Source: an uncultured Chthonomonas sp.
Lineage (GTDB): Bacteria > Armatimonadota > Chthonomonadetes > Chthonomonadales > CAJBBX01
Assembly (NCBI GenBank): GCA_903951425.1
Contig: CAJBBX010000067.1
Span: forward strand, 1 to 46,778
Direction: 5' to 3'
Length of the DNA stretch: 46,778 nt
A program made the position numbers and the translations under genes. This document shows, piece by piece, positions 1-46,778 of this stretch; position 1 is the first letter of the stretch, and every line of letters begins with the position of its first letter. A model generated the notes under the pieces. That model searched no databases. It had not been told where the DNA came from and worked only from the letters and a program-made list of their open reading frames with translations.

Positions 1-194
1 CCATGGGCCGCCATGCAACCCGCCCATGGTGGTGAAGGCCTGGTCTCAGGTCCGCCCGCCCTTCCCGATCCCCAGCTTGGAGACAGAGAGCGTTGCCCGG
101 CCCGGGCAGGAGCGGGCGCCGCCACCGGCGGCGCAGCAGCCGCCAGCGCGGCAAGGACGAGGAAGCCGTTAGGAAGAGCGGTCCACGCGGGCAT
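1..194 (-). CDS. Start of an exported protein, truncated by the window edge
   Basis: An open minus-strand frame begins at ATG 194 and runs off the left edge, so only about 64 residues are visible. It starts MPAWTALPNGFLVLAALAAA and continues with an alanine/proline-rich stretch. This has the shape of a Sec signal peptide (short n-region, hydrophobic core, small residues before a cleavage site). A GGAGG motif lies just upstream of the ATG, although the gap is only 2 nt. It lies 84 bp downstream of ptuB on the same strand. The function cannot be told from the visible part. The frame is GC-rich and could be a chance opening, so the call rests on the signal peptide and the Shine-Dalgarno match. 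Confidence 0.45.
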   Translation of the reverse strand, partial: MPAWTALPNGFLVLAALAAAAPPVAAPAPARAGQRSLSPSWGSGRAGGPETRPSPPWAGCMAAH

Positions 195-258
195 CGCCTC
201 CACGGAGCGAAGATGGGAGAGTGTGGCCGATGAGGAGGAGTGGCGGGCGCCGAACGGG

Positions 259-275
259 CGGGCGGTTACCGCCCG
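259..275 (-). terminator. Hairpin just after ptuB, possible terminator
   Basis: CGGGCGG-TTA-CCGCCCG forms a perfect 7-bp stem with a 3-nt loop, 3 nt past the ptuB stop codon. No T-tract follows on the minus strand, so it may be a weak or Rho-dependent end, or an RNA-stabilising 3' hairpin. Confidence 0.35.
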
Positions 276-278
276 GTA

Positions 279-974
279 CTACCGCCGTGCGCGTGCGCAC
301 CCGGCGCCAGGGCGAGCTACTGCGCTCTCGTTAGCGTCGAAGCACGCGGCGCTGGTGCCCGGGAAGACCTCGCGCAAGCGCCGTCGCATATCGGCATCGC
401 CCTCGAAGACGGTCCACCAGATGGAGAACATGCCGCGCTCGGCCGCCAGACAGGCCACCATCTGTCGGAGCTGCTGGGAGCTGCCCGACGCAAGTTGGCG
501 CCTGTAGTGCTCCGCCTTCGTCCAAGCTTCGTTGCGTTGTTGCCAGCGCCCATCGGCAGTCGTCGGCTGGGGGCCGGGGCCACCAGGATAGCGATCAAGG
601 CCGACCATCGCGATCAGTGCGTCGGCCCCCGTCCGGGTAGCCGTGTCAACGTCGGGTCTGACTTCCACGAGGCCGCCACTGATGTATCGCAGCGCCAGCA
701 GTGGGTTGTCAGTATCGGGCCAGAGCGTTGCCGCCGCCGGTTGGCGCGTACCCTTGGCGGAGTTGCAGTTCACGCAGGCAAGGAGCAGGTTGGACCACTC
801 AAGGGCAAGGTCGCGGTCCTTCGACTTGGGCCTGGCGTGTTCAACAGCCAAATGCGTGGTGACGTACCGCTCGCAATAGCTGCAGAACCTGCCGAGCCGT
901 GCTTCGAGGTCCGGGCGAGCCTCCTGATAGCTGCCGTAGGGCCTCGGGGGATCACCCCGCTCAACGGGCCGCAT
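279..974 (-). CDS. ptuB: Septu-type HNH endonuclease PtuB
   Basis: 231 residues. The N-terminus MRPVERGDPP and the zinc-ribbon HNH core are typical of the HNH family found in Septu and some retron systems (TIGR02646-like). Visible motifs are CSYC at residues 31-34, a VEH metal/catalytic motif around 44-46 and CVNC with the following N at 67-71. The expected role is the nuclease effector that cuts nucleic acid when PtuA senses phage infection. The ATG at 974 lies inside the end of ptuA, overlapping it by 14 bp, so translation is probably coupled and subunit ratio fixed. The C-terminal half (residues 100-231) has no motif I recognise. The family call is from remembered motifs, and a homology search would settle it. 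Confidence 0.8.
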   Translation of the reverse strand: MRPVERGDPPRPYGSYQEARPDLEARLGRFCSYCERYVTTHLAVEHARPKSKDRDLALEWSNLLLACVNCNSAKGTRQPAAATLWPDTDNPLLALRYISGGLVEVRPDVDTATRTGADALIAMVGLDRYPGGPGPQPTTADGRWQQRNEAWTKAEHYRRQLASGSSQQLRQMVACLAAERGMFSIWWTVFEGDADMRRRLREVFPGTSAACFDANESAVARPGAGCARARR

Positions 975-2322
975 GCTCGGTCACCATCCGCTGGGCCTCC
1001 CGCTCAAGCTTCAGCACGGCCTGGAACGCTGGATCGTCGCTGTACGGCAGGCTCAGTTCCTGGAGCCTCAGGTTTGCTGATTCGCGGTCGGCGACGCTTG
1101 CGGCAGGCGCTCGAAGGAGCCGAAGGTAGGCCTCCGCCGCAGACACCATCTGCAGGTACCGCTCGCTCTTCTGTGGAATGGGCACTCCCATCACGTTCTC
1201 GGCGATGTCCTCAATGCTGCGATCGGCGTACTCACCAACCTCGTGTGCGCTGAGGTTGACGAGTTCGCCGTCGCGGACGGACTGAATGACAAAGGGCGAG
1301 TGGGTTGTAGCCACGAACTGAATGCTGGGGAAGGTGGACCTGAGGTCGCCGACGACCTTGCGCTGCCACTGGGGGTGAAGGTGGAGGTCCAGTTCGTCGA
1401 TGAGCACGATACCTGGCGTCGCGCTAATGGCTGCATGGGTCAGATCGGGGTTCAGCACAGAGCACTTGTAAGCTATGTCTCCAACCAGGGCGATGATGTT
1501 CCGGTACCCGTCGCTCAGTGCGCGGAAGGGAACAATGGAGCCATCGGCAGTGCGTGCGAGTAACGTCTCGTGGCGCATGCTATAGTGCAGCCCCTGGAGC
1601 GGCAGGCACTGTTGTACAGCGTCCAGTACCGCGTGAAGCGCAGTCGACTCGGTGCCCTCGTCTAGCTCGATCAGCCGTTGCAGCCGAATCCACCGCATGA
1701 GGTCCCTGTCGCTGCATCGCGGGTCCACGCTGTACCGGTAGCCGGACAACCGTCGGGCGAACACTGCTGCGTCGCCCTCGCCGGTGGAGGGCTCACCATC
1801 CTGTGGGGCTACGGCGCGCCGACGCCGGCCGGGGCGGTGCCGCGACCAGTCGTTTGGCTCCTGCCAGAGGCGGCCGGCGCCGTAGTAGGACAGGACGGGC
1901 AACGTAACGCCGCTACCCGCCATCACGGCGTTCGCGGCGCTCTCGGCTGCGCGTCGTATCGCCGTCGCGTGCCGGCTGGTGGTCCGACCGTCGCGCCCCT
2001 CCAGCGTTCGCGCCCACCGCAGCAATGGACCGCCGCCACCCAAGGCGCCTTCGGCCAGGACTTCAACGGGATACTGCTCCGCGATACTGAGTTGGCCAGA
2101 AGTGCCCGATGTAACGAGTCGCACATCCTGTAGGCGTATGTGCCGCGTCTCGCCGACGCGCAGACCGGCCAGCCAGCCGCCCATGGCTACGGCAAGGGCC
2201 TCCAGTACGGTGGTCTTGCCGCTTCCGTTATCACCAGCGATCACCGTGAACTGACCGGGCAGGTTCACGGTGAGGCTCTTGAAGCCGCGGAAGTTGGATA
2301 GATCGATCCTGCTGATGTGCAT
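961..2322 (-). CDS. ptuA: Septu-type AAA ATPase PtuA
   Basis: 453 residues from ATG 2322. This start is preferred over the longer frame from 2418 because the protein then begins MHISRIDLSNFRGF, the usual start of SMC/RecF-like ATPases, and GAGGGG lies 7 nt upstream. Walker A is GDNGSGKT (residues 30-37). A Walker B of the form IVLIDELDLHLHP is near 304-315, followed by the H-loop TTHSPFV near 340, which is the OLD/ABC-like ATPase pattern. In Septu systems PtuA assembles with PtuB and controls its nuclease. The gene is followed directly by ptuB with an overlap. Other OLD-like ATPases share these motifs, so the Septu assignment leans on the ptuB neighbour. Confidence 0.78.
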   Translation of the reverse strand: MHISRIDLSNFRGFKSLTVNLPGQFTVIAGDNGSGKTTVLEALAVAMGGWLAGLRVGETRHIRLQDVRLVTSGTSGQLSIAEQYPVEVLAEGALGGGGPLLRWARTLEGRDGRTTSRHATAIRRAAESAANAVMAGSGVTLPVLSYYGAGRLWQEPNDWSRHRPGRRRRAVAPQDGEPSTGEGDAAVFARRLSGYRYSVDPRCSDRDLMRWIRLQRLIELDEGTESTALHAVLDAVQQCLPLQGLHYSMRHETLLARTADGSIVPFRALSDGYRNIIALVGDIAYKCSVLNPDLTHAAISATPGIVLIDELDLHLHPQWQRKVVGDLRSTFPSIQFVATTHSPFVIQSVRDGELVNLSAHEVGEYADRSIEDIAENVMGVPIPQKSERYLQMVSAAEAYLRLLRAPAASVADRESANLRLQELSLPYSDDPAFQAVLKLEREAQRMVTEHAAR

Positions 2323-2525
2323 AGCTGTGCCCCTCGGACCTCCGCCACTCCTACTCATCCAGAGTGGATCACCGGGCGGCCCATCGCCGGTTCCGAACCT
2401 CCTGCTACGGTACCCCATGTGGCCGTCTGAGCCGTCCCGTCATACCAGCGAGGTGGCCATCATCACTCGGACCGCCCAACTTGGTACTAGGATGGACGCC
2501 AGAAGACACGGCGAGATTCAGATCA

Positions 2526-2592
2526 TCATAAGAACGAGCCTGACTTCGTATACTAGCGACATCTGAACTATGGTGTACTACACAGAAAGGAG
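2526..2592 (+). promoter_or_regulatory. Possible promoter and ribosome binding site of the 30-aa peptide
   Basis: A TATACT hexamer (2549-2554), a good -10, lies in an unusually AT-rich gap. The hexamer 17 nt upstream (TCATAA, 2526-2531) is a poor -35. AGGAG (2588-2592) is a clear Shine-Dalgarno sequence 10 nt before ATG 2603. The gap also has to carry any ptuA promoter on the other strand, for which I found no convincing match. Confidence 0.35.
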
Positions 2593-2602
2593 TCGAGATA
2601 AT

Positions 2603-2695
2603 ATGATAACTGAATCAGTGACGGACATAGTGACCGCGGCAGGTACGGTCGCTTTGGTTGTATTGGCGGTCTTGGCCGCCCGCCGAAGGAAGTAG
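2603..2695 (+). CDS. 30-residue single-span membrane peptide
   Basis: ATG 2603 to TAG 2695 encodes MITESVTDIVTAAGTVALVV followed by LAVLAARRRK. Residues about 9-26 form one hydrophobic helix and the C-terminus is strongly basic (RRRK), so an N-out/C-in single-pass peptide is predicted. A strong AGGAG ribosome site and a compact hairpin (2708-2735) bracket the frame, which supports a real gene. It lies on the plus strand in the gap between ptuA and hsdS, both on minus. Size and charge pattern resemble small membrane toxins of type I toxin-antitoxin loci and small phage-lysis or abortive-infection peptides. No family is recognised, and the role is inference. Confidence 0.5.
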   Translation: MITESVTDIVTAAGTVALVVLAVLAARRRK

Positions 2696-2707
2696 TGCGA
2701 CCACAGG

Positions 2708-2735
2708 CAGGGCCGGCCCATTGGCGCCGGCCCTG
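2708..2735 (+). terminator. Strong GC hairpin after the 30-aa peptide
   Basis: CAGGGCCGGC, an 8-nt loop, then GCCGGCCCTG: a perfect 10-bp stem beginning 13 nt after the peptide stop and ending 43 nt before the hsdS stop. There is no U-tract on either strand. It could terminate the peptide transcript, the convergent hsd transcript, or both. Confidence 0.45.
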
Positions 2736-2778
2736 GCAGACCAACCCCAACAGGCGGTGCCACTTCCGGCTCGGGCCA

Positions 2779-3993
2779 TCAGGCTGATGCTGGTGTTTGG
2801 AGCACGCCGCCAAGCGCTGAGGCTAGAAGGCGATCCGCGCCAACGTTGCGAGTGGCAGCCTCTGACTGGGTTTCGCCAATCCTAGCACCAAGCTGGAGCG
2901 CGATCCTGGCCACCTTGGCCTGATCACGGATGCTGAGGATCGGTACGGGTAGGCCGGCAATCTCCCGAAGCACAAGGTGCCGGATCATGTCGCCACGGGC
3001 GCACGCAGCCATTCGCCTCTGCAGGTACGGAGTACGCAGCACCGCAACGAGGAAAGCGCCGTCCAGAATGCCGCGCTTGGGCTTAACCAGTGCGACACTC
3101 ACGAAGAAGCTAAACTGTCGGTCGGTGTCGACCAGGCATGTCTGGCCGATCGTACCGTCTTTGGTGATGAGGACGTCTCCGGACTCTGCCACTGCTCGCC
3201 GCTGGAATGCTTGGTGGTCTGCCTCCGTGATATGCTTGGCGCCGAGGAAAGTCAGCTTGCCTGGCGCGACATTCAGGGCGGTAACGAACGGTATTCCGTC
3301 CTCCACGTACCTCGGGGTAACGTGCGGACGATCTGCGACGTCCGTGACCAACTCCCCCAATGGCACCCACCGGCTTGGTTGCATCGATCCGGAGACTCCG
3401 AGGTCCGGCTCGCCGAGTAGTGCACCGACGTGCCCGCTGACGATATCGGCGGCTTGTGAAGCGCTTGCTGCCGCCAACCCCTCCACCTTCCGCACCGTCT
3501 CCGCGATCGCATCCAGCCACGCCACTATACGACGCTGCTCCGAGAGCGGAGGGAGGGGGATGCGCAGGGCCAAGAAGTGCGGCTCCTTGAACCTGTTGCG
3601 CGTTAAGGGCGTGCTGCCAGAACAGGTCGCTTCGACCGCCTGTAGCGTCTCGGGCCGCTGCAGCCAGTCAAGCAGGAACGCTGGGTCCAGGCGCTCCGGG
3701 TCCACCGCGAACATTGGGAACTCACCTGAGACGTGGCATCCGTCGTGCAGATCGCCAAGGGTGCCGAACGCACCACGCCATGCGAACAGCCGGCTGTAGA
3801 TGAAGTCGCCGGAACGGACGCGGAACAGAGTCGTGGCCGCGCTTTGCGAGCCCAGCTTGGTTTCACGCAGGAAGGCCCCACCGAAGTCCAGCCTGACGCC
3901 CAGCAAGCGGTACTCGCGGTCCGGCTCGACACGCTCGGGCCTGGCTACCGGGCGCATCAGGTCTCCGAGCACGGTCAGAGGCCACCGGCTCAC
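2779..3993 (-). CDS. hsdS: Type I restriction-modification specificity subunit HsdS
   Basis: 404 residues with the two-domain HsdS plan. A first target-recognition domain (about 1-150) ends in a conserved helix region PLPPLSEQRRIVAWLDAIAE (about 152-185). A second TRD (about 205-355) opens with SRWVPLGELV and ends in a second helical region (PVPILSIRDQAKVARIALQL). The subunit reads the bipartite DNA target for methylation and cleavage. The start is GTG 3993, overlapping the hsdM TGA in GTGA, with GGGAG 6 nt upstream inside hsdM. Third codon positions look less GC-biased than in hsdM and hsdR, as expected for a gene that recombines or is exchanged often. Confidence 0.9.
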   Translation of the reverse strand: MSRWPLTVLGDLMRPVARPERVEPDREYRLLGVRLDFGGAFLRETKLGSQSAATTLFRVRSGDFIYSRLFAWRGAFGTLGDLHDGCHVSGEFPMFAVDPERLDPAFLLDWLQRPETLQAVEATCSGSTPLTRNRFKEPHFLALRIPLPPLSEQRRIVAWLDAIAETVRKVEGLAAASASQAADIVSGHVGALLGEPDLGVSGSMQPSRWVPLGELVTDVADRPHVTPRYVEDGIPFVTALNVAPGKLTFLGAKHITEADHQAFQRRAVAESGDVLITKDGTIGQTCLVDTDRQFSFFVSVALVKPKRGILDGAFLVAVLRTPYLQRRMAACARGDMIRHLVLREIAGLPVPILSIRDQAKVARIALQLGARIGETQSEAATRNVGADRLLASALGGVLQTPASA

Positions 3994-5567
3994 TGCGCGG
4001 CTCCCTCAGTTTCGGGCAGGTCCATGCCCTCGGGACCGGCCGCCACCAGCGCCTTGATCTCCTCCATAAGCGCCAGGATGCGGTGCTCCTTCTCGATGAT
4101 GCTCTCCACGATCTCCATGGGCGAGAGGGTCTCGGCCTCGGTGGCGGCGTGGGGGTTCTTGATGTCCAGGTTGTAGCTGTTCTCCCGAATCTGGTCGGCG
4201 GGCACGAGCCAGGCTCGCTCGGTCTCGGTGCGGTTGCGCCACCACTCCAGGCAGCCCTCGAACTCGGCGTACTGCACGGGCTGGGTCTTGGTGTACTGCT
4301 TGCGGCCCTCGGGCAGGGGCTGTTCGTAGTACCAGACCTCGCGCGTGGGGCCGCCGCGCCGGAAGAAGAGCAGGTTGGTGGGGATGCTCGTGTAGGGCGC
4401 GAAGACGCCGTTGGGCAGGCGGACGATGGTGTGCAGGTCGAACTCGCGGAGCAGCTCCTCCTTGACCCGTGCGCAGACGCCGTCGCCGAAGAGCAGCCCG
4501 TTGGGCACCACCACGGCGGCGCGGCCGGGCCGAGGCGTGCGGCGCAGCTTGCGCATGATGAGCTGCAGGAAGAGGAGCGCGGTCTCGCGGGTCCGCTTGT
4601 CCTCCGGGAAGCCGGTGACGATGCCGGCCTCCTCCTCGCCGCCGAAGGGCGGATTGGTCAGCACGATGTCGACCTGGTCCCGCTCGCCCAGTTCCGAGAG
4701 CTTGACGGCCAGGCTGTTGCCGTCGCCGATGCGGGGGTTCTCGCAGCCGTGGAGCAGCAGGTTCATCTGCGACAGCAAGTAGGGGAGCGGCTTGGCCTCG
4801 CCGCCCAGCACGCTGCTCCGCTGAAGCGTCTCGCGGTCCTCCACCGTGACGCACTGGGCCTGCAGGTGGTTGAACGCCTCGACCAGGAAGCCGCCGGTGC
4901 CGCAGGCGGGGTCCAGCACGGTCTCGCCCAGGCGCGGGTCGGTGACCTCGACCATGAACCGGACCACGGGGCGCGGGGTGTAGAACTCGCCGCTGTCACC
5001 GGCGGCATCGCGCATTTCGCGGAGCATGGATTCGTAGAACGTGCCCAGCGTGTGCATCTCGTCGGTGGAGTCGAAGTGGATGCCGCCCACCTTGTTGATG
5101 ACCTCGCGGAGGAGGTAGCCGCTGATCATCCGGTTCGAGATCCCGCTGAACACGCGGGAGATCACGTCGCGCCGGTCGCCGCCGCCGTCGCCCTGCAGCG
5201 CCCGCAGCGCGGCAAAGAGGCCGGGGCCTTCGGAGCCGTCGGGCAGGCGGGCTTTGTCCTGGTTCACGAACGCCAGCAGGTCGTCGCCGGTGATGCCGTC
5301 GGGCGCGGCGGCCCAGTCGCGCCAGCGGTAGGGCGCCTCGATGGCGGGGACGAAGGGGAGGTCGGCCAGCTCTGCCTCGGCCTCGCGGAGCCGCTCCATG
5401 TCGTCGAGGAACTTGAGGAACATGACCCAGGTGAGCTGCGGCAGGCGGTCGGCGTCCCCGCTGAGGCCCTTGTCCTTCCGCATGATGTCGCGGGCCGACT
5501 TCAGCAGGCTGCCCAGGCGCTGGGCGGTGGTAACGGGTTGTGCGGCGCTTCGGGTTCCTCGCGGCAT
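3990..5567 (-). CDS. hsdM: Type I restriction-modification DNA methyltransferase HsdM
   Basis: 525 residues, a normal length. The N-terminal HsdM helical domain (about 15-130) is followed by the N6-adenine methyltransferase domain. This carries SAM-binding motif I DPACGTGGF (about 219-227) and catalytic motif IV NPPF (about 303-306). The FYTPRPVVRFMV segment before motif I is characteristic. The enzyme methylates adenine in the HsdS-defined site, and with HsdR forms the restriction complex. The start ATG 5567 has AGGAG a few nt upstream, overlapping the hsdR end region (9-nt gap between genes). The three hsd genes form one minus-strand operon, R-M-S. Confidence 0.95.
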   Translation of the reverse strand: MPRGTRSAAQPVTTAQRLGSLLKSARDIMRKDKGLSGDADRLPQLTWVMFLKFLDDMERLREAEAELADLPFVPAIEAPYRWRDWAAAPDGITGDDLLAFVNQDKARLPDGSEGPGLFAALRALQGDGGGDRRDVISRVFSGISNRMISGYLLREVINKVGGIHFDSTDEMHTLGTFYESMLREMRDAAGDSGEFYTPRPVVRFMVEVTDPRLGETVLDPACGTGGFLVEAFNHLQAQCVTVEDRETLQRSSVLGGEAKPLPYLLSQMNLLLHGCENPRIGDGNSLAVKLSELGERDQVDIVLTNPPFGGEEEAGIVTGFPEDKRTRETALLFLQLIMRKLRRTPRPGRAAVVVPNGLLFGDGVCARVKEELLREFDLHTIVRLPNGVFAPYTSIPTNLLFFRRGGPTREVWYYEQPLPEGRKQYTKTQPVQYAEFEGCLEWWRNRTETERAWLVPADQIRENSYNLDIKNPHAATEAETLSPMEIVESIIEKEHRILALMEEIKALVAAGPEGMDLPETEGAAQ

Positions 5568-5576
5568 AGCTCTCCT

Positions 5577-7952
5577 CTAGTTGGCGTACAGCAGGTTCTG
5601 CAGCTCGTAGACGGCGCCCTTCAGCTTCTCGGCGCTGCCGAAGAGGCCGGCGACCTCGCCCACGTTGCCGTACTGCAGCAGCGGCGGCACCTTGAGCACC
5701 TCCGGGAAGGAGAACTGCGTGGTGCCGGCCTCGATGTACTTGTCCAGCAGGTCATTGAGCAGCGACCGGGCTCGGGGCGAGTAGCGGGCGAAGAAGGCCT
5801 GCTCCTCGCGGCGGAGCCGGTCCGCCCGTTCGCGGCGTGTGCGGATGGGCCCGTCGAACGCCAGGTGGCAGAGCAGGTCGATGGGATCGGCGTCGGGCTG
5901 GTGCATCTGCTCGGCCAGCGCGGCGAAGGAGATGCCCCGCTCCTCCAGCATCTCCAGTACCTCGCGCCGCATGGCCGGGTTGGCCCAGCGCTTGCGGAAC
6001 TCGGCTCCGTTGACGAAGAGCCTTCGCACCCTCTCGGCGGCGTACTGCGTGTACTGGACCACGCGAAGCTGCTTCCCCTCGGCGTCCAGCTCGTAGACCA
6101 GGTGCGCGGCGATCTCGCAGGCGCCGCCGTCGACGATGTACCGCTTGCGCTTCTCCCGAATCTGGGGCTCCGGTTCCGGCTCTACGGGATCATCCCCGCC
6201 CGGCGTGGGCTCGGGGTCCGGTACCGGATCGGGGCCCGCGCCATCGGCCGGCCCCACCACCACGCCGTCGTCATCGACGATCTCCTCGATGATGCGCTCG
6301 GGCTCGCCGTCGAACTCCGGGTCGGCGAAGAGCCGCGTGGCGCTGCCCGTGTAGTCGACGATGGTGAAGAAGAGCTTGCCGTAGTCGTCGCGGACCCGCG
6401 TGCCCCGGCCGATCATCTGCTTGAACTCCACCATGGAGTTGACCACCCGGGCCAGCACGATGACCCGGCAGGTGGGCGCGTCCACCCCGGTGGTGAGCAG
6501 TTGCGAGGTCGTGAGAATGACGGGCGTGGAGGTCTCGACGTCCTGGAACCGGCCCAGGTGACCAATGCCCACGCCGCCCTCGTCTGCGGTAACCCGACAG
6601 ACGTAGTCAGGGTGCTTGGCGACCAGGTCCTGGTTCTGCTCCACCAGCGCCTGGCGCATGGCCGCGGCGTGGGGCTGGTCCACGCAGAAGACGATGGTCT
6701 TGGCGAACCGGTCGGTGGCCCGCATGACCGCGGTCAGGTGCCTGGCCATGGCCGCCGTGCGTGACTTCAGCGCCACGACCCGCTCAAAGTCGGCCGTGCC
6801 GTACTCGGCGTCCGGTATCTCCTGGCCCTGCTCATCCAGTTGCCCCTTGGTTGGGCGCCAGCCGGCGGCATCGAACTGGGTGATCACCCTGTGGACGCGG
6901 TAGGGGGCGAGGAAGCCGTCCTGGATGCCCTGCCGCAGCGAGTAGGTGTAGACCGGGCTGCCGAAGTACTCGTAGGTGTCCACTGTTTCCGCGCGGCGCG
7001 GGGTGGCCGTCATGCCCAGTTGGACGGCGGGGCCGAAGTAGTCCAGGATCGCGCGCCAACTGCTGTCATCGCGTGCGCTGCCCCGGTGGCACTCATCGAC
7101 CACGATCAGGTCGAAGAAGTCTTGCGCGAACTGGCGGAAGAGCCCCTCACGGCTCTCGTCCTCGGCCAACGACTGGTAGGTGCTGAAGTAGATGTCGCGG
7201 GCGGTGTTGGCGGTCTGGTTCGCGATGCGCTGCCGGGCTTCGCCGAAGGGCGCGAACTGGCGTTCCATGGGATCATCCACCAGCAGGTTTCGGTCGGCCA
7301 GGTAGAGGACCTTGGGGCGCTTGGCGGCTCCGGAGCCGCTCCACCGGGCGTTCCAGAGCCGCCAGCAGATCTGGAAGGCCACCTCGGTCTTGCCGGTGCC
7401 GGTGGCCATGGTGAGCAGCACGCGCTTCCGGCCACCCAGGATCGCCTCGAGGGCGTTGTTGACCGCCGCATCCTGGTAGTAGCGGAGCCGCCGGGTAGTG
7501 TGCGCGTAGCCGGGCGTCTCCAGTTGCTTCGCGGCGCCGGCTCCGAGCCCGCACCGGTCGATCTTGCGCGCCCATAGCTCGGTGGGCGTCGGGAACGCCG
7601 CCACCTCGGCCTCGGCGCCGGTCAGGAAGTCGTGCTCAACGATGGACTGGCCGTTCGTGCTGTACGCGAACGGAAGGCCGAGTATCTGCGCGTACTCCAT
7701 GGCCTGCTGCAGGCCTGCGCCCGGCGTGGCGGTGTCGGGCTTGGCCTCGACGACTGCTATTGGGATGTCGCGCGAGTAGCGGAGGATGTAGTCCGCCCGC
7801 CTGCCCGGCTGGCGTCGAGCCGTGCCGCCGGTGACCACGATGCGGCCATCCGTAAAGGTGACCTCCTCATGGTACGAGTGCGGTTGCCTGTGCCAGCCCG
7901 CGGCGCGCAACTTCGGCACAATCAGCTCTCTGCGGGTATCAGCTTCGTTCAT
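5577..7952 (-). CDS. hsdR: Type I restriction endonuclease motor subunit HsdR
   Basis: 791 residues from ATG 7952, read as MNEADTRRELIVPKLRAAGW. The frame stays open to 8279, but that extension would overlap the opposite gene at 8091 and has no family-like sequence. An N-terminal PD-(D/E)XK nuclease is seen as RRADYILRY ... VVEAKPD (D54, E69, K71). The superfamily 2 translocase carries Walker A ATGTGKT (183-189), DECH (286-289) and TATPRR, and the second RecA lobe ends with IGRGTRVRDDYGK. The C-terminal part resembles the EcoEI-type R-subunit domain. An acidic proline-rich linker (PDPVPDPEPTPGGDDPVEPE) joins the two halves. All catalytic motifs are present, so the system looks intact. Confidence 0.93.
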   Translation of the reverse strand: MNEADTRRELIVPKLRAAGWHRQPHSYHEEVTFTDGRIVVTGGTARRQPGRRADYILRYSRDIPIAVVEAKPDTATPGAGLQQAMEYAQILGLPFAYSTNGQSIVEHDFLTGAEAEVAAFPTPTELWARKIDRCGLGAGAAKQLETPGYAHTTRRLRYYQDAAVNNALEAILGGRKRVLLTMATGTGKTEVAFQICWRLWNARWSGSGAAKRPKVLYLADRNLLVDDPMERQFAPFGEARQRIANQTANTARDIYFSTYQSLAEDESREGLFRQFAQDFFDLIVVDECHRGSARDDSSWRAILDYFGPAVQLGMTATPRRAETVDTYEYFGSPVYTYSLRQGIQDGFLAPYRVHRVITQFDAAGWRPTKGQLDEQGQEIPDAEYGTADFERVVALKSRTAAMARHLTAVMRATDRFAKTIVFCVDQPHAAAMRQALVEQNQDLVAKHPDYVCRVTADEGGVGIGHLGRFQDVETSTPVILTTSQLLTTGVDAPTCRVIVLARVVNSMVEFKQMIGRGTRVRDDYGKLFFTIVDYTGSATRLFADPEFDGEPERIIEEIVDDDGVVVGPADGAGPDPVPDPEPTPGGDDPVEPEPEPQIREKRKRYIVDGGACEIAAHLVYELDAEGKQLRVVQYTQYAAERVRRLFVNGAEFRKRWANPAMRREVLEMLEERGISFAALAEQMHQPDADPIDLLCHLAFDGPIRTRRERADRLRREEQAFFARYSPRARSLLNDLLDKYIEAGTTQFSFPEVLKVPPLLQYGNVGEVAGLFGSAEKLKGAVYELQNLLYAN

Positions 7953-8055
7953 GTGAACATGGTACCGAATGTGGGCGCTCGCGCACGCAGAAAGTGGCGC
8001 GGTACCGTCGGAGTACGCCGCTGAGCCTGAGGCGCTGCTTGCCGGGGACCTGCAG

Positions 8056-8086
8056 TATAATCGTGTTATGACGCATTCTGGAGGTG
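8056..8086 (+). promoter_or_regulatory. Promoter -10 and ribosome site for the protease pair
   Basis: A perfect TATAAT lies at 8056-8061. No good -35 sits 16-18 nt upstream (TTGCCG at 8039-8044 is too close, 11 nt). GGAGGTG at 8080-8086 is a near-perfect Shine-Dalgarno 4 nt before ATG 8091. The short leader between them (about 20 nt) suits a tightly expressed two-gene unit. Confidence 0.5.
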
Positions 8087-8090
8087 CTGC

Positions 8091-8363
8091 ATGCCCCATC
8101 CTCTCTACAGTGGCGCCGAGATCACCAGGCGCGGCAAGGACCTGTACGAGAACCGCATACGGTCGTTGGTGGAGACGCCTGAGAACATCGGCCGAATAGT
8201 CTCCATTGACATCGACACGGGTGCCTATGTCGTGGGTGACGATCTGGTGTCTACAGGTGACCGGTTGTTCGCTCTTCATCCCGGTGCTGCGCTCTATGGC
8301 GCCCGGATCGGCTACAACGCAGTCTATGCGGTGGGAGGCAGTCTCTTGCGGACCGACGCATGA
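8091..8363 (+). CDS. Small hypothetical protein paired with a clan AA protease
   Basis: 90 residues with no signal peptide or membrane span. The sequence (SGAEITRRGKDLYENRIRSL near the start, VSIDIDTGAYVVGDD in the middle, then GARIGYNAVYAVGGSL) resembles a small family that I recall just upstream of AF_0612-type aspartic proteases in many environmental bacteria, especially cyanobacteria. The stop codon overlaps the next start in ATGA, so the two are translationally coupled. Such pairs have been viewed as toxin-antitoxin-like, but I know of no biochemical proof. It might serve as substrate, chaperone or antitoxin for the protease. Confidence 0.7.
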   Translation: MPHPLYSGAEITRRGKDLYENRIRSLVETPENIGRIVSIDIDTGAYVVGDDLVSTGDRLFALHPGAALYGARIGYNAVYAVGGSLLRTDA

Positions 8364-8701
8364 TCACCGGAATGGTCGTCGACCTTCGGCCGGTGGTGTG
8401 CCTTGAGGTGCGGGCTCCAGGTCGACCGTTCGCCAGTGTCGAGTGCGTTATCGACACTGGGTTCGAAGGCGCATTGGCCCTGCCGACGGAACTCGTCGCC
8501 AGTCTTGACCTGCCGTACCTGACCGGAATTTGCGCCAACCTGGCGGATGGCACCGACGTGAGCGTCGACGCGCACCGTGCCGGGGTGCTGTGGAACGGCC
8601 GTCACATGGAGGTCGCCGTGCTGGCGATGGGCCATCGGCCGCTGTTGGGCTCGGCGCTGCTGGCTGGTACCGAGGTCGTGGCGCGGTTCGTGGACCATTG
8701 A
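8360..8701 (+). CDS. Clan AA (AF_0612-type) aspartic protease
   Basis: 113 residues, the size of a single retropepsin-like lobe. The catalytic motif is IDTGFEGALALP, with D32-T33-G34, and a second hydrophobic-GSALL segment (MGHRPLLGSALL, about 92-103) matches the family's conserved C-terminal part. One D-T-G per chain means activity would require a homodimer. There is no signal peptide, so it acts in the cytosol. It starts at ATG 8360, overlapping the upstream gene by 4 bp. The family assignment is good. The biological role is not known, and its place beside two defence systems suggests, but does not show, a defensive or addiction function. Confidence 0.78.
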   Translation: MITGMVVDLRPVVCLEVRAPGRPFASVECVIDTGFEGALALPTELVASLDLPYLTGICANLADGTDVSVDAHRAGVLWNGRHMEVAVLAMGHRPLLGSALLAGTEVVARFVDH

Positions 8702-8788
8702 CTTGTGACCATCGATGCTGTGTGATCCCTGGATCTAGTCGGTGAGGTTAGCGCTGGTGACATCCAGCCCTGTTCGGCCCACATGCCG

Positions 8789-8919
8789 CCACGCGCTGAA
8801 CCGCGTGGCTCCGGAAGGCGTGTCCCGGCCGATGCCGGCACCCGAGGCAGCGTCCAGGGCCGTTACGTGCCCGCTTCAGCGGGCAGTCGCCGCTCGAAGC
8901 GCCGGGGTTCAGCCCGGCG
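8789..8919. repeat. Cluster of hairpins with related loops (REP-like)
   Basis: Four short inverted repeats follow one another: 8789-8808 (CCACGCG, loop CTGAAC, CGCGTGG), 8825-8838 (CCGGC, loop CGAT, GCCGG), 8869-8884 (GCCCGC, loop TTCA, GCGGGC) and 8900-8919 (CGCCGGG, loop GTTCAG, CCCGGCG). Two of the loops are reverse complements of each other (CTGAAC/GTTCAG) and a third contains TTCA. This repeated loop pattern suggests a dispersed, structured intergenic repeat rather than independent terminators. It occupies part of the 728-nt stretch (8702-9429) that has no intact gene. Confidence 0.55.
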
Positions 8920-8950
8920 TCGGCGCACCCACGACGAACGCCGTCCAAGA

Positions 8951-9308
8951 TCACATCCCGGCGTTCGCACCGGGCAGGCGCCGCCGCCGGGCCATCCGGC
9001 GCCCGATGTTGGCCGAGTTCACCACGGCCCGGTCCACCAAGCCCTCGGCCGCGATGCTACCGACGACAGCCAGCCACTCGGCGCCAGGATGCGTTAGCTA
9101 CCGGACTGACGGCTGCGCGGCCACCGGCGGATCGCTGCAGCGAACCCAGGCACAGGCCCAGTATCTCAATCGCCTGCGCAAAGGTCCCGGCGATCTCGGG
9201 CACGTAGATCGGCACAACAACGCTGTGTCTGGGCGGCGGACCGAGCAACGGACTCGACATGCCAGGATTTGCGCCATCACGCGTGAGGGAAACCCCGAAC
9301 GCCTTCAC
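8951..9308 (-). pseudogene. Frameshifted remnant of a glycosyltransferase-like gene
   Basis: In one minus frame from about 9260 the sequence reads MSSPLLGPPPRHSVVVPIYV and continues into a helix ending LCLGSLQRSAGG, the usual opening of family 2 glycosyltransferases (SVVVPIYV strand, then a helix). That frame ends at 9057. From about 9091 a second frame reads EWLAVVGSIAAEGLVDRAVV then NSANIGR, resembling the next GT2 strand (a nucleotide-sugar-binding region ending in N-x-G), and stops at 8951. The two frames line up in family order but are shifted, and nothing of the catalytic DxD part follows. No intact start or promoter is seen. A decayed fragment is the simplest reading. Confidence 0.4.
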
Positions 9309-9429
9309 CCGTCGTCAACTGCGCGGTCGTTCGCTGCGCGCCCACCTGGATCCACCAGGATCGGCGCGTAGTCTCGGTAAGCCGCACCAAGGTTCGCCGG
9401 CGTGCGAGTAGCCGCGCCACCCTCACCGG

Positions 9430-10635
9430 CTACCTATCCGCCCTCCATATGGCCTTGATCGTCTCCTCCACGCCCATGCCGTCGGGGCAGGCGGCGGACT
9501 TCGTGTTGCCGTAGCACCAGGCCTTGCCGTCCACGGGGTCGGCCAGGCAGCGGCTCATGGGCATCTGGAGGAAGCCGCTGGCGTCGTGCTCTCGGACCCA
9601 CTTCCAGGCATATCCGAGCCACTCGTTGCGGTAGGCCTCGGGCTGGTGGGCCAGCCAGCAGATCTCGTCGTAGCCCCAGGTCCAGTAGGGCATGCCGCCC
9701 TGCCCCGCCTTGCCGCTGGAGCCCCAGTTGTCGAACTCCACGAGGTAGGGCAGATGCTCGCAGGTCCATCCGCTGGGCGTGATGCCGCCGCGGCTCCGGC
9801 CATAGAGCGTGTCCAGGTAGCCCATCTGGAGCTCGCCCTTCTGCGGCTGCCCTGCCGTCTCCTTGATCCGCAGCGGGAAGGCATGCACGTCGAAGAGCAG
9901 CTTGCCTTCGTAGATCGGGCCGCCGTCGGGCGTGTGGGCGTCGCATAGCGCCAGATGCCTGCGGGCGTGGGACCGGGCGTAGCGCCGAACCCGAGCCAGG
10001 ATGTCGCGCCAGCCGACCCAGTCCTTGTCCGTCGCGCCGATGAGAGCCACCTGGCCGAAGTGCATGCCCTCCATGCCGGCGTCAATGTAGGCGGTGGCCT
10101 GGTGGAAGAACCACATCCGGGTCTCGGTCCGCGTGATGTCGGGCACCGACTGGTCGGGCGCCCAGTGGTTCCGGAACTTGCCGTCCGGGAAGAGCATGTC
10201 GGCGTAGCGGTAGGAGCGCCGCTCGACCGGCAGCCCGAACTCGGCGAAGACGCGCGCCGGCACCTGCACCTGCTCCACCTGCTTGGTGACGATCTCGAAG
10301 ACGCAGCCCTGGAGGATCACGTCGGGGTCGTCGCGGTGGATGCGTTCGGCGATCGCCTTGGCGCGAGGCAGGCTCGCCTCGAAGCCGCCCTCGCCGCCCC
10401 AGAGGAAGAGGACGCGGCCCGCGTACTTCACCCCCATGTTCCGCACCATGCGCAGGTTGTCGTCCACATTCCCCTGGCCCATGCAGAGCGACATGGCCGT
10501 CACCGAACGGGAGAGGTAGTTCTCGAGCACCTTGCGGCTGATCTTGCCGTCGAAGCGGTAGTCACGGGCGGGTGCGGCGGCGGGCACGGCGAGCGCCACC
10601 GCGGCGCCGGCGCAGATGAGAAGCAGAGCGGTCAT
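9430..10635 (-). CDS. Exported protein of unknown function, TIM-barrel-like
   Basis: 401 residues from ATG 10635, chosen because AGGAGG lies 6 nt upstream and because MTALLLICAGAAVALAVPAA is a proper Sec signal peptide. The longer frame from 10683 has neither. The mature part has alternating hydrophobic strands and helices (GRVLFLWGGE, DPDVILQGCVFEIV, GMEGMHFGQVALIG, LLFDVHAF), consistent with a (beta/alpha) barrel, and many exposed tryptophans in the last third. Conserved-looking acidic and histidine residues (HFGQ, CDAHTPDGG, FDVHAFP) could form a glycosidase-like site. I cannot name the family. It is the last gene of the minus-strand block and probably acts outside the cytoplasm on a carbohydrate. 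Confidence 0.75.
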   Translation of the reverse strand: MTALLLICAGAAVALAVPAAAPARDYRFDGKISRKVLENYLSRSVTAMSLCMGQGNVDDNLRMVRNMGVKYAGRVLFLWGGEGGFEASLPRAKAIAERIHRDDPDVILQGCVFEIVTKQVEQVQVPARVFAEFGLPVERRSYRYADMLFPDGKFRNHWAPDQSVPDITRTETRMWFFHQATAYIDAGMEGMHFGQVALIGATDKDWVGWRDILARVRRYARSHARRHLALCDAHTPDGGPIYEGKLLFDVHAFPLRIKETAGQPQKGELQMGYLDTLYGRSRGGITPSGWTCEHLPYLVEFDNWGSSGKAGQGGMPYWTWGYDEICWLAHQPEAYRNEWLGYAWKWVREHDASGFLQMPMSRCLADPVDGKAWCYGNTKSAACPDGMGVEETIKAIWRADR

Positions 10636-10719
10636 CCCAAGCCTCCTGGATTCGGTGCGACACGTCACCCGATCAGCATACACCGCGGGCGGGGCCGGCT
10701 TCGCGCGGCGCCACCCGTT

Positions 10720-11280
10720 TCACGGCGCCGGCGCCGGGTCAGCCGCCTCATGCGCCACGAGCTTGGCCAGTGCCGCGCTGTATCCGTCCCCGAATGAGAC
10801 GCAGGTGATGTCCGAGTAGGGGTACCGCAGCGTTCGGCCCGGCCTTGCGTCAGGCCCGACCGTGTCCAGCCTCAGCGCACGCTTCCCGAGCTTTCGGATC
10901 GTGCCGATCCGCAGGCAGCCAGGCGCCTTGAACTCGTCCTCGATGCCGAGGAGGGGGTATCGCGCGGCCGCCCATCGCAGGAGCGACGGCCAGTCGTCCA
11001 GTTCGACGCCGTCCGGCGCCACCGGGGCCCGACCCAGAAGCCGGAGCGCGCGGCTCATGAAGCTAGTGTCCGGCCGCCACCACCGGATGTCGCGGCACCT
11101 GACGACCGCATGGCCATTCAGCGTCATGGCGTGGTCGTCAAGGACATGGAGCATCGCCAGCTCAGAACCGACGCCGACGAGGAAGCCGTCGAGCAGGTCC
11201 GCCGACTTCGGCCGGCGCACGAGGCGAACCATGGTGTCGGCGCAGATGTAGTCGCTATAGTACCGGCGGTCCTTCGGCAT
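10720..11280 (-). CDS. Hypothetical cytosolic protein
   Basis: 186 residues, no signal peptide or membrane segment. A strong AAGGAGG sits just upstream of ATG 11280. The first half has short beta-like segments (MVRLVRRP, ADLLDGFLVGVG, LAMLHVLDDHAMTLNGHAVV) with a likely small barrel. The middle carries an acidic/tryptophan stretch (DDWPSLLRWAAARYPLLGI), and the C-terminal half again looks like beta strands (GTIRKLGKRALRLDTVGPD). Similar proteins occur in actinobacteria and other soil bacteria as conserved hypotheticals, from memory. It is 27 nt downstream of the glycosidase at 11308 and probably co-transcribed. No function can be assigned. Confidence 0.7.
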   Translation of the reverse strand: MPKDRRYYSDYICADTMVRLVRRPKSADLLDGFLVGVGSELAMLHVLDDHAMTLNGHAVVRCRDIRWWRPDTSFMSRALRLLGRAPVAPDGVELDDWPSLLRWAAARYPLLGIEDEFKAPGCLRIGTIRKLGKRALRLDTVGPDARPGRTLRYPYSDITCVSFGDGYSAALAKLVAHEAADPAPAP

Positions 11281-11307
11281 CAGGTTCCTCCTTGGCGTAC
11301 CGGCGCC

Positions 11308-12780
11308 TCAGCTGCCGGCGCTCGTTGTCCGCACACGCACCAGGATGTCGTGTCGGAACTCCGGCAGGGCCACGGTTGTGGCGTTGCCTCCCGCGACGGT
11401 GACGGCCGGCGACCACTGGCCCGCCTCGGGCGACAAGCAGGAGACGCTGTACGATCCGTCGGGCAGGCTCAGCGTCAGGGCGCCGCGGATCGGCTCTCCG
11501 GCGCCGGGCTCCCCGAGTTCGCGCTCGTCGGCGACGTAGACCGAGATGTCGCTACCCGCCACGCCGAAGGCCGCCTCCACGGTCTGCTCAGGGACCGATG
11601 TGACCACGCCGCGCAGGGGCCGCGCCGCCACGAGGTCAAGCCCGTGGATGAACCGGGACAGATGCCGGAACCAGGTTCGGATGCAGCGCTGCGACGCCTC
11701 CGTGCCGGTCTCGCAGTAGTTGATGATCGAGAAGTCGATGTAGTCATAGTGCGCGCCGCACATGAGCGCCATCCAGGCCCGCTTGCGATGGATGGTCCAG
11801 CCGTCATAGTCCTTGTACTGGCTGGCCACGTTGTCTTCGTCCAGGTTCAGCGGCTTGCCCTCGGCCGCTGCCGCCAGGCAGTAGTCGCGAACCGCCCGGA
11901 GCTTGAGCTGCTTGGACATGAACTGGCCCATGTCGTACTCCACGCCGTCCAGCGTGGTGCCCGGCAAGGGGTGCATGTTCACGATGTCCAGCGGGAAGTC
12001 CCGGAACGAGAGCGTGGAGCCCTGCACGAAGGGGTGCCACTGGAACGCCTCCTGTCCGGCGATGAGGTGCCTCTTGGGCAGCGACGCCTCGGTCTGCCGG
12101 ATCTCGGCGGCGATGGCCCGCTCCCACTCGTTCACCGCATCGACGCCGGGATTGCCCTCGCCGGGATGGCAGCCGCCGGGCTCGTTGCAGATCTCGAAGA
12201 AGAGGTTGTCGTAGGCGTTCACCTCGCGGACGATCCGCCGCACGTGCTCCATCTGCCGCGCGACCAGCTCCGGATGCTGCAGAGTCATGTAGGTAGGCCA
12301 GGAGATGGGCTGCAGGCCGTTCACGTTGTTGGCGCTGTTGAGCGGGTTCAGCGCCCAGATCCGGTCTTCGTAGGTGTTGCTCAGCAGCACCAGTTCCACG
12401 ATGATCCCCAGCTCGGAGGCCCTGGCCATGAAGGCGTGCAGCCGCTGGTAGAACTCGGGGTTCGGCTTGTCCAGGTCGAACTTAGGTTCGCCGTCCTGGG
12501 CCCGGCCCGGCCCGGTCCGCTCAAACGGGGCGATGTAGTCCGGCGACTCGGGCTTGCAGGTCGAGTAGGGATTGCAGGCGCTCTGCAGTTCGCGGAATAG
12601 CACGAAGAGGCGGGTCAGGGTCATGCCCTTGTCGGCCGCGTCCTCCAGATAGCGCTCGTACCGGAACGGCCGGTTCATCACGGCGCCGTAGTGCTCCGTT
12701 GCCGTGAGCAGCACGAGCGGCTTGCCGCGGAACTCGAACAACCGGGGGTTCTCGGGATGGATGCGGATAGGTTGTGGCAT
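11308..12780 (-). CDS. Clan GH-A-like glycoside hydrolase (cellulase-type fold)
   Basis: 490 residues without a signal peptide. The N-terminal 370 residues look like a (beta/alpha)8 barrel of clan GH-A. The acid/base motif is FFEICNEPGG with N199-E200, and a likely nucleophile is E315 in NLDEDNV. The opening FEFRGKPLVLLTATEHYG, with VMNRPFRYERYLEDAADKGM, is typical of putative GH5/GH39/DUF4038-like enzymes. A C-terminal beta domain of about 100 residues (PIRGALTLSLPDGSYSVSCL region) follows. The enzyme probably hydrolyses a beta-linked glycoside with retention, on oligosaccharides taken into the cell. AGGAG lies 8 nt upstream of the ATG. The exact GH family cannot be fixed by eye. Confidence 0.75.
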   Translation of the reverse strand: MPQPIRIHPENPRLFEFRGKPLVLLTATEHYGAVMNRPFRYERYLEDAADKGMTLTRLFVLFRELQSACNPYSTCKPESPDYIAPFERTGPGRAQDGEPKFDLDKPNPEFYQRLHAFMARASELGIIVELVLLSNTYEDRIWALNPLNSANNVNGLQPISWPTYMTLQHPELVARQMEHVRRIVREVNAYDNLFFEICNEPGGCHPGEGNPGVDAVNEWERAIAAEIRQTEASLPKRHLIAGQEAFQWHPFVQGSTLSFRDFPLDIVNMHPLPGTTLDGVEYDMGQFMSKQLKLRAVRDYCLAAAAEGKPLNLDEDNVASQYKDYDGWTIHRKRAWMALMCGAHYDYIDFSIINYCETGTEASQRCIRTWFRHLSRFIHGLDLVAARPLRGVVTSVPEQTVEAAFGVAGSDISVYVADERELGEPGAGEPIRGALTLSLPDGSYSVSCLSPEAGQWSPAVTVAGGNATTVALPEFRHDILVRVRTTSAGS

Positions 12781-12943
12781 GGCGCGATCTCCTGGCCGGC
12801 GACGGTCTGCCCGTCAGTTTACGCCACGCCGGGCACGCAGCCAATGGTGCGGCGCCCAACGTCGTGCGAGCCGATCGAGAACGCGCGCCGGGGAGTTGGT
12901 CCGTGAGCGGCTCAGAGACGTACCGCGGAGAAGGCGCCTGGCG

Positions 12944-15478
12944 CTACTCCGGTCGGGTCTTGCCGGCGCCTGTCCTCGTGGCCTTGTCCCGCCCCCCGCC
13001 CCCCGCCCTTGGCTCGATCTGCATGTTGGGCTTGAGGTCGAGGAAGAGGACGGCGTGCTCCTCGCCGTCTGTGTTCCGGACCTTCAGGCACTCCTTCGTG
13101 TTGGTGGCCGTGAGCGGGCTGGAGCGTATCTCCTTGGGCAGGCCCCAGACGGCGATGGCGTAGTCGGTGAACGGGGTGTCGCTGCGGAGCGTGAGCTTCA
13201 GCACCATGTCGGCGCCCTGGCGCTCCCAGCGGGCGGCGGGGATGTGCACGTCGGGCGTGTCGGTCCGGGCCACGGCGCTGCCGGCGGGCGTGGAGGTCTG
13301 GACGGAGTAGTCGAACCGCCAGATGGGGTTCGGGCATTCGCGCTCGAAGCGGATCGACCACCGGCCCTCCTCGACCAGGATGAACTCGTACGACAGGGGG
13401 TCCTTGTAGCCAATCCGGGGCACCTTGGAGACGCGCGTGAGCCACGGCAGGCGCTCGCGGGTCACCAGGAAGTACCGGGCCATGTCCCACTGGTAGGTCC
13501 ACCAGATGTCGTACATGACGTGGTCGGTCTTGCTGACGAAGAGGGTCCGAGGTGTGGTCGGGAAGTGCCGGCGGTAGTAGTCGGCGACGTCGACCGATCG
13601 AGCGAACACGACTTTCTGCTTCTTCGGCAGCTCGAAGGCCAGGAACCGCTGGTACCGATCGATGAAGGCCTCGAAGGCTCGCCTCCGCCCGGCGTCCGGT
13701 ACGCCCCGGACCCAATCGCCCATCCGAAGGCCGTCGGTGGCAGACGGGAAGGGCGCCTCGGTGGGCGTCTCGCCATGGACCACCGGCCTGCCGTTGAGGT
13801 AGAGCGTCACGCTGCGCCCCTGGCGGACCGCGACGAGGTGCTGCCACTCATTCGCGACAAGCTGCACGCCCTCGGTGCAGAACCAACCGTCACCCGAGCC
13901 CGCGATCAGGCGGAACCGGTTGTGCTGGTCGGACTCCTGCTCGAACGAGATGCCGCGGAACGGCCCGCCGCCCGTGTTGTGGCTGGAGAGGATGTTGGCC
14001 CATTGCCGTTGCTGCGCGGCGGGCCTCACCCAGCATCCGATCGTGAAGTCGCGCGTGTCGGTGCCCACGCCCGGCGGAACGATCACGCAGCCGGCCTTGC
14101 CGTCCAGCTCCAGGGCCTGGCCGCGAACGCCCGGCGCCCGGCGCGCGCCGTTGGCCAGCTGTCCATGGCGTCCGTTGCCGGAGAGGTCCGTGACGGTGGG
14201 TCCGGAGCCGTCGAAGGTCCAGGCGGCTACCGCGCCCTTGAGCTTGGCGATCCCGTCGCGCGAGACGTCGGCGATCTCCGCGGCGCTCATTGCGCGGGGC
14301 ATGAGGAACGGCTCGTCGATCAGCCCGGCGAAGTTGCGCGGCTCTCCGACGCCGGTCTCGAAGTCCGGGTTCGGGTAGCCGATGCCGACATCGAGCGCCT
14401 CGTACAGCGGGTTCACGAAGGCCGGATGCCCCGACATGCGCGCCAGGTTGCTGATCTCCGCCGCGCTGGTGAGCATGCACTTGCGGGCCTTCGCCCAGTC
14501 CCCCTCGGATACCTTGAAGTGCCAGCTCACGGGGCCGAGGAAGTGCCAGCTTCCGCAGAAGTCCCACTGGTGGCTCACCACCGCGGAGGGCGCCTGGGCA
14601 GGCTTGCGGCAGTCCGTCGGCGAGGTGAAGTAGGGGAACTCCGGCATGCCGAGCCATGGCTTGGCGTTGGCGCACCAGAGCCCGCAGTGGTCGTTCACGC
14701 CGACCTCGGCCAGGGCGCGGGCGTAGCCGGGGTCCAGCTCGTGGTTGCACTCGATCCATGCCGACCGTCCGTCTGCCGGATCCGGCAACAGCGCCCGCGT
14801 CCTGCTCATGGCCTGGCCGTACTGCGCCACCCGTTCGGCGTGGCTGAGAGCGGGCGTGTCGGGCAGGATCGGGATGACGCTGTCGCCATATGATCGGTTG
14901 TAGCCGAGCAGCCGTGCGCAGAGCGGGTCATCAGCCCGGATGCGGTCGGCCGGGATCCGGTAGTCGAGCGGGATGCCGGTCGCGTGGAGGGTCGGGTCGG
15001 GCTCCAGGGGGCAGAACGGGCTGAAGCTGAGCACGGTGTACTCGTCGTCGACCACGGCGAAGTACCGCGTGAGCGTGACGTCGCCCGAGTGCAGCACGGC
15101 GAGGTAGTTGCCGGTCTGGCGCGGCGTGTACCGGATTGCGCCGCCACCGGCCGCCAGCCGCACGGTCAGCTGCTCGGATGGAAGCCTGTTGACCCAGTTC
15201 AGGTCGCCGCCTGCCCGGAATGCCCTGCCGGGCTTGGCCTGCTCCAGGTATCGCGGGAACACGCGGAGCGAGGTGAGGTTGGCGCCGGGTATCCCGGAGA
15301 GGCGCAACTCGATCGACTCGCCGAGCTTCAGGAGCCGTGCAGAGGTCGTGAGCAGAGGCGTGGACGTGATCGTCATGTTGTTCCGCTCCCTGGGCCTTGC
15401 CTGCGCGGGGTGCGCCGGACCCGCCGAGATCCCGACCGCCATGGCAACGATGCATGTCAGCAGAACGCCGTGGCGCAT
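12944..15478 (-). CDS. Large exported protein with a permuted LamG lectin domain
   Basis: 844 residues from ATG 15478, which begins a signal peptide (MRHGVLLTCIVAMAVGISAG, then PAHPAQA). The frame stays open to a GTG at 15550 that overlaps the upstream stop, so the start is not certain. Layout: a beta-sandwich-like N-terminus (about 30-150), an alpha/beta part with CNHELD and HQWDFCGSWHFLG motifs (about 170-370), a LamG/concanavalin-like lectin region (about 375-585), then an alpha/beta part (RRAFEAFIDRYQRFLAFELP to DIWWTYQWDMARYFL) and a C-terminal beta domain. The LamG segment that normally ends the domain (NFAGLIDEPFLMPRAMSAAE) comes before its first strand (AAWTFDGSGPTVTDLSGNGR). The flanking parts read like one enzyme into which the lectin was inserted, perhaps polysaccharide-deacetylase-like; that part is weak. 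Confidence 0.7.
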   Translation of the reverse strand: MRHGVLLTCIVAMAVGISAGPAHPAQARPRERNNMTITSTPLLTTSARLLKLGESIELRLSGIPGANLTSLRVFPRYLEQAKPGRAFRAGGDLNWVNRLPSEQLTVRLAAGGGAIRYTPRQTGNYLAVLHSGDVTLTRYFAVVDDEYTVLSFSPFCPLEPDPTLHATGIPLDYRIPADRIRADDPLCARLLGYNRSYGDSVIPILPDTPALSHAERVAQYGQAMSRTRALLPDPADGRSAWIECNHELDPGYARALAEVGVNDHCGLWCANAKPWLGMPEFPYFTSPTDCRKPAQAPSAVVSHQWDFCGSWHFLGPVSWHFKVSEGDWAKARKCMLTSAAEISNLARMSGHPAFVNPLYEALDVGIGYPNPDFETGVGEPRNFAGLIDEPFLMPRAMSAAEIADVSRDGIAKLKGAVAAWTFDGSGPTVTDLSGNGRHGQLANGARRAPGVRGQALELDGKAGCVIVPPGVGTDTRDFTIGCWVRPAAQQRQWANILSSHNTGGGPFRGISFEQESDQHNRFRLIAGSGDGWFCTEGVQLVANEWQHLVAVRQGRSVTLYLNGRPVVHGETPTEAPFPSATDGLRMGDWVRGVPDAGRRRAFEAFIDRYQRFLAFELPKKQKVVFARSVDVADYYRRHFPTTPRTLFVSKTDHVMYDIWWTYQWDMARYFLVTRERLPWLTRVSKVPRIGYKDPLSYEFILVEEGRWSIRFERECPNPIWRFDYSVQTSTPAGSAVARTDTPDVHIPAARWERQGADMVLKLTLRSDTPFTDYAIAVWGLPKEIRSSPLTATNTKECLKVRNTDGEEHAVLFLDLKPNMQIEPRAGGGGRDKATRTGAGKTRPE

Positions 15479-15546
15479 GGTCGCGTACGGCCTCACCGTG
15501 CTTTCCTCGGCTTCGGCCTTCGCGTAGGTCCTGCCATGGCGGTTCC

Positions 15547-16773
15547 TCACTCCAGCGGCAACAGCAGGCTGGCCGCGCTTGGGGTCAGCGGAGCGTCGCC
15601 TGCCAGTGACAGCAGTGCAGCTTGCGTCGTGGGCTCAGCCTCCAGGGCGTCCGTCAGGGCGGCGTGGCGCGCGAGGAGCGGCAGGTTGCCGAGGCCGTGC
15701 TGAGCCGCCTCGGCTGCGTCGCGGAGGTCGGCGGGCCAAAGGCGCGTGGCTGATGAGAAGCATCGGATGGGATCGATCGCCGGGTAGAGGCGCCGGCCGG
15801 CCAGTTCGCCACTGAGGGGCACGCGCCAGGTCAGGCCGCCCAGCGCATACTCCACCAGCCGGAGGTAAGGGTGCGACTCGCGCTGCTCTTCCTCCTCGTT
15901 GTCCACCGCGATGTGCCAGGCCGAGGCCACCAGCGTCAGCGATCCGCCGAGCCCGCCGCCGAAGAGCCCCTCGCCGCCGAACCAGCCCGGAGCCTGGAGC
16001 CACTCCGTCATGCGGAGCCGCGCGGCGGACTGGTCGGCCTCGGCCTGCGCGTCGGCGTTCTCGGCCTCCAGCATGGCGGCCCAGCAGGCGGTCAGCGAGT
16101 CGATCAGCAGCAGCACGTGGCGCCCCTGCTCGGTCCGGCGTTGGGCGGCGGCGAGGACGACCTCGGCGGCGAGGGCCTCCTGCTCGGCGGGAACGCCCTC
16201 CTCGCGCGAGGGGGTGGTCACCACCTCCACGCCGGGGAAGCGCCGTCGCCAGTGGGTCGCCTCCTCGCTTCGGGCGCGGCAGAGGAGGGCGATTGTCTTC
16301 ACCTCACCGGAGGCGGTTGCGGCCTGGGCCACGGTCTGGAGGCACCGCGTGAGGCCGGAGCCGTGCGGCCCGTAGACCAGCCCGGCGGCGCCGACGGCAA
16401 GGGGGGCGCAGCACTCCAGCACCTGTCCGGTCAGGCCGGCTCGCGGAACGTCGAGGGGGATCAGCCGCTCCAGCGGCGACCGGTCGTAGGCGGAGCGCTT
16501 GCGCGGCGTGGGGCGGTCGGCGGCTTCGTCGGGATCGATGCCGTTGATGGCGGTGATGCGCACGAGGGCGCCGTGCTCGACGACGCCGGTGATGATGTCG
16601 CCCGAATCGATCCGGCGCTCGGCCAGCACGCGGTCGAGTACGGGGGTTCGGTCGAAGCCCCATCGAGCGCCGAAACGCAAGACGGTCACCGCTCCGTCGG
16701 CCGGGCGATGGGCGATGCCGTGGATGGTCTCGCCTGGTTCGAGCCGCATGAGCGGCGTGCCCGAATGCGGCAT
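15547..16773 (-). CDS. Rho-like RecA-fold ATPase with a degenerate P-loop
   Basis: 408 residues from ATG 16773 (GGAGG 6 nt upstream; the longer frame from 16884 lacks one). It follows Rho termination factor from end to end. A cold-shock-like RNA-binding part (about 15-80, with LAERRIDSGDIITG matching the Rho RRFNLRTGDTISG region) is followed by SPLERLIPLD and then VLECCAPLAVGAAGLVYGPH. The Walker B equivalent is HVLLLIDSLTA, then GGSLTLVASAW and RRLYPAIDPIRCFSS. The P-loop is GPHGSGLT (135-142): the lysine of the Rho motif APPKAGKT is leucine. The arginine of LSRKIAEKR also appears as glycine (LSGELAGRR). It probably cannot hydrolyse ATP like true Rho, so a regulatory or RNA-binding paralogue is likely. 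It is divergent from lacI. Confidence 0.75.
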   Translation of the reverse strand: MPHSGTPLMRLEPGETIHGIAHRPADGAVTVLRFGARWGFDRTPVLDRVLAERRIDSGDIITGVVEHGALVRITAINGIDPDEAADRPTPRKRSAYDRSPLERLIPLDVPRAGLTGQVLECCAPLAVGAAGLVYGPHGSGLTRCLQTVAQAATASGEVKTIALLCRARSEEATHWRRRFPGVEVVTTPSREEGVPAEQEALAAEVVLAAAQRRTEQGRHVLLLIDSLTACWAAMLEAENADAQAEADQSAARLRMTEWLQAPGWFGGEGLFGGGLGGSLTLVASAWHIAVDNEEEEQRESHPYLRLVEYALGGLTWRVPLSGELAGRRLYPAIDPIRCFSSATRLWPADLRDAAEAAQHGLGNLPLLARHAALTDALEAEPTTQAALLSLAGDAPLTPSAASLLLPLE

Positions 16774-16866
16774 CGCACTCCTCCCAATGCCGGGCCCTGG
16801 GAGCGCCGGCGCGGTTGAGTATGGCACGGCGCTCCACAATCGGTCCAAAATCGACACTCGCGTCCC

Positions 16867-16895
16867 TTGACAACCGACCGCCATGCCGTTATCCT
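16867..16895 (+). promoter_or_regulatory. Sigma70-type promoter of lacI
   Basis: TTGACA (16867-16872), 17 nt, TATCCT (16890-16895): a perfect -35 and a good -10 at ideal spacing. Transcription should start near 16902, about 74 nt before the lacI ATG and directly at the candidate operator. Confidence 0.75.
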
Positions 16896-16903
16896 AGAGT
16901 AAG

Positions 16904-16927
16904 CGGTTGCTAGTACACGGTTACTGG
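16904..16927 (+). promoter_or_regulatory. Direct-repeat operator candidate at the lacI start site
   Basis: CGGTTGCTAG (16904-16913) and CGGTTACTGG (16918-16927) match at 8 of 10 positions with 14-bp periodicity and cover the predicted transcription start. Their location fits autorepression by the LacI-type protein encoded 49 nt downstream. LacI proteins usually prefer inverted repeats, which counts against it. CGGTTACTG recurs at 24542-24550 before the esterase-fusion gene. Confidence 0.35.
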
Positions 16928-16975
16928 CATCGTGCGCGTCCCATGGCCCTCCGAATGCGAGGCAGGTCAGAGCCC

Positions 16976-17950
16976 ATGACGACCATCAAGGACATAGCGA
17001 AAGAGCTCTCGTTATCCACGGCCACGGTGTCCCGGGCCCTGCACGACTCAGACAGCCCTTACGTGTCCGATGGGACGAGGTCTCGGGTGCTGGAGACGGC
17101 CCGCATCATGGGCTACACGCCCAATGCACGCGGCCGGGCCCTGGCCACCGGTCGGACGCATCTGGTGAGCCTCTGGATCAACAATCCGAACACCGCGTAC
17201 TACGCCATGGTTGCCGGCGACCTGTGCGACAAGTCCGAGCGGCGCGGCTTCCATCCGGTGGTCCGCGCAGCCAGCGCCCAGAGCTCCAAGCCGCTGGCCT
17301 GGCAGGCGCAGGATGGCCTGGCCGACGGCGTGATGGCTGTGGACGTGGGGGAGCCCCTCGGCGCGCTGGTGCCCCAGGGGCGCGCGCCGTTCCGGCCCAT
17401 CGTGGCGTTGGGAGCCCTCTGCCTCACGACCGTGGACCATGTGGGCGTGGACCTCTACACCGGTGCGGTTGCGGCCATGCACCACCTGGTCGCAACGCGT
17501 CCCGGGCGCATCGTGGGCCTGATGTACCGCGAGGACGACCCGCGGACATGCGCCTACAACACCGTCATGCGGGAGGCCGGACGGGAGCCGGAGGTCGTCA
17601 TGATCCCCGACGAGTCCCGCCGGACCAACCGTGCCCTGGCAGCCGCCTATGTCGCTGAACACGGTTGCCCCGCCGCCTTCTTCTGCCAGAACGACGACGT
17701 GGCCATTGCCGCCTACCGCGGCTTGCTGGATGCGGGCCTCCGTATCCCGGACGATGTGGCCATCGTCGGTTGCGACGGCATCGAAGATGGCGAGTACCTG
17801 GACCGACCGCTCTCGACCATCACCCATCCGGTGGATGAGATGTGCGAGATGGCCTGGCAGTTCCTGCTCTTACGCATGTCACAGCCCGAGGCTCCGCGCC
17901 AGGAGGCTGTACTGCCTTCGAAATTCGTGATACGAGCGTCATCAGCGTGA
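16976..17950 (+). CDS. LacI/GalR-family transcriptional regulator
   Basis: 324 residues from ATG 16976, the start that places the helix-turn-helix at the very N-terminus (MTTIKDIAKELSLSTATVSR, then the hinge helix ending near residue 60). The remainder is a periplasmic-binding-protein-like effector domain (about 61-324), with PAAFFCQNDDVAIAAYRGLL and IPDDVAIVGCDGIEDGEYLD as its usual C-terminal signatures. It should bind a sugar or sugar derivative and control operators near the carbohydrate cluster that follows on the same strand. The upstream ribosome site is weak (GGCAGG). The specific effector cannot be read from the sequence. The gene lies divergently from the Rho-like gene. Confidence 0.92.
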   Translation: MTTIKDIAKELSLSTATVSRALHDSDSPYVSDGTRSRVLETARIMGYTPNARGRALATGRTHLVSLWINNPNTAYYAMVAGDLCDKSERRGFHPVVRAASAQSSKPLAWQAQDGLADGVMAVDVGEPLGALVPQGRAPFRPIVALGALCLTTVDHVGVDLYTGAVAAMHHLVATRPGRIVGLMYREDDPRTCAYNTVMREAGREPEVVMIPDESRRTNRALAAAYVAEHGCPAAFFCQNDDVAIAAYRGLLDAGLRIPDDVAIVGCDGIEDGEYLDRPLSTITHPVDEMCEMAWQFLLLRMSQPEAPRQEAVLPSKFVIRASSA

Positions 17951-17972
17951 TGCGCTACCGAAGGGGGTGGTA

Positions 17973-17988
17973 GCCGATCCTAGTCGGC
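17973..17988 (+). terminator. Short hairpin after lacI
   Basis: GCCGA, loop TCCTAG, TCGGC, 22 nt past the lacI stop. The stem is only 5 bp and lacks a U-tract, so lacI may read through into the pseudopilin gene. Confidence 0.25.
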
Positions 17989-18035
17989 CTGACAACTCTG
18001 AACCGTGACGGTCTGCCCTGAAGGCATTCCCACAA

Positions 18036-18056
18036 GGGGCCAAGGGCCCCGGAGGT
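18036..18056 (+). promoter_or_regulatory. Leader hairpin and ribosome site that set the pseudopilin start
   Basis: GGGGCC-AAG-GGCCCC (18036-18050) is directly followed by GGAGGT (18051-18056). An ATG at 18057 abuts the Shine-Dalgarno and cannot be used well, while the ATG at 18066 is 9 nt away, which is optimal. The stem could protect the mRNA 5' end or tune access to the ribosome site. Confidence 0.5.
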
Positions 18057-18065
18057 ATGAGCCAA

Positions 18066-18848
18066 ATGCAACGTCGAGGTTTCACGCTCATCGAGCTGCT
18101 GGTGGTGATCGCGATTATCGCCATCCTCGCAGCCATCCTGTTCCCGGTCTTCGCACAGGCCCGAGAGCAGGCCCGAAAGGCCAGTTGCCTTAGCAGCCAG
18201 AAGCAGAACGGTCTGGCACTGATGATGTACGCGCAGGACTATGACGAGGCGTACTCGCAGATCGGCGACTGGAACCAGCGCATCCCGCCGTACCAGCTTG
18301 GCGTTCGCAACTGGACCGCTCTGATCCAGCCCTACGTCAAGAGCTACGAACTGGTCGAGTTCGGTTGCCCCAGCGCCAACTACAAGCGGTCGCCCTGGGG
18401 TGAGAGCAACGACCCGAATGACGGCAACAAGCCGGCCAATCCGGCCCGCGGCCCCGAGTACTCGGCCAACCACATGGTGCTTGGGCTGAACGGACCGGCG
18501 TGGGGCTCACTCATGAACGTCGGCATGGCCGACATCCAGGAGCCGGCCCAGACCATCGCCATCTCTGAGTGCGGCACGGTCGATACCTACACGCGCTTCG
18601 GTACCTACTGGACGCCGTACTGGCACACCTACTACTACTTCGACATGGAGCCCTTCTTCGGCGCCGGCACATGGTGGAGGCCGCCGGTTGCCCACAACAG
18701 CTCCAAGAACGACGGCGGCATGAACTGCGTGTTCGCTGACGGCCACGCCAAGAACATGCGGCTCTCGAGCTTCATCAACATCAGTGGCTCGACCTACTCC
18801 GTCAAGACGTACTACTGGGAGCAGAACAAGGCCGGCCTGTCGCCCTAG
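18066..18848 (+). CDS. Type II secretion/type IV pilin-like pseudopilin with H-X-DG domain
   Basis: 260 residues. The N-terminus [20 protein letters not shown] carries a prepilin peptidase site (G5, then F+1 and E+5), followed by a hydrophobic assembly helix and [17 protein letters not shown]. The C-terminal signature is [13 protein letters not shown] near 219-231. The histidine before it is 15 residues from the DG, rather than the usual 10, because of a small insertion (SSKND). Such proteins are cleaved, N-methylated and extracted from the membrane into pseudopili. Their abundance next to glycosidase genes in Armatimonadota suggests surface exposure of, or secretion by, a T2SS-like apparatus. 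The strong terminator downstream and good ribosome site point to high expression. Confidence 0.9.
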
Positions 18849-18861
18849 CCGACCGCCTTCC

Positions 18862-18892
18862 GACGGCCGCGGGCCTTGCGCCCGCGGCCGTC
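18862..18892 (+). terminator. Very stable hairpin after the pseudopilin
   Basis: GACGGCCGCGGGC, loop CTTGC, GCCCGCGGCCGTC: a perfect 13-bp all-GC-rich stem 13 nt after the stop, followed only by TGCATT. It is a probable terminator or attenuator that would make the pseudopilin message more abundant than the genes beyond. Confidence 0.65.
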
Positions 18893-18911
18893 TGCATTAC
18901 ACGAGGTGCCT

Positions 18912-19163
18912 ATGAAGTCAAATGTGAACCCGGTTGTTGCGGCAGTTGTGATCGTCCTGATGCTGGCCGTGGCCGGGGTGCTCATCTACACTCGGATGGC
19001 GGGCACCGGCCCGAAGTATGGAGCCGAGATCCCTGACGTAGTGAAGCAGGACGCCATCAAGAACGGGCCGCGCCCCATGCCGCCCATCCCCATGCCCAAT
19101 GGCGGCACGATGGCTCCCCGCGGCGCCGCTGTCGGTCCGCCAGGAGGGGCCGGCGGCAAGTAG
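18912..19163 (+). CDS. Small membrane protein with proline/glycine-rich tail
   Basis: 83 residues from ATG 18912 (GAGGTG 4 nt upstream; the longer frame from 18876 lies in the terminator and is unlikely). Residues about 8-27 (VVAAVVIVLMLAVAGVLIYT) form one membrane span. The rest is a hydrophilic, proline-, glycine- and methionine-rich tail (PRPMPPIPMPNGGTMAPRGA) with no fold expected. The N-terminus is short, so the tail is probably outside the cell. It lies between the pseudopilin and the DUF6067-like gene. A small partner of the pseudopilin or a wall-spanning anchor is possible. No family is recognised. Confidence 0.65.
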   Translation: MKSNVNPVVAAVVIVLMLAVAGVLIYTRMAGTGPKYGAEIPDVVKQDAIKNGPRPMPPIPMPNGGTMAPRGAAVGPPGGAGGK

Positions 19164-19186
19164 CCGCGTCGCCCAAAGTCTGTATC

Positions 19187-19210
19187 GGGGGCCGGCGATG
19201 CCCGGCCCCC
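19187..19210 (+). terminator. GC hairpin upstream of the DUF6067-like gene
   Basis: GGGGGCCGG, loop CGATGC, CCGGCCCCC: 9-bp stem 23 nt after the small membrane protein and 29 nt before the next ATG. No U-tract. It is an attenuator or processing-site candidate. Confidence 0.4.
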
Positions 19211-19239
19211 TCCGCCCATCAAGCGAGGATCGCCGCGCC

Positions 19240-22200
19240 ATGAGATTGCCCATCGTTCCCGCATCGGCCGTTGCGCTCCTCGCCGTCCTGGTTGCGCACC
19301 CCGTGGAGGCCTCCATGACCGAACAGGATCGTTCGCTTCCCGTGGCGGAGTATGGCGTGGCGGCCGCGCTCTGGTCCGCCGAACTCGGCCACCACCGCGC
19401 CCTCGTTCAGGTGGCGGCCCCGGCGCCGGCGGTGCAGGTTCGCATCCCGTGGCGGCGACGCGATGTCGATCCCGGCGCCAAGGACATCATCGTCCACGAC
19501 CCGTCCGGTAAGCGCGTGGCCAACGTTGCGCGCATCGAAGTGCGCCGCGAGTACGGCGACATCGCCTTCGAGGCGGCCCAGGCCGGCGTCTACGAGGTCT
19601 ACTACCTGCCCTACGAGCCCGAGCCCACGCAGTTCTACTACGCCAAGGGCTACACGCCGCCCTCCAACACCTCCGACCCGGCCTGGCTCGCGGCCCACGC
19701 GCTGAGCCCCGACCGGCTCTCCACGGGCCAGTGGCGCGGCGCCCCGGCGGCGCGGGCGCTCAAGCTCGAGGCACGATCAGCTTTCGATAGTTTTTACCCG
19801 ATGGAAGTGGTGGCCACTCCGGACGAGGTCGCCGACCTGGCGGCTCGTGGCGGCAAGCCCGTGCTGCTTTTCCCCGAGGACCGCAAGCTCCCCATCCGCA
19901 TGAAGACGGACGTGCCTGTGCGCTGGGTAGAGCGCGGCCCGCAGGCGGCCTTCCACGGCGAAGCCCTGCGGAACGAGTACTACGCTTTCCAGATCGGCGT
20001 CTTCGCGGCGCGTGCGCCCATCTCGAACCTGGCCGTTACCTTCGCCGACCTCCGCGGTCCGGGCGGGGCCCGGATACCGGCCGCCAACCTGCGCTCCATC
20101 AACATGGGCGGAGTGGACGTGAACGGGAAGCCCTTCGCCAAGCGCGTCGACGTGGCTCAGGGCCATGTGCAGGCGCTCTGGATCGGCGTGGACGTGCCGG
20201 AGAAGGCCGTCGCGGGCGACTACTCAGGCACGGTTTCCGTCTCCGGGCAGGAGGGCGTGCTGGGGACGGTCGCGGTGACGCTCAGCGTCGGCGCAAAGGC
20301 GCTGGCCGACCGGGGCGACAGCGAACTCTGGCGCCACTCGCGCCTGCGCTGGCTCGACTCCTCGGCGGGCATCGACGACGACGTGGTTCCGCCCTACACG
20401 CCGCTCAAGCTCACCGGCCGCACGGTGAAGTGCCTGGGTCGATCGCTCCGCTTCGGGACGGATGGCCTGCCTGCGGGCATGAAGGCCGGCGTTACGGAGA
20501 TGCTCGCCGAGCCCGTCCGCTTCAGCGTGAAGACCGGCGGCGCGCACGTGGCATGGGCGCCGGGCCGCGTGTCTGTGACCAAGTCCAGGCCCGGCTTGGT
20601 GGCCTGGGAGGCGCAGCGCACGGCCCCGGGCCTCACCTCGACCTGCCGCGCCGAGATGGAGTTCGACGGCCACGTTCTCTACCGGGTCTCGCTGAAGGCC
20701 GACAAGGATATGCGGCTCGACGAGGCCGCGCTGGAGCTACCCTTCCGGCCGGAGGTCGCGCGCTACCTCATGGGCGCGGGGCGCAAGGGCGGCTCGTTGC
20801 CCGCGCAGTTCGATTGGCGCTGGACCACGCCGCACGACTCGTTCTGGATCGGCGACGTGCCCGCCGGGGTGCACTGCGAACTGCGCGGCGGATCCTACAA
20901 CGGCCCGCTGATGAACCTCTTCCACCCGGCTCCGCCCGCCACCTGGTCCAACGGCGGCCAGGGCGGCGTCACGCTGGAGCGCGGCGGCTCGGCCGTGGTG
21001 GCCCGGGCCTACAGCGGCGCGCGCGACCTGAAGGCCGGCGAAGAGGTCACCTTCGAGTTCGCCCTGATCCTGACGCCCGTCAAGCCCATCGACACCGCGA
21101 AGACCTTCGCCACGCGGTACTACCACGGCGGCGATAAGCCGATCATCAGCGACTACACGGTGGGTTCGGGCATCAACGTCATCAACGTCCACCATGCCAA
21201 CGACGTGAACCCTTACATTAACTATCCGTTCATCGTGGTGGACCCGCTCAAGCAGCTCGTGCAGACCTGGCAGCAGCGCGGTATGAAGGTGAAGCTCTAC
21301 TACACCGTGCGCGAGCTGAGCAACTACATGACGGAGCTATGGGCCCTGCGCAGTCTCGGCACCGAGGTGCTGGCCGGCGGTGGCGGCGGCGGCTTCCCCT
21401 GGCTCCGCGAGCACCTGGGCGGCGACTACACGACGCAGTGGTACGTCCCCTTCAAGGACGGATCGGCCGACGCCGCGCTCCTCAACAGCGGCGAGTGCCG
21501 CTGGTACAACTACTATATCGAGGGGCTCTCCTGGCTCTGCGAGAACATCGGCATGGACGGGCTCTACCTGGACGACGTCTCCTTCGACCGACGCATCCTC
21601 AAGCGCATGCGCAAGGTGATGAACGCCGCGCGGCCGGGCAGCATGATCGACCTCCACAGCAACACTGCGTTCTCCATCGGCCCGGCCAACCAGTACATGG
21701 AGTACATGCCCTACGTCGACAAGGTCTGGTTCGGCGAGAGCTTCCGCTACAACCAGGAGCCGCCGGACTACTGGCTGACCGAGGTTTCGGGCATCCCCTT
21801 CGGCGTCATGGGCGAGATGCTCCACAGCCCGACGAATGCCTTCCGGGGCATGATCTACGGCATCACAAACAGGATCACGTGGGACGCGCCGGAGAGCGGT
21901 GATGATCCGCGGCCCATCTACCGCCTCTGGGATGCCTTCGGTATTGCGAAGTCGAAGATGCTGGGCTACTGGGACCCAAAGTGCCCGGTCCGCACCGACA
22001 ATCCGGACGTGCTGGCCACGGCCTACGTGCGCAAGGGGAAGGCCCTCATCGCGCTGGCCAACTGGGCCCCGCAGGCTACTCAGGCGCGCCTGAAGATCGA
22101 CTGGAAGGCGCTGGGCCTCGACCCGGCCAACTGCGTGCTGAAGGCGCCGGCGGTGCGCGGCGTGCAGGAGGCTCGGGAGTTCGCCCCCGACGCCGTTATA

Positions 22201-22254
22201 CCTGTCGAGCACCTGAAGGGGTGGATGCTGGTGCTCGAGCACGTACGGAGGTAG
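19240..22254 (+). CDS. Exported glycoside-hydrolase-like protein (DUF6067-type)
   Basis: 1004 residues from ATG 19240, with a signal peptide (MRLPIVPASAVALLAVLVAH, then PVEAS); the frame is open further upstream, but that part overlaps the previous gene's hairpin. N-terminal beta domains (about 40-380) are followed by a stretch HSRLRWLDSSAGIDDDVVPP that I associate with DUF6067, a beta region to about 640, and a likely (beta/alpha)8 catalytic barrel (about 640-930). In the barrel, NIGMDGLYLDDVSFDRR supplies two adjacent aspartates, with SMIDLHSN and YVDKVWFGESF on later strands. A small C-terminal beta domain ends the chain. It probably acts on extracellular polysaccharide. The family name is from memory and the substrate is unknown. 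Confidence 0.75.
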   Translation: MRLPIVPASAVALLAVLVAHPVEASMTEQDRSLPVAEYGVAAALWSAELGHHRALVQVAAPAPAVQVRIPWRRRDVDPGAKDIIVHDPSGKRVANVARIEVRREYGDIAFEAAQAGVYEVYYLPYEPEPTQFYYAKGYTPPSNTSDPAWLAAHALSPDRLSTGQWRGAPAARALKLEARSAFDSFYPMEVVATPDEVADLAARGGKPVLLFPEDRKLPIRMKTDVPVRWVERGPQAAFHGEALRNEYYAFQIGVFAARAPISNLAVTFADLRGPGGARIPAANLRSINMGGVDVNGKPFAKRVDVAQGHVQALWIGVDVPEKAVAGDYSGTVSVSGQEGVLGTVAVTLSVGAKALADRGDSELWRHSRLRWLDSSAGIDDDVVPPYTPLKLTGRTVKCLGRSLRFGTDGLPAGMKAGVTEMLAEPVRFSVKTGGAHVAWAPGRVSVTKSRPGLVAWEAQRTAPGLTSTCRAEMEFDGHVLYRVSLKADKDMRLDEAALELPFRPEVARYLMGAGRKGGSLPAQFDWRWTTPHDSFWIGDVPAGVHCELRGGSYNGPLMNLFHPAPPATWSNGGQGGVTLERGGSAVVARAYSGARDLKAGEEVTFEFALILTPVKPIDTAKTFATRYYHGGDKPIISDYTVGSGINVINVHHANDVNPYINYPFIVVDPLKQLVQTWQQRGMKVKLYYTVRELSNYMTELWALRSLGTEVLAGGGGGGFPWLREHLGGDYTTQWYVPFKDGSADAALLNSGECRWYNYYIEGLSWLCENIGMDGLYLDDVSFDRRILKRMRKVMNAARPGSMIDLHSNTAFSIGPANQYMEYMPYVDKVWFGESFRYNQEPPDYWLTEVSGIPFGVMGEMLHSPTNAFRGMIYGITNRITWDAPESGDDPRPIYRLWDAFGIAKSKMLGYWDPKCPVRTDNPDVLATAYVRKGKALIALANWAPQATQARLKIDWKALGLDPANCVLKAPAVRGVQEAREFAPDAVIPVEHLKGWMLVLEHVRR

Positions 22255-22257
22255 TCA

Positions 22258-24381
22258 ATGCCCGTAGCGCGGCACAGCGCTCTTCGTGCGGTCGCGATAG
22301 CGCTGATCGTGGCGAGCCCCTGGGCGGCGGCCCGTGCGATGTCCGACTCGCTCAGGCTCGTACCCACCCCACGAACGGTTGTGCGGCAGACTGGGAGCTT
22401 CGCGATCGGCCGGCGCACAGTCGTGGCGCTGGCAGCGGGCGCCAGTGCGGATGACCGGTTCGCCGCCCAGCAACTGGTCGAGGAGGTGGCCACCGACCTC
22501 GGCATCCGTCTGCGCACCATCGAGGCCGTGAGTGTCCCAGCCAGAGACGCCATCGTGGTGGGCCGGCTCGGGCGCGATCGGATCGTGAACCAGGCCCTGC
22601 GGCCGGTGCAAGGTCGCACGGTGTCTCAGGTGCGCCGCGAAGGGTACGTACTGAGCATCCGGCCGGAGTGCATGTGTATCGGTGGCAGGGATGCAGCGGG
22701 CACGTTCTATGGCGTCCAGACCGCGAAGCAGATGGTAAGGGCGAACGCGAACGGGCGCACCGTGCCATGCGTTACCATCACGGACTGGCCCGTCATGCGG
22801 TACCGGGGGTGGCAGGACGACATCAGCCGCGGGCCCATCCCCACCCTGGCGTCGCTCAAGCAGCAGGTTCGCACGCTCTCCGAGTTCAAGATGAACTTCT
22901 TCACGATGTACACGGAGACGGTGTTCCGCCTGACGAGCCACCCCTCGCTTGCGCCTCCCGACGGCATCACCGCAGAGGAGGTCCGGGATCTCTGCGCCTT
23001 CGCCCGCAAGCACCACGTGGAAGTCGCCGGCAACTTCGCGTCGTTCGGGCACGCCAACTTCGTGGCTCGGCCCGACTACCGTCACCTCGGCGCGTTCATC
23101 ACACGAGAAGGGCTACGCAAGGGCGACGTCTGTGGGTTCAATCCGGCCGAGGAGCGGACCTACGGCTTCCTGCGCGATGTCTACGACGAGATCGCGCCGG
23201 CCTACGACAGCCCGCTCTTCATGGCCAATTGCGACGAGGTCTTCTACCTGGACGGCAGCGGCGACCGGTCGGGCAAGCCCGACCGACGCTTGGAGCGTAT
23301 GGTTGCTGATCTTGGGGTGGGAGGGGTCTACGCCCGCCACATCAACAGGCTGGCGGAACTGCTCGCGCGTCATGGCAAGACGCCCATGATCTGGGCCGAC
23401 TCGGAGACGGTGACCGCTCCGCCGCAGTGGGGCACCGGCCCGGAGAAGACCGCGTTTGGCGGCAACCGGGACCAGGCGCTTGCCTCCATGCAGAAGGACG
23501 TCGTCCTCATCGCGTGGGAGTACGAGGCCGACTACGACTTCGCCGGATACCTGAAGCCGCTGGTGGCGAGTGGACGCCGCGTGCTCGTGGCGCCCGGGGT
23601 ATACGCGACCGCGCAGATCTTCCCGTACTTCGGCTTCGCCGCGAAGAACATCGCTGACTTCACGGCGGAGGGCGCCCGGACCGGCGCGATGGGGATGCTC
23701 CTAACCACCTGGGACGACGACGGCGACTCCCTGATGGGGTACCAGTGGCAGCCGCTTGTGTGGGGCGCCGAATGCTCGTGGTCGCCGCCCACGTACGCGA
23801 GTGCCCAGACCCGAGACGCCGTCCGCGGCGCACGCCTCGCGGCCTTCCGCGCGGCGTATCCAGCCGTGTTCTACGGGCTCACCGGGGGTGCCGCCGATGC
23901 CGCCGGCATAGAGTTGTCAGGTCTTCGCGAGGAGACGCTGTTCAAGACAGCGCCCCGCTACAGCATGTCGGCGAGTTACTACTGGATGGGGGCCGGTGAG
24001 TCGGCGGACGAGGGTCGCGACGATGCGGACGTGGGCCGGCACGCCGCCGAGGCCGACCGGATCACGGCGGGCCTGCGACGGGCCAAGGGGCTGGCGCGAC
24101 ACCACGCAGGCAGCCTTGACTACGTTGTCCTTGCCGCACGACGCTGCGCGTTCATGGCCCGCCGCATCCAGGCTGCGCGGCTCTCAGCGTCTCCCGGCTC
24201 GGCTGCAGAGGCTGCGCGTGCGTTCGAGGCACTGGCGGCTGATGCTGGAGACCTCCGGGCCGAGTACATCCGGCTCTGGGGGGTGGAGAATCGACCGTCG
24301 TCGCTCGCCAACGTGGTTGCTCGGTACGACAAGCTCATCCAAGAGATGCAGAGTCGGGCGAAGGCGCCACGCAGTGGGTGA
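22258..24381 (+). CDS. GH20-like beta-N-acetylhexosaminidase
   Basis: 707 residues with a signal peptide (MPVARHSALRAVAIALIVAS). An N-terminal GH20b-type alpha/beta domain (about 30-165) starts LRLVPTPRTVVRQTGSFAIG and ends GTFYGVQTAKQMV. It is followed by the barrel, starting RYRGWQDDISRGPIPTLASL. The catalytic pair is in MANCDEVFYL (D326 polarising aspartate, E327 acid/base) and the IWADSE strand follows near 378. A C-terminal helical part (about 560-707) is less conserved. GH20 enzymes release terminal GlcNAc or GalNAc by substrate-assisted catalysis. GGAGG overlapping the previous stop lies about 6 nt before the ATG, so it is in the same operon as the DUF6067-like gene. The replacement of the usual HxGGDE by NCDE hints at changed specificity. 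Confidence 0.78.
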   Translation: MPVARHSALRAVAIALIVASPWAAARAMSDSLRLVPTPRTVVRQTGSFAIGRRTVVALAAGASADDRFAAQQLVEEVATDLGIRLRTIEAVSVPARDAIVVGRLGRDRIVNQALRPVQGRTVSQVRREGYVLSIRPECMCIGGRDAAGTFYGVQTAKQMVRANANGRTVPCVTITDWPVMRYRGWQDDISRGPIPTLASLKQQVRTLSEFKMNFFTMYTETVFRLTSHPSLAPPDGITAEEVRDLCAFARKHHVEVAGNFASFGHANFVARPDYRHLGAFITREGLRKGDVCGFNPAEERTYGFLRDVYDEIAPAYDSPLFMANCDEVFYLDGSGDRSGKPDRRLERMVADLGVGGVYARHINRLAELLARHGKTPMIWADSETVTAPPQWGTGPEKTAFGGNRDQALASMQKDVVLIAWEYEADYDFAGYLKPLVASGRRVLVAPGVYATAQIFPYFGFAAKNIADFTAEGARTGAMGMLLTTWDDDGDSLMGYQWQPLVWGAECSWSPPTYASAQTRDAVRGARLAAFRAAYPAVFYGLTGGAADAAGIELSGLREETLFKTAPRYSMSASYYWMGAGESADEGRDDADVGRHAAEADRITAGLRRAKGLARHHAGSLDYVVLAARRCAFMARRIQAARLSASPGSAAEAARAFEALAADAGDLRAEYIRLWGVENRPSSLANVVARYDKLIQEMQSRAKAPRSG

Positions 24382-24599
24382 TCCGCCCGGATGCGCCTAA
24401 TGCGACGCGAGCCCATGCGGTTGGCGGCATCGGCAGGGCTTGGCGTGACAGCGCGGGCCCGCGCACGCTTCATGCCTGATCCGAGCCACGGCTTCATCAT
24501 GCTCGCAGCCGGCGCTCACACGCGATCCCGCGCTCAGGAGTCGGTTACTGCGCCTGCCGCACCACAACGATGCGGGATGACCACACGAGGTACTCGCTA
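24382..24599 (+). promoter_or_regulatory. Largest gap in the cluster, with a palindrome and an operator-like motif
   Basis: This is the longest non-coding interval between 19.2 and 44.4 kb. It holds a perfect 14-bp palindrome GCGCGGGCCCGCGC (24451-24464) and CGGTTACTG (24542-24550), identical to nine bases of the lacI leader repeat. Both are reasonable regulator sites, but no promoter hexamers stand out. A 69-codon frame across the gap has no ribosome site and is not called. Confidence 0.3.
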
Positions 24600-27119
24600 A
24601 TGCTCACAGCCTTCATGTTGGCTCCGCTCATGGGCATGTCCTCTCCAGGCGCACAGGAGCCGCCGCTGCCCTTGCCCGGCGAGCGTTTCCATGTCGCGGG
24701 CCGACCGGCGTTCGTCATCCCACCCCAGGCGTCGGGCAAGCACCGCGCGGTCCCCTGGGTCTGGTACGCGCCCACGCTCCCCGGCCTTCCAGGCCCGGAA
24801 GAGAAGTGGATGTTCGAGCGGTTCACGCGGGCCGGCATCGCGGTGGCGGGCATCGACGTGGGCGAGTCCTACGGCAACCCTGCCGGCCGCAAGCTCTTCA
24901 CGGCGCTCTACACCGAGATGGTCAAGGTCCGAGGCTTCTCGCCCAAGCCGATCCTGTTCGGCCGGAGCCGCGGCGGCTTGATGACCATGAACTGGGCCGC
25001 CGAGAACCCGCGCAAGGTGGGCGGCTTCGCGGGCATCTACCCGGTGCTCGACCTGGCCAACTGGCCCGGCCTTCCCACCGCCGCACCGGCCTACGGGCTC
25101 ACGGCCGACGGACTGGCGGCATGCCTGACGGAGCACAATCCCGTGGACCGGCTGGCCGGCCTGGCCAAGGCGGGCGTGCCCCTCTTTGCGCTCCACGGCG
25201 ACCTGGACCAGATCACGCTGACCGCCAACTCGCAGCTCATGCTCCGGCGCTACGAGGCGCTGGGCGGACGCATGAGGCTGGTGGTGGCCCACGGGCAGGC
25301 CCACAGCATGTGGCAGGGCTACTTCCAGTGCCGCGAACTGGTCGACTTCGTCGTCGGCCGCGCCAACGAGTTGTCGCCCCCGGAGAGCGCCCGCCCGGCT
25401 CGCCGTAGCCGCACCGCCGACCCAACGTCCGGCGTCGGGCAGGTGCGGCCCTGGGCCGAGCGGCCCTTCACGTTCCTCAGCTATGCCGGCGACTGGTCGA
25501 AGTCCTACCAGCGCTTCGCCCACGAGTGCAAGGTTCAGGGCCTGCTGACGCCGACCTGGGAGGACCCTGCCTACCCGCACCCGCTGGAGTCCGCCGCCAC
25601 GGAGTGGGGCTGGAGCGTGGAGCCGCAGGGCGCCACCCGTCGCGAGTGCTACGACTGGATGCGCCGCCATTACCTTGAGAAGATCGCCCCGGCGCAGGCG
25701 ACCGGCCGGCCCTTCTACTCGCTGACGGGCCATGGCTTCTACTCGGTCTACGGCGCCCAGTGGGGCTGCGACATGCTGGGGCTTGAGACAGGCGAGAACA
25801 TCCTTGGCATGCAGGCGCAGATCGCCTTCCTGCGCGGCGCGTCCCGGCAGAACCGGCTTCCTTTCTATGTGCAGCCGTCGCAGTGGTTCGGCGGCACCGT
25901 GCCGATCTTCGCCGAGGGAGAAGAGGAGGGGACGCCCCACGCGCTGGACGAGGCGAAGGTGCGCGAGGGCATCTCCAAGGGCGGCATCGGCATCCCCAAC
26001 GGCGGCCACTCCTCGTCGCTGCTGTCGCGCATGTGGCATGTGGCATGGCTCGCCGGCGCGGCCATCGTCTGCCCCGAGGCCTGCCAGTCGATCTTCTTCA
26101 CCGGCGACCAGCGCGCCAACGAGGCGCTACCGCCCGAGCGCCGCATGGCGCTGTCGCCCATCGGCAAGCGGGCGCAGGGGTTCATGCGCCTGACCGACGC
26201 ACACCCCGATCGCGGCGTCCCTTGCACGCCCATTGCGGTGATGCTGGACCAGTACTGCGGCTTCAACGGCTTCCAGCTCACGCAGCCCCGACCGTGGGGC
26301 GTGCTGAAGCCGACGCTGGGCGACCGGGAGGTCTCGCTCTTCTTCAACACGATCTTCCCGAGGTCGCTCTGGCTCGATGTGCTTCCGGGCGTGGACGACG
26401 AGCAGGAGCAGTTCCGCCTGGTGCGCTCGCCCTACGGCGACACCGTGGATGTGCTGCTCTCCAACGCCTCGGATGACGTGATGCGGAGCTACCCGGCGCT
26501 GGCCCTGCTGGGCGATCAGGAGTTCCAGCCCGACCTGCTCGTGCGGCTGGCCGGGTACCTGAAGGCCGGCGGCAAGCTCGCCATCACCCATGCGCATGCC
26601 CGGCAGCTGGGCGAACGCTTGGCCGACCTTCGCCGATGCGGCACGGTGACCCTCTTCGGCCTGCGGCCCGAGGAGACGCCCGCCCAACTCGACACCGAGC
26701 GGTGGCTGACCCCCGCCCACTGGGGAGCCGACGCCGCCACGCTGGCCCGCCGTAAGGAAGGCTCCAGACTGCTCCCCTATGAGGCGCGCTTCGTGGACGA
26801 GGTGCATCGCCTGATGAAGGGGTGGTCCTCCGCGCTACTGCCTGTGCGGGTCTCGGGCGACGTGGAGTACCTGGTGAACCGCACGGCGTCGGGCTGGGTG
26901 GTCGGCTTGGTGAACAACCAGGGCGTGAGCAAGGGGATCATGTCACCGGTGCGTGTCGACCCGTCCGCCGCGCAGACCGTGACGGTGAAGCTCAAGTCCG
27001 GTCAGGCGATCTCGGCGGTGGAGTGGTGTACCGGCAAGCCCGTCGAGGTGCGTCGGGGCTCCATGACGGTGGAGGTGCCCCCCGGCGAAGTGCGCGTGCT
27101 CGCGGTGACGGGGCGCTGA
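24600..27119 (+). CDS. Esterase fused to a glycosidase-like/GATase-like module
   Basis: 839 residues from ATG 24600 (ACGAGG about 9 nt upstream) with a short signal-like start MLTAFMLAPLMGMSSPGAQE. Residues about 25-265 form an alpha/beta hydrolase: nucleophile S123 in FGRSRGG, acid D201 (or D203) in LHGDLDQ, and H235 in GQAHSMW. After a basic linker, residues about 290-839 belong to a family shared with the genes at 34480 and 38650: TGHG, ETGEN, GGHSSSLLSRMWHVAW, SPYGDTVDVLLSN, a flavodoxin-like SYPALALLGDQEFQPDLLVR fold, and LVNRTASGWVVGLVNNQGVS. Linking deacylation to a putative glycosidase suggests a substrate with ester-bound groups on the sugars. The catalytic residues of the second module are not known. 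Confidence 0.78.
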   Translation: MLTAFMLAPLMGMSSPGAQEPPLPLPGERFHVAGRPAFVIPPQASGKHRAVPWVWYAPTLPGLPGPEEKWMFERFTRAGIAVAGIDVGESYGNPAGRKLFTALYTEMVKVRGFSPKPILFGRSRGGLMTMNWAAENPRKVGGFAGIYPVLDLANWPGLPTAAPAYGLTADGLAACLTEHNPVDRLAGLAKAGVPLFALHGDLDQITLTANSQLMLRRYEALGGRMRLVVAHGQAHSMWQGYFQCRELVDFVVGRANELSPPESARPARRSRTADPTSGVGQVRPWAERPFTFLSYAGDWSKSYQRFAHECKVQGLLTPTWEDPAYPHPLESAATEWGWSVEPQGATRRECYDWMRRHYLEKIAPAQATGRPFYSLTGHGFYSVYGAQWGCDMLGLETGENILGMQAQIAFLRGASRQNRLPFYVQPSQWFGGTVPIFAEGEEEGTPHALDEAKVREGISKGGIGIPNGGHSSSLLSRMWHVAWLAGAAIVCPEACQSIFFTGDQRANEALPPERRMALSPIGKRAQGFMRLTDAHPDRGVPCTPIAVMLDQYCGFNGFQLTQPRPWGVLKPTLGDREVSLFFNTIFPRSLWLDVLPGVDDEQEQFRLVRSPYGDTVDVLLSNASDDVMRSYPALALLGDQEFQPDLLVRLAGYLKAGGKLAITHAHARQLGERLADLRRCGTVTLFGLRPEETPAQLDTERWLTPAHWGADAATLARRKEGSRLLPYEARFVDEVHRLMKGWSSALLPVRVSGDVEYLVNRTASGWVVGLVNNQGVSKGIMSPVRVDPSAAQTVTVKLKSGQAISAVEWCTGKPVEVRRGSMTVEVPPGEVRVLAVTGR

Positions 27120-27145
27120 GGCCGTGGGCAGGAGCGGTTGCCGCC

Positions 27146-29620
27146 ATGGGTGATCCGGGCCACAGCGGCACGCTGGCGAACCGGCGCCTGCGGCTCGACT
27201 TCAGTGATCGTGCGGGCCGTTGCGCCGCCGTCGCGCTGCACAACCACCTCTCCGGGCGGACGCTACCGCTGGACGAGGATGACTTCCGCATCGAGGCGGA
27301 GGGGTTACCCGCCCTCACGGCAGCGAGCTTCAGGTGGCTCAAGCCCGACTTCGCCGGCGAGCGGGCCCGCCTGGAGGGCTCGTGCGCCGAGCGGGGCGTG
27401 CGGATCGCCATCATCTATGAGCTGGGCGCGGGCGACTTCTTCGTTCGGAGGCGCTTGGAGCTGACGTCCGCCGCCCCCCTGCCCATCCGGCGCGTAGACG
27501 CCTGGACCGTGCGCGTGCCGGGCATCTGCTGGTCCCAGGAAGAGGGGCCGCCGGAAGAGCTCCGCATGAACGTCTGGGGCATCGACGACAAGTCCGGCTT
27601 CGGCAAGCCCGTGCTCATGGAGGACACGTTCTGGGGCCTCGAATACCCGGCGGGGCTGAACCAGTACCGGGACGGCCGGGTCACCCTCACGCACCGGCCG
27701 GGGCGCACGGTGTCGGGCCTGTTCCGGACTAAGCCGGCGGTGGTGGGCGTCGCCCCGTCGGGCGAGGCGGCGTTCTGGTTCCGCGACTATATCGAGCGGC
27801 TCCGACCGCAGCGCCGGACACCTGCAGTACACATCGACTACAACACATGGACCACGGTTACTCCGGCCACCGAGGCCAACAGCCTGGATCTGATCTCGAG
27901 GTTCCGGGCTTGCCTCTTCGATGCCCATGGCGTGGGGCTGGACAGCTTCACGCTAGACGATGGCTGGGACAAGAAGCGCAGCCTCTGGGACGTGGAAACC
28001 GGCGGCTTCCCGCGCGGGTTGGCGCCGCTGTCCGCGGCACTGGCGCCCACCGGCGCCCGCCTGGGCCTCTGGCTATCACCCTCCAGCGGCTACGAGCACG
28101 CCGGGTGGGGCTCCGAGCAGGGATGCGCCCGCAACGCCACGTTCGACTGGTTCCTCTGCCAGAGCGACCCCGGGTATCGCCGCGAGATGTGCCGGGCCAT
28201 CGTGGACCTGGTACGAGCCAACAACGTGGGCTTCCTGAAGATGGACGGCTTCTGCGCCTCCTGCGACACCGACCGGCACGCTCACCACCTGACCGGCGAC
28301 TATGCGCGGGAGGCCAACGTCGATGCGTTCATCGAACTGCTGGCCGCCATCCGCCAGGCCCAGCCCGACATCCATCTGGACCCGACCAGTGGCATGTGGC
28401 TCAGCCCCTGGTGGCTGCAGTACGTGGATTCGCTCTACTGCGATACGTACGACGGCACGGCGCCCGCCATCGTGCCGTCGCCCAATGGGCTGGACGGAGC
28501 GACCACCAGCCGCGATGCGCTCCTCCGGCGCCGCTTGGACGAGAACCCGGGGTTCGACCCCGCGGCCGTCGAGACGCTGGGCATCTACCTCGACCCGACG
28601 CTGACGGTGGACCCGGGCAGCTTCTTCGACAACTGGCAGGACAACGCCATGATGGTGGCGGGCCGGGGAAGCAGGCTGCTGACGATGTACATGAACCCGG
28701 ACCTGCTGCCGAACCCGGAGCAGGACTGGCGCTTTATGGCCGCCATGTTCCGCTGGGTGCGCCACAACGCCGATACGTTGGCGCGGTGCCGCCCCATCCT
28801 GGGCGACCCCTATGCGTGGGAGCCCTACGGCTACGCCCACTTCCGGGGCCGCCGGGGCATCACCGTCATGCGGAACCCCTTCATCGAGCCGCGCCGGGTG
28901 CGGCTGGAGTTGGGCCACTCGATGGGCTGGTCCGCCAACGAGGCCGGAGACGCCTGCTGCGCCGTGCGCGTGGTCTACCCCCACCGGGAGACGCTGGCCA
29001 CGGCGGTTTGCTTCGGTGACACGGTTGAAGTGACGCTGGAGGCGTACCAGCTGCTGCTGCTCCATGTGGAGGAGGGCGAGGAAGCCCTGCGCCCGCCCGC
29101 GCCGCGCGCGCGCGCGCCACGTATCGGCGATGCCCGCGCGGAGCCGCTCAGCCTCGTGCGCATGGCCGGCGCGGGTTTGCACCTCGCGGGGCAGTGCGCC
29201 ATATCGTCACCCGGAGGCTCGGATGCGTGGGTCTACGTCCTCCTCGCCGGCGACGCGGCGACCGAGACCTGGCGATGCGCGGTATCGGTGGACGGAGCGG
29301 CGGCGGAAGCAGCCGAGATCCGCAGTCCCACCGCGGCCTCGATCCCGGTGCATACCCGCCATGAGCTGCCATTCACACCCTGGGTGTTCCATCGGATACG
29401 TGTCCCCGGCGGGCGGCACGTCCTTGAGGTCGTCGTGGAGTGCGCCGCAGACGCGCAGACGGGCTCGACGCTACGGGCGGGCTGGTGGCTCTGGATGGAG
29501 CACCCGCTGGAGGCCACCGACGGCCATGCGTGCTCGGACCCGCTACCCTACTCATCCGGTGCCGGCACCCGGCGGCAGACGGTCACGCTTCAGGGCCTCA
29601 CGGAGTTCAACCTGCCATGA
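27146..29620 (+). CDS. GH36-like alpha-galactosidase family enzyme
   Basis: 824 residues from ATG 27146 (GCAGGAGC about 11 nt upstream); the frame is open further upstream, but that would overlap the previous gene by 300 nt. An N-terminal beta-sandwich (about 1-225) leads to a clan GH-D barrel: DYNTWTT, SFTLDDGWDKK, then GFLKMDGFC with likely nucleophile D367, and SLYCDTYDG with likely acid/base D433. After the barrel come a beta domain and a C-terminal carbohydrate-binding-like beta domain (about 660-824). No signal peptide is evident. GH36 and relatives release alpha-galactose or alpha-GalNAc. The motifs are divergent from classical alpha-galactosidase (KMDGF for KWDMN), so another alpha-linked sugar is possible. 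Confidence 0.78.
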   Translation: MGDPGHSGTLANRRLRLDFSDRAGRCAAVALHNHLSGRTLPLDEDDFRIEAEGLPALTAASFRWLKPDFAGERARLEGSCAERGVRIAIIYELGAGDFFVRRRLELTSAAPLPIRRVDAWTVRVPGICWSQEEGPPEELRMNVWGIDDKSGFGKPVLMEDTFWGLEYPAGLNQYRDGRVTLTHRPGRTVSGLFRTKPAVVGVAPSGEAAFWFRDYIERLRPQRRTPAVHIDYNTWTTVTPATEANSLDLISRFRACLFDAHGVGLDSFTLDDGWDKKRSLWDVETGGFPRGLAPLSAALAPTGARLGLWLSPSSGYEHAGWGSEQGCARNATFDWFLCQSDPGYRREMCRAIVDLVRANNVGFLKMDGFCASCDTDRHAHHLTGDYAREANVDAFIELLAAIRQAQPDIHLDPTSGMWLSPWWLQYVDSLYCDTYDGTAPAIVPSPNGLDGATTSRDALLRRRLDENPGFDPAAVETLGIYLDPTLTVDPGSFFDNWQDNAMMVAGRGSRLLTMYMNPDLLPNPEQDWRFMAAMFRWVRHNADTLARCRPILGDPYAWEPYGYAHFRGRRGITVMRNPFIEPRRVRLELGHSMGWSANEAGDACCAVRVVYPHRETLATAVCFGDTVEVTLEAYQLLLLHVEEGEEALRPPAPRARAPRIGDARAEPLSLVRMAGAGLHLAGQCAISSPGGSDAWVYVLLAGDAATETWRCAVSVDGAAAEAAEIRSPTAASIPVHTRHELPFTPWVFHRIRVPGGRHVLEVVVECAADAQTGSTLRAGWWLWMEHPLEATDGHACSDPLPYSSGAGTRRQTVTLQGLTEFNLP

Positions 29621-32364
29621 CGACCACCCGACGGCGCGGCATCGGGGCCGCGATCAGGCGCATTGGGGCCGGGCTCTTTGCCGCGGCGGCCATGGGCCTC
29701 AGCGGTTCGCAGGCCACGCCGGCCGTGAGTTCCGTGCGCGCCCAGCACCCCTTCGGGTGGGACCGGATCGGCGTGGAGGCCCGGCCCGGCGGCTTCTGGT
29801 GGTGGCTGGGCAGCAGCGTCAGCAAGCCCGAGATCTCCCGGCAGTTGCGCGTCCTGAAGGGGGCAGGCTTCGGCGCCATGCTCGTCTGCCCGCTCTACCC
29901 GTACAAGGACCCCGTCCTGCCCAGCATCCCGTACCTATCCGACCAGTGGATCGAGGTGTTCCGGCATACGCTGGAGGAGGGCCGCCGCCTGGGGATGCCC
30001 ATCGACATGACCATGGGCGGCGGCTGGCCCATGGGCGGACCGTGGGTGACGCGCGCCAACGCCGAGCGCGACTGGCGCTTCGAGACCCTCACCGTCAGCG
30101 TCGATGCCGCACATCCGTGTGTCGTGCAGGATGCGCCCGGCAAGGACCCCATCGAGTGCGTGACCGTCTGCCGCGACCTGAAGGGAGCCGATCCCGCCCT
30201 CGTCGTCGAGCCGAGCATGGTCGACGGCAAGCGCGCGTGGCCACTCCCGGCGGGGCAGTGGCAGGTTCTGGTGGTCCGCATGGGCTACACCAACTTCGAC
30301 GTCTACGTCGGCGGGCCTGGAGGCGTGGGACCCGTCATCGACTACTGGTCGCCGGCGGCGCTGGCCAACCTGGTTGAGCCGCTGGACCGCATGCTGGCCG
30401 CGCTACGCCCGCTGCGTCCGCGTGCCGCCTTCTGCGACTCCTATGAAGGCCGGCAGGGGACGACACCCGGCTTCCTGTCCGAGTTCCAAAGGGTGAACGG
30501 GTACGACTTGCGGCCCTACCTGCACCAGTTCCTCGCCGAGACCGGCACGCCCGAAAACGTCCGCCTGTGGCACGACTACCGGCAGGTCTGCGCCGGCCTG
30601 CATATCGATTTTGTGAGGCGATGGACGGCGTGGGCGCGGGGCAACGGGATCACCACGCGGTACCAGTACATGGGCGACCCGGCCAACCCCGTGGATACCT
30701 CTATGCAGGCCGGCATCCACGAGGACTCGGCGCCGTTCAGCTCCTCGGCGGCGCACCTGGCCGGGCATCGGCTGGTCTCCCACGAGACGTTCACCTGGGG
30801 CGCCGGGCAGAACTTCATCGGCTCGCTCGACTGGTTCCGCAAGCGCGGCGACGGCGACATCCTGGCCGGCACGAACCACATGGTCTACCACGGAGTGCCC
30901 TTCACGCCTGCCGCGGAGCCCTGGCCGGGCCCCATGTACTACGCCGGGGGCAACTTCAGCGAGACGCAGCCCTGGTTCCCGCACATACGGAGCCTGAACG
31001 ACTACTTCGCGCGGCTGCAGCACCTGAGCCAGTCGGCCGAGCCGGACCCCGACGTGCTGGTGATCTGGCCCGAGCACGACATGTGGAACAAGCCCAACCT
31101 GGGGGGCTTCAAGTGGGGCCAGCCCTTCGTCTGGCGCAACACCAACTCGGGCCTCGAGCGACCCACCGCGGCCATGTCCGCCCTCTTCGAGGCGATGGCC
31201 GGGAGCGGGATCCGGTATGACATCGGCTCGGACCGCCTGATCTGCGAGCAGGCGCGCGTGGCCAAGGGACGCCTCCGCGCCGGCAGGATGACCTACCGCG
31301 CCCTGGTCCTGCCCGATGTGGAGGCGATGAGCGCGCGAGCCATCGCCCGGATGGAGCAGCTGGCCCGACAGGGCGCCACGATCGTCTTTGTCGGCCGCAT
31401 TCCCTCCGCGGCGCCGCACGGGTTGCCGCTGGTCCAGGAGACCTCGGCCGCCTCGGCAGGGCTTCGAAGCCTGGCGGCGGCCGGCGCCGGTGCTGTCCTG
31501 CTCGCGAAGCCCGAGGACGCACCGCGATGGCTCGCGGCCCACGGCCTGCGGACCGAGGGGACACCCGGTGTGCTCACCCTCTGGCGCGGTCGGCTCGGCG
31601 GCGATGCGATCTACTTCGTGAAGAACCAGACGAACCAGGCGCAGGGGCTCTGGGTGCCGCTGGCCCGCTCCGGTCGGACTGCGTGCGTGGGCAACCCGCG
31701 CACGGGGCAGGTCGCTTCCGCCGCCGTGCGCTCGCGTCCGGGCGGCGGGTCGCTGGTGCGCCTGTCGCTGCAGCCCACCGAGATGCTCACCATTCGCCTG
31801 AGCGCCAAGCCGCTGCCCGACGCCCCCGTCCAGCCCGAGGCCGAGCCTGCCGAGGTCCGCCCGTTGGCGGCGGCCTGGCGCATGGCCTGGACGGACACCG
31901 ACGGCCGGCCGCAGACCCGCTCCATCACCGGCCTCAAGTCGTGGACCGAGTGGCCCGACCTGGAGCTATTCAGCGGGGTGGTCACCTACACAACCGAGTT
32001 CGACCTGTCCGCCGGCGACGCCCGCCAACGGTGGCTGCTCAACGTGGGTGAGCTCCGCGAGTCCGCCGCTGCGACCCTCAACGGGCGGCGACTGGGCGAC
32101 CTCTGGACGACACCCTTCCAGGTCGACCTGACGCCCGCGCTGCGGCCCGGCCGCAACCGGCTGTCGCTGGCCGTGGCCAACCTGGCGCAGAACCGCGTGG
32201 TCGGGCTGGTACGCCGGGGCGGGCCGTGGCAGAAGTGGAACCTTGAGGAGAACGACTTCCAGGGCTACTGTGGGCCACTGCGCCTGAGCAGCCTGACGCC
32301 GCTGCCCTCGGGACTGCTTGGCCCCGTGACACTGCTCCGCTTCGCGCAGGTCCGCGGGAAGTGA
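29617..32364 (+). CDS. GH106-like alpha-L-rhamnosidase
   Basis: 915 residues starting at ATG 29617, which overlaps the upstream stop in ATGA, so translation is coupled. A basic start and hydrophobic segment (MTTTRRRGIGAAIRRIGAGL, then FAAAAMGLSG) suggest export. The opening of the mature part, PGGFWWWLGSSVSKPEISRQ, with LKGAGFGAMLVCPLYP, and the DMTMGGGWPMGGPW motif are characteristic of GH106. CDSYEG and HETFTWGAGQN carry conserved acids, and a C-terminal jelly-roll (about 780-890, LNVGELRESAAATLNGRRLG) follows. GH106 enzymes invert alpha-L-rhamnosides of pectins and other glycans. Residue-level roles are not assigned here. It is preceded by GH36-like and followed by a six-hairpin enzyme, so a side-chain-trimming role is plausible. 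Confidence 0.8.
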   Translation: MTTTRRRGIGAAIRRIGAGLFAAAAMGLSGSQATPAVSSVRAQHPFGWDRIGVEARPGGFWWWLGSSVSKPEISRQLRVLKGAGFGAMLVCPLYPYKDPVLPSIPYLSDQWIEVFRHTLEEGRRLGMPIDMTMGGGWPMGGPWVTRANAERDWRFETLTVSVDAAHPCVVQDAPGKDPIECVTVCRDLKGADPALVVEPSMVDGKRAWPLPAGQWQVLVVRMGYTNFDVYVGGPGGVGPVIDYWSPAALANLVEPLDRMLAALRPLRPRAAFCDSYEGRQGTTPGFLSEFQRVNGYDLRPYLHQFLAETGTPENVRLWHDYRQVCAGLHIDFVRRWTAWARGNGITTRYQYMGDPANPVDTSMQAGIHEDSAPFSSSAAHLAGHRLVSHETFTWGAGQNFIGSLDWFRKRGDGDILAGTNHMVYHGVPFTPAAEPWPGPMYYAGGNFSETQPWFPHIRSLNDYFARLQHLSQSAEPDPDVLVIWPEHDMWNKPNLGGFKWGQPFVWRNTNSGLERPTAAMSALFEAMAGSGIRYDIGSDRLICEQARVAKGRLRAGRMTYRALVLPDVEAMSARAIARMEQLARQGATIVFVGRIPSAAPHGLPLVQETSAASAGLRSLAAAGAGAVLLAKPEDAPRWLAAHGLRTEGTPGVLTLWRGRLGGDAIYFVKNQTNQAQGLWVPLARSGRTACVGNPRTGQVASAAVRSRPGGGSLVRLSLQPTEMLTIRLSAKPLPDAPVQPEAEPAEVRPLAAAWRMAWTDTDGRPQTRSITGLKSWTEWPDLELFSGVVTYTTEFDLSAGDARQRWLLNVGELRESAAATLNGRRLGDLWTTPFQVDLTPALRPGRNRLSLAVANLAQNRVVGLVRRGGPWQKWNLEENDFQGYCGPLRLSSLTPLPSGLLGPVTLLRFAQVRGK

Positions 32365-32377
32365 ACGGAGGCAACCC

Positions 32378-34453
32378 ATGCGCCTGACACGCCGCCACCT
32401 CGTGCAAGCCGCCGCCGGCCTCGGCGCAGGCGCGAGCCTGCCGGCGCCGGCCCTCGACACCGGGCCTGAACCCGAGCCGGAACTGGCCGCGCAGGAGGTG
32501 ACCGACGACCGCCATCGCTGGCGGGTCACGGTCTCGCCGTCCGAGGGCATGGCCTCCCTGGGCCTCGACTCCGAGGGCGGCGGCCGCGACAAGACCAACC
32601 TGCTGGCGGGCCCTGTGCGCCTGCTCTGGTCCGGGCACGCCGCAGGCGCGGCGACCTGGACGCAGGTCGCGCCGGATGCCTGGTCAGGCCGAATGCCGGC
32701 CGCGGGTTCGCGTCCTGGGATCGAGTGGAGCATCTTCCGCGATGGCCAGGACCTCGTCTGGCGTTTCACCGTCGAGGTCGGCGGGCCGGGTCTGCTGACG
32801 GTGGAGGCGCCCTTCAACGCGCTGGTCGCCCCGGCGGTGGTGGTCCCGGCGCAGCTATCGGCCGACCACGCCGGGGCGCCGCCGTGGCTGCTCATCGCGC
32901 CCGACTTCGGGCACCTGCGGATCAGCGCCTCGCCCGAGGGCGCCTGGACGGCCCTGATGGACGGCGTCCGGGGTGGCTCCGCCCAGAACGCGCCCATCAC
33001 CGGCGTCGACCCGCGCCTCCGGGGCCAGGCCTGGCTCGAGGCCTCCAAGATCACGGTGTACCGCCCGGGCCTGCTCACGCTCTCGCTCCGGTGCGTTGTG
33101 CCCGGCAACGCGGGCGGCGCCTTCGAGGTGCGCTTCCGGCCCGAGGCCATCGCCGCGCCAGCCGGGCTGGACGCCGAGACGTGGGCGAAGATACGCCGGC
33201 CCTACCTGAACCACTGGCAGCCCTGCGGCACCTGGTGCGGACCCGAGCGCACCATGCTGCTGGCGAACAACGTGTTGTCGGACCCGGCGTCGATCTCGCT
33301 CTGGAGCTACTCCGAGCCCATGCTGTTCCTGCCCGAACCGGTCCCCGGCATCGACCTGCGCGTCCTCCTGCGGCGGTCGCTGGACTACTACCTGGACGAG
33401 CAGACCAGCGCCCAGGGCCATGTGAACGCCTTTGGCAAGATGTACGACCTGTATGTCAGCACCGGCGCCACGCTCCTCATCGCCGCGTGGGACTACTGGG
33501 TCCTGAGCCGCGACGAGGCCTGGCTGCGCCGGCATATCGACCGCCTCCACCTCATCGCCGACTACCTGCTGCGCCGTGACGTGGACGGCGACGGGCTGGT
33601 CGAGAGCTACGGCAGCGGCAACGCCGGGAGCCTCCGCGACCCCGACCGGGCCGACATCTGGTTCGAGATGATGAACTTCGGCCACAAGAACACGTGGACG
33701 AACTGCCTCGCCTACCGCGCCTTCCTCTGCCTCGCCGAGATGCTGGAGGCCGCCGGCAACGCGGGCGGCGCCGGGCACTACCGGGACAGCGCGCAGCGGC
33801 TGCGCCAGGAGTACGTCCGCCGGTTCCTGAGCGCCAGGAGCGGGTGGTTCGTCAGTTGGATCAGCATGGACGGCCGCGTCCACGACTACTGCCACACCTT
33901 CATCAACGGCATGGCAGTCGCCTACGGCATGGTTCCGCCGGAGCAGGGACGGGTCATCCTGTCGCGTGTGGCTGCCAAGTCGCGCTCAATCGGCTTCGAG
34001 CGCTGGGAGCTGGGCATCCCGGCCAACCTTCTCCCCTGCCGCCGGGCCGACATGATCCTGCCGCCGCTGGGTTCGGACGGCCAACCGGTGAAGGACCACT
34101 GGGGGCACTGGCCCAAGGGCATGACCGAGAGGAGCGGCTTCGGCCACAGGTACCCCAACGGCACCCTCCACCCGGCCCTGACCTGGCACTACCTCCTTGG
34201 TCTGCAGGTGGCCGGCATGGACGCTGAGGCCGACCGAATCCTTTCGGCCATGGTGCGGTCCGCGCAGAAGGGGATTTTCCAGAACGGGATCGTCAACGTC
34301 GGCTATGGCGGCGCCGAGCACTTCTATATCGACGGCATGACATGCGGCTATGAGGGCTACCTGCCCGAGAGCTACAACTTCCTTATGGCGTGCTTCACGC
34401 GGGACGCCGTCCTGCGCGAGACGCTGCTGCGGCCACTGGCCGCGCGGGCATGA
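32378..34453 (+). CDS. Six-hairpin glycosidase-like protein, copy 1
   Basis: 691 residues. MRLTRRHLVQAAAGLGAGAS is a plausible signal, with an RR pair that could be read as Tat. CGGAGG lies 7 nt before the ATG, 14 nt after the GH106-like gene. A beta-sandwich (about 40-270) precedes an (alpha/alpha)6 barrel: NHWQPCGTWCGPERTMLLAN, then RRDVDGDGLVESYGSGNAGS near 399-418, GHKNTWTNCLAYRAF, and a later GRVHDYCHTFINGMAVAYGM. The DGDGLVES segment is the signature loop of six-hairpin glycosidases (GH63, GH78, GH95 and GH116 relatives). It is a clear paralogue of the gene at 40594. The exact family and substrate are unknown. Confidence 0.72.
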   Translation: MRLTRRHLVQAAAGLGAGASLPAPALDTGPEPEPELAAQEVTDDRHRWRVTVSPSEGMASLGLDSEGGGRDKTNLLAGPVRLLWSGHAAGAATWTQVAPDAWSGRMPAAGSRPGIEWSIFRDGQDLVWRFTVEVGGPGLLTVEAPFNALVAPAVVVPAQLSADHAGAPPWLLIAPDFGHLRISASPEGAWTALMDGVRGGSAQNAPITGVDPRLRGQAWLEASKITVYRPGLLTLSLRCVVPGNAGGAFEVRFRPEAIAAPAGLDAETWAKIRRPYLNHWQPCGTWCGPERTMLLANNVLSDPASISLWSYSEPMLFLPEPVPGIDLRVLLRRSLDYYLDEQTSAQGHVNAFGKMYDLYVSTGATLLIAAWDYWVLSRDEAWLRRHIDRLHLIADYLLRRDVDGDGLVESYGSGNAGSLRDPDRADIWFEMMNFGHKNTWTNCLAYRAFLCLAEMLEAAGNAGGAGHYRDSAQRLRQEYVRRFLSARSGWFVSWISMDGRVHDYCHTFINGMAVAYGMVPPEQGRVILSRVAAKSRSIGFERWELGIPANLLPCRRADMILPPLGSDGQPVKDHWGHWPKGMTERSGFGHRYPNGTLHPALTWHYLLGLQVAGMDAEADRILSAMVRSAQKGIFQNGIVNVGYGGAEHFYIDGMTCGYEGYLPESYNFLMACFTRDAVLRETLLRPLAARA

Positions 34454-34479
34454 GGCCAACGGAAAGCGAGGACGAGGCG

Positions 34480-36537
34480 ATGACCGAACCGAAAGCCGCA
34501 CCGCCGCAGGTCTGGGTGCGGCCCGTCAACCCCGAGGAGTACCCCGGCTTCTCGTCGCGACGCGCGACGCCCGTGACGCGGGCCGACCTGGGGAACCGGT
34601 TCCACACCGTGGGGCTCCGTGGCTTTGAGTTCGACCGCGCGCCCGCGCCGCCGCCGGAGAGCTTCCGCATCGTCAAGCTCAAGGAGACGCTGGACCTCTG
34701 GACGCGGAGCTTCGACTTCGGCGATATCGTCTGGCCCATGTGGCCCTGCTTCTACGCCGAGAACTGGCGCGAACTGGTCGACGAGCTGGCCGCGCGCGAG
34801 CTATACCTCTTCGATATCTGGGCCTACTGCCCATCGGGCGTGCTGGAGAAGTACGAGTGGTCCGAGTACCAGGCCTCCGACGAGCTCCACGCCACGCTGC
34901 TGGAGAAGCTGGGGCCGCGCTTCCTGGGCTACGACAACGGCGAGCAGGACGGCCGGTACATCGGCAACTATGCCAAGCAGGTCTGCCCCGCGCCCATGAC
35001 CCGCCGGGAGGGATACGAGGCGTTCAAGCAGTACTTCGACCAGCTAGGCAACGACCTGCACAACTACCTGGTCGCACTGAACAGCCTCACCTACCCGCAC
35101 ACCTTCGCAGCGTGGGATAACCACAGGATGATCGGCACCGAGAGCGCGCAGGCCCTCCCCAGCGTGCCTATGTGGTACGCCTTCGTGCGCGGCGCGGGCA
35201 AGCAGTACGGGCTGCTCTGGTTCGGCAACGCCAGCGTCTGGAACCGGTGGGGCGCCAAGTCGCTGGCCGACCCCGAAGCCGAGGATACCGATGCGCCGGG
35301 CTTCCGCACCGGTCCCACGGCGGGTACCAGCCTGAGCCTGCTCAAGCGCATGTGGTACGTGCTGGTCATGTACGGCAGCGTCATCATGGGCTTCGAGGCG
35401 GGCCATATGCGGCACACCCACCCGGCCATCGGGACCACGGAGCCAGGCCTGCCGCAGGAGCCGACGGAGATCGGGCAGATCCAGCTCGACGGCACGCGCT
35501 GGTGCGCCAAGCACCCCGACCGCGGCCAGCAGCACACGCCCGTGGCGCTACTCTGGGATGTCCACGCAGGCTGGGCGCCCTCGCGGCACCTCTACACGTC
35601 GGACACCTACCTGGTCTGGGGCAACATGCCCTACGAGAAGGGCGACCACCAGATCGACCTCCTCTTCCGTGAGCTCTACCCGCACTACGAGGACGCCGGC
35701 TTCTGCCACAACGAGCGCGGCTTCCTCACCGCCACGTCATGCGGCGACAGCTTCGACGTGCTCCTCTCCGACGTGAGCGCCGACGTGCTGTCGCGCTACC
35801 CGCAGGTGGTCGTTCTGGGCGAGACGCGACTGGAGGGGGAGCTACTGGCCAGGCTGCAGGCCTATGCGGAGGCCGGGGGAAGCGTGATCGCCTGGGCCGA
35901 CCACCTGGGCGATGGCGCCGCCGACCTCTTCGGCGTGTCGGTGGGCGAAGGCGCCACGGCAAACCACGCGATCATCCCGGGCCACCCGTGGACCGTCAAT
36001 GAGCCGGCCTACTCCTACCGCCGCCTGGAGCCCGCCGTCGGTGTCGAGGTCCTGGCATCCACTCGCCAGGGCGCGGCGCTGGCCGTTCGGCGCTCGATGC
36101 CCGGCGGCGGCTCCTGTACGCTTTTCGCCTCGGAGTACGGCCTGAGCAACCCGCTGCCGGCAGCCGACCGGATCGTCAACGAGGTCGACCAGCCGCTCCT
36201 CTCACCCTACGCGATGCTGGAGCACGTGAAGGCCATCCTCCTGCCGATGCTCCGTTCGTACAGTCTTGTCGAAGTCGAGGGGCTACCCATCCAGTACATC
36301 GTGAACGTGGATGAGCGGACCGACCGCCTCGTAGTCACCCTATGCAACAACACGGCAGAGGCGTGGCGCGGTGTCGTGCGGCCGAAGGGGGCCACAGTCG
36401 TGTCAGGTTCCAACTGGATGACCGGCGAAGCGTTGCCGGCAGGGGATGCGGCGACCCTGACGGTTCAGCCGCTCGACGTTGTGGTGGTCGAGCTCCTCCT
36501 GGATCGGCCCGTCTTCCTCGCGCGAGGTATCGCATGA
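34480..36537 (+). CDS. Glycosidase-like TIM barrel plus GATase-like protein, copy 2
   Basis: 685 residues from ATG 34480, with GCGAGG 8 nt upstream; an ATG at 34450 overlaps the previous stop but lacks a ribosome site. No signal peptide. The N-terminal 350 residues look like a (beta/alpha)8 barrel (ELYLFDIWAYCPSG, HTFAAWDNHRMIGTESAQAL, QYGLLWFGNASVWNRWG, SLLKRMWYVLVMYGS). A flavodoxin/GATase-like domain (about 420-530, SFDVLLSDVSADVLSRYPQV, VVLGETRLEGELLARLQAYA) and a beta C-terminus (EGLPIQYIVNVDE) follow. The same order and motifs occur in the genes at 24600 (second module) and 38650. This is the plan of GH42-like and DUF4434-like enzymes, but I cannot name the family. It is probably cytosolic. 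Confidence 0.7.
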   Translation: MTEPKAAPPQVWVRPVNPEEYPGFSSRRATPVTRADLGNRFHTVGLRGFEFDRAPAPPPESFRIVKLKETLDLWTRSFDFGDIVWPMWPCFYAENWRELVDELAARELYLFDIWAYCPSGVLEKYEWSEYQASDELHATLLEKLGPRFLGYDNGEQDGRYIGNYAKQVCPAPMTRREGYEAFKQYFDQLGNDLHNYLVALNSLTYPHTFAAWDNHRMIGTESAQALPSVPMWYAFVRGAGKQYGLLWFGNASVWNRWGAKSLADPEAEDTDAPGFRTGPTAGTSLSLLKRMWYVLVMYGSVIMGFEAGHMRHTHPAIGTTEPGLPQEPTEIGQIQLDGTRWCAKHPDRGQQHTPVALLWDVHAGWAPSRHLYTSDTYLVWGNMPYEKGDHQIDLLFRELYPHYEDAGFCHNERGFLTATSCGDSFDVLLSDVSADVLSRYPQVVVLGETRLEGELLARLQAYAEAGGSVIAWADHLGDGAADLFGVSVGEGATANHAIIPGHPWTVNEPAYSYRRLEPAVGVEVLASTRQGAALAVRRSMPGGGSCTLFASEYGLSNPLPAADRIVNEVDQPLLSPYAMLEHVKAILLPMLRSYSLVEVEGLPIQYIVNVDERTDRLVVTLCNNTAEAWRGVVRPKGATVVSGSNWMTGEALPAGDAATLTVQPLDVVVVELLLDRPVFLARGIA

Positions 36538-38585
36538 CCGGAGAACGTTTCCAGTACATCCTACGCTGCACCATCGAGCCCGGGCACCACGAGGAGGAGC
36601 GCCTCGATAGCCTCGTCGCGTTCTGCACCGATGCCACCATCGACGACGTGATGCTCTTCATCCTTGGCGAGGAGCTTAATACCGGGCACCCTACGATGGC
36701 TGAGATCGAGCCCTGGATGCAGTTCATCGCCAGAGCCAAGGCGCGCCTGGCAGAGATAGGGGTGACCACCTCCATCAACCCCTGGGCGACGCTCCTCCAC
36801 GCCGACCGAGGCCGCATGCTCAAGCCGGGGCAGGCGTTCGAGCGCATGGTCGACCCTACGGGGCGACAGGCAGGGGCCGTCGCGTGCCCGCTGTGCCCCG
36901 CCTGGCTCGACTACATAGCGGAGACCTACCGCCGCTACGCCCAGGTTCAGCCGTCGGCGCTGTGGGTCGAGGATGACTTCCGCCTCCACAACCATGCCCC
37001 GCTTGCCTGGGGCGGCTGCTTCTGCGAGAGGCACATGGTCGAGTTCAGCCGCCTGGCAGGCCGTAGGGTCGAGCGCGACGAGTTCGTCCGGGCGGCGCTG
37101 CGTCCCGGCGCGCCGCATCCCTACCGGAGCCTCTGGCTCCAGGCAGCCCGGGACGCCATGGTGGCGGCCGCCACTCGGATCGGCGACGCGGTCCATTCCG
37201 TCTCTCCGAAGACGCGTGTCGGCCTGATGAGCTCCGATCCGGCGGTCCACTGCGCCGAAGGGCGGAGCTGGGAGGGCATCCTCCGAGCGCTCGCGGGGCC
37301 CACAGCTCCGCTCCTTCGTCCCAACCTCCCGGCCTACAGCGATACGCCGCCGCAGCAGTACCTGTGGGGGCTAAGCGCCGCCTCACGCCAGTGTGCCGCC
37401 TTTGTACCGGGCGACACAGACCTGCTCCCGGAGGTGGAGAACTCGCCCTACCCCCGGTTCTCGAAATCGAACCGGTTCGTAGCCTTCCAGGTCGAGACAT
37501 CGGCCCTGCTCGGCTCGGCCGGCATCACGATGAACCTGTTCGACATGATGGGGAATGGAGTGCTGAACTCCGAACGGTACCAGTACACACTGGCATCCAT
37601 TCGCCCGTTCGTCGACCGCCTGCATGCGCTGGGGCTGCGATCGGCCCGCGCGACCGGTGTGCAGGTGATGGTATGTCCGGGATCGTCATGGACGCTGCGT
37701 ACCCAGCACGGCCGGTCGATGGCAGAGCTGTACCCGTCGGAGACGTTCTGGGCAGGCCTGCTGACAGCCTATGGCATCGCCAACGCCTTCTGCACTGACG
37801 GGAAGCCGGACCAGCCCGCCGTCGCCGTCTCGGGCCAGTACGTGCGGAACCTTGGTCCGGACGCCGTCGCCGCCCTCTTTGCGCGGTCCGTAGTCTTGCT
37901 CGACGGTGATGCGGCTGACACGCTTTGCGATATGGGTCTCGGCCACCTCGCGGGCATTGAGAAGCTGGAGTGGATCGATCAGGGCAACGGCCGGTGTTCC
38001 TACGAGCAGGTGGTGGACGGCCGGCGCTATCTCGGCATCTCCGGGGCGCGGGCCTCGTGCCAGAACCTTGCCGGCGACGCGGCCGCGATCAGCTATGGAC
38101 CCGGAGCTGAGCATCTGACACAGGTATGCGGCCCCGAGGGACGCAACGTCTGCCCCGGGGTCACGCTCGTGCGCACCCCATCTGGAGGTCAGGACGGCTC
38201 CCAGAGGCACGTCGTGGTCTGGCCGTACGGCAGGTTCGGGGGGCGGCCGCCGGGCCAACTGAACCCCATCCGGCAGGCGGTACTGCAGGAGCTGCTGTGG
38301 CGAACCATGGGCGCCTCTGCACCGACGATGGTGACGGACGACCCGCACATCGGTCTCTTCACGTTCTCCATGCAGGACCGCCGCGTGATCCTGCTCGTGA
38401 ACGGTTCGGGCGACGACCTTGCAGCCGTCCGTATCCGGGGCGCCGGCATCCGGCCTGACGGCGCCTACGAGTTGTGTCGTGATGTACCGACACCGGTACG
38501 GGGCACACTCGTCGACGAAGGGCCATGCGTGGTCGTGCGGAGCGGCCTGCGCAACATGGAGACCAAGGCCCTTGTGCTCGCTTGA
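36534..38585 (+). CDS. TIM-barrel protein of unknown family
   Basis: 683 residues. The start ATG 36534 overlaps the upstream stop in ATGA and has GAGGT 5 nt upstream. No signal peptide. The N-terminal 400 residues look like a (beta/alpha)8 barrel: VMLFILGEELNTGHP, GVTTSINPWATLLHADRGR, then SALWVEDDFRLHNHAPLAWG with a cysteine pair GCFCERH just after it, and GSAGITMNLFDMMGNG on a late strand. A GATase-like domain (about 400-520) and a beta C-terminus (VILLVNGSGDDL) follow. E/D residues in WVEDDF could be catalytic. The CxC-H arrangement could bind metal. I do not recognise the family. It lies between two members of the family also at 24600. Confidence 0.65.
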   Translation: MTGERFQYILRCTIEPGHHEEERLDSLVAFCTDATIDDVMLFILGEELNTGHPTMAEIEPWMQFIARAKARLAEIGVTTSINPWATLLHADRGRMLKPGQAFERMVDPTGRQAGAVACPLCPAWLDYIAETYRRYAQVQPSALWVEDDFRLHNHAPLAWGGCFCERHMVEFSRLAGRRVERDEFVRAALRPGAPHPYRSLWLQAARDAMVAAATRIGDAVHSVSPKTRVGLMSSDPAVHCAEGRSWEGILRALAGPTAPLLRPNLPAYSDTPPQQYLWGLSAASRQCAAFVPGDTDLLPEVENSPYPRFSKSNRFVAFQVETSALLGSAGITMNLFDMMGNGVLNSERYQYTLASIRPFVDRLHALGLRSARATGVQVMVCPGSSWTLRTQHGRSMAELYPSETFWAGLLTAYGIANAFCTDGKPDQPAVAVSGQYVRNLGPDAVAALFARSVVLLDGDAADTLCDMGLGHLAGIEKLEWIDQGNGRCSYEQVVDGRRYLGISGARASCQNLAGDAAAISYGPGAEHLTQVCGPEGRNVCPGVTLVRTPSGGQDGSQRHVVVWPYGRFGGRPPGQLNPIRQAVLQELLWRTMGASAPTMVTDDPHIGLFTFSMQDRRVILLVNGSGDDLAAVRIRGAGIRPDGAYELCRDVPTPVRGTLVDEGPCVVVRSGLRNMETKALVLA

Positions 38586-38649
38586 GGTAGGCGCCGGCAG
38601 GGCGGCCAGGCTGATCGCGTGCCTGGCAACAGCAATTGGAGGTGTCATT

Positions 38650-40593
38650 GTGGGTATGGAGGCAACGGGCGCAGGGCTCGACAACAGGGCGCCCGCCGCG
38701 GCCAGGGCGGGGGATGCGCCCGCCGCGGCCAGGGCGGGGGATGCGCCCGCTGTATCCCGCCTGCTCCCGCGCGGCCGGATCGCCGATCCCCTGTACGCCG
38801 GCCTGGCGGCGGGTCCACTGCGCGTTCGCCTGCTCAAGGGCACCCAGTCGCCAGCTTTGAGCCACTACGCGGTGGCGAGCGGCGCGTCGATCCAGAACCT
38901 GATCGCCCACGCCAAGCGCACCGGGATCGGCGGCTCGTGGCTGATCATGGGCGGCGCGGGCCGTGCAGCCTACGACGAGTACTTGGCTACGGGTTGCCCG
39001 GTAGTGGTGTCGCAGTTCGTCGTGCCCGTCAACGAGAAGCGGCTGGATGACGACCCGGCGCACGCCGAGGAGGTCCGAAGGGCCACCGCCGCGGCGCCGG
39101 GGTACTTCTCGTACCTCATGGCCGAGTGGGAGAACTACGTCTGGGCTTGGTGGACGACCGTCGACCCAAAGCCCACGCTGGGCAAGACGGATGCGGAACT
39201 GCGGGCGATGGACCGGCGAGGCCACTACGACGCGGTCATCGCGGCCCTGCGCGAGTGGAAGCGCCGCGCCGGCGGGCACCTGTCGCTCATGACCGGGCAC
39301 GGTCTCCAGAGCCATGTGGCCGAGATCGGGATCGATGCGGTCTGCATCGAGACCTCTGAGAACATAGCGGCGACGCAGGTGAAGAGGGCCTACTGCCGGG
39401 GCGCCGCACGCCAGTTCGGCATCCCGTGGACGGAATCGGTGTCGGTATGGTTCGGCCCTTCGTTCACGGCGCCCAACCGCGTTGCCAAGACCAATCCCGC
39501 GTGGGAAGGGGTCGCCATCGGCGGCGAGGCCGGCCACTCGCTAAGTCACATGGAACGGATGTGGCACACATCGTGGTTTGCCGGCGCGGCCGACGTCAAC
39601 CAGGAGACGTCGACGCAACTGCTCTTCGAAGACCAGGCTGACATGACAGGCTTCCGGCCCGAGCCGACGCTGTCCCGGTTTGGCGAGGCGGCCGACCGGT
39701 TCTGCCGGCGTATGCGCTCGATCAACGTCGGCGTCCCGTACACACCGTTCGGCGTGATCGTCCGCAAGGACCATGGGCGATGGACCAACTGGAGCGATCC
39801 CTGGGGGCGGTACCCGCAGACCCTCGGTGACAAGCTCACCGGCCGGTTCTTCGACCAGCTCTTCCCGGGGCAGTCGAAAGGGCCCGGCGACGAGGAGCGC
39901 TACCTATGCCCGTCTCCCTACGGCGATACGTTCGACGTGCTCGTCGCGGATGCCGACCGATCGGCGTGGGGCGCCTACCCTGTGCTGATCGCCGTCGGCG
40001 ACGTGCCGTGGACCCCGGACGACATCCGTGAGCTCACCGAACACGCCAGGCGCGGCGGGGTGGTCGTGCTGCACGAGGTGAACACGAAGGGCTGTGACAG
40101 GGAACTGATCGGGCTCCAGACGGACGGGTTCCAGGCGGCTGGACGCGCGGAGGTGGCGCTCAAGCGCCTAGACGGCTCACCGGCCCTGATCAAGCGCAAG
40201 CTGGGCAAGGGTTGGGTGTTCGTGGTCGGGACAGGGCCGTCGGAGGCCGAGGCCTGCGCCATACCCGACGCGCTCCTGGGCGAGCTGGCGCGGCGTTACC
40301 TGCCGTTCGAGGTGACCGGCGAGGTCCAGACGCTGATCAACCGCACGCCGGACGGGTGGCTGATGCTGCTGGTCAACAACGGCGGCATCAGCAAGAAGTT
40401 CACCCAGCGCGAGGCGATCGATCCGGCCTGCACAGCGCCGGTTCGTATCCGCATAGCCGGCGGCAAGCCGCGCGTCGAGGAGCTGATGCAGGGCGGCGCC
40501 GTGCCGACGGAGGCGGTGCGCGGCGCACGCTCGTGGGATGTGCGGCTCAGCGTCCCGCCCGGCGAGATGCGCCTGCTGCGGATCGGCGAGTAG
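38650..40593 (+). CDS. Glycosidase-like TIM barrel plus GATase-like protein, copy 3
   Basis: 647 residues from GTG 38650, preferred because GGAGGTG ends 5 nt upstream; ATG 38656 is the alternative. The frame before it reads VGAGRAARLIACLATAIGGV, signal-peptide-like, but has no ATG, GTG or TTG (only GTA 38587 and CTG 38611). The protein matches the second module of the gene at 24600: SLMTGHG, IETSENIAATQ, GEAGHSLSHMERMWHTSWFA, SPYGDTFDVLVAD, TLINRTPDGWLMLLVNNGGI. The barrel is about 60-420, the GATase-like fold about 440-530, and the beta domain at the end. An alanine-rich repeat occupies the start. The function is unknown; glycosidase-like is inferred from fold and company. Confidence 0.68.
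   Translation: MGMEATGAGLDNRAPAAARAGDAPAAARAGDAPAVSRLLPRGRIADPLYAGLAAGPLRVRLLKGTQSPALSHYAVASGASIQNLIAHAKRTGIGGSWLIMGGAGRAAYDEYLATGCPVVVSQFVVPVNEKRLDDDPAHAEEVRRATAAAPGYFSYLMAEWENYVWAWWTTVDPKPTLGKTDAELRAMDRRGHYDAVIAALREWKRRAGGHLSLMTGHGLQSHVAEIGIDAVCIETSENIAATQVKRAYCRGAARQFGIPWTESVSVWFGPSFTAPNRVAKTNPAWEGVAIGGEAGHSLSHMERMWHTSWFAGAADVNQETSTQLLFEDQADMTGFRPEPTLSRFGEAADRFCRRMRSINVGVPYTPFGVIVRKDHGRWTNWSDPWGRYPQTLGDKLTGRFFDQLFPGQSKGPGDEERYLCPSPYGDTFDVLVADADRSAWGAYPVLIAVGDVPWTPDDIRELTEHARRGGVVVLHEVNTKGCDRELIGLQTDGFQAAGRAEVALKRLDGSPALIKRKLGKGWVFVVGTGPSEAEACAIPDALLGELARRYLPFEVTGEVQTLINRTPDGWLMLLVNNGGISKKFTQREAIDPACTAPVRIRIAGGKPRVEELMQGGAVPTEAVRGARSWDVRLSVPPGEMRLLRIGE
38689..38750 (+). repeat. 27-bp in-frame tandem repeat
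   Basis: A 27-bp unit occurs exactly twice (38689-38715 and 38716-38742) with 8 more bases of a third copy. It encodes APAAARAGD twice plus APA, in the N-terminal linker of the protein at 38650. A length-variable linker by replication slippage is likely. Confidence 0.85.
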
Positions 40594-42534
40594 ATGATCG
40601 GGGCAGGCGCGGCGATCGTCGCCGGCATCCTGCTGGGAGGGCTGGGCATGGGACCGTCACAGTCGGAGGCCGGTTCGGTGACGCTGCAGCACGGGGGCAT
40701 CCGCCTGGAGGCCGACCGCGCGGCGGCTCGCATCACGACGCTGGGATGGGATACGGAGGGGACCGGGCGAGAGGGCGTGAACCTGCTCAAGTCGCCTGTA
40801 GAGCTCCGGATGTGGAAGGCCGGAGCGCCCATGGCGGCGGCCTCGCACCTGGCTGCGTCGAGCGGGCATGGCGTCCGGTACGAGCTGACCGTCGGCGAGG
40901 CCGGCCGGCTAGCGTGGGAGGTCGACGCGCGCTCCGACGGCCTCCGCATGGCGGTCTCCTGCGCGGCGGACGTCTCGCGCTCCATCGACAAGCTGGAGCT
41001 TGTGTTTCCCTTCGAGCCCACCGCGGCCATGACATCGGTCGTCAGCAGCAACTGGACCGACGACGGTCGGTTCCAGCTACCCGCGATCATCAGCGCGCCG
41101 GACCTGGGGCAGATGCTGGCGACCTCGCCGGACTGCCCGGGCCTGTCGGGGCGCGTGGAAGGGAGCCGTCTGGGCAAGTGGCTCGTGGTCACGCTGGAGC
41201 TACCTGTGCCGGCCCAGGGCGCTCGGACCGAGTTACGCATCGCGCCCGTGGTCCTGCCCAGGCCCGCGGGATACCGGGACGCAAAGCGTTGGCAGGCCGC
41301 CCGGCGAGGGTGGTTCAACCTCATCCAGCAGAGCTGCGGCGCGTCGGGCGGCGGCGTGGAGGTCCACGGCGTCTGGGCCAACAACGCGCTGAGCGACCCC
41401 GTCAGCAGCGTCCTCTATATGCTCGTCGATGCGACGCTGCTTGTGCCCGACCTGGCCCCCGGCGTGGGTATGGCGCCCATCTTGCGCAGGTCAGTGGACT
41501 ACTGGCTCGACCACAAGACCGCCGCAGACGGACTGGTCGCCTATACCGCCGGCGGCACGGGCCAGAACGTCATGGACGCCAACCCCGCCGTCCTCATCGG
41601 GGCCTGGGGAGCCATGCAGGCGACCGGCGACCTCGACTGGCTACGCGGGCGGATCAAGCGGCTCGAGTTCATCTCTCGGTACATCGAGCAACGCGACATC
41701 GACGGCGATGGCCTGGTCGAGTCGAAGCAGAGCGGCAACAGCGGCTCCCGGCCGCCGCGCGATCCGGACTGCGCGTGGGACTGCTACGTCAGCGGCCACA
41801 AGAACGCCTACGTGAACGCGCTGGCCTATCGGGCCTGGATGGGCATGGCAGACCTGGAGCGCCGGCTGGACCGCGGCGAGGAGGCGCAGAGGTATGAGGC
41901 GCTGGCCGCCCGGCTGAAGGAGGCATTCCTGCCGGCGTTCCTGAACCCCGAGACCGGCTGGCTCGGCTTCTGGCGCAGCCGCGACGGAGTCCTGCACGAC
42001 CTGCACATGGACGCTCCCACGAGCATCGCCATCAGCTATGGCCTGATAGAGCAGGAGAAGGGACGTGAGATGCTCCAGGCCTTCTGGAAGGCCCTCATGG
42101 CCGCCGGGTTCAGCCGCTTCGACCTCGGCGTGCCGCTGAACCTGCGCCCTGTGCCCAGGGAGGAGATGGAGCACTACACGGAGTTCCAGCACTTCCTCAA
42201 CGCTGGCTGCGGGGTGAGCAACACCTCCTACCTGCTGAACGCCCTGTACCAGGTCGGCATGCGGCGCCAGGCGGACATGATCCTCGACGCGATGCTCAAG
42301 CGCCAGGCCGACGGCGCCTTCCCGAACGGCGGCGGGTTCCAGAACGGGTTCGTCGACCAGATGGGCGGCGGCGCGGAGGTCTTTGACTGGAACGGGAAGC
42401 CGGAGGGCTACGAGGGCCACCTCGTCTACTGCTGGGCCTTCCTGCACTCGATGCTTGCCCGGGAGCCCTCGCTCCGCGCCCGGGTCTACCCGCCCGCACC
42501 GACCACGCGGCAACCACGAGGGACCAGCAGATGA
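40594..42534 (+). CDS. Six-hairpin glycosidase-like protein, copy 2
   Basis: 646 residues. The ATG at 40594 immediately follows the previous TAG. MIGAGAAIVAGILLGGLGMG gives a signal-like hydrophobic start. A beta-sandwich (about 30-240) precedes an (alpha/alpha)6 barrel with EQRDIDGDGLVESKQSGNSG near 364-383 and GHKNAYVNALAYRAW, matching the copy at 32378 in order. The conserved loop (DGDGLVES) and the HKN and EGYEGH motifs near the end are shared by both. Only this copy sits directly before the UroD-like gene. Whether the two differ in specificity is not visible by eye. The substrate is unknown. Confidence 0.72.
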   Translation: MIGAGAAIVAGILLGGLGMGPSQSEAGSVTLQHGGIRLEADRAAARITTLGWDTEGTGREGVNLLKSPVELRMWKAGAPMAAASHLAASSGHGVRYELTVGEAGRLAWEVDARSDGLRMAVSCAADVSRSIDKLELVFPFEPTAAMTSVVSSNWTDDGRFQLPAIISAPDLGQMLATSPDCPGLSGRVEGSRLGKWLVVTLELPVPAQGARTELRIAPVVLPRPAGYRDAKRWQAARRGWFNLIQQSCGASGGGVEVHGVWANNALSDPVSSVLYMLVDATLLVPDLAPGVGMAPILRRSVDYWLDHKTAADGLVAYTAGGTGQNVMDANPAVLIGAWGAMQATGDLDWLRGRIKRLEFISRYIEQRDIDGDGLVESKQSGNSGSRPPRDPDCAWDCYVSGHKNAYVNALAYRAWMGMADLERRLDRGEEAQRYEALAARLKEAFLPAFLNPETGWLGFWRSRDGVLHDLHMDAPTSIAISYGLIEQEKGREMLQAFWKALMAAGFSRFDLGVPLNLRPVPREEMEHYTEFQHFLNAGCGVSNTSYLLNALYQVGMRRQADMILDAMLKRQADGAFPNGGGFQNGFVDQMGGGAEVFDWNGKPEGYEGHLVYCWAFLHSMLAREPSLRARVYPPAPTTRQPRGTSR

Positions 42535-43550
42535 CCGCTGCCGAACGAGTTACCAGTGCGATCCGCTTCAGATGCCCCGACCGCGTACCCGCCGGTCTCT
42601 TCGGCACCTGGAAGGACTACGAGCAAGGCCTGGCGGAGCACATGGGGTGCAAGACCATCGAAGCGATGTACGACACACTCGAGGTCGACGTCTGGCACAC
42701 GGGCGGCATCCGTTACGCCGGAACCGGGGTTCAGTATCGCGGCAAGGTTGTCGACGCGGTCGGTGGGCTCTATAGCGAGCACAACCCGGAGCCGCCGTTT
42801 CGCGACATGGCCGACGTGGCGGAGGTCGAGGAGTTCCCCTTCCCGGGCATGGACGCCTTCGACACGTCGGACCTCGAGCACGAGGTGCGCACACATACCG
42901 ACTTCGCTCTGTGCACAGGCATCAATGCCGCCATCTTCCACAACTTCCTCTATATGCGCGGGCAGATGGACGGCCTCTGCCTCATCAAGGCCAACCCGGA
43001 GCTGGCTGCTGCCATGGTGCGCCGGATCACGGACTACTGGGTGGAGTTCCTCGAGCGCACGCTGGAAGTGGTTGCCGGCCGCGCCGTGATGGTGGAGAAC
43101 TGCAACGACTTCGGCACTCAGCGGAGCCTCTTCATCTCCGTGGATGCCTTCCGGTCAATCTTCAAGCCCCAGCTGGCCCGGCTTGTCGAGGTGGCGCATC
43201 GGCACGGCATCGCGTATATGCAGCACTCCTGCGGAGCGATCCGCCCACTGATTGATGACTACATCGACATGGGCGCGGACCTGCTGAATCCGATCCAGAC
43301 GATGGCGGACGGGATGGACTTGGCCGGGGTCCAGCGTGACTATGGCGGCCGTATCGCTCTCTATGGGGGCATCGATACCCAGCAGTTGCTTCCGAACGGC
43401 CCGGTGGCCGATATCCGCCGCGCGGTGGTTGAGGCCGTTGCCGCCACCGGAGGCAAGGGTGGCCTCATCCTCTCCGGATCGCAGGGCCTCATGAATGACA
43501 TCCCATACTCACATGCGGCGGCGATGCTCGATCCGGTGCTACGAGCATGA
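42531..43550 (+). CDS. Uroporphyrinogen decarboxylase-like (UroD/corrinoid methyltransferase fold) protein
   Basis: 339 residues, no signal peptide. The start ATG overlaps the previous stop in ATGA. Typical UroD-like features are the N-terminal ERVTSAIRFRCPDRVPAGLF, then GIAYMQHSCGAIRPLIDDYI with H232 and C234, ADLLNPIQ, LYGGIDTQQLLP and the GGLILSGSQGLMNDIP end. The HxC resembles the first part of the zinc site of MtaA/MtbA-type methyltransferases, but there is no later cysteine, so a complete HxC...C site is missing. These paralogues are common in sugar-degradation operons of Planctomycetes-like bacteria and need not act in heme synthesis. A role in methyl-group transfer from methylated sugars is possible but unproven. 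Confidence 0.82.
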   Translation: MTAAERVTSAIRFRCPDRVPAGLFGTWKDYEQGLAEHMGCKTIEAMYDTLEVDVWHTGGIRYAGTGVQYRGKVVDAVGGLYSEHNPEPPFRDMADVAEVEEFPFPGMDAFDTSDLEHEVRTHTDFALCTGINAAIFHNFLYMRGQMDGLCLIKANPELAAAMVRRITDYWVEFLERTLEVVAGRAVMVENCNDFGTQRSLFISVDAFRSIFKPQLARLVEVAHRHGIAYMQHSCGAIRPLIDDYIDMGADLLNPIQTMADGMDLAGVQRDYGGRIALYGGIDTQQLLPNGPVADIRRAVVEAVAATGGKGGLILSGSQGLMNDIPYSHAAAMLDPVLRA

Positions 43551-43622
43551 CGCAGACGCCATGAGCAGAACCACGCCGACCGGCCAGCTTGGCCAACCTG
43601 CCGAAGACGACTGGAGCGAACC

Positions 43623-44417
43623 ATGTACCCCACCTTGAACCCCCAGCTTCTCACGGGCCGCCCCGACGGATGGCCCCTTGCCGAGCTGGCAGCCATGGGC
43701 TACGGCGCCCTCGAGATACCCGTAGCCGCGCTGGAGCCCGGCCTCTCGTGGCAGGCCGAAGCCGAGCGGCTGGGCCTGCGGCTTGCCGCCGTCAACGCCA
43801 TGGACGAGCTGCGGCCCTACCTCACGGGGAGCCTGTCGGACAACGTGGCCTGGCGTCGGGCCGATGCCGTGGCCCGGCTGACCGGCGCCCTCGCGCGCAT
43901 GGCCGCGCTGGGCATCCCGTTCCTCATCGTGGCGCCCAGCCGGCTGGCCGAGATCTACCAGACCCCGGACGAGGCCCGCGCCCTGCTGACCGACAGCCTG
44001 CTCCGCCTCTCCGACGCGGCCGGCGACGCGGCGACCGTGCTGCTCTGCGGCGCGCCGTTCCGGCTCTTCGGGGCCGCGCAGGAGGTGGCCGAGGTGGTGG
44101 ACGGCGTGGGATGCGCCAACGTGGCCGCCGCCCTGAACCTGGGCCACGCCCTCCTGCTGGGCGAGGCGCCGGCCGAAGCGGCGCGCACGCTGGGCGGCCG
44201 GCTCCGCTACGTGCAGGTGAATGACGCCGACGCGCGGCAGGGCCTGCCGAAGCTCGACCGGCACCTGTCGCTCGGTGCGGGCAGCCTGGACCTCGCCGAG
44301 GCCCGCCGCGCGCTGGCCGGGGTGGCCTGGGCGCTGAACGTCACCGCCCCGGACGACCCGCTGGGCGCGGCCCGCAACGGGTTGACCCTGTGGACAGAGG
44401 AGCGTCGACGAGGCTGA
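43623..44417 (+). CDS. Sugar phosphate isomerase/epimerase-like TIM barrel
   Basis: 264 residues, no signal peptide, with GGAG 6 nt upstream of ATG 43623. It has the xylose-isomerase-like barrel fold: LAELAAMGYGALEIPVAALE, RLGLRLAAVNAMDEL, ALGIPFLIVAPSR, VAAALNLGHALLLGE, and GRLRYVQVNDADARQGLPKL with DRHLSLGAGSLDL. The usual metal ligands in this family are E, D/H, H and E. Here the ALNLGHALL histidine and the VQVNDADA acids can be seen, but the pattern is partly altered (VND for HxxD). It probably converts a monosaccharide released by the upstream enzymes. It is the last gene of the carbohydrate cluster. Confidence 0.7.
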   Translation: MYPTLNPQLLTGRPDGWPLAELAAMGYGALEIPVAALEPGLSWQAEAERLGLRLAAVNAMDELRPYLTGSLSDNVAWRRADAVARLTGALARMAALGIPFLIVAPSRLAEIYQTPDEARALLTDSLLRLSDAAGDAATVLLCGAPFRLFGAAQEVAEVVDGVGCANVAAALNLGHALLLGEAPAEAARTLGGRLRYVQVNDADARQGLPKLDRHLSLGAGSLDLAEARRALAGVAWALNVTAPDDPLGAARNGLTLWTEERRRG

Positions 44418-44491
44418 TACCGGTGGTCGCCTTGGTCCCCGGCCTGATCGTTGCACACACAGGGGTTGAGGGAGGCGCGAGTGCTGGTTTC

Positions 44492-44608
44492 TTGGAGCGA
44501 AGCGAAGCGCCCCGACACCTGCATCGCACCCCCGTACTGCGGCGCGAAGCGCAGGCCTCCAGACAAGCCGGTGCAGCGCTGGAGTCGGGGCCCTTCACTT
44601 CGTTCAGG
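44492..44608. repeat. Long imperfect inverted repeat (structured element)
   Basis: The left arm (44492-44530) and the reverse complement of the right arm (44570-44608) agree at 28 of 39 positions, including CGAAG, GAAG and an uninterrupted CCCCGAC run. The loop carries its own CTGCG...CGCAG stem. The arms hold the CGAAGCGAAG / CTTCACTTCGTTCAGG type of sequence that I have seen as dispersed intergenic repeats. It lies in the 412-nt gap (44418-44829) that has no gene, next to the promoter at 44699. A MITE-like repeat or structured RNA is possible. Confidence 0.55.
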
Positions 44609-44698
44609 GCGACGTCATGGGCAAGGGCCGTGCGGGTCAAGGGGATCACTTCTCTGACGTAGGAAAGTGAGCCCCTTGCGCGTGGGACATGGTAGCGC

Positions 44699-44727
44699 TT
44701 GACATCTCCCGGCAAACGGCCTATGAT
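44699..44727 (+). promoter_or_regulatory. Near-consensus sigma70 promoter
   Basis: TTGACA (44699-44704), 17-nt spacer, TATGAT (44722-44727): perfect -35 and a 5-of-6 -10. It should start transcription near 44734, giving a leader of about 95 nt before ATG 44830. Confidence 0.8.
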
Positions 44728-44829
44728 AGGTTCTGGTCTCACCGTTGCCATCCGACGGAAGCCGGATAAACAACTCTGACCTGTAGCAAGTCGCCTGAGT
44801 GTCCGCTGATACCTGAGTGGAGAGACGTC

Positions 44830-46686
44830 ATGCATCGCTTCCATGTCCTGCTCCGTGCCGCGGCCCTCGTCCTGCTCGGCGCGGCTTTCGCGCCGCGCCC
44901 CGCTGCGGCGCAGAATCCCGTTCCGCTGCCCACCGACACGAACCTGGCGGCCACCATCAGCTCAACGGCGAACTACCTGAGCCGAAGCACCGGCGTGACC
45001 GGCTCGCAGACGATGACGGCGTGGGCTGCGGCGTTCTCGCCGTCCGAAACCTTCGACTTCTCGGCCCTCGTAGGCCGGGCGTTCCTCCAGCTCGGCCTGC
45101 CCGATCACCCCGACTGGGGCGCCATCCTCATCTGCCAGGACGATAACCTGAGCATACAGGTCAACGTCACCGATGCCCTGAGCCGGCTGGGTTCGGTGGC
45201 TGTCTACGACTACGGCTCCGGGCAACTGGTCACCACTCTGGCCGCGTCGCAGGGAGGGAGCCAGTGTCAGGGCAGCTTCGCGAACGACTCCGACGTCCGC
45301 GACTACCGCATGGTCATCAAATCGACCGGCGGCGCCACACTGGCCGCCCTGGCGGTTGATCTCGGCAAGTGGGACACGGTGGCCTGGTTCACGAAGTCGG
45401 GCGGGTTCGAGCCCAAGTGCCCTGCCCCCATCGCCTGCTCGCGCTACACTCCGAGCACACCGACGGACTACTACCGCACCGTCGGACAGCCAATCTCCGC
45501 CGTAGGCGTCATCACGTACCCCAACACGGGTGGCAACGGGTCTGCCGGTTGCGCGACCGCCGACGTGGCGAATGACACGAACACCTCGATCACGAGATCG
45601 GCTCCGCCCCCGTACGAATCCTATATCAAGAAGGACCTGGCCGCCTGTACGGTGGACCTGATCTCCTTCAAGATGGCTGATCCGGCATCGGCGGCCAACC
45701 TTTCGAACCTGGTCGGGTCACTGAGCCAGAAGGACACGACGCCGGTACTGGGTCTGGCGACGTTTCCGCCGTATTGCACGGGATATGGTTACTGGCGTCT
45801 TGTTTTCACCGGCAGCGCGACCGCCATCCTGGCCGTCCCCTACGAGCAGGTCCGGAGCGGCGGAGCTGTGGCCACGCTGCTTTCGGCGATCAGTAGCGCG
45901 CTTCAGCCGGCCACCGACTTCCTCTCTCAGATCGTGAAGACGGCCGCCAACAACTACCTCACGGAGCTCGCCCACCGGCAGCAGACCAAGTTCAAGCAGG
46001 GCGCCGTCATGGCGCTCGGCGACGTGTACACCGTCACCGCCCACCAGACGGCGGCGGAGGCGAAGGGTCTGGCGGGAATACTTCAGGACGTCACCTTCAC
46101 CCTCGCCCCCAACATCGCGCCCCCGGCCGGCATGAACGCCATCGGCAGCGGTAGCATCACCGACTGGGCCGCCACCACTACACCGCCGCCGCCGGCGATG
46201 GCCCTGAACGCGACGCTGTCGTTCTCTCCGTACAACGCCGTCGTCACGAAGGCCCTGCCGAAGGGCTATCAGTACAAGGCGAACGGCAACATCACGTTCC
46301 CTGTCGGATACCAGGGCGGCACGCTGGGCTTCTTCACCGTGCCCGGTAGTTCGGCGGTCACCATCCCCTGCACGCTTACGAAACTGCTCACATGGCGGAT
46401 CGTCACCGTCACCCAGTCGCCTGCGCCGCCGCTTCCGCCCGCGCCCGAGGGCGCTGCGTACGTGGTAGTGAAGAGCGCGGCCGGCGTGCCGGTCCTAGAC
46501 GGGTACAGCGCGTTCGTGAACGGCCACTACGTCTGTACATTCCTGACGCTCGAACCGGGCGCCTACACTGTGGAGGCCACGCGCACCATGGTAGGAGCCC
46601 CGCCCGCCACCTACAAAGGCAGTGTGACTGTGCCGCTGTCCATCGGCGCCGAACGGGAAGACACCGTAACGCTGACGCGGCAGTAG
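44830..46686 (+). CDS. Exported protein of unknown function
   Basis: 618 residues. The start MHRFHVLLRAAALVLLGAAF ends in APRPAAAQ, a textbook Sec signal with cleavage near residue 28. GGAGAG lies 5 nt before the ATG. The mature part is rich in T, S, G and A with predicted beta structure and few charged residues. Several cysteines (LICQDD, SQCQGS, PKCPAPIAC, AACTVD, PYCTGYG) could form disulfides. Two proline-rich segments (TTTPPPPAM about 455, SPAPPLPPAPEG about 535) separate a last domain resembling a PEGA/carboxypeptidase-regulatory beta fold (FLTLEPGAYTVEATRTMVGA). It is probably surface-exposed or secreted. No family is recognised. The strong promoter suggests abundant expression. Confidence 0.8.
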   Translation: MHRFHVLLRAAALVLLGAAFAPRPAAAQNPVPLPTDTNLAATISSTANYLSRSTGVTGSQTMTAWAAAFSPSETFDFSALVGRAFLQLGLPDHPDWGAILICQDDNLSIQVNVTDALSRLGSVAVYDYGSGQLVTTLAASQGGSQCQGSFANDSDVRDYRMVIKSTGGATLAALAVDLGKWDTVAWFTKSGGFEPKCPAPIACSRYTPSTPTDYYRTVGQPISAVGVITYPNTGGNGSAGCATADVANDTNTSITRSAPPPYESYIKKDLAACTVDLISFKMADPASAANLSNLVGSLSQKDTTPVLGLATFPPYCTGYGYWRLVFTGSATAILAVPYEQVRSGGAVATLLSAISSALQPATDFLSQIVKTAANNYLTELAHRQQTKFKQGAVMALGDVYTVTAHQTAAEAKGLAGILQDVTFTLAPNIAPPAGMNAIGSGSITDWAATTTPPPPAMALNATLSFSPYNAVVTKALPKGYQYKANGNITFPVGYQGGTLGFFTVPGSSAVTIPCTLTKLLTWRIVTVTQSPAPPLPPAPEGAAYVVVKSAAGVPVLDGYSAFVNGHYVCTFLTLEPGAYTVEATRTMVGAPPATYKGSVTVPLSIGAEREDTVTLTRQ

Positions 46687-46778
46687 GTCTGGTGGGGAGG
46701 CGGGCGGCCGGGGTTTCGGTGCGCCCTCTCGTCCACGAGCAGGCCCGTACCCATCTGCACCTCAGGCGCTGTGTACCG

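Follow-up and report, generated by a model that had tools for sequence, protein, structure and literature searches.

An unnamed glycosidase-like family with three linked members in an Armatimonadota gene cluster and a probable distant relationship to GH98

The DNA analysed here (the window) is a stretch of 46,778 nucleotides whose source is a lake bacterium of the Armatimonadota. It carries a gene cluster headed by a LacI-type regulator, in which three genes, called here G1, G2 and G3, encode members of one protein family. The genes and modules of the cluster are the following (window positions; + is the forward strand).

16907-17950, +, LacI-type regulator at the cluster head (Pfam LacI and Peripla_BP_3)
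19099-22254, +, GH123-type protein (Pfam GH123_N, 1227 bits)
22258-24381, +, GH20-type protein (Pfam Glyco_hydro_20b and Glyco_hydro_20)
24570-27119, +, G1, whole open reading frame of two modules (849 amino acids; module 2 from about 25440)
24570-25439, +, G1 module 1, alpha/beta hydrolase (esterase-like) with GxSxG as GRSRG (Pfam and sequence)
25440-27119, +, G1 module 2, family member with barrel, GATase-like domain and C-terminal beta domain (profile match)
27146-29620, +, melibiase-like glycosidase (Pfam Melibiase sub-threshold, E 0.0026; start inferred from sequence)
29617-32364, +, GH106-type alpha-L-rhamnosidase, its start overlapping the previous stop (Glyco_hydro_106, E 2e-42)
32378-34453, +, six-hairpin glycosidase, GH78-like (Bac_rhamnosid6H, E 8e-6)
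34480-36537, +, G2, family member (ATG start, 685 amino acids; AF2 model)
36534-38585, +, gene X, unnamed neighbour between G2 and G3, conserved in the genus
38650-40593, +, G3, family member (likely GTG start at 38650; AF2 model of 38749-40590)
40594-42534, +, second six-hairpin glycosidase, GH78-like (Bac_rhamnosid6H, E 3e-8)
42531-43550, +, URO-D family protein (Pfam URO-D, E 3e-17)
43623-44417, +, xylose-isomerase-like TIM barrel protein (AP_endonuc_2, E 1e-20)

The order of the cluster is therefore LacI, GH123-type, GH20, G1, melibiase-like, GH106, six-hairpin, G2, X, G3, six-hairpin, URO-D and xylose-isomerase-like. At 29617, 36534 and 42531 neighbouring genes overlap by the four bases ATGA, which points to a single operon, and the order G1, GH106, G2, X, G3 is repeated at similar spacing on a contig of a sister genome. 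The product of gene X has no match in Pfam, NCBIfam or PDB. In the whole 6.08 Mb genome we found 34 GH106 match pieces and, by profile search, seven copies of the family, three of which are those of the cluster that the original prediction had counted.

That prediction, made from the sequence, held that the second module of G1 and the genes G2 and G3 are paralogues sharing an ordered set of motifs. In BLAST comparisons G1 module 2 and G3 share 31% identity over 523 amino acids (E 3e-49), G1 module 2 and G2 share 29% over 342 (E 3e-24), and G2 and G3 share 26% over 257 (E 1e-12). With E values between 1e-12 and 3e-49 the paralogy of the three linked genes is beyond chance. The order of the motifs is also present in all three, although some of the proposed spellings deviate: E-[TS]-x-[EAS] reads ETSE in G3 and ETGE in G1 but ESAQ in G2; ARQ/GKQ occurs in G3 and G2 but is SRQ in G1; RMWxxxW occurs in G1 and G3 but is RMWYVLV in G2; and GDxxDVL is found throughout. 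The predicted models described below likewise contain the GATase-like domain and the C-terminal beta domain.

Module 1 of G1 matches Hydrolase_4 (E 9e-6) and Peptidase_S9 (E 2e-4), both slightly below the Pfam cut-off, and apparently starts with a Sec signal peptide, as judged from the sequence by eye. Its fusion to the family module is also found in three homologues from sister genomes, and among the G1 relatives compared it is absent from two Poribacteria homologues. Signal peptides were seen by eye in G1, in G3 and in most of the surrounding glycosidases, and none was seen in G2 or X. For G3 an earlier start is possible, adding a signal peptide.

For the name search we used the NCBIfam library of June 2026 and that of Pfam of 2025. 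The barrel of G1-G3, and likewise that of 32 members from several phyla, has no family in either of them, and the only matches, all sub-threshold, were to Glyco_hydro_42M, GLMA_2nd and Melibiase_C, in the GATase-like or C-terminal domains. No match was obtained in PHROGs, in PDB by single-sequence search, or among IMG/VR viral contigs. When the 32-member profile was compared with PDB, matches started only at the strand-8/GATase region, and the chains matched there were those of GH42, GH164, a beta-1,2-glucosyltransferase, and a mannanase/mannosidase with a GH42-type trimer. The family is not filed as GH98, GH42, GH164 or GH106 because, for each of the four, a defining feature that we looked for is absent. 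The comparisons with Pfam, NCBIfam, PHROGs and PDB did not place the three proteins clearly in any established family. The prediction of an unnamed glycosidase-like family is supported by the lack of a barrel model in Pfam and NCBIfam, by a fold nearest to GH164 and GH42, by conserved acids and by the glycan context. We conclude that the family is real, has no name in Pfam, NCBIfam or PHROGs, and is probably enzymatic.

The family is widespread. A named genome collection yielded 26 loci, in Armatimonadota, Hydrogenedentes, Verrucomicrobiota, Poribacteria, Clostridia, Lentisphaerota and Planctomycetota, together with one Bathyarchaeota contig. A match was present in 143 of 291 Armatimonadota genomes, mostly limited to the GATase region, and one that covered the barrel in about 30 of the 291 (table read by eye). 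In a tree of 64 members, G2 falls in one of the two main clades and G1 and G3 in the other. Beyond the genus, G3 is closest to proteins of Hydrogenedentes and Verrucomicrobiota (44% identity), G1 to proteins of Poribacteria and G2 to proteins of other Armatimonadota. Since G2 lies in the other main clade and each copy is closer to proteins of other genomes or phyla than to its fellow copies, the copies are old, and an origin by recent tandem duplication was rejected. The copies may plausibly differ in bond specificity, as had been suggested; different roles would fit both their ancient lineages and the difference in signal peptide between G2 and G1/G3.

The AF2 models of G2 (pLDDT 89.5, pTM 0.92) and of G3 (pLDDT 83.5, pTM 0.91) both consist of a barrel, a GATase-like domain and a beta domain. 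In VIA-align the best match of the G3 model was GH164 (Z 21.5, rmsd 4.5, 485 residues aligned); GH42 scored Z 18-20, the GH106 enzyme RHA-P Z 15.9 with 450 residues aligned, and GH98 Z of about 15 with rmsd 4.0-4.3 over some 385 residues. For the G2 model the scores were Z 18.2 for GH42, 17.7 for GH164 and 14.8 for GH98. The entry PDB 9H6G, listed in the G2 fold comparison, is titled 'inactive ... E361A'. A GATase-like/trimerisation domain between barrel and beta domain, which is a GH42-type feature, is present in the family by fold and by profile. From strand 8 to the C-terminus the comparison with GH42 gives a profile P of 1.7e-12, and for G3 the match to Pfam GH42M is no better than sub-threshold. 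The higher fold scores of GH164 and GH42 relative to GH98 are due in part to this shared middle domain.

In the G3 model, where residue 1 is window position 38749, barrel strands 1-8 end at about residues 41, 68, 88, 124, 180, 203, 232 and 285. An absence of catalytic acids from the predicted barrel would have spoken against the original prediction; our results show conserved acids at the strand ends, including a third one, on strand 4, that had been overlooked. Their codons, confirmed in the sequences of all three window proteins, are as follows.

25602-25604, +, G1 strand-4 Glu (TEWG), module residue E55, proposed catalytic acid (32-member alignment)
25785-25787, +, G1 strand-6 Glu (LETGEN), module residue E116 (alignment)
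26076-26078, +, G1 strand-8 Glu (VCPEAC), module residue E213, proposed base (alignment)
34942-34944, +, G2 strand-4 Glu (NGEQDGR), E155, proposed catalytic acid (model, alignment)
35140-35142, +, G2 strand-6 Glu (GTESAQ), E221 (model, alignment)
35395-35397, +, G2 strand-8 Glu (MGFEAG), E306, proposed base (model, alignment)
39124-39126, +, G3 strand-4 Glu126 (AEWEN), proposed catalytic acid (alignment, model)
39349-39351, +, G3 strand-6 Glu201 (CIETSEN) (alignment, model)
39604-39606, +, G3 strand-8 Glu286 (NQETS), proposed base, equivalent to Sp4GH98 Glu301 (alignment, model, profile alignment)

In a 65-member local-pair alignment the strand-4 Glu (G3 E126) is conserved in 52 of 56 members, the strand-6 Glu (E201) in 61 of 65, a higher share than for any other acid of the family, and the strand-8 Glu (E286) in 56 of 65; six of the nine members without the latter have Gln there. 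Arg217 (65/65), Trp234 (62/65) and Arg270 (61/65), in G3 numbering, are conserved as well. At the end of strand 7 the same alignment has no conserved acid, and nearly all members read S-x-W. Around strand 4 the G3 model is of low confidence (pLDDT 50-70). In a first MAFFT alignment strand 4 of G2 was out of register, which gave a falsely low count for E126 (18 of 28), and the strand-4 Glu of G1 was aligned in the 32-member alignment and missed in the 65-member one.

We then compared the family with GH98. Pfam scans with PF08306 gave no match in G1-G3, in the 32 aligned members or anywhere in the genome that carries G1-G3. A search of the Armatimonadota with the same model recovered a few GH98-like proteins (L125-L128), a group that matches Sp4GH98 with E 6.5e-9 and has in common with the family a helix-G-x-x-x-x-WG, an S-x-Q-x-W, a (P/S)..R and the strand-8 Glu. 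Against the profile of this group, barrel and linker of the family gave P 1e-4 to 5e-4 (probability 31-57%) with G2 as reference and P 9e-4 to 3e-3 (probability 10-23%) with G3 as reference. As controls, reversed GH98-like profiles gave P 0.19 or worse, and the barrels of GH42, GHL6 and GH106, forward or reversed, P 0.019 or worse. The full-length comparison reached P 1e-7 to 9e-10, with a contribution from the C-terminal domain and with the strand-8 Glu aligned. The aligned segment extends from the helix after strand 6 through the linker after strand 8, strands 1-6 being unaligned. The family is thus probably a distant relative of GH98, the barrel-only signal being weak but above that of the controls. 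GH42, GHL6 and GH106 barrels were rejected as sequence relatives, since profile comparisons show no relation; GHL6 and GH42 profiles match the family only in its GATase and C-terminal regions. Pfam likewise gave no match to the GH42 barrel (PF02449) in G1-G3 or the 32 aligned members, and none to GH106 (PF17132) in G1-G3.

The profile alignment places G3 Glu286 on a Glu of the GH98-like group that is chain index 293 of 2WMF. Index 150 is Ala in the 2WMG chain and Glu in 2WMF and 2WMH, which fits an E158A mutant; index 150 is therefore Glu158, with an offset of 8, and index 293 is Glu301 of Sp4GH98. Asp251 and Glu301 of Sp4GH98 are presumably the GH98 bases, of which only the positions fit here. 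The counterpart of the strand-8 Glu301 was found by profile alignment, and the strand-7 Asp251 has no acidic counterpart, its place being taken by the S-x-W stretch in nearly all members. The strand-4 acid of GH98 (E158 in Sp4GH98, and Glu411 as the general acid of RgGH98, PMC8730463) corresponds to the Glu that ends strand 4 in both models; the two were equated from their place on the strand and not from aligned sequences.

Homology, the fold of predicted models, three conserved glutamates and a glycan context are what our analysis computed. The reading that we prefer, to which we give even chances as a whole, is that of one unnamed glycoside hydrolase family, remote kin of GH98 with a three-domain body of the GH42/GH164 type, working by inversion with a strand-4 acid and a strand-8 base assisted from strand 6. 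The roles, stereochemistry and substrate that we infer, with the acids placed from models, would be as follows. The strand-4 Glu (G3 E126, G2 E155, G1-module E55) would be the general acid and the strand-8 Glu (E286, E306 and E213, respectively), as the equivalent of Sp4GH98 Glu301, the base that activates water; the strand-6 Glu (E201, E221 and E116) would aid this base in replacement of GH98 Asp251, and hydrolysis would proceed with inversion. G2 would work within the cytoplasm, and G3 and G1, the latter with its esterase-like fusion partner, beyond it, on different linkages of one heteropolysaccharide containing rhamnose and N-acetylhexosamine.

The same glutamates could serve a retaining enzyme of clan GH-A, of the GH42/GH164 type with a moved nucleophile, in which strand 4 supplies the acid/base Glu and either strand 6 or strand 8 the nucleophilic one. 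The top fold scores, reached by GH164 and GH42 in alignments that span all three domains, and the GH42-related profile of the middle and C-terminal domains would be expected of such an enzyme, as would the Asn-Glu on strand 4 of a lentisphaeral subfamily (FNEWG), a signature of the clan. However, strand 7 ends in S-x-W instead of an acid, and the barrel alone compares with the GH42 profile at P 0.02 to 0.3, so that we hold this reading to be unlikely. An inverting enzyme closer to GH106, with a strand-4 acid, a strand-6 base and a strand-8 Glu that binds substrate or metal, appears distinctly unlikely. It would account for the high conservation of the strand-6 Glu, for the match of RHA-P to the G3 model and for the GH106 gene in the same operon, and the GH106 enzyme BT_0986 has E461 as its acid and E593 as its base (PMC6828813). 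Yet their placing on strands was done by eye, and the family barrel compares with the GH106 profile at P 0.1 to 0.24.

A non-catalytic role, in carbohydrate binding or regulation by a protein with a glycosidase fold, would suit the many uncharacterised relatives with barrel and GATase domains and two Akkermansiaceae members that lack the strand-6 and strand-8 acids. It is nonetheless very improbable, given that the acids are kept across many lineages of several phyla, that one Arg is invariant and that the genes are placed among catabolic enzymes. It is rather unlikely, finally, that the family has recently been numbered or named in CAZy, which would be compatible with any mechanism: Pfam and NCBIfam cover only part of the CAZy families, CAZy and dbCAN being outside our comparison, but no model exists in the two libraries and the RefSeq name of an Aureibacter homologue refers only to its T9SS tail.

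Homologues in other organisms also bear on the proposed glycan role. LamG, F5/8C and NPCBM modules are carried by family homologues. A homologue from the gut bacterium Phocaeicola massiliensis (960 amino acids, 34% identity to G2, E 1e-101) has the motifs NGEQDG, GAETAQ and VGFEGS and is encoded downstream of genes for a TonB receptor (SusC) and SusD. This order is the layout of a polysaccharide utilisation locus and gives independent support for a glycan role. The operon of glycosidases, the carbohydrate-binding modules on homologues and the SusC/SusD neighbourhood together support a role in glycan breakdown. The Phocaeicola homologue, furthermore, provides a cultured organism for functional tests.

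At somewhat less than even chances, the family would be a new GH family with a GH98-derived core, rearranged acids on strands 4, 6 and 8 and a GH42-type body, found in Armatimonadota, Verrucomicrobiota, Lentisphaerota, Planctomycetota, Poribacteria, Bacillota and gut Bacteroidota. If true, two groups of enzymes treated as unrelated, GH98 and the GH42 type, become linked. If the GH98 relationship holds, a GH98 core is tied to a GH42/GH164 body and catalytic acids move between barrel strands. As the family is both widespread and unnamed, a glycan-degrading capacity of lake and gut bacteria has been overlooked.

Among known systems, GH98 (Sp4GH98, RgGH98, BoGH98) comprises blood-group endo-beta-galactosidases and an endo-xylanase, and its hallmark is endo-acting, inverting hydrolysis of a beta-1,4 galactoside or of xylan. 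The family resembles it in the counterparts of its strand-4 and strand-8 glutamates, in two stretches that align by profile, the S/W motif that follows strand 7 and the segment from strand 8 to the linker, and in one homologue with an NPCBM (CBM51) module, a type carried by GH98 enzymes (CBM51 of Sp3GH98). It differs in that Pfam GH98M does not match it, the residue at the Asp251 position is not acidic, and a conserved strand-6 Glu and a GATase-like domain are added. GH106 alpha-L-rhamnosidases, whose pattern is a strand-4 acid and a strand-6 base with a calcium site, also have a barrel followed by further domains, are inverting and match the G3 fold over 450 residues, but show no profile match to the family barrel. 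With GH164 (the beta-mannosidase Bs164), which has the top fold score for G3, the family shares the three-domain body at 12% identity, but without the strand-7 nucleophile or any sequence match in the barrel. GH42 (beta-galactosidases and arabinopyranosidases) has the same three-domain body, and profile comparison relates its middle and C-terminal domains to those of the family, whereas its strand-7 nucleophile is missing in the family, its barrel profile is unrelated and GH42M is sub-threshold. The catalytic pair of GH42 and GH164 is on strands 4 and 7, which we take to hold for the retaining pair of Bs164 as well, and the catalytic machinery of the family is therefore different. What the family most resembles is a catalytic core of the GH98 type set on a body of the GH42 type.

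Between G2 and G3, two of the paralogues of the GH98-like family without a name, lies a gene of the window that we call neighbour X. Searches of its product against Pfam, NCBIfam and PDB returned zero matches, and no signal peptide was seen by eye. In the sister genomes neighbour X is 89-96% identical and conserved in position, and it shares 54% identity with its counterpart in a different Armatimonadota family. Neighbour X represents a further family without a name, whose role is probably catabolic.

Features of the window
36534-38585, plus strand: neighbour X, 683 aa, flanked by G2 and G3
961-8279, minus strand: genes of a type I restriction-modification-like system
5577-8279, minus strand: HsdR-type protein (Pfam)
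at 3990, minus strand: HsdM-like ORF (by eye)
at 2779, minus strand: HsdS-like ORF (by eye)
at 961: AAA ATPase-like ORF (by eye)
at 279: HNH-like ORF (by eye)
38690-38755: APAAARAGD copies in tandem, a GC-rich direct repeat within the N-terminal region of G3

URO-D family genes lie close to members of the GH98-like family in three loci (window 42531-43550, L034:13094-14098 and L051:6149-7219). Across the window's whole genome we counted 34 match pieces for GH106 and 24 for GH42, a glycosidase set that is very large for 6 Mb.

Family members in other genomes
L055:5015-8206 and L055:8210-11356: tandem members, Akkermansiaceae MAG, without the strand-6 and strand-8 glutamates
L178:5479-8361 (OY725999.1): G2 homologue, gut Bacteroidota, SusC/SusD immediately upstream

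It is possible that the tandem pair has lost activity or gained a new function; one member carries a fused xylose-isomerase-like barrel. Such a barrel also lies at the C-terminal end of the L178 homologue, and the gene that follows it encodes HZS_alpha and FGE-sulfatase domains. In a subgroup (L006, L016, L029, L030, L166 and L167) strand 8 has Gln, not Glu, and several of these members have a Glu at +2 residues (TMQETEP), a possible displacement of the base along strand 8.

Some Armatimonadota proteins (L125-L128, L132 and L133) are borderline for the Pfam GH98M model, and part of this group has long, repeat-like N-terminal regions. Such borderline proteins are rare, occurring in 8 of 201 genomes, three of these eight through a short C-terminal match only. 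As a profile, these proteins match Sp4GH98 with an E-value of 6.5e-9, and they possibly form a GH98 subfamily.
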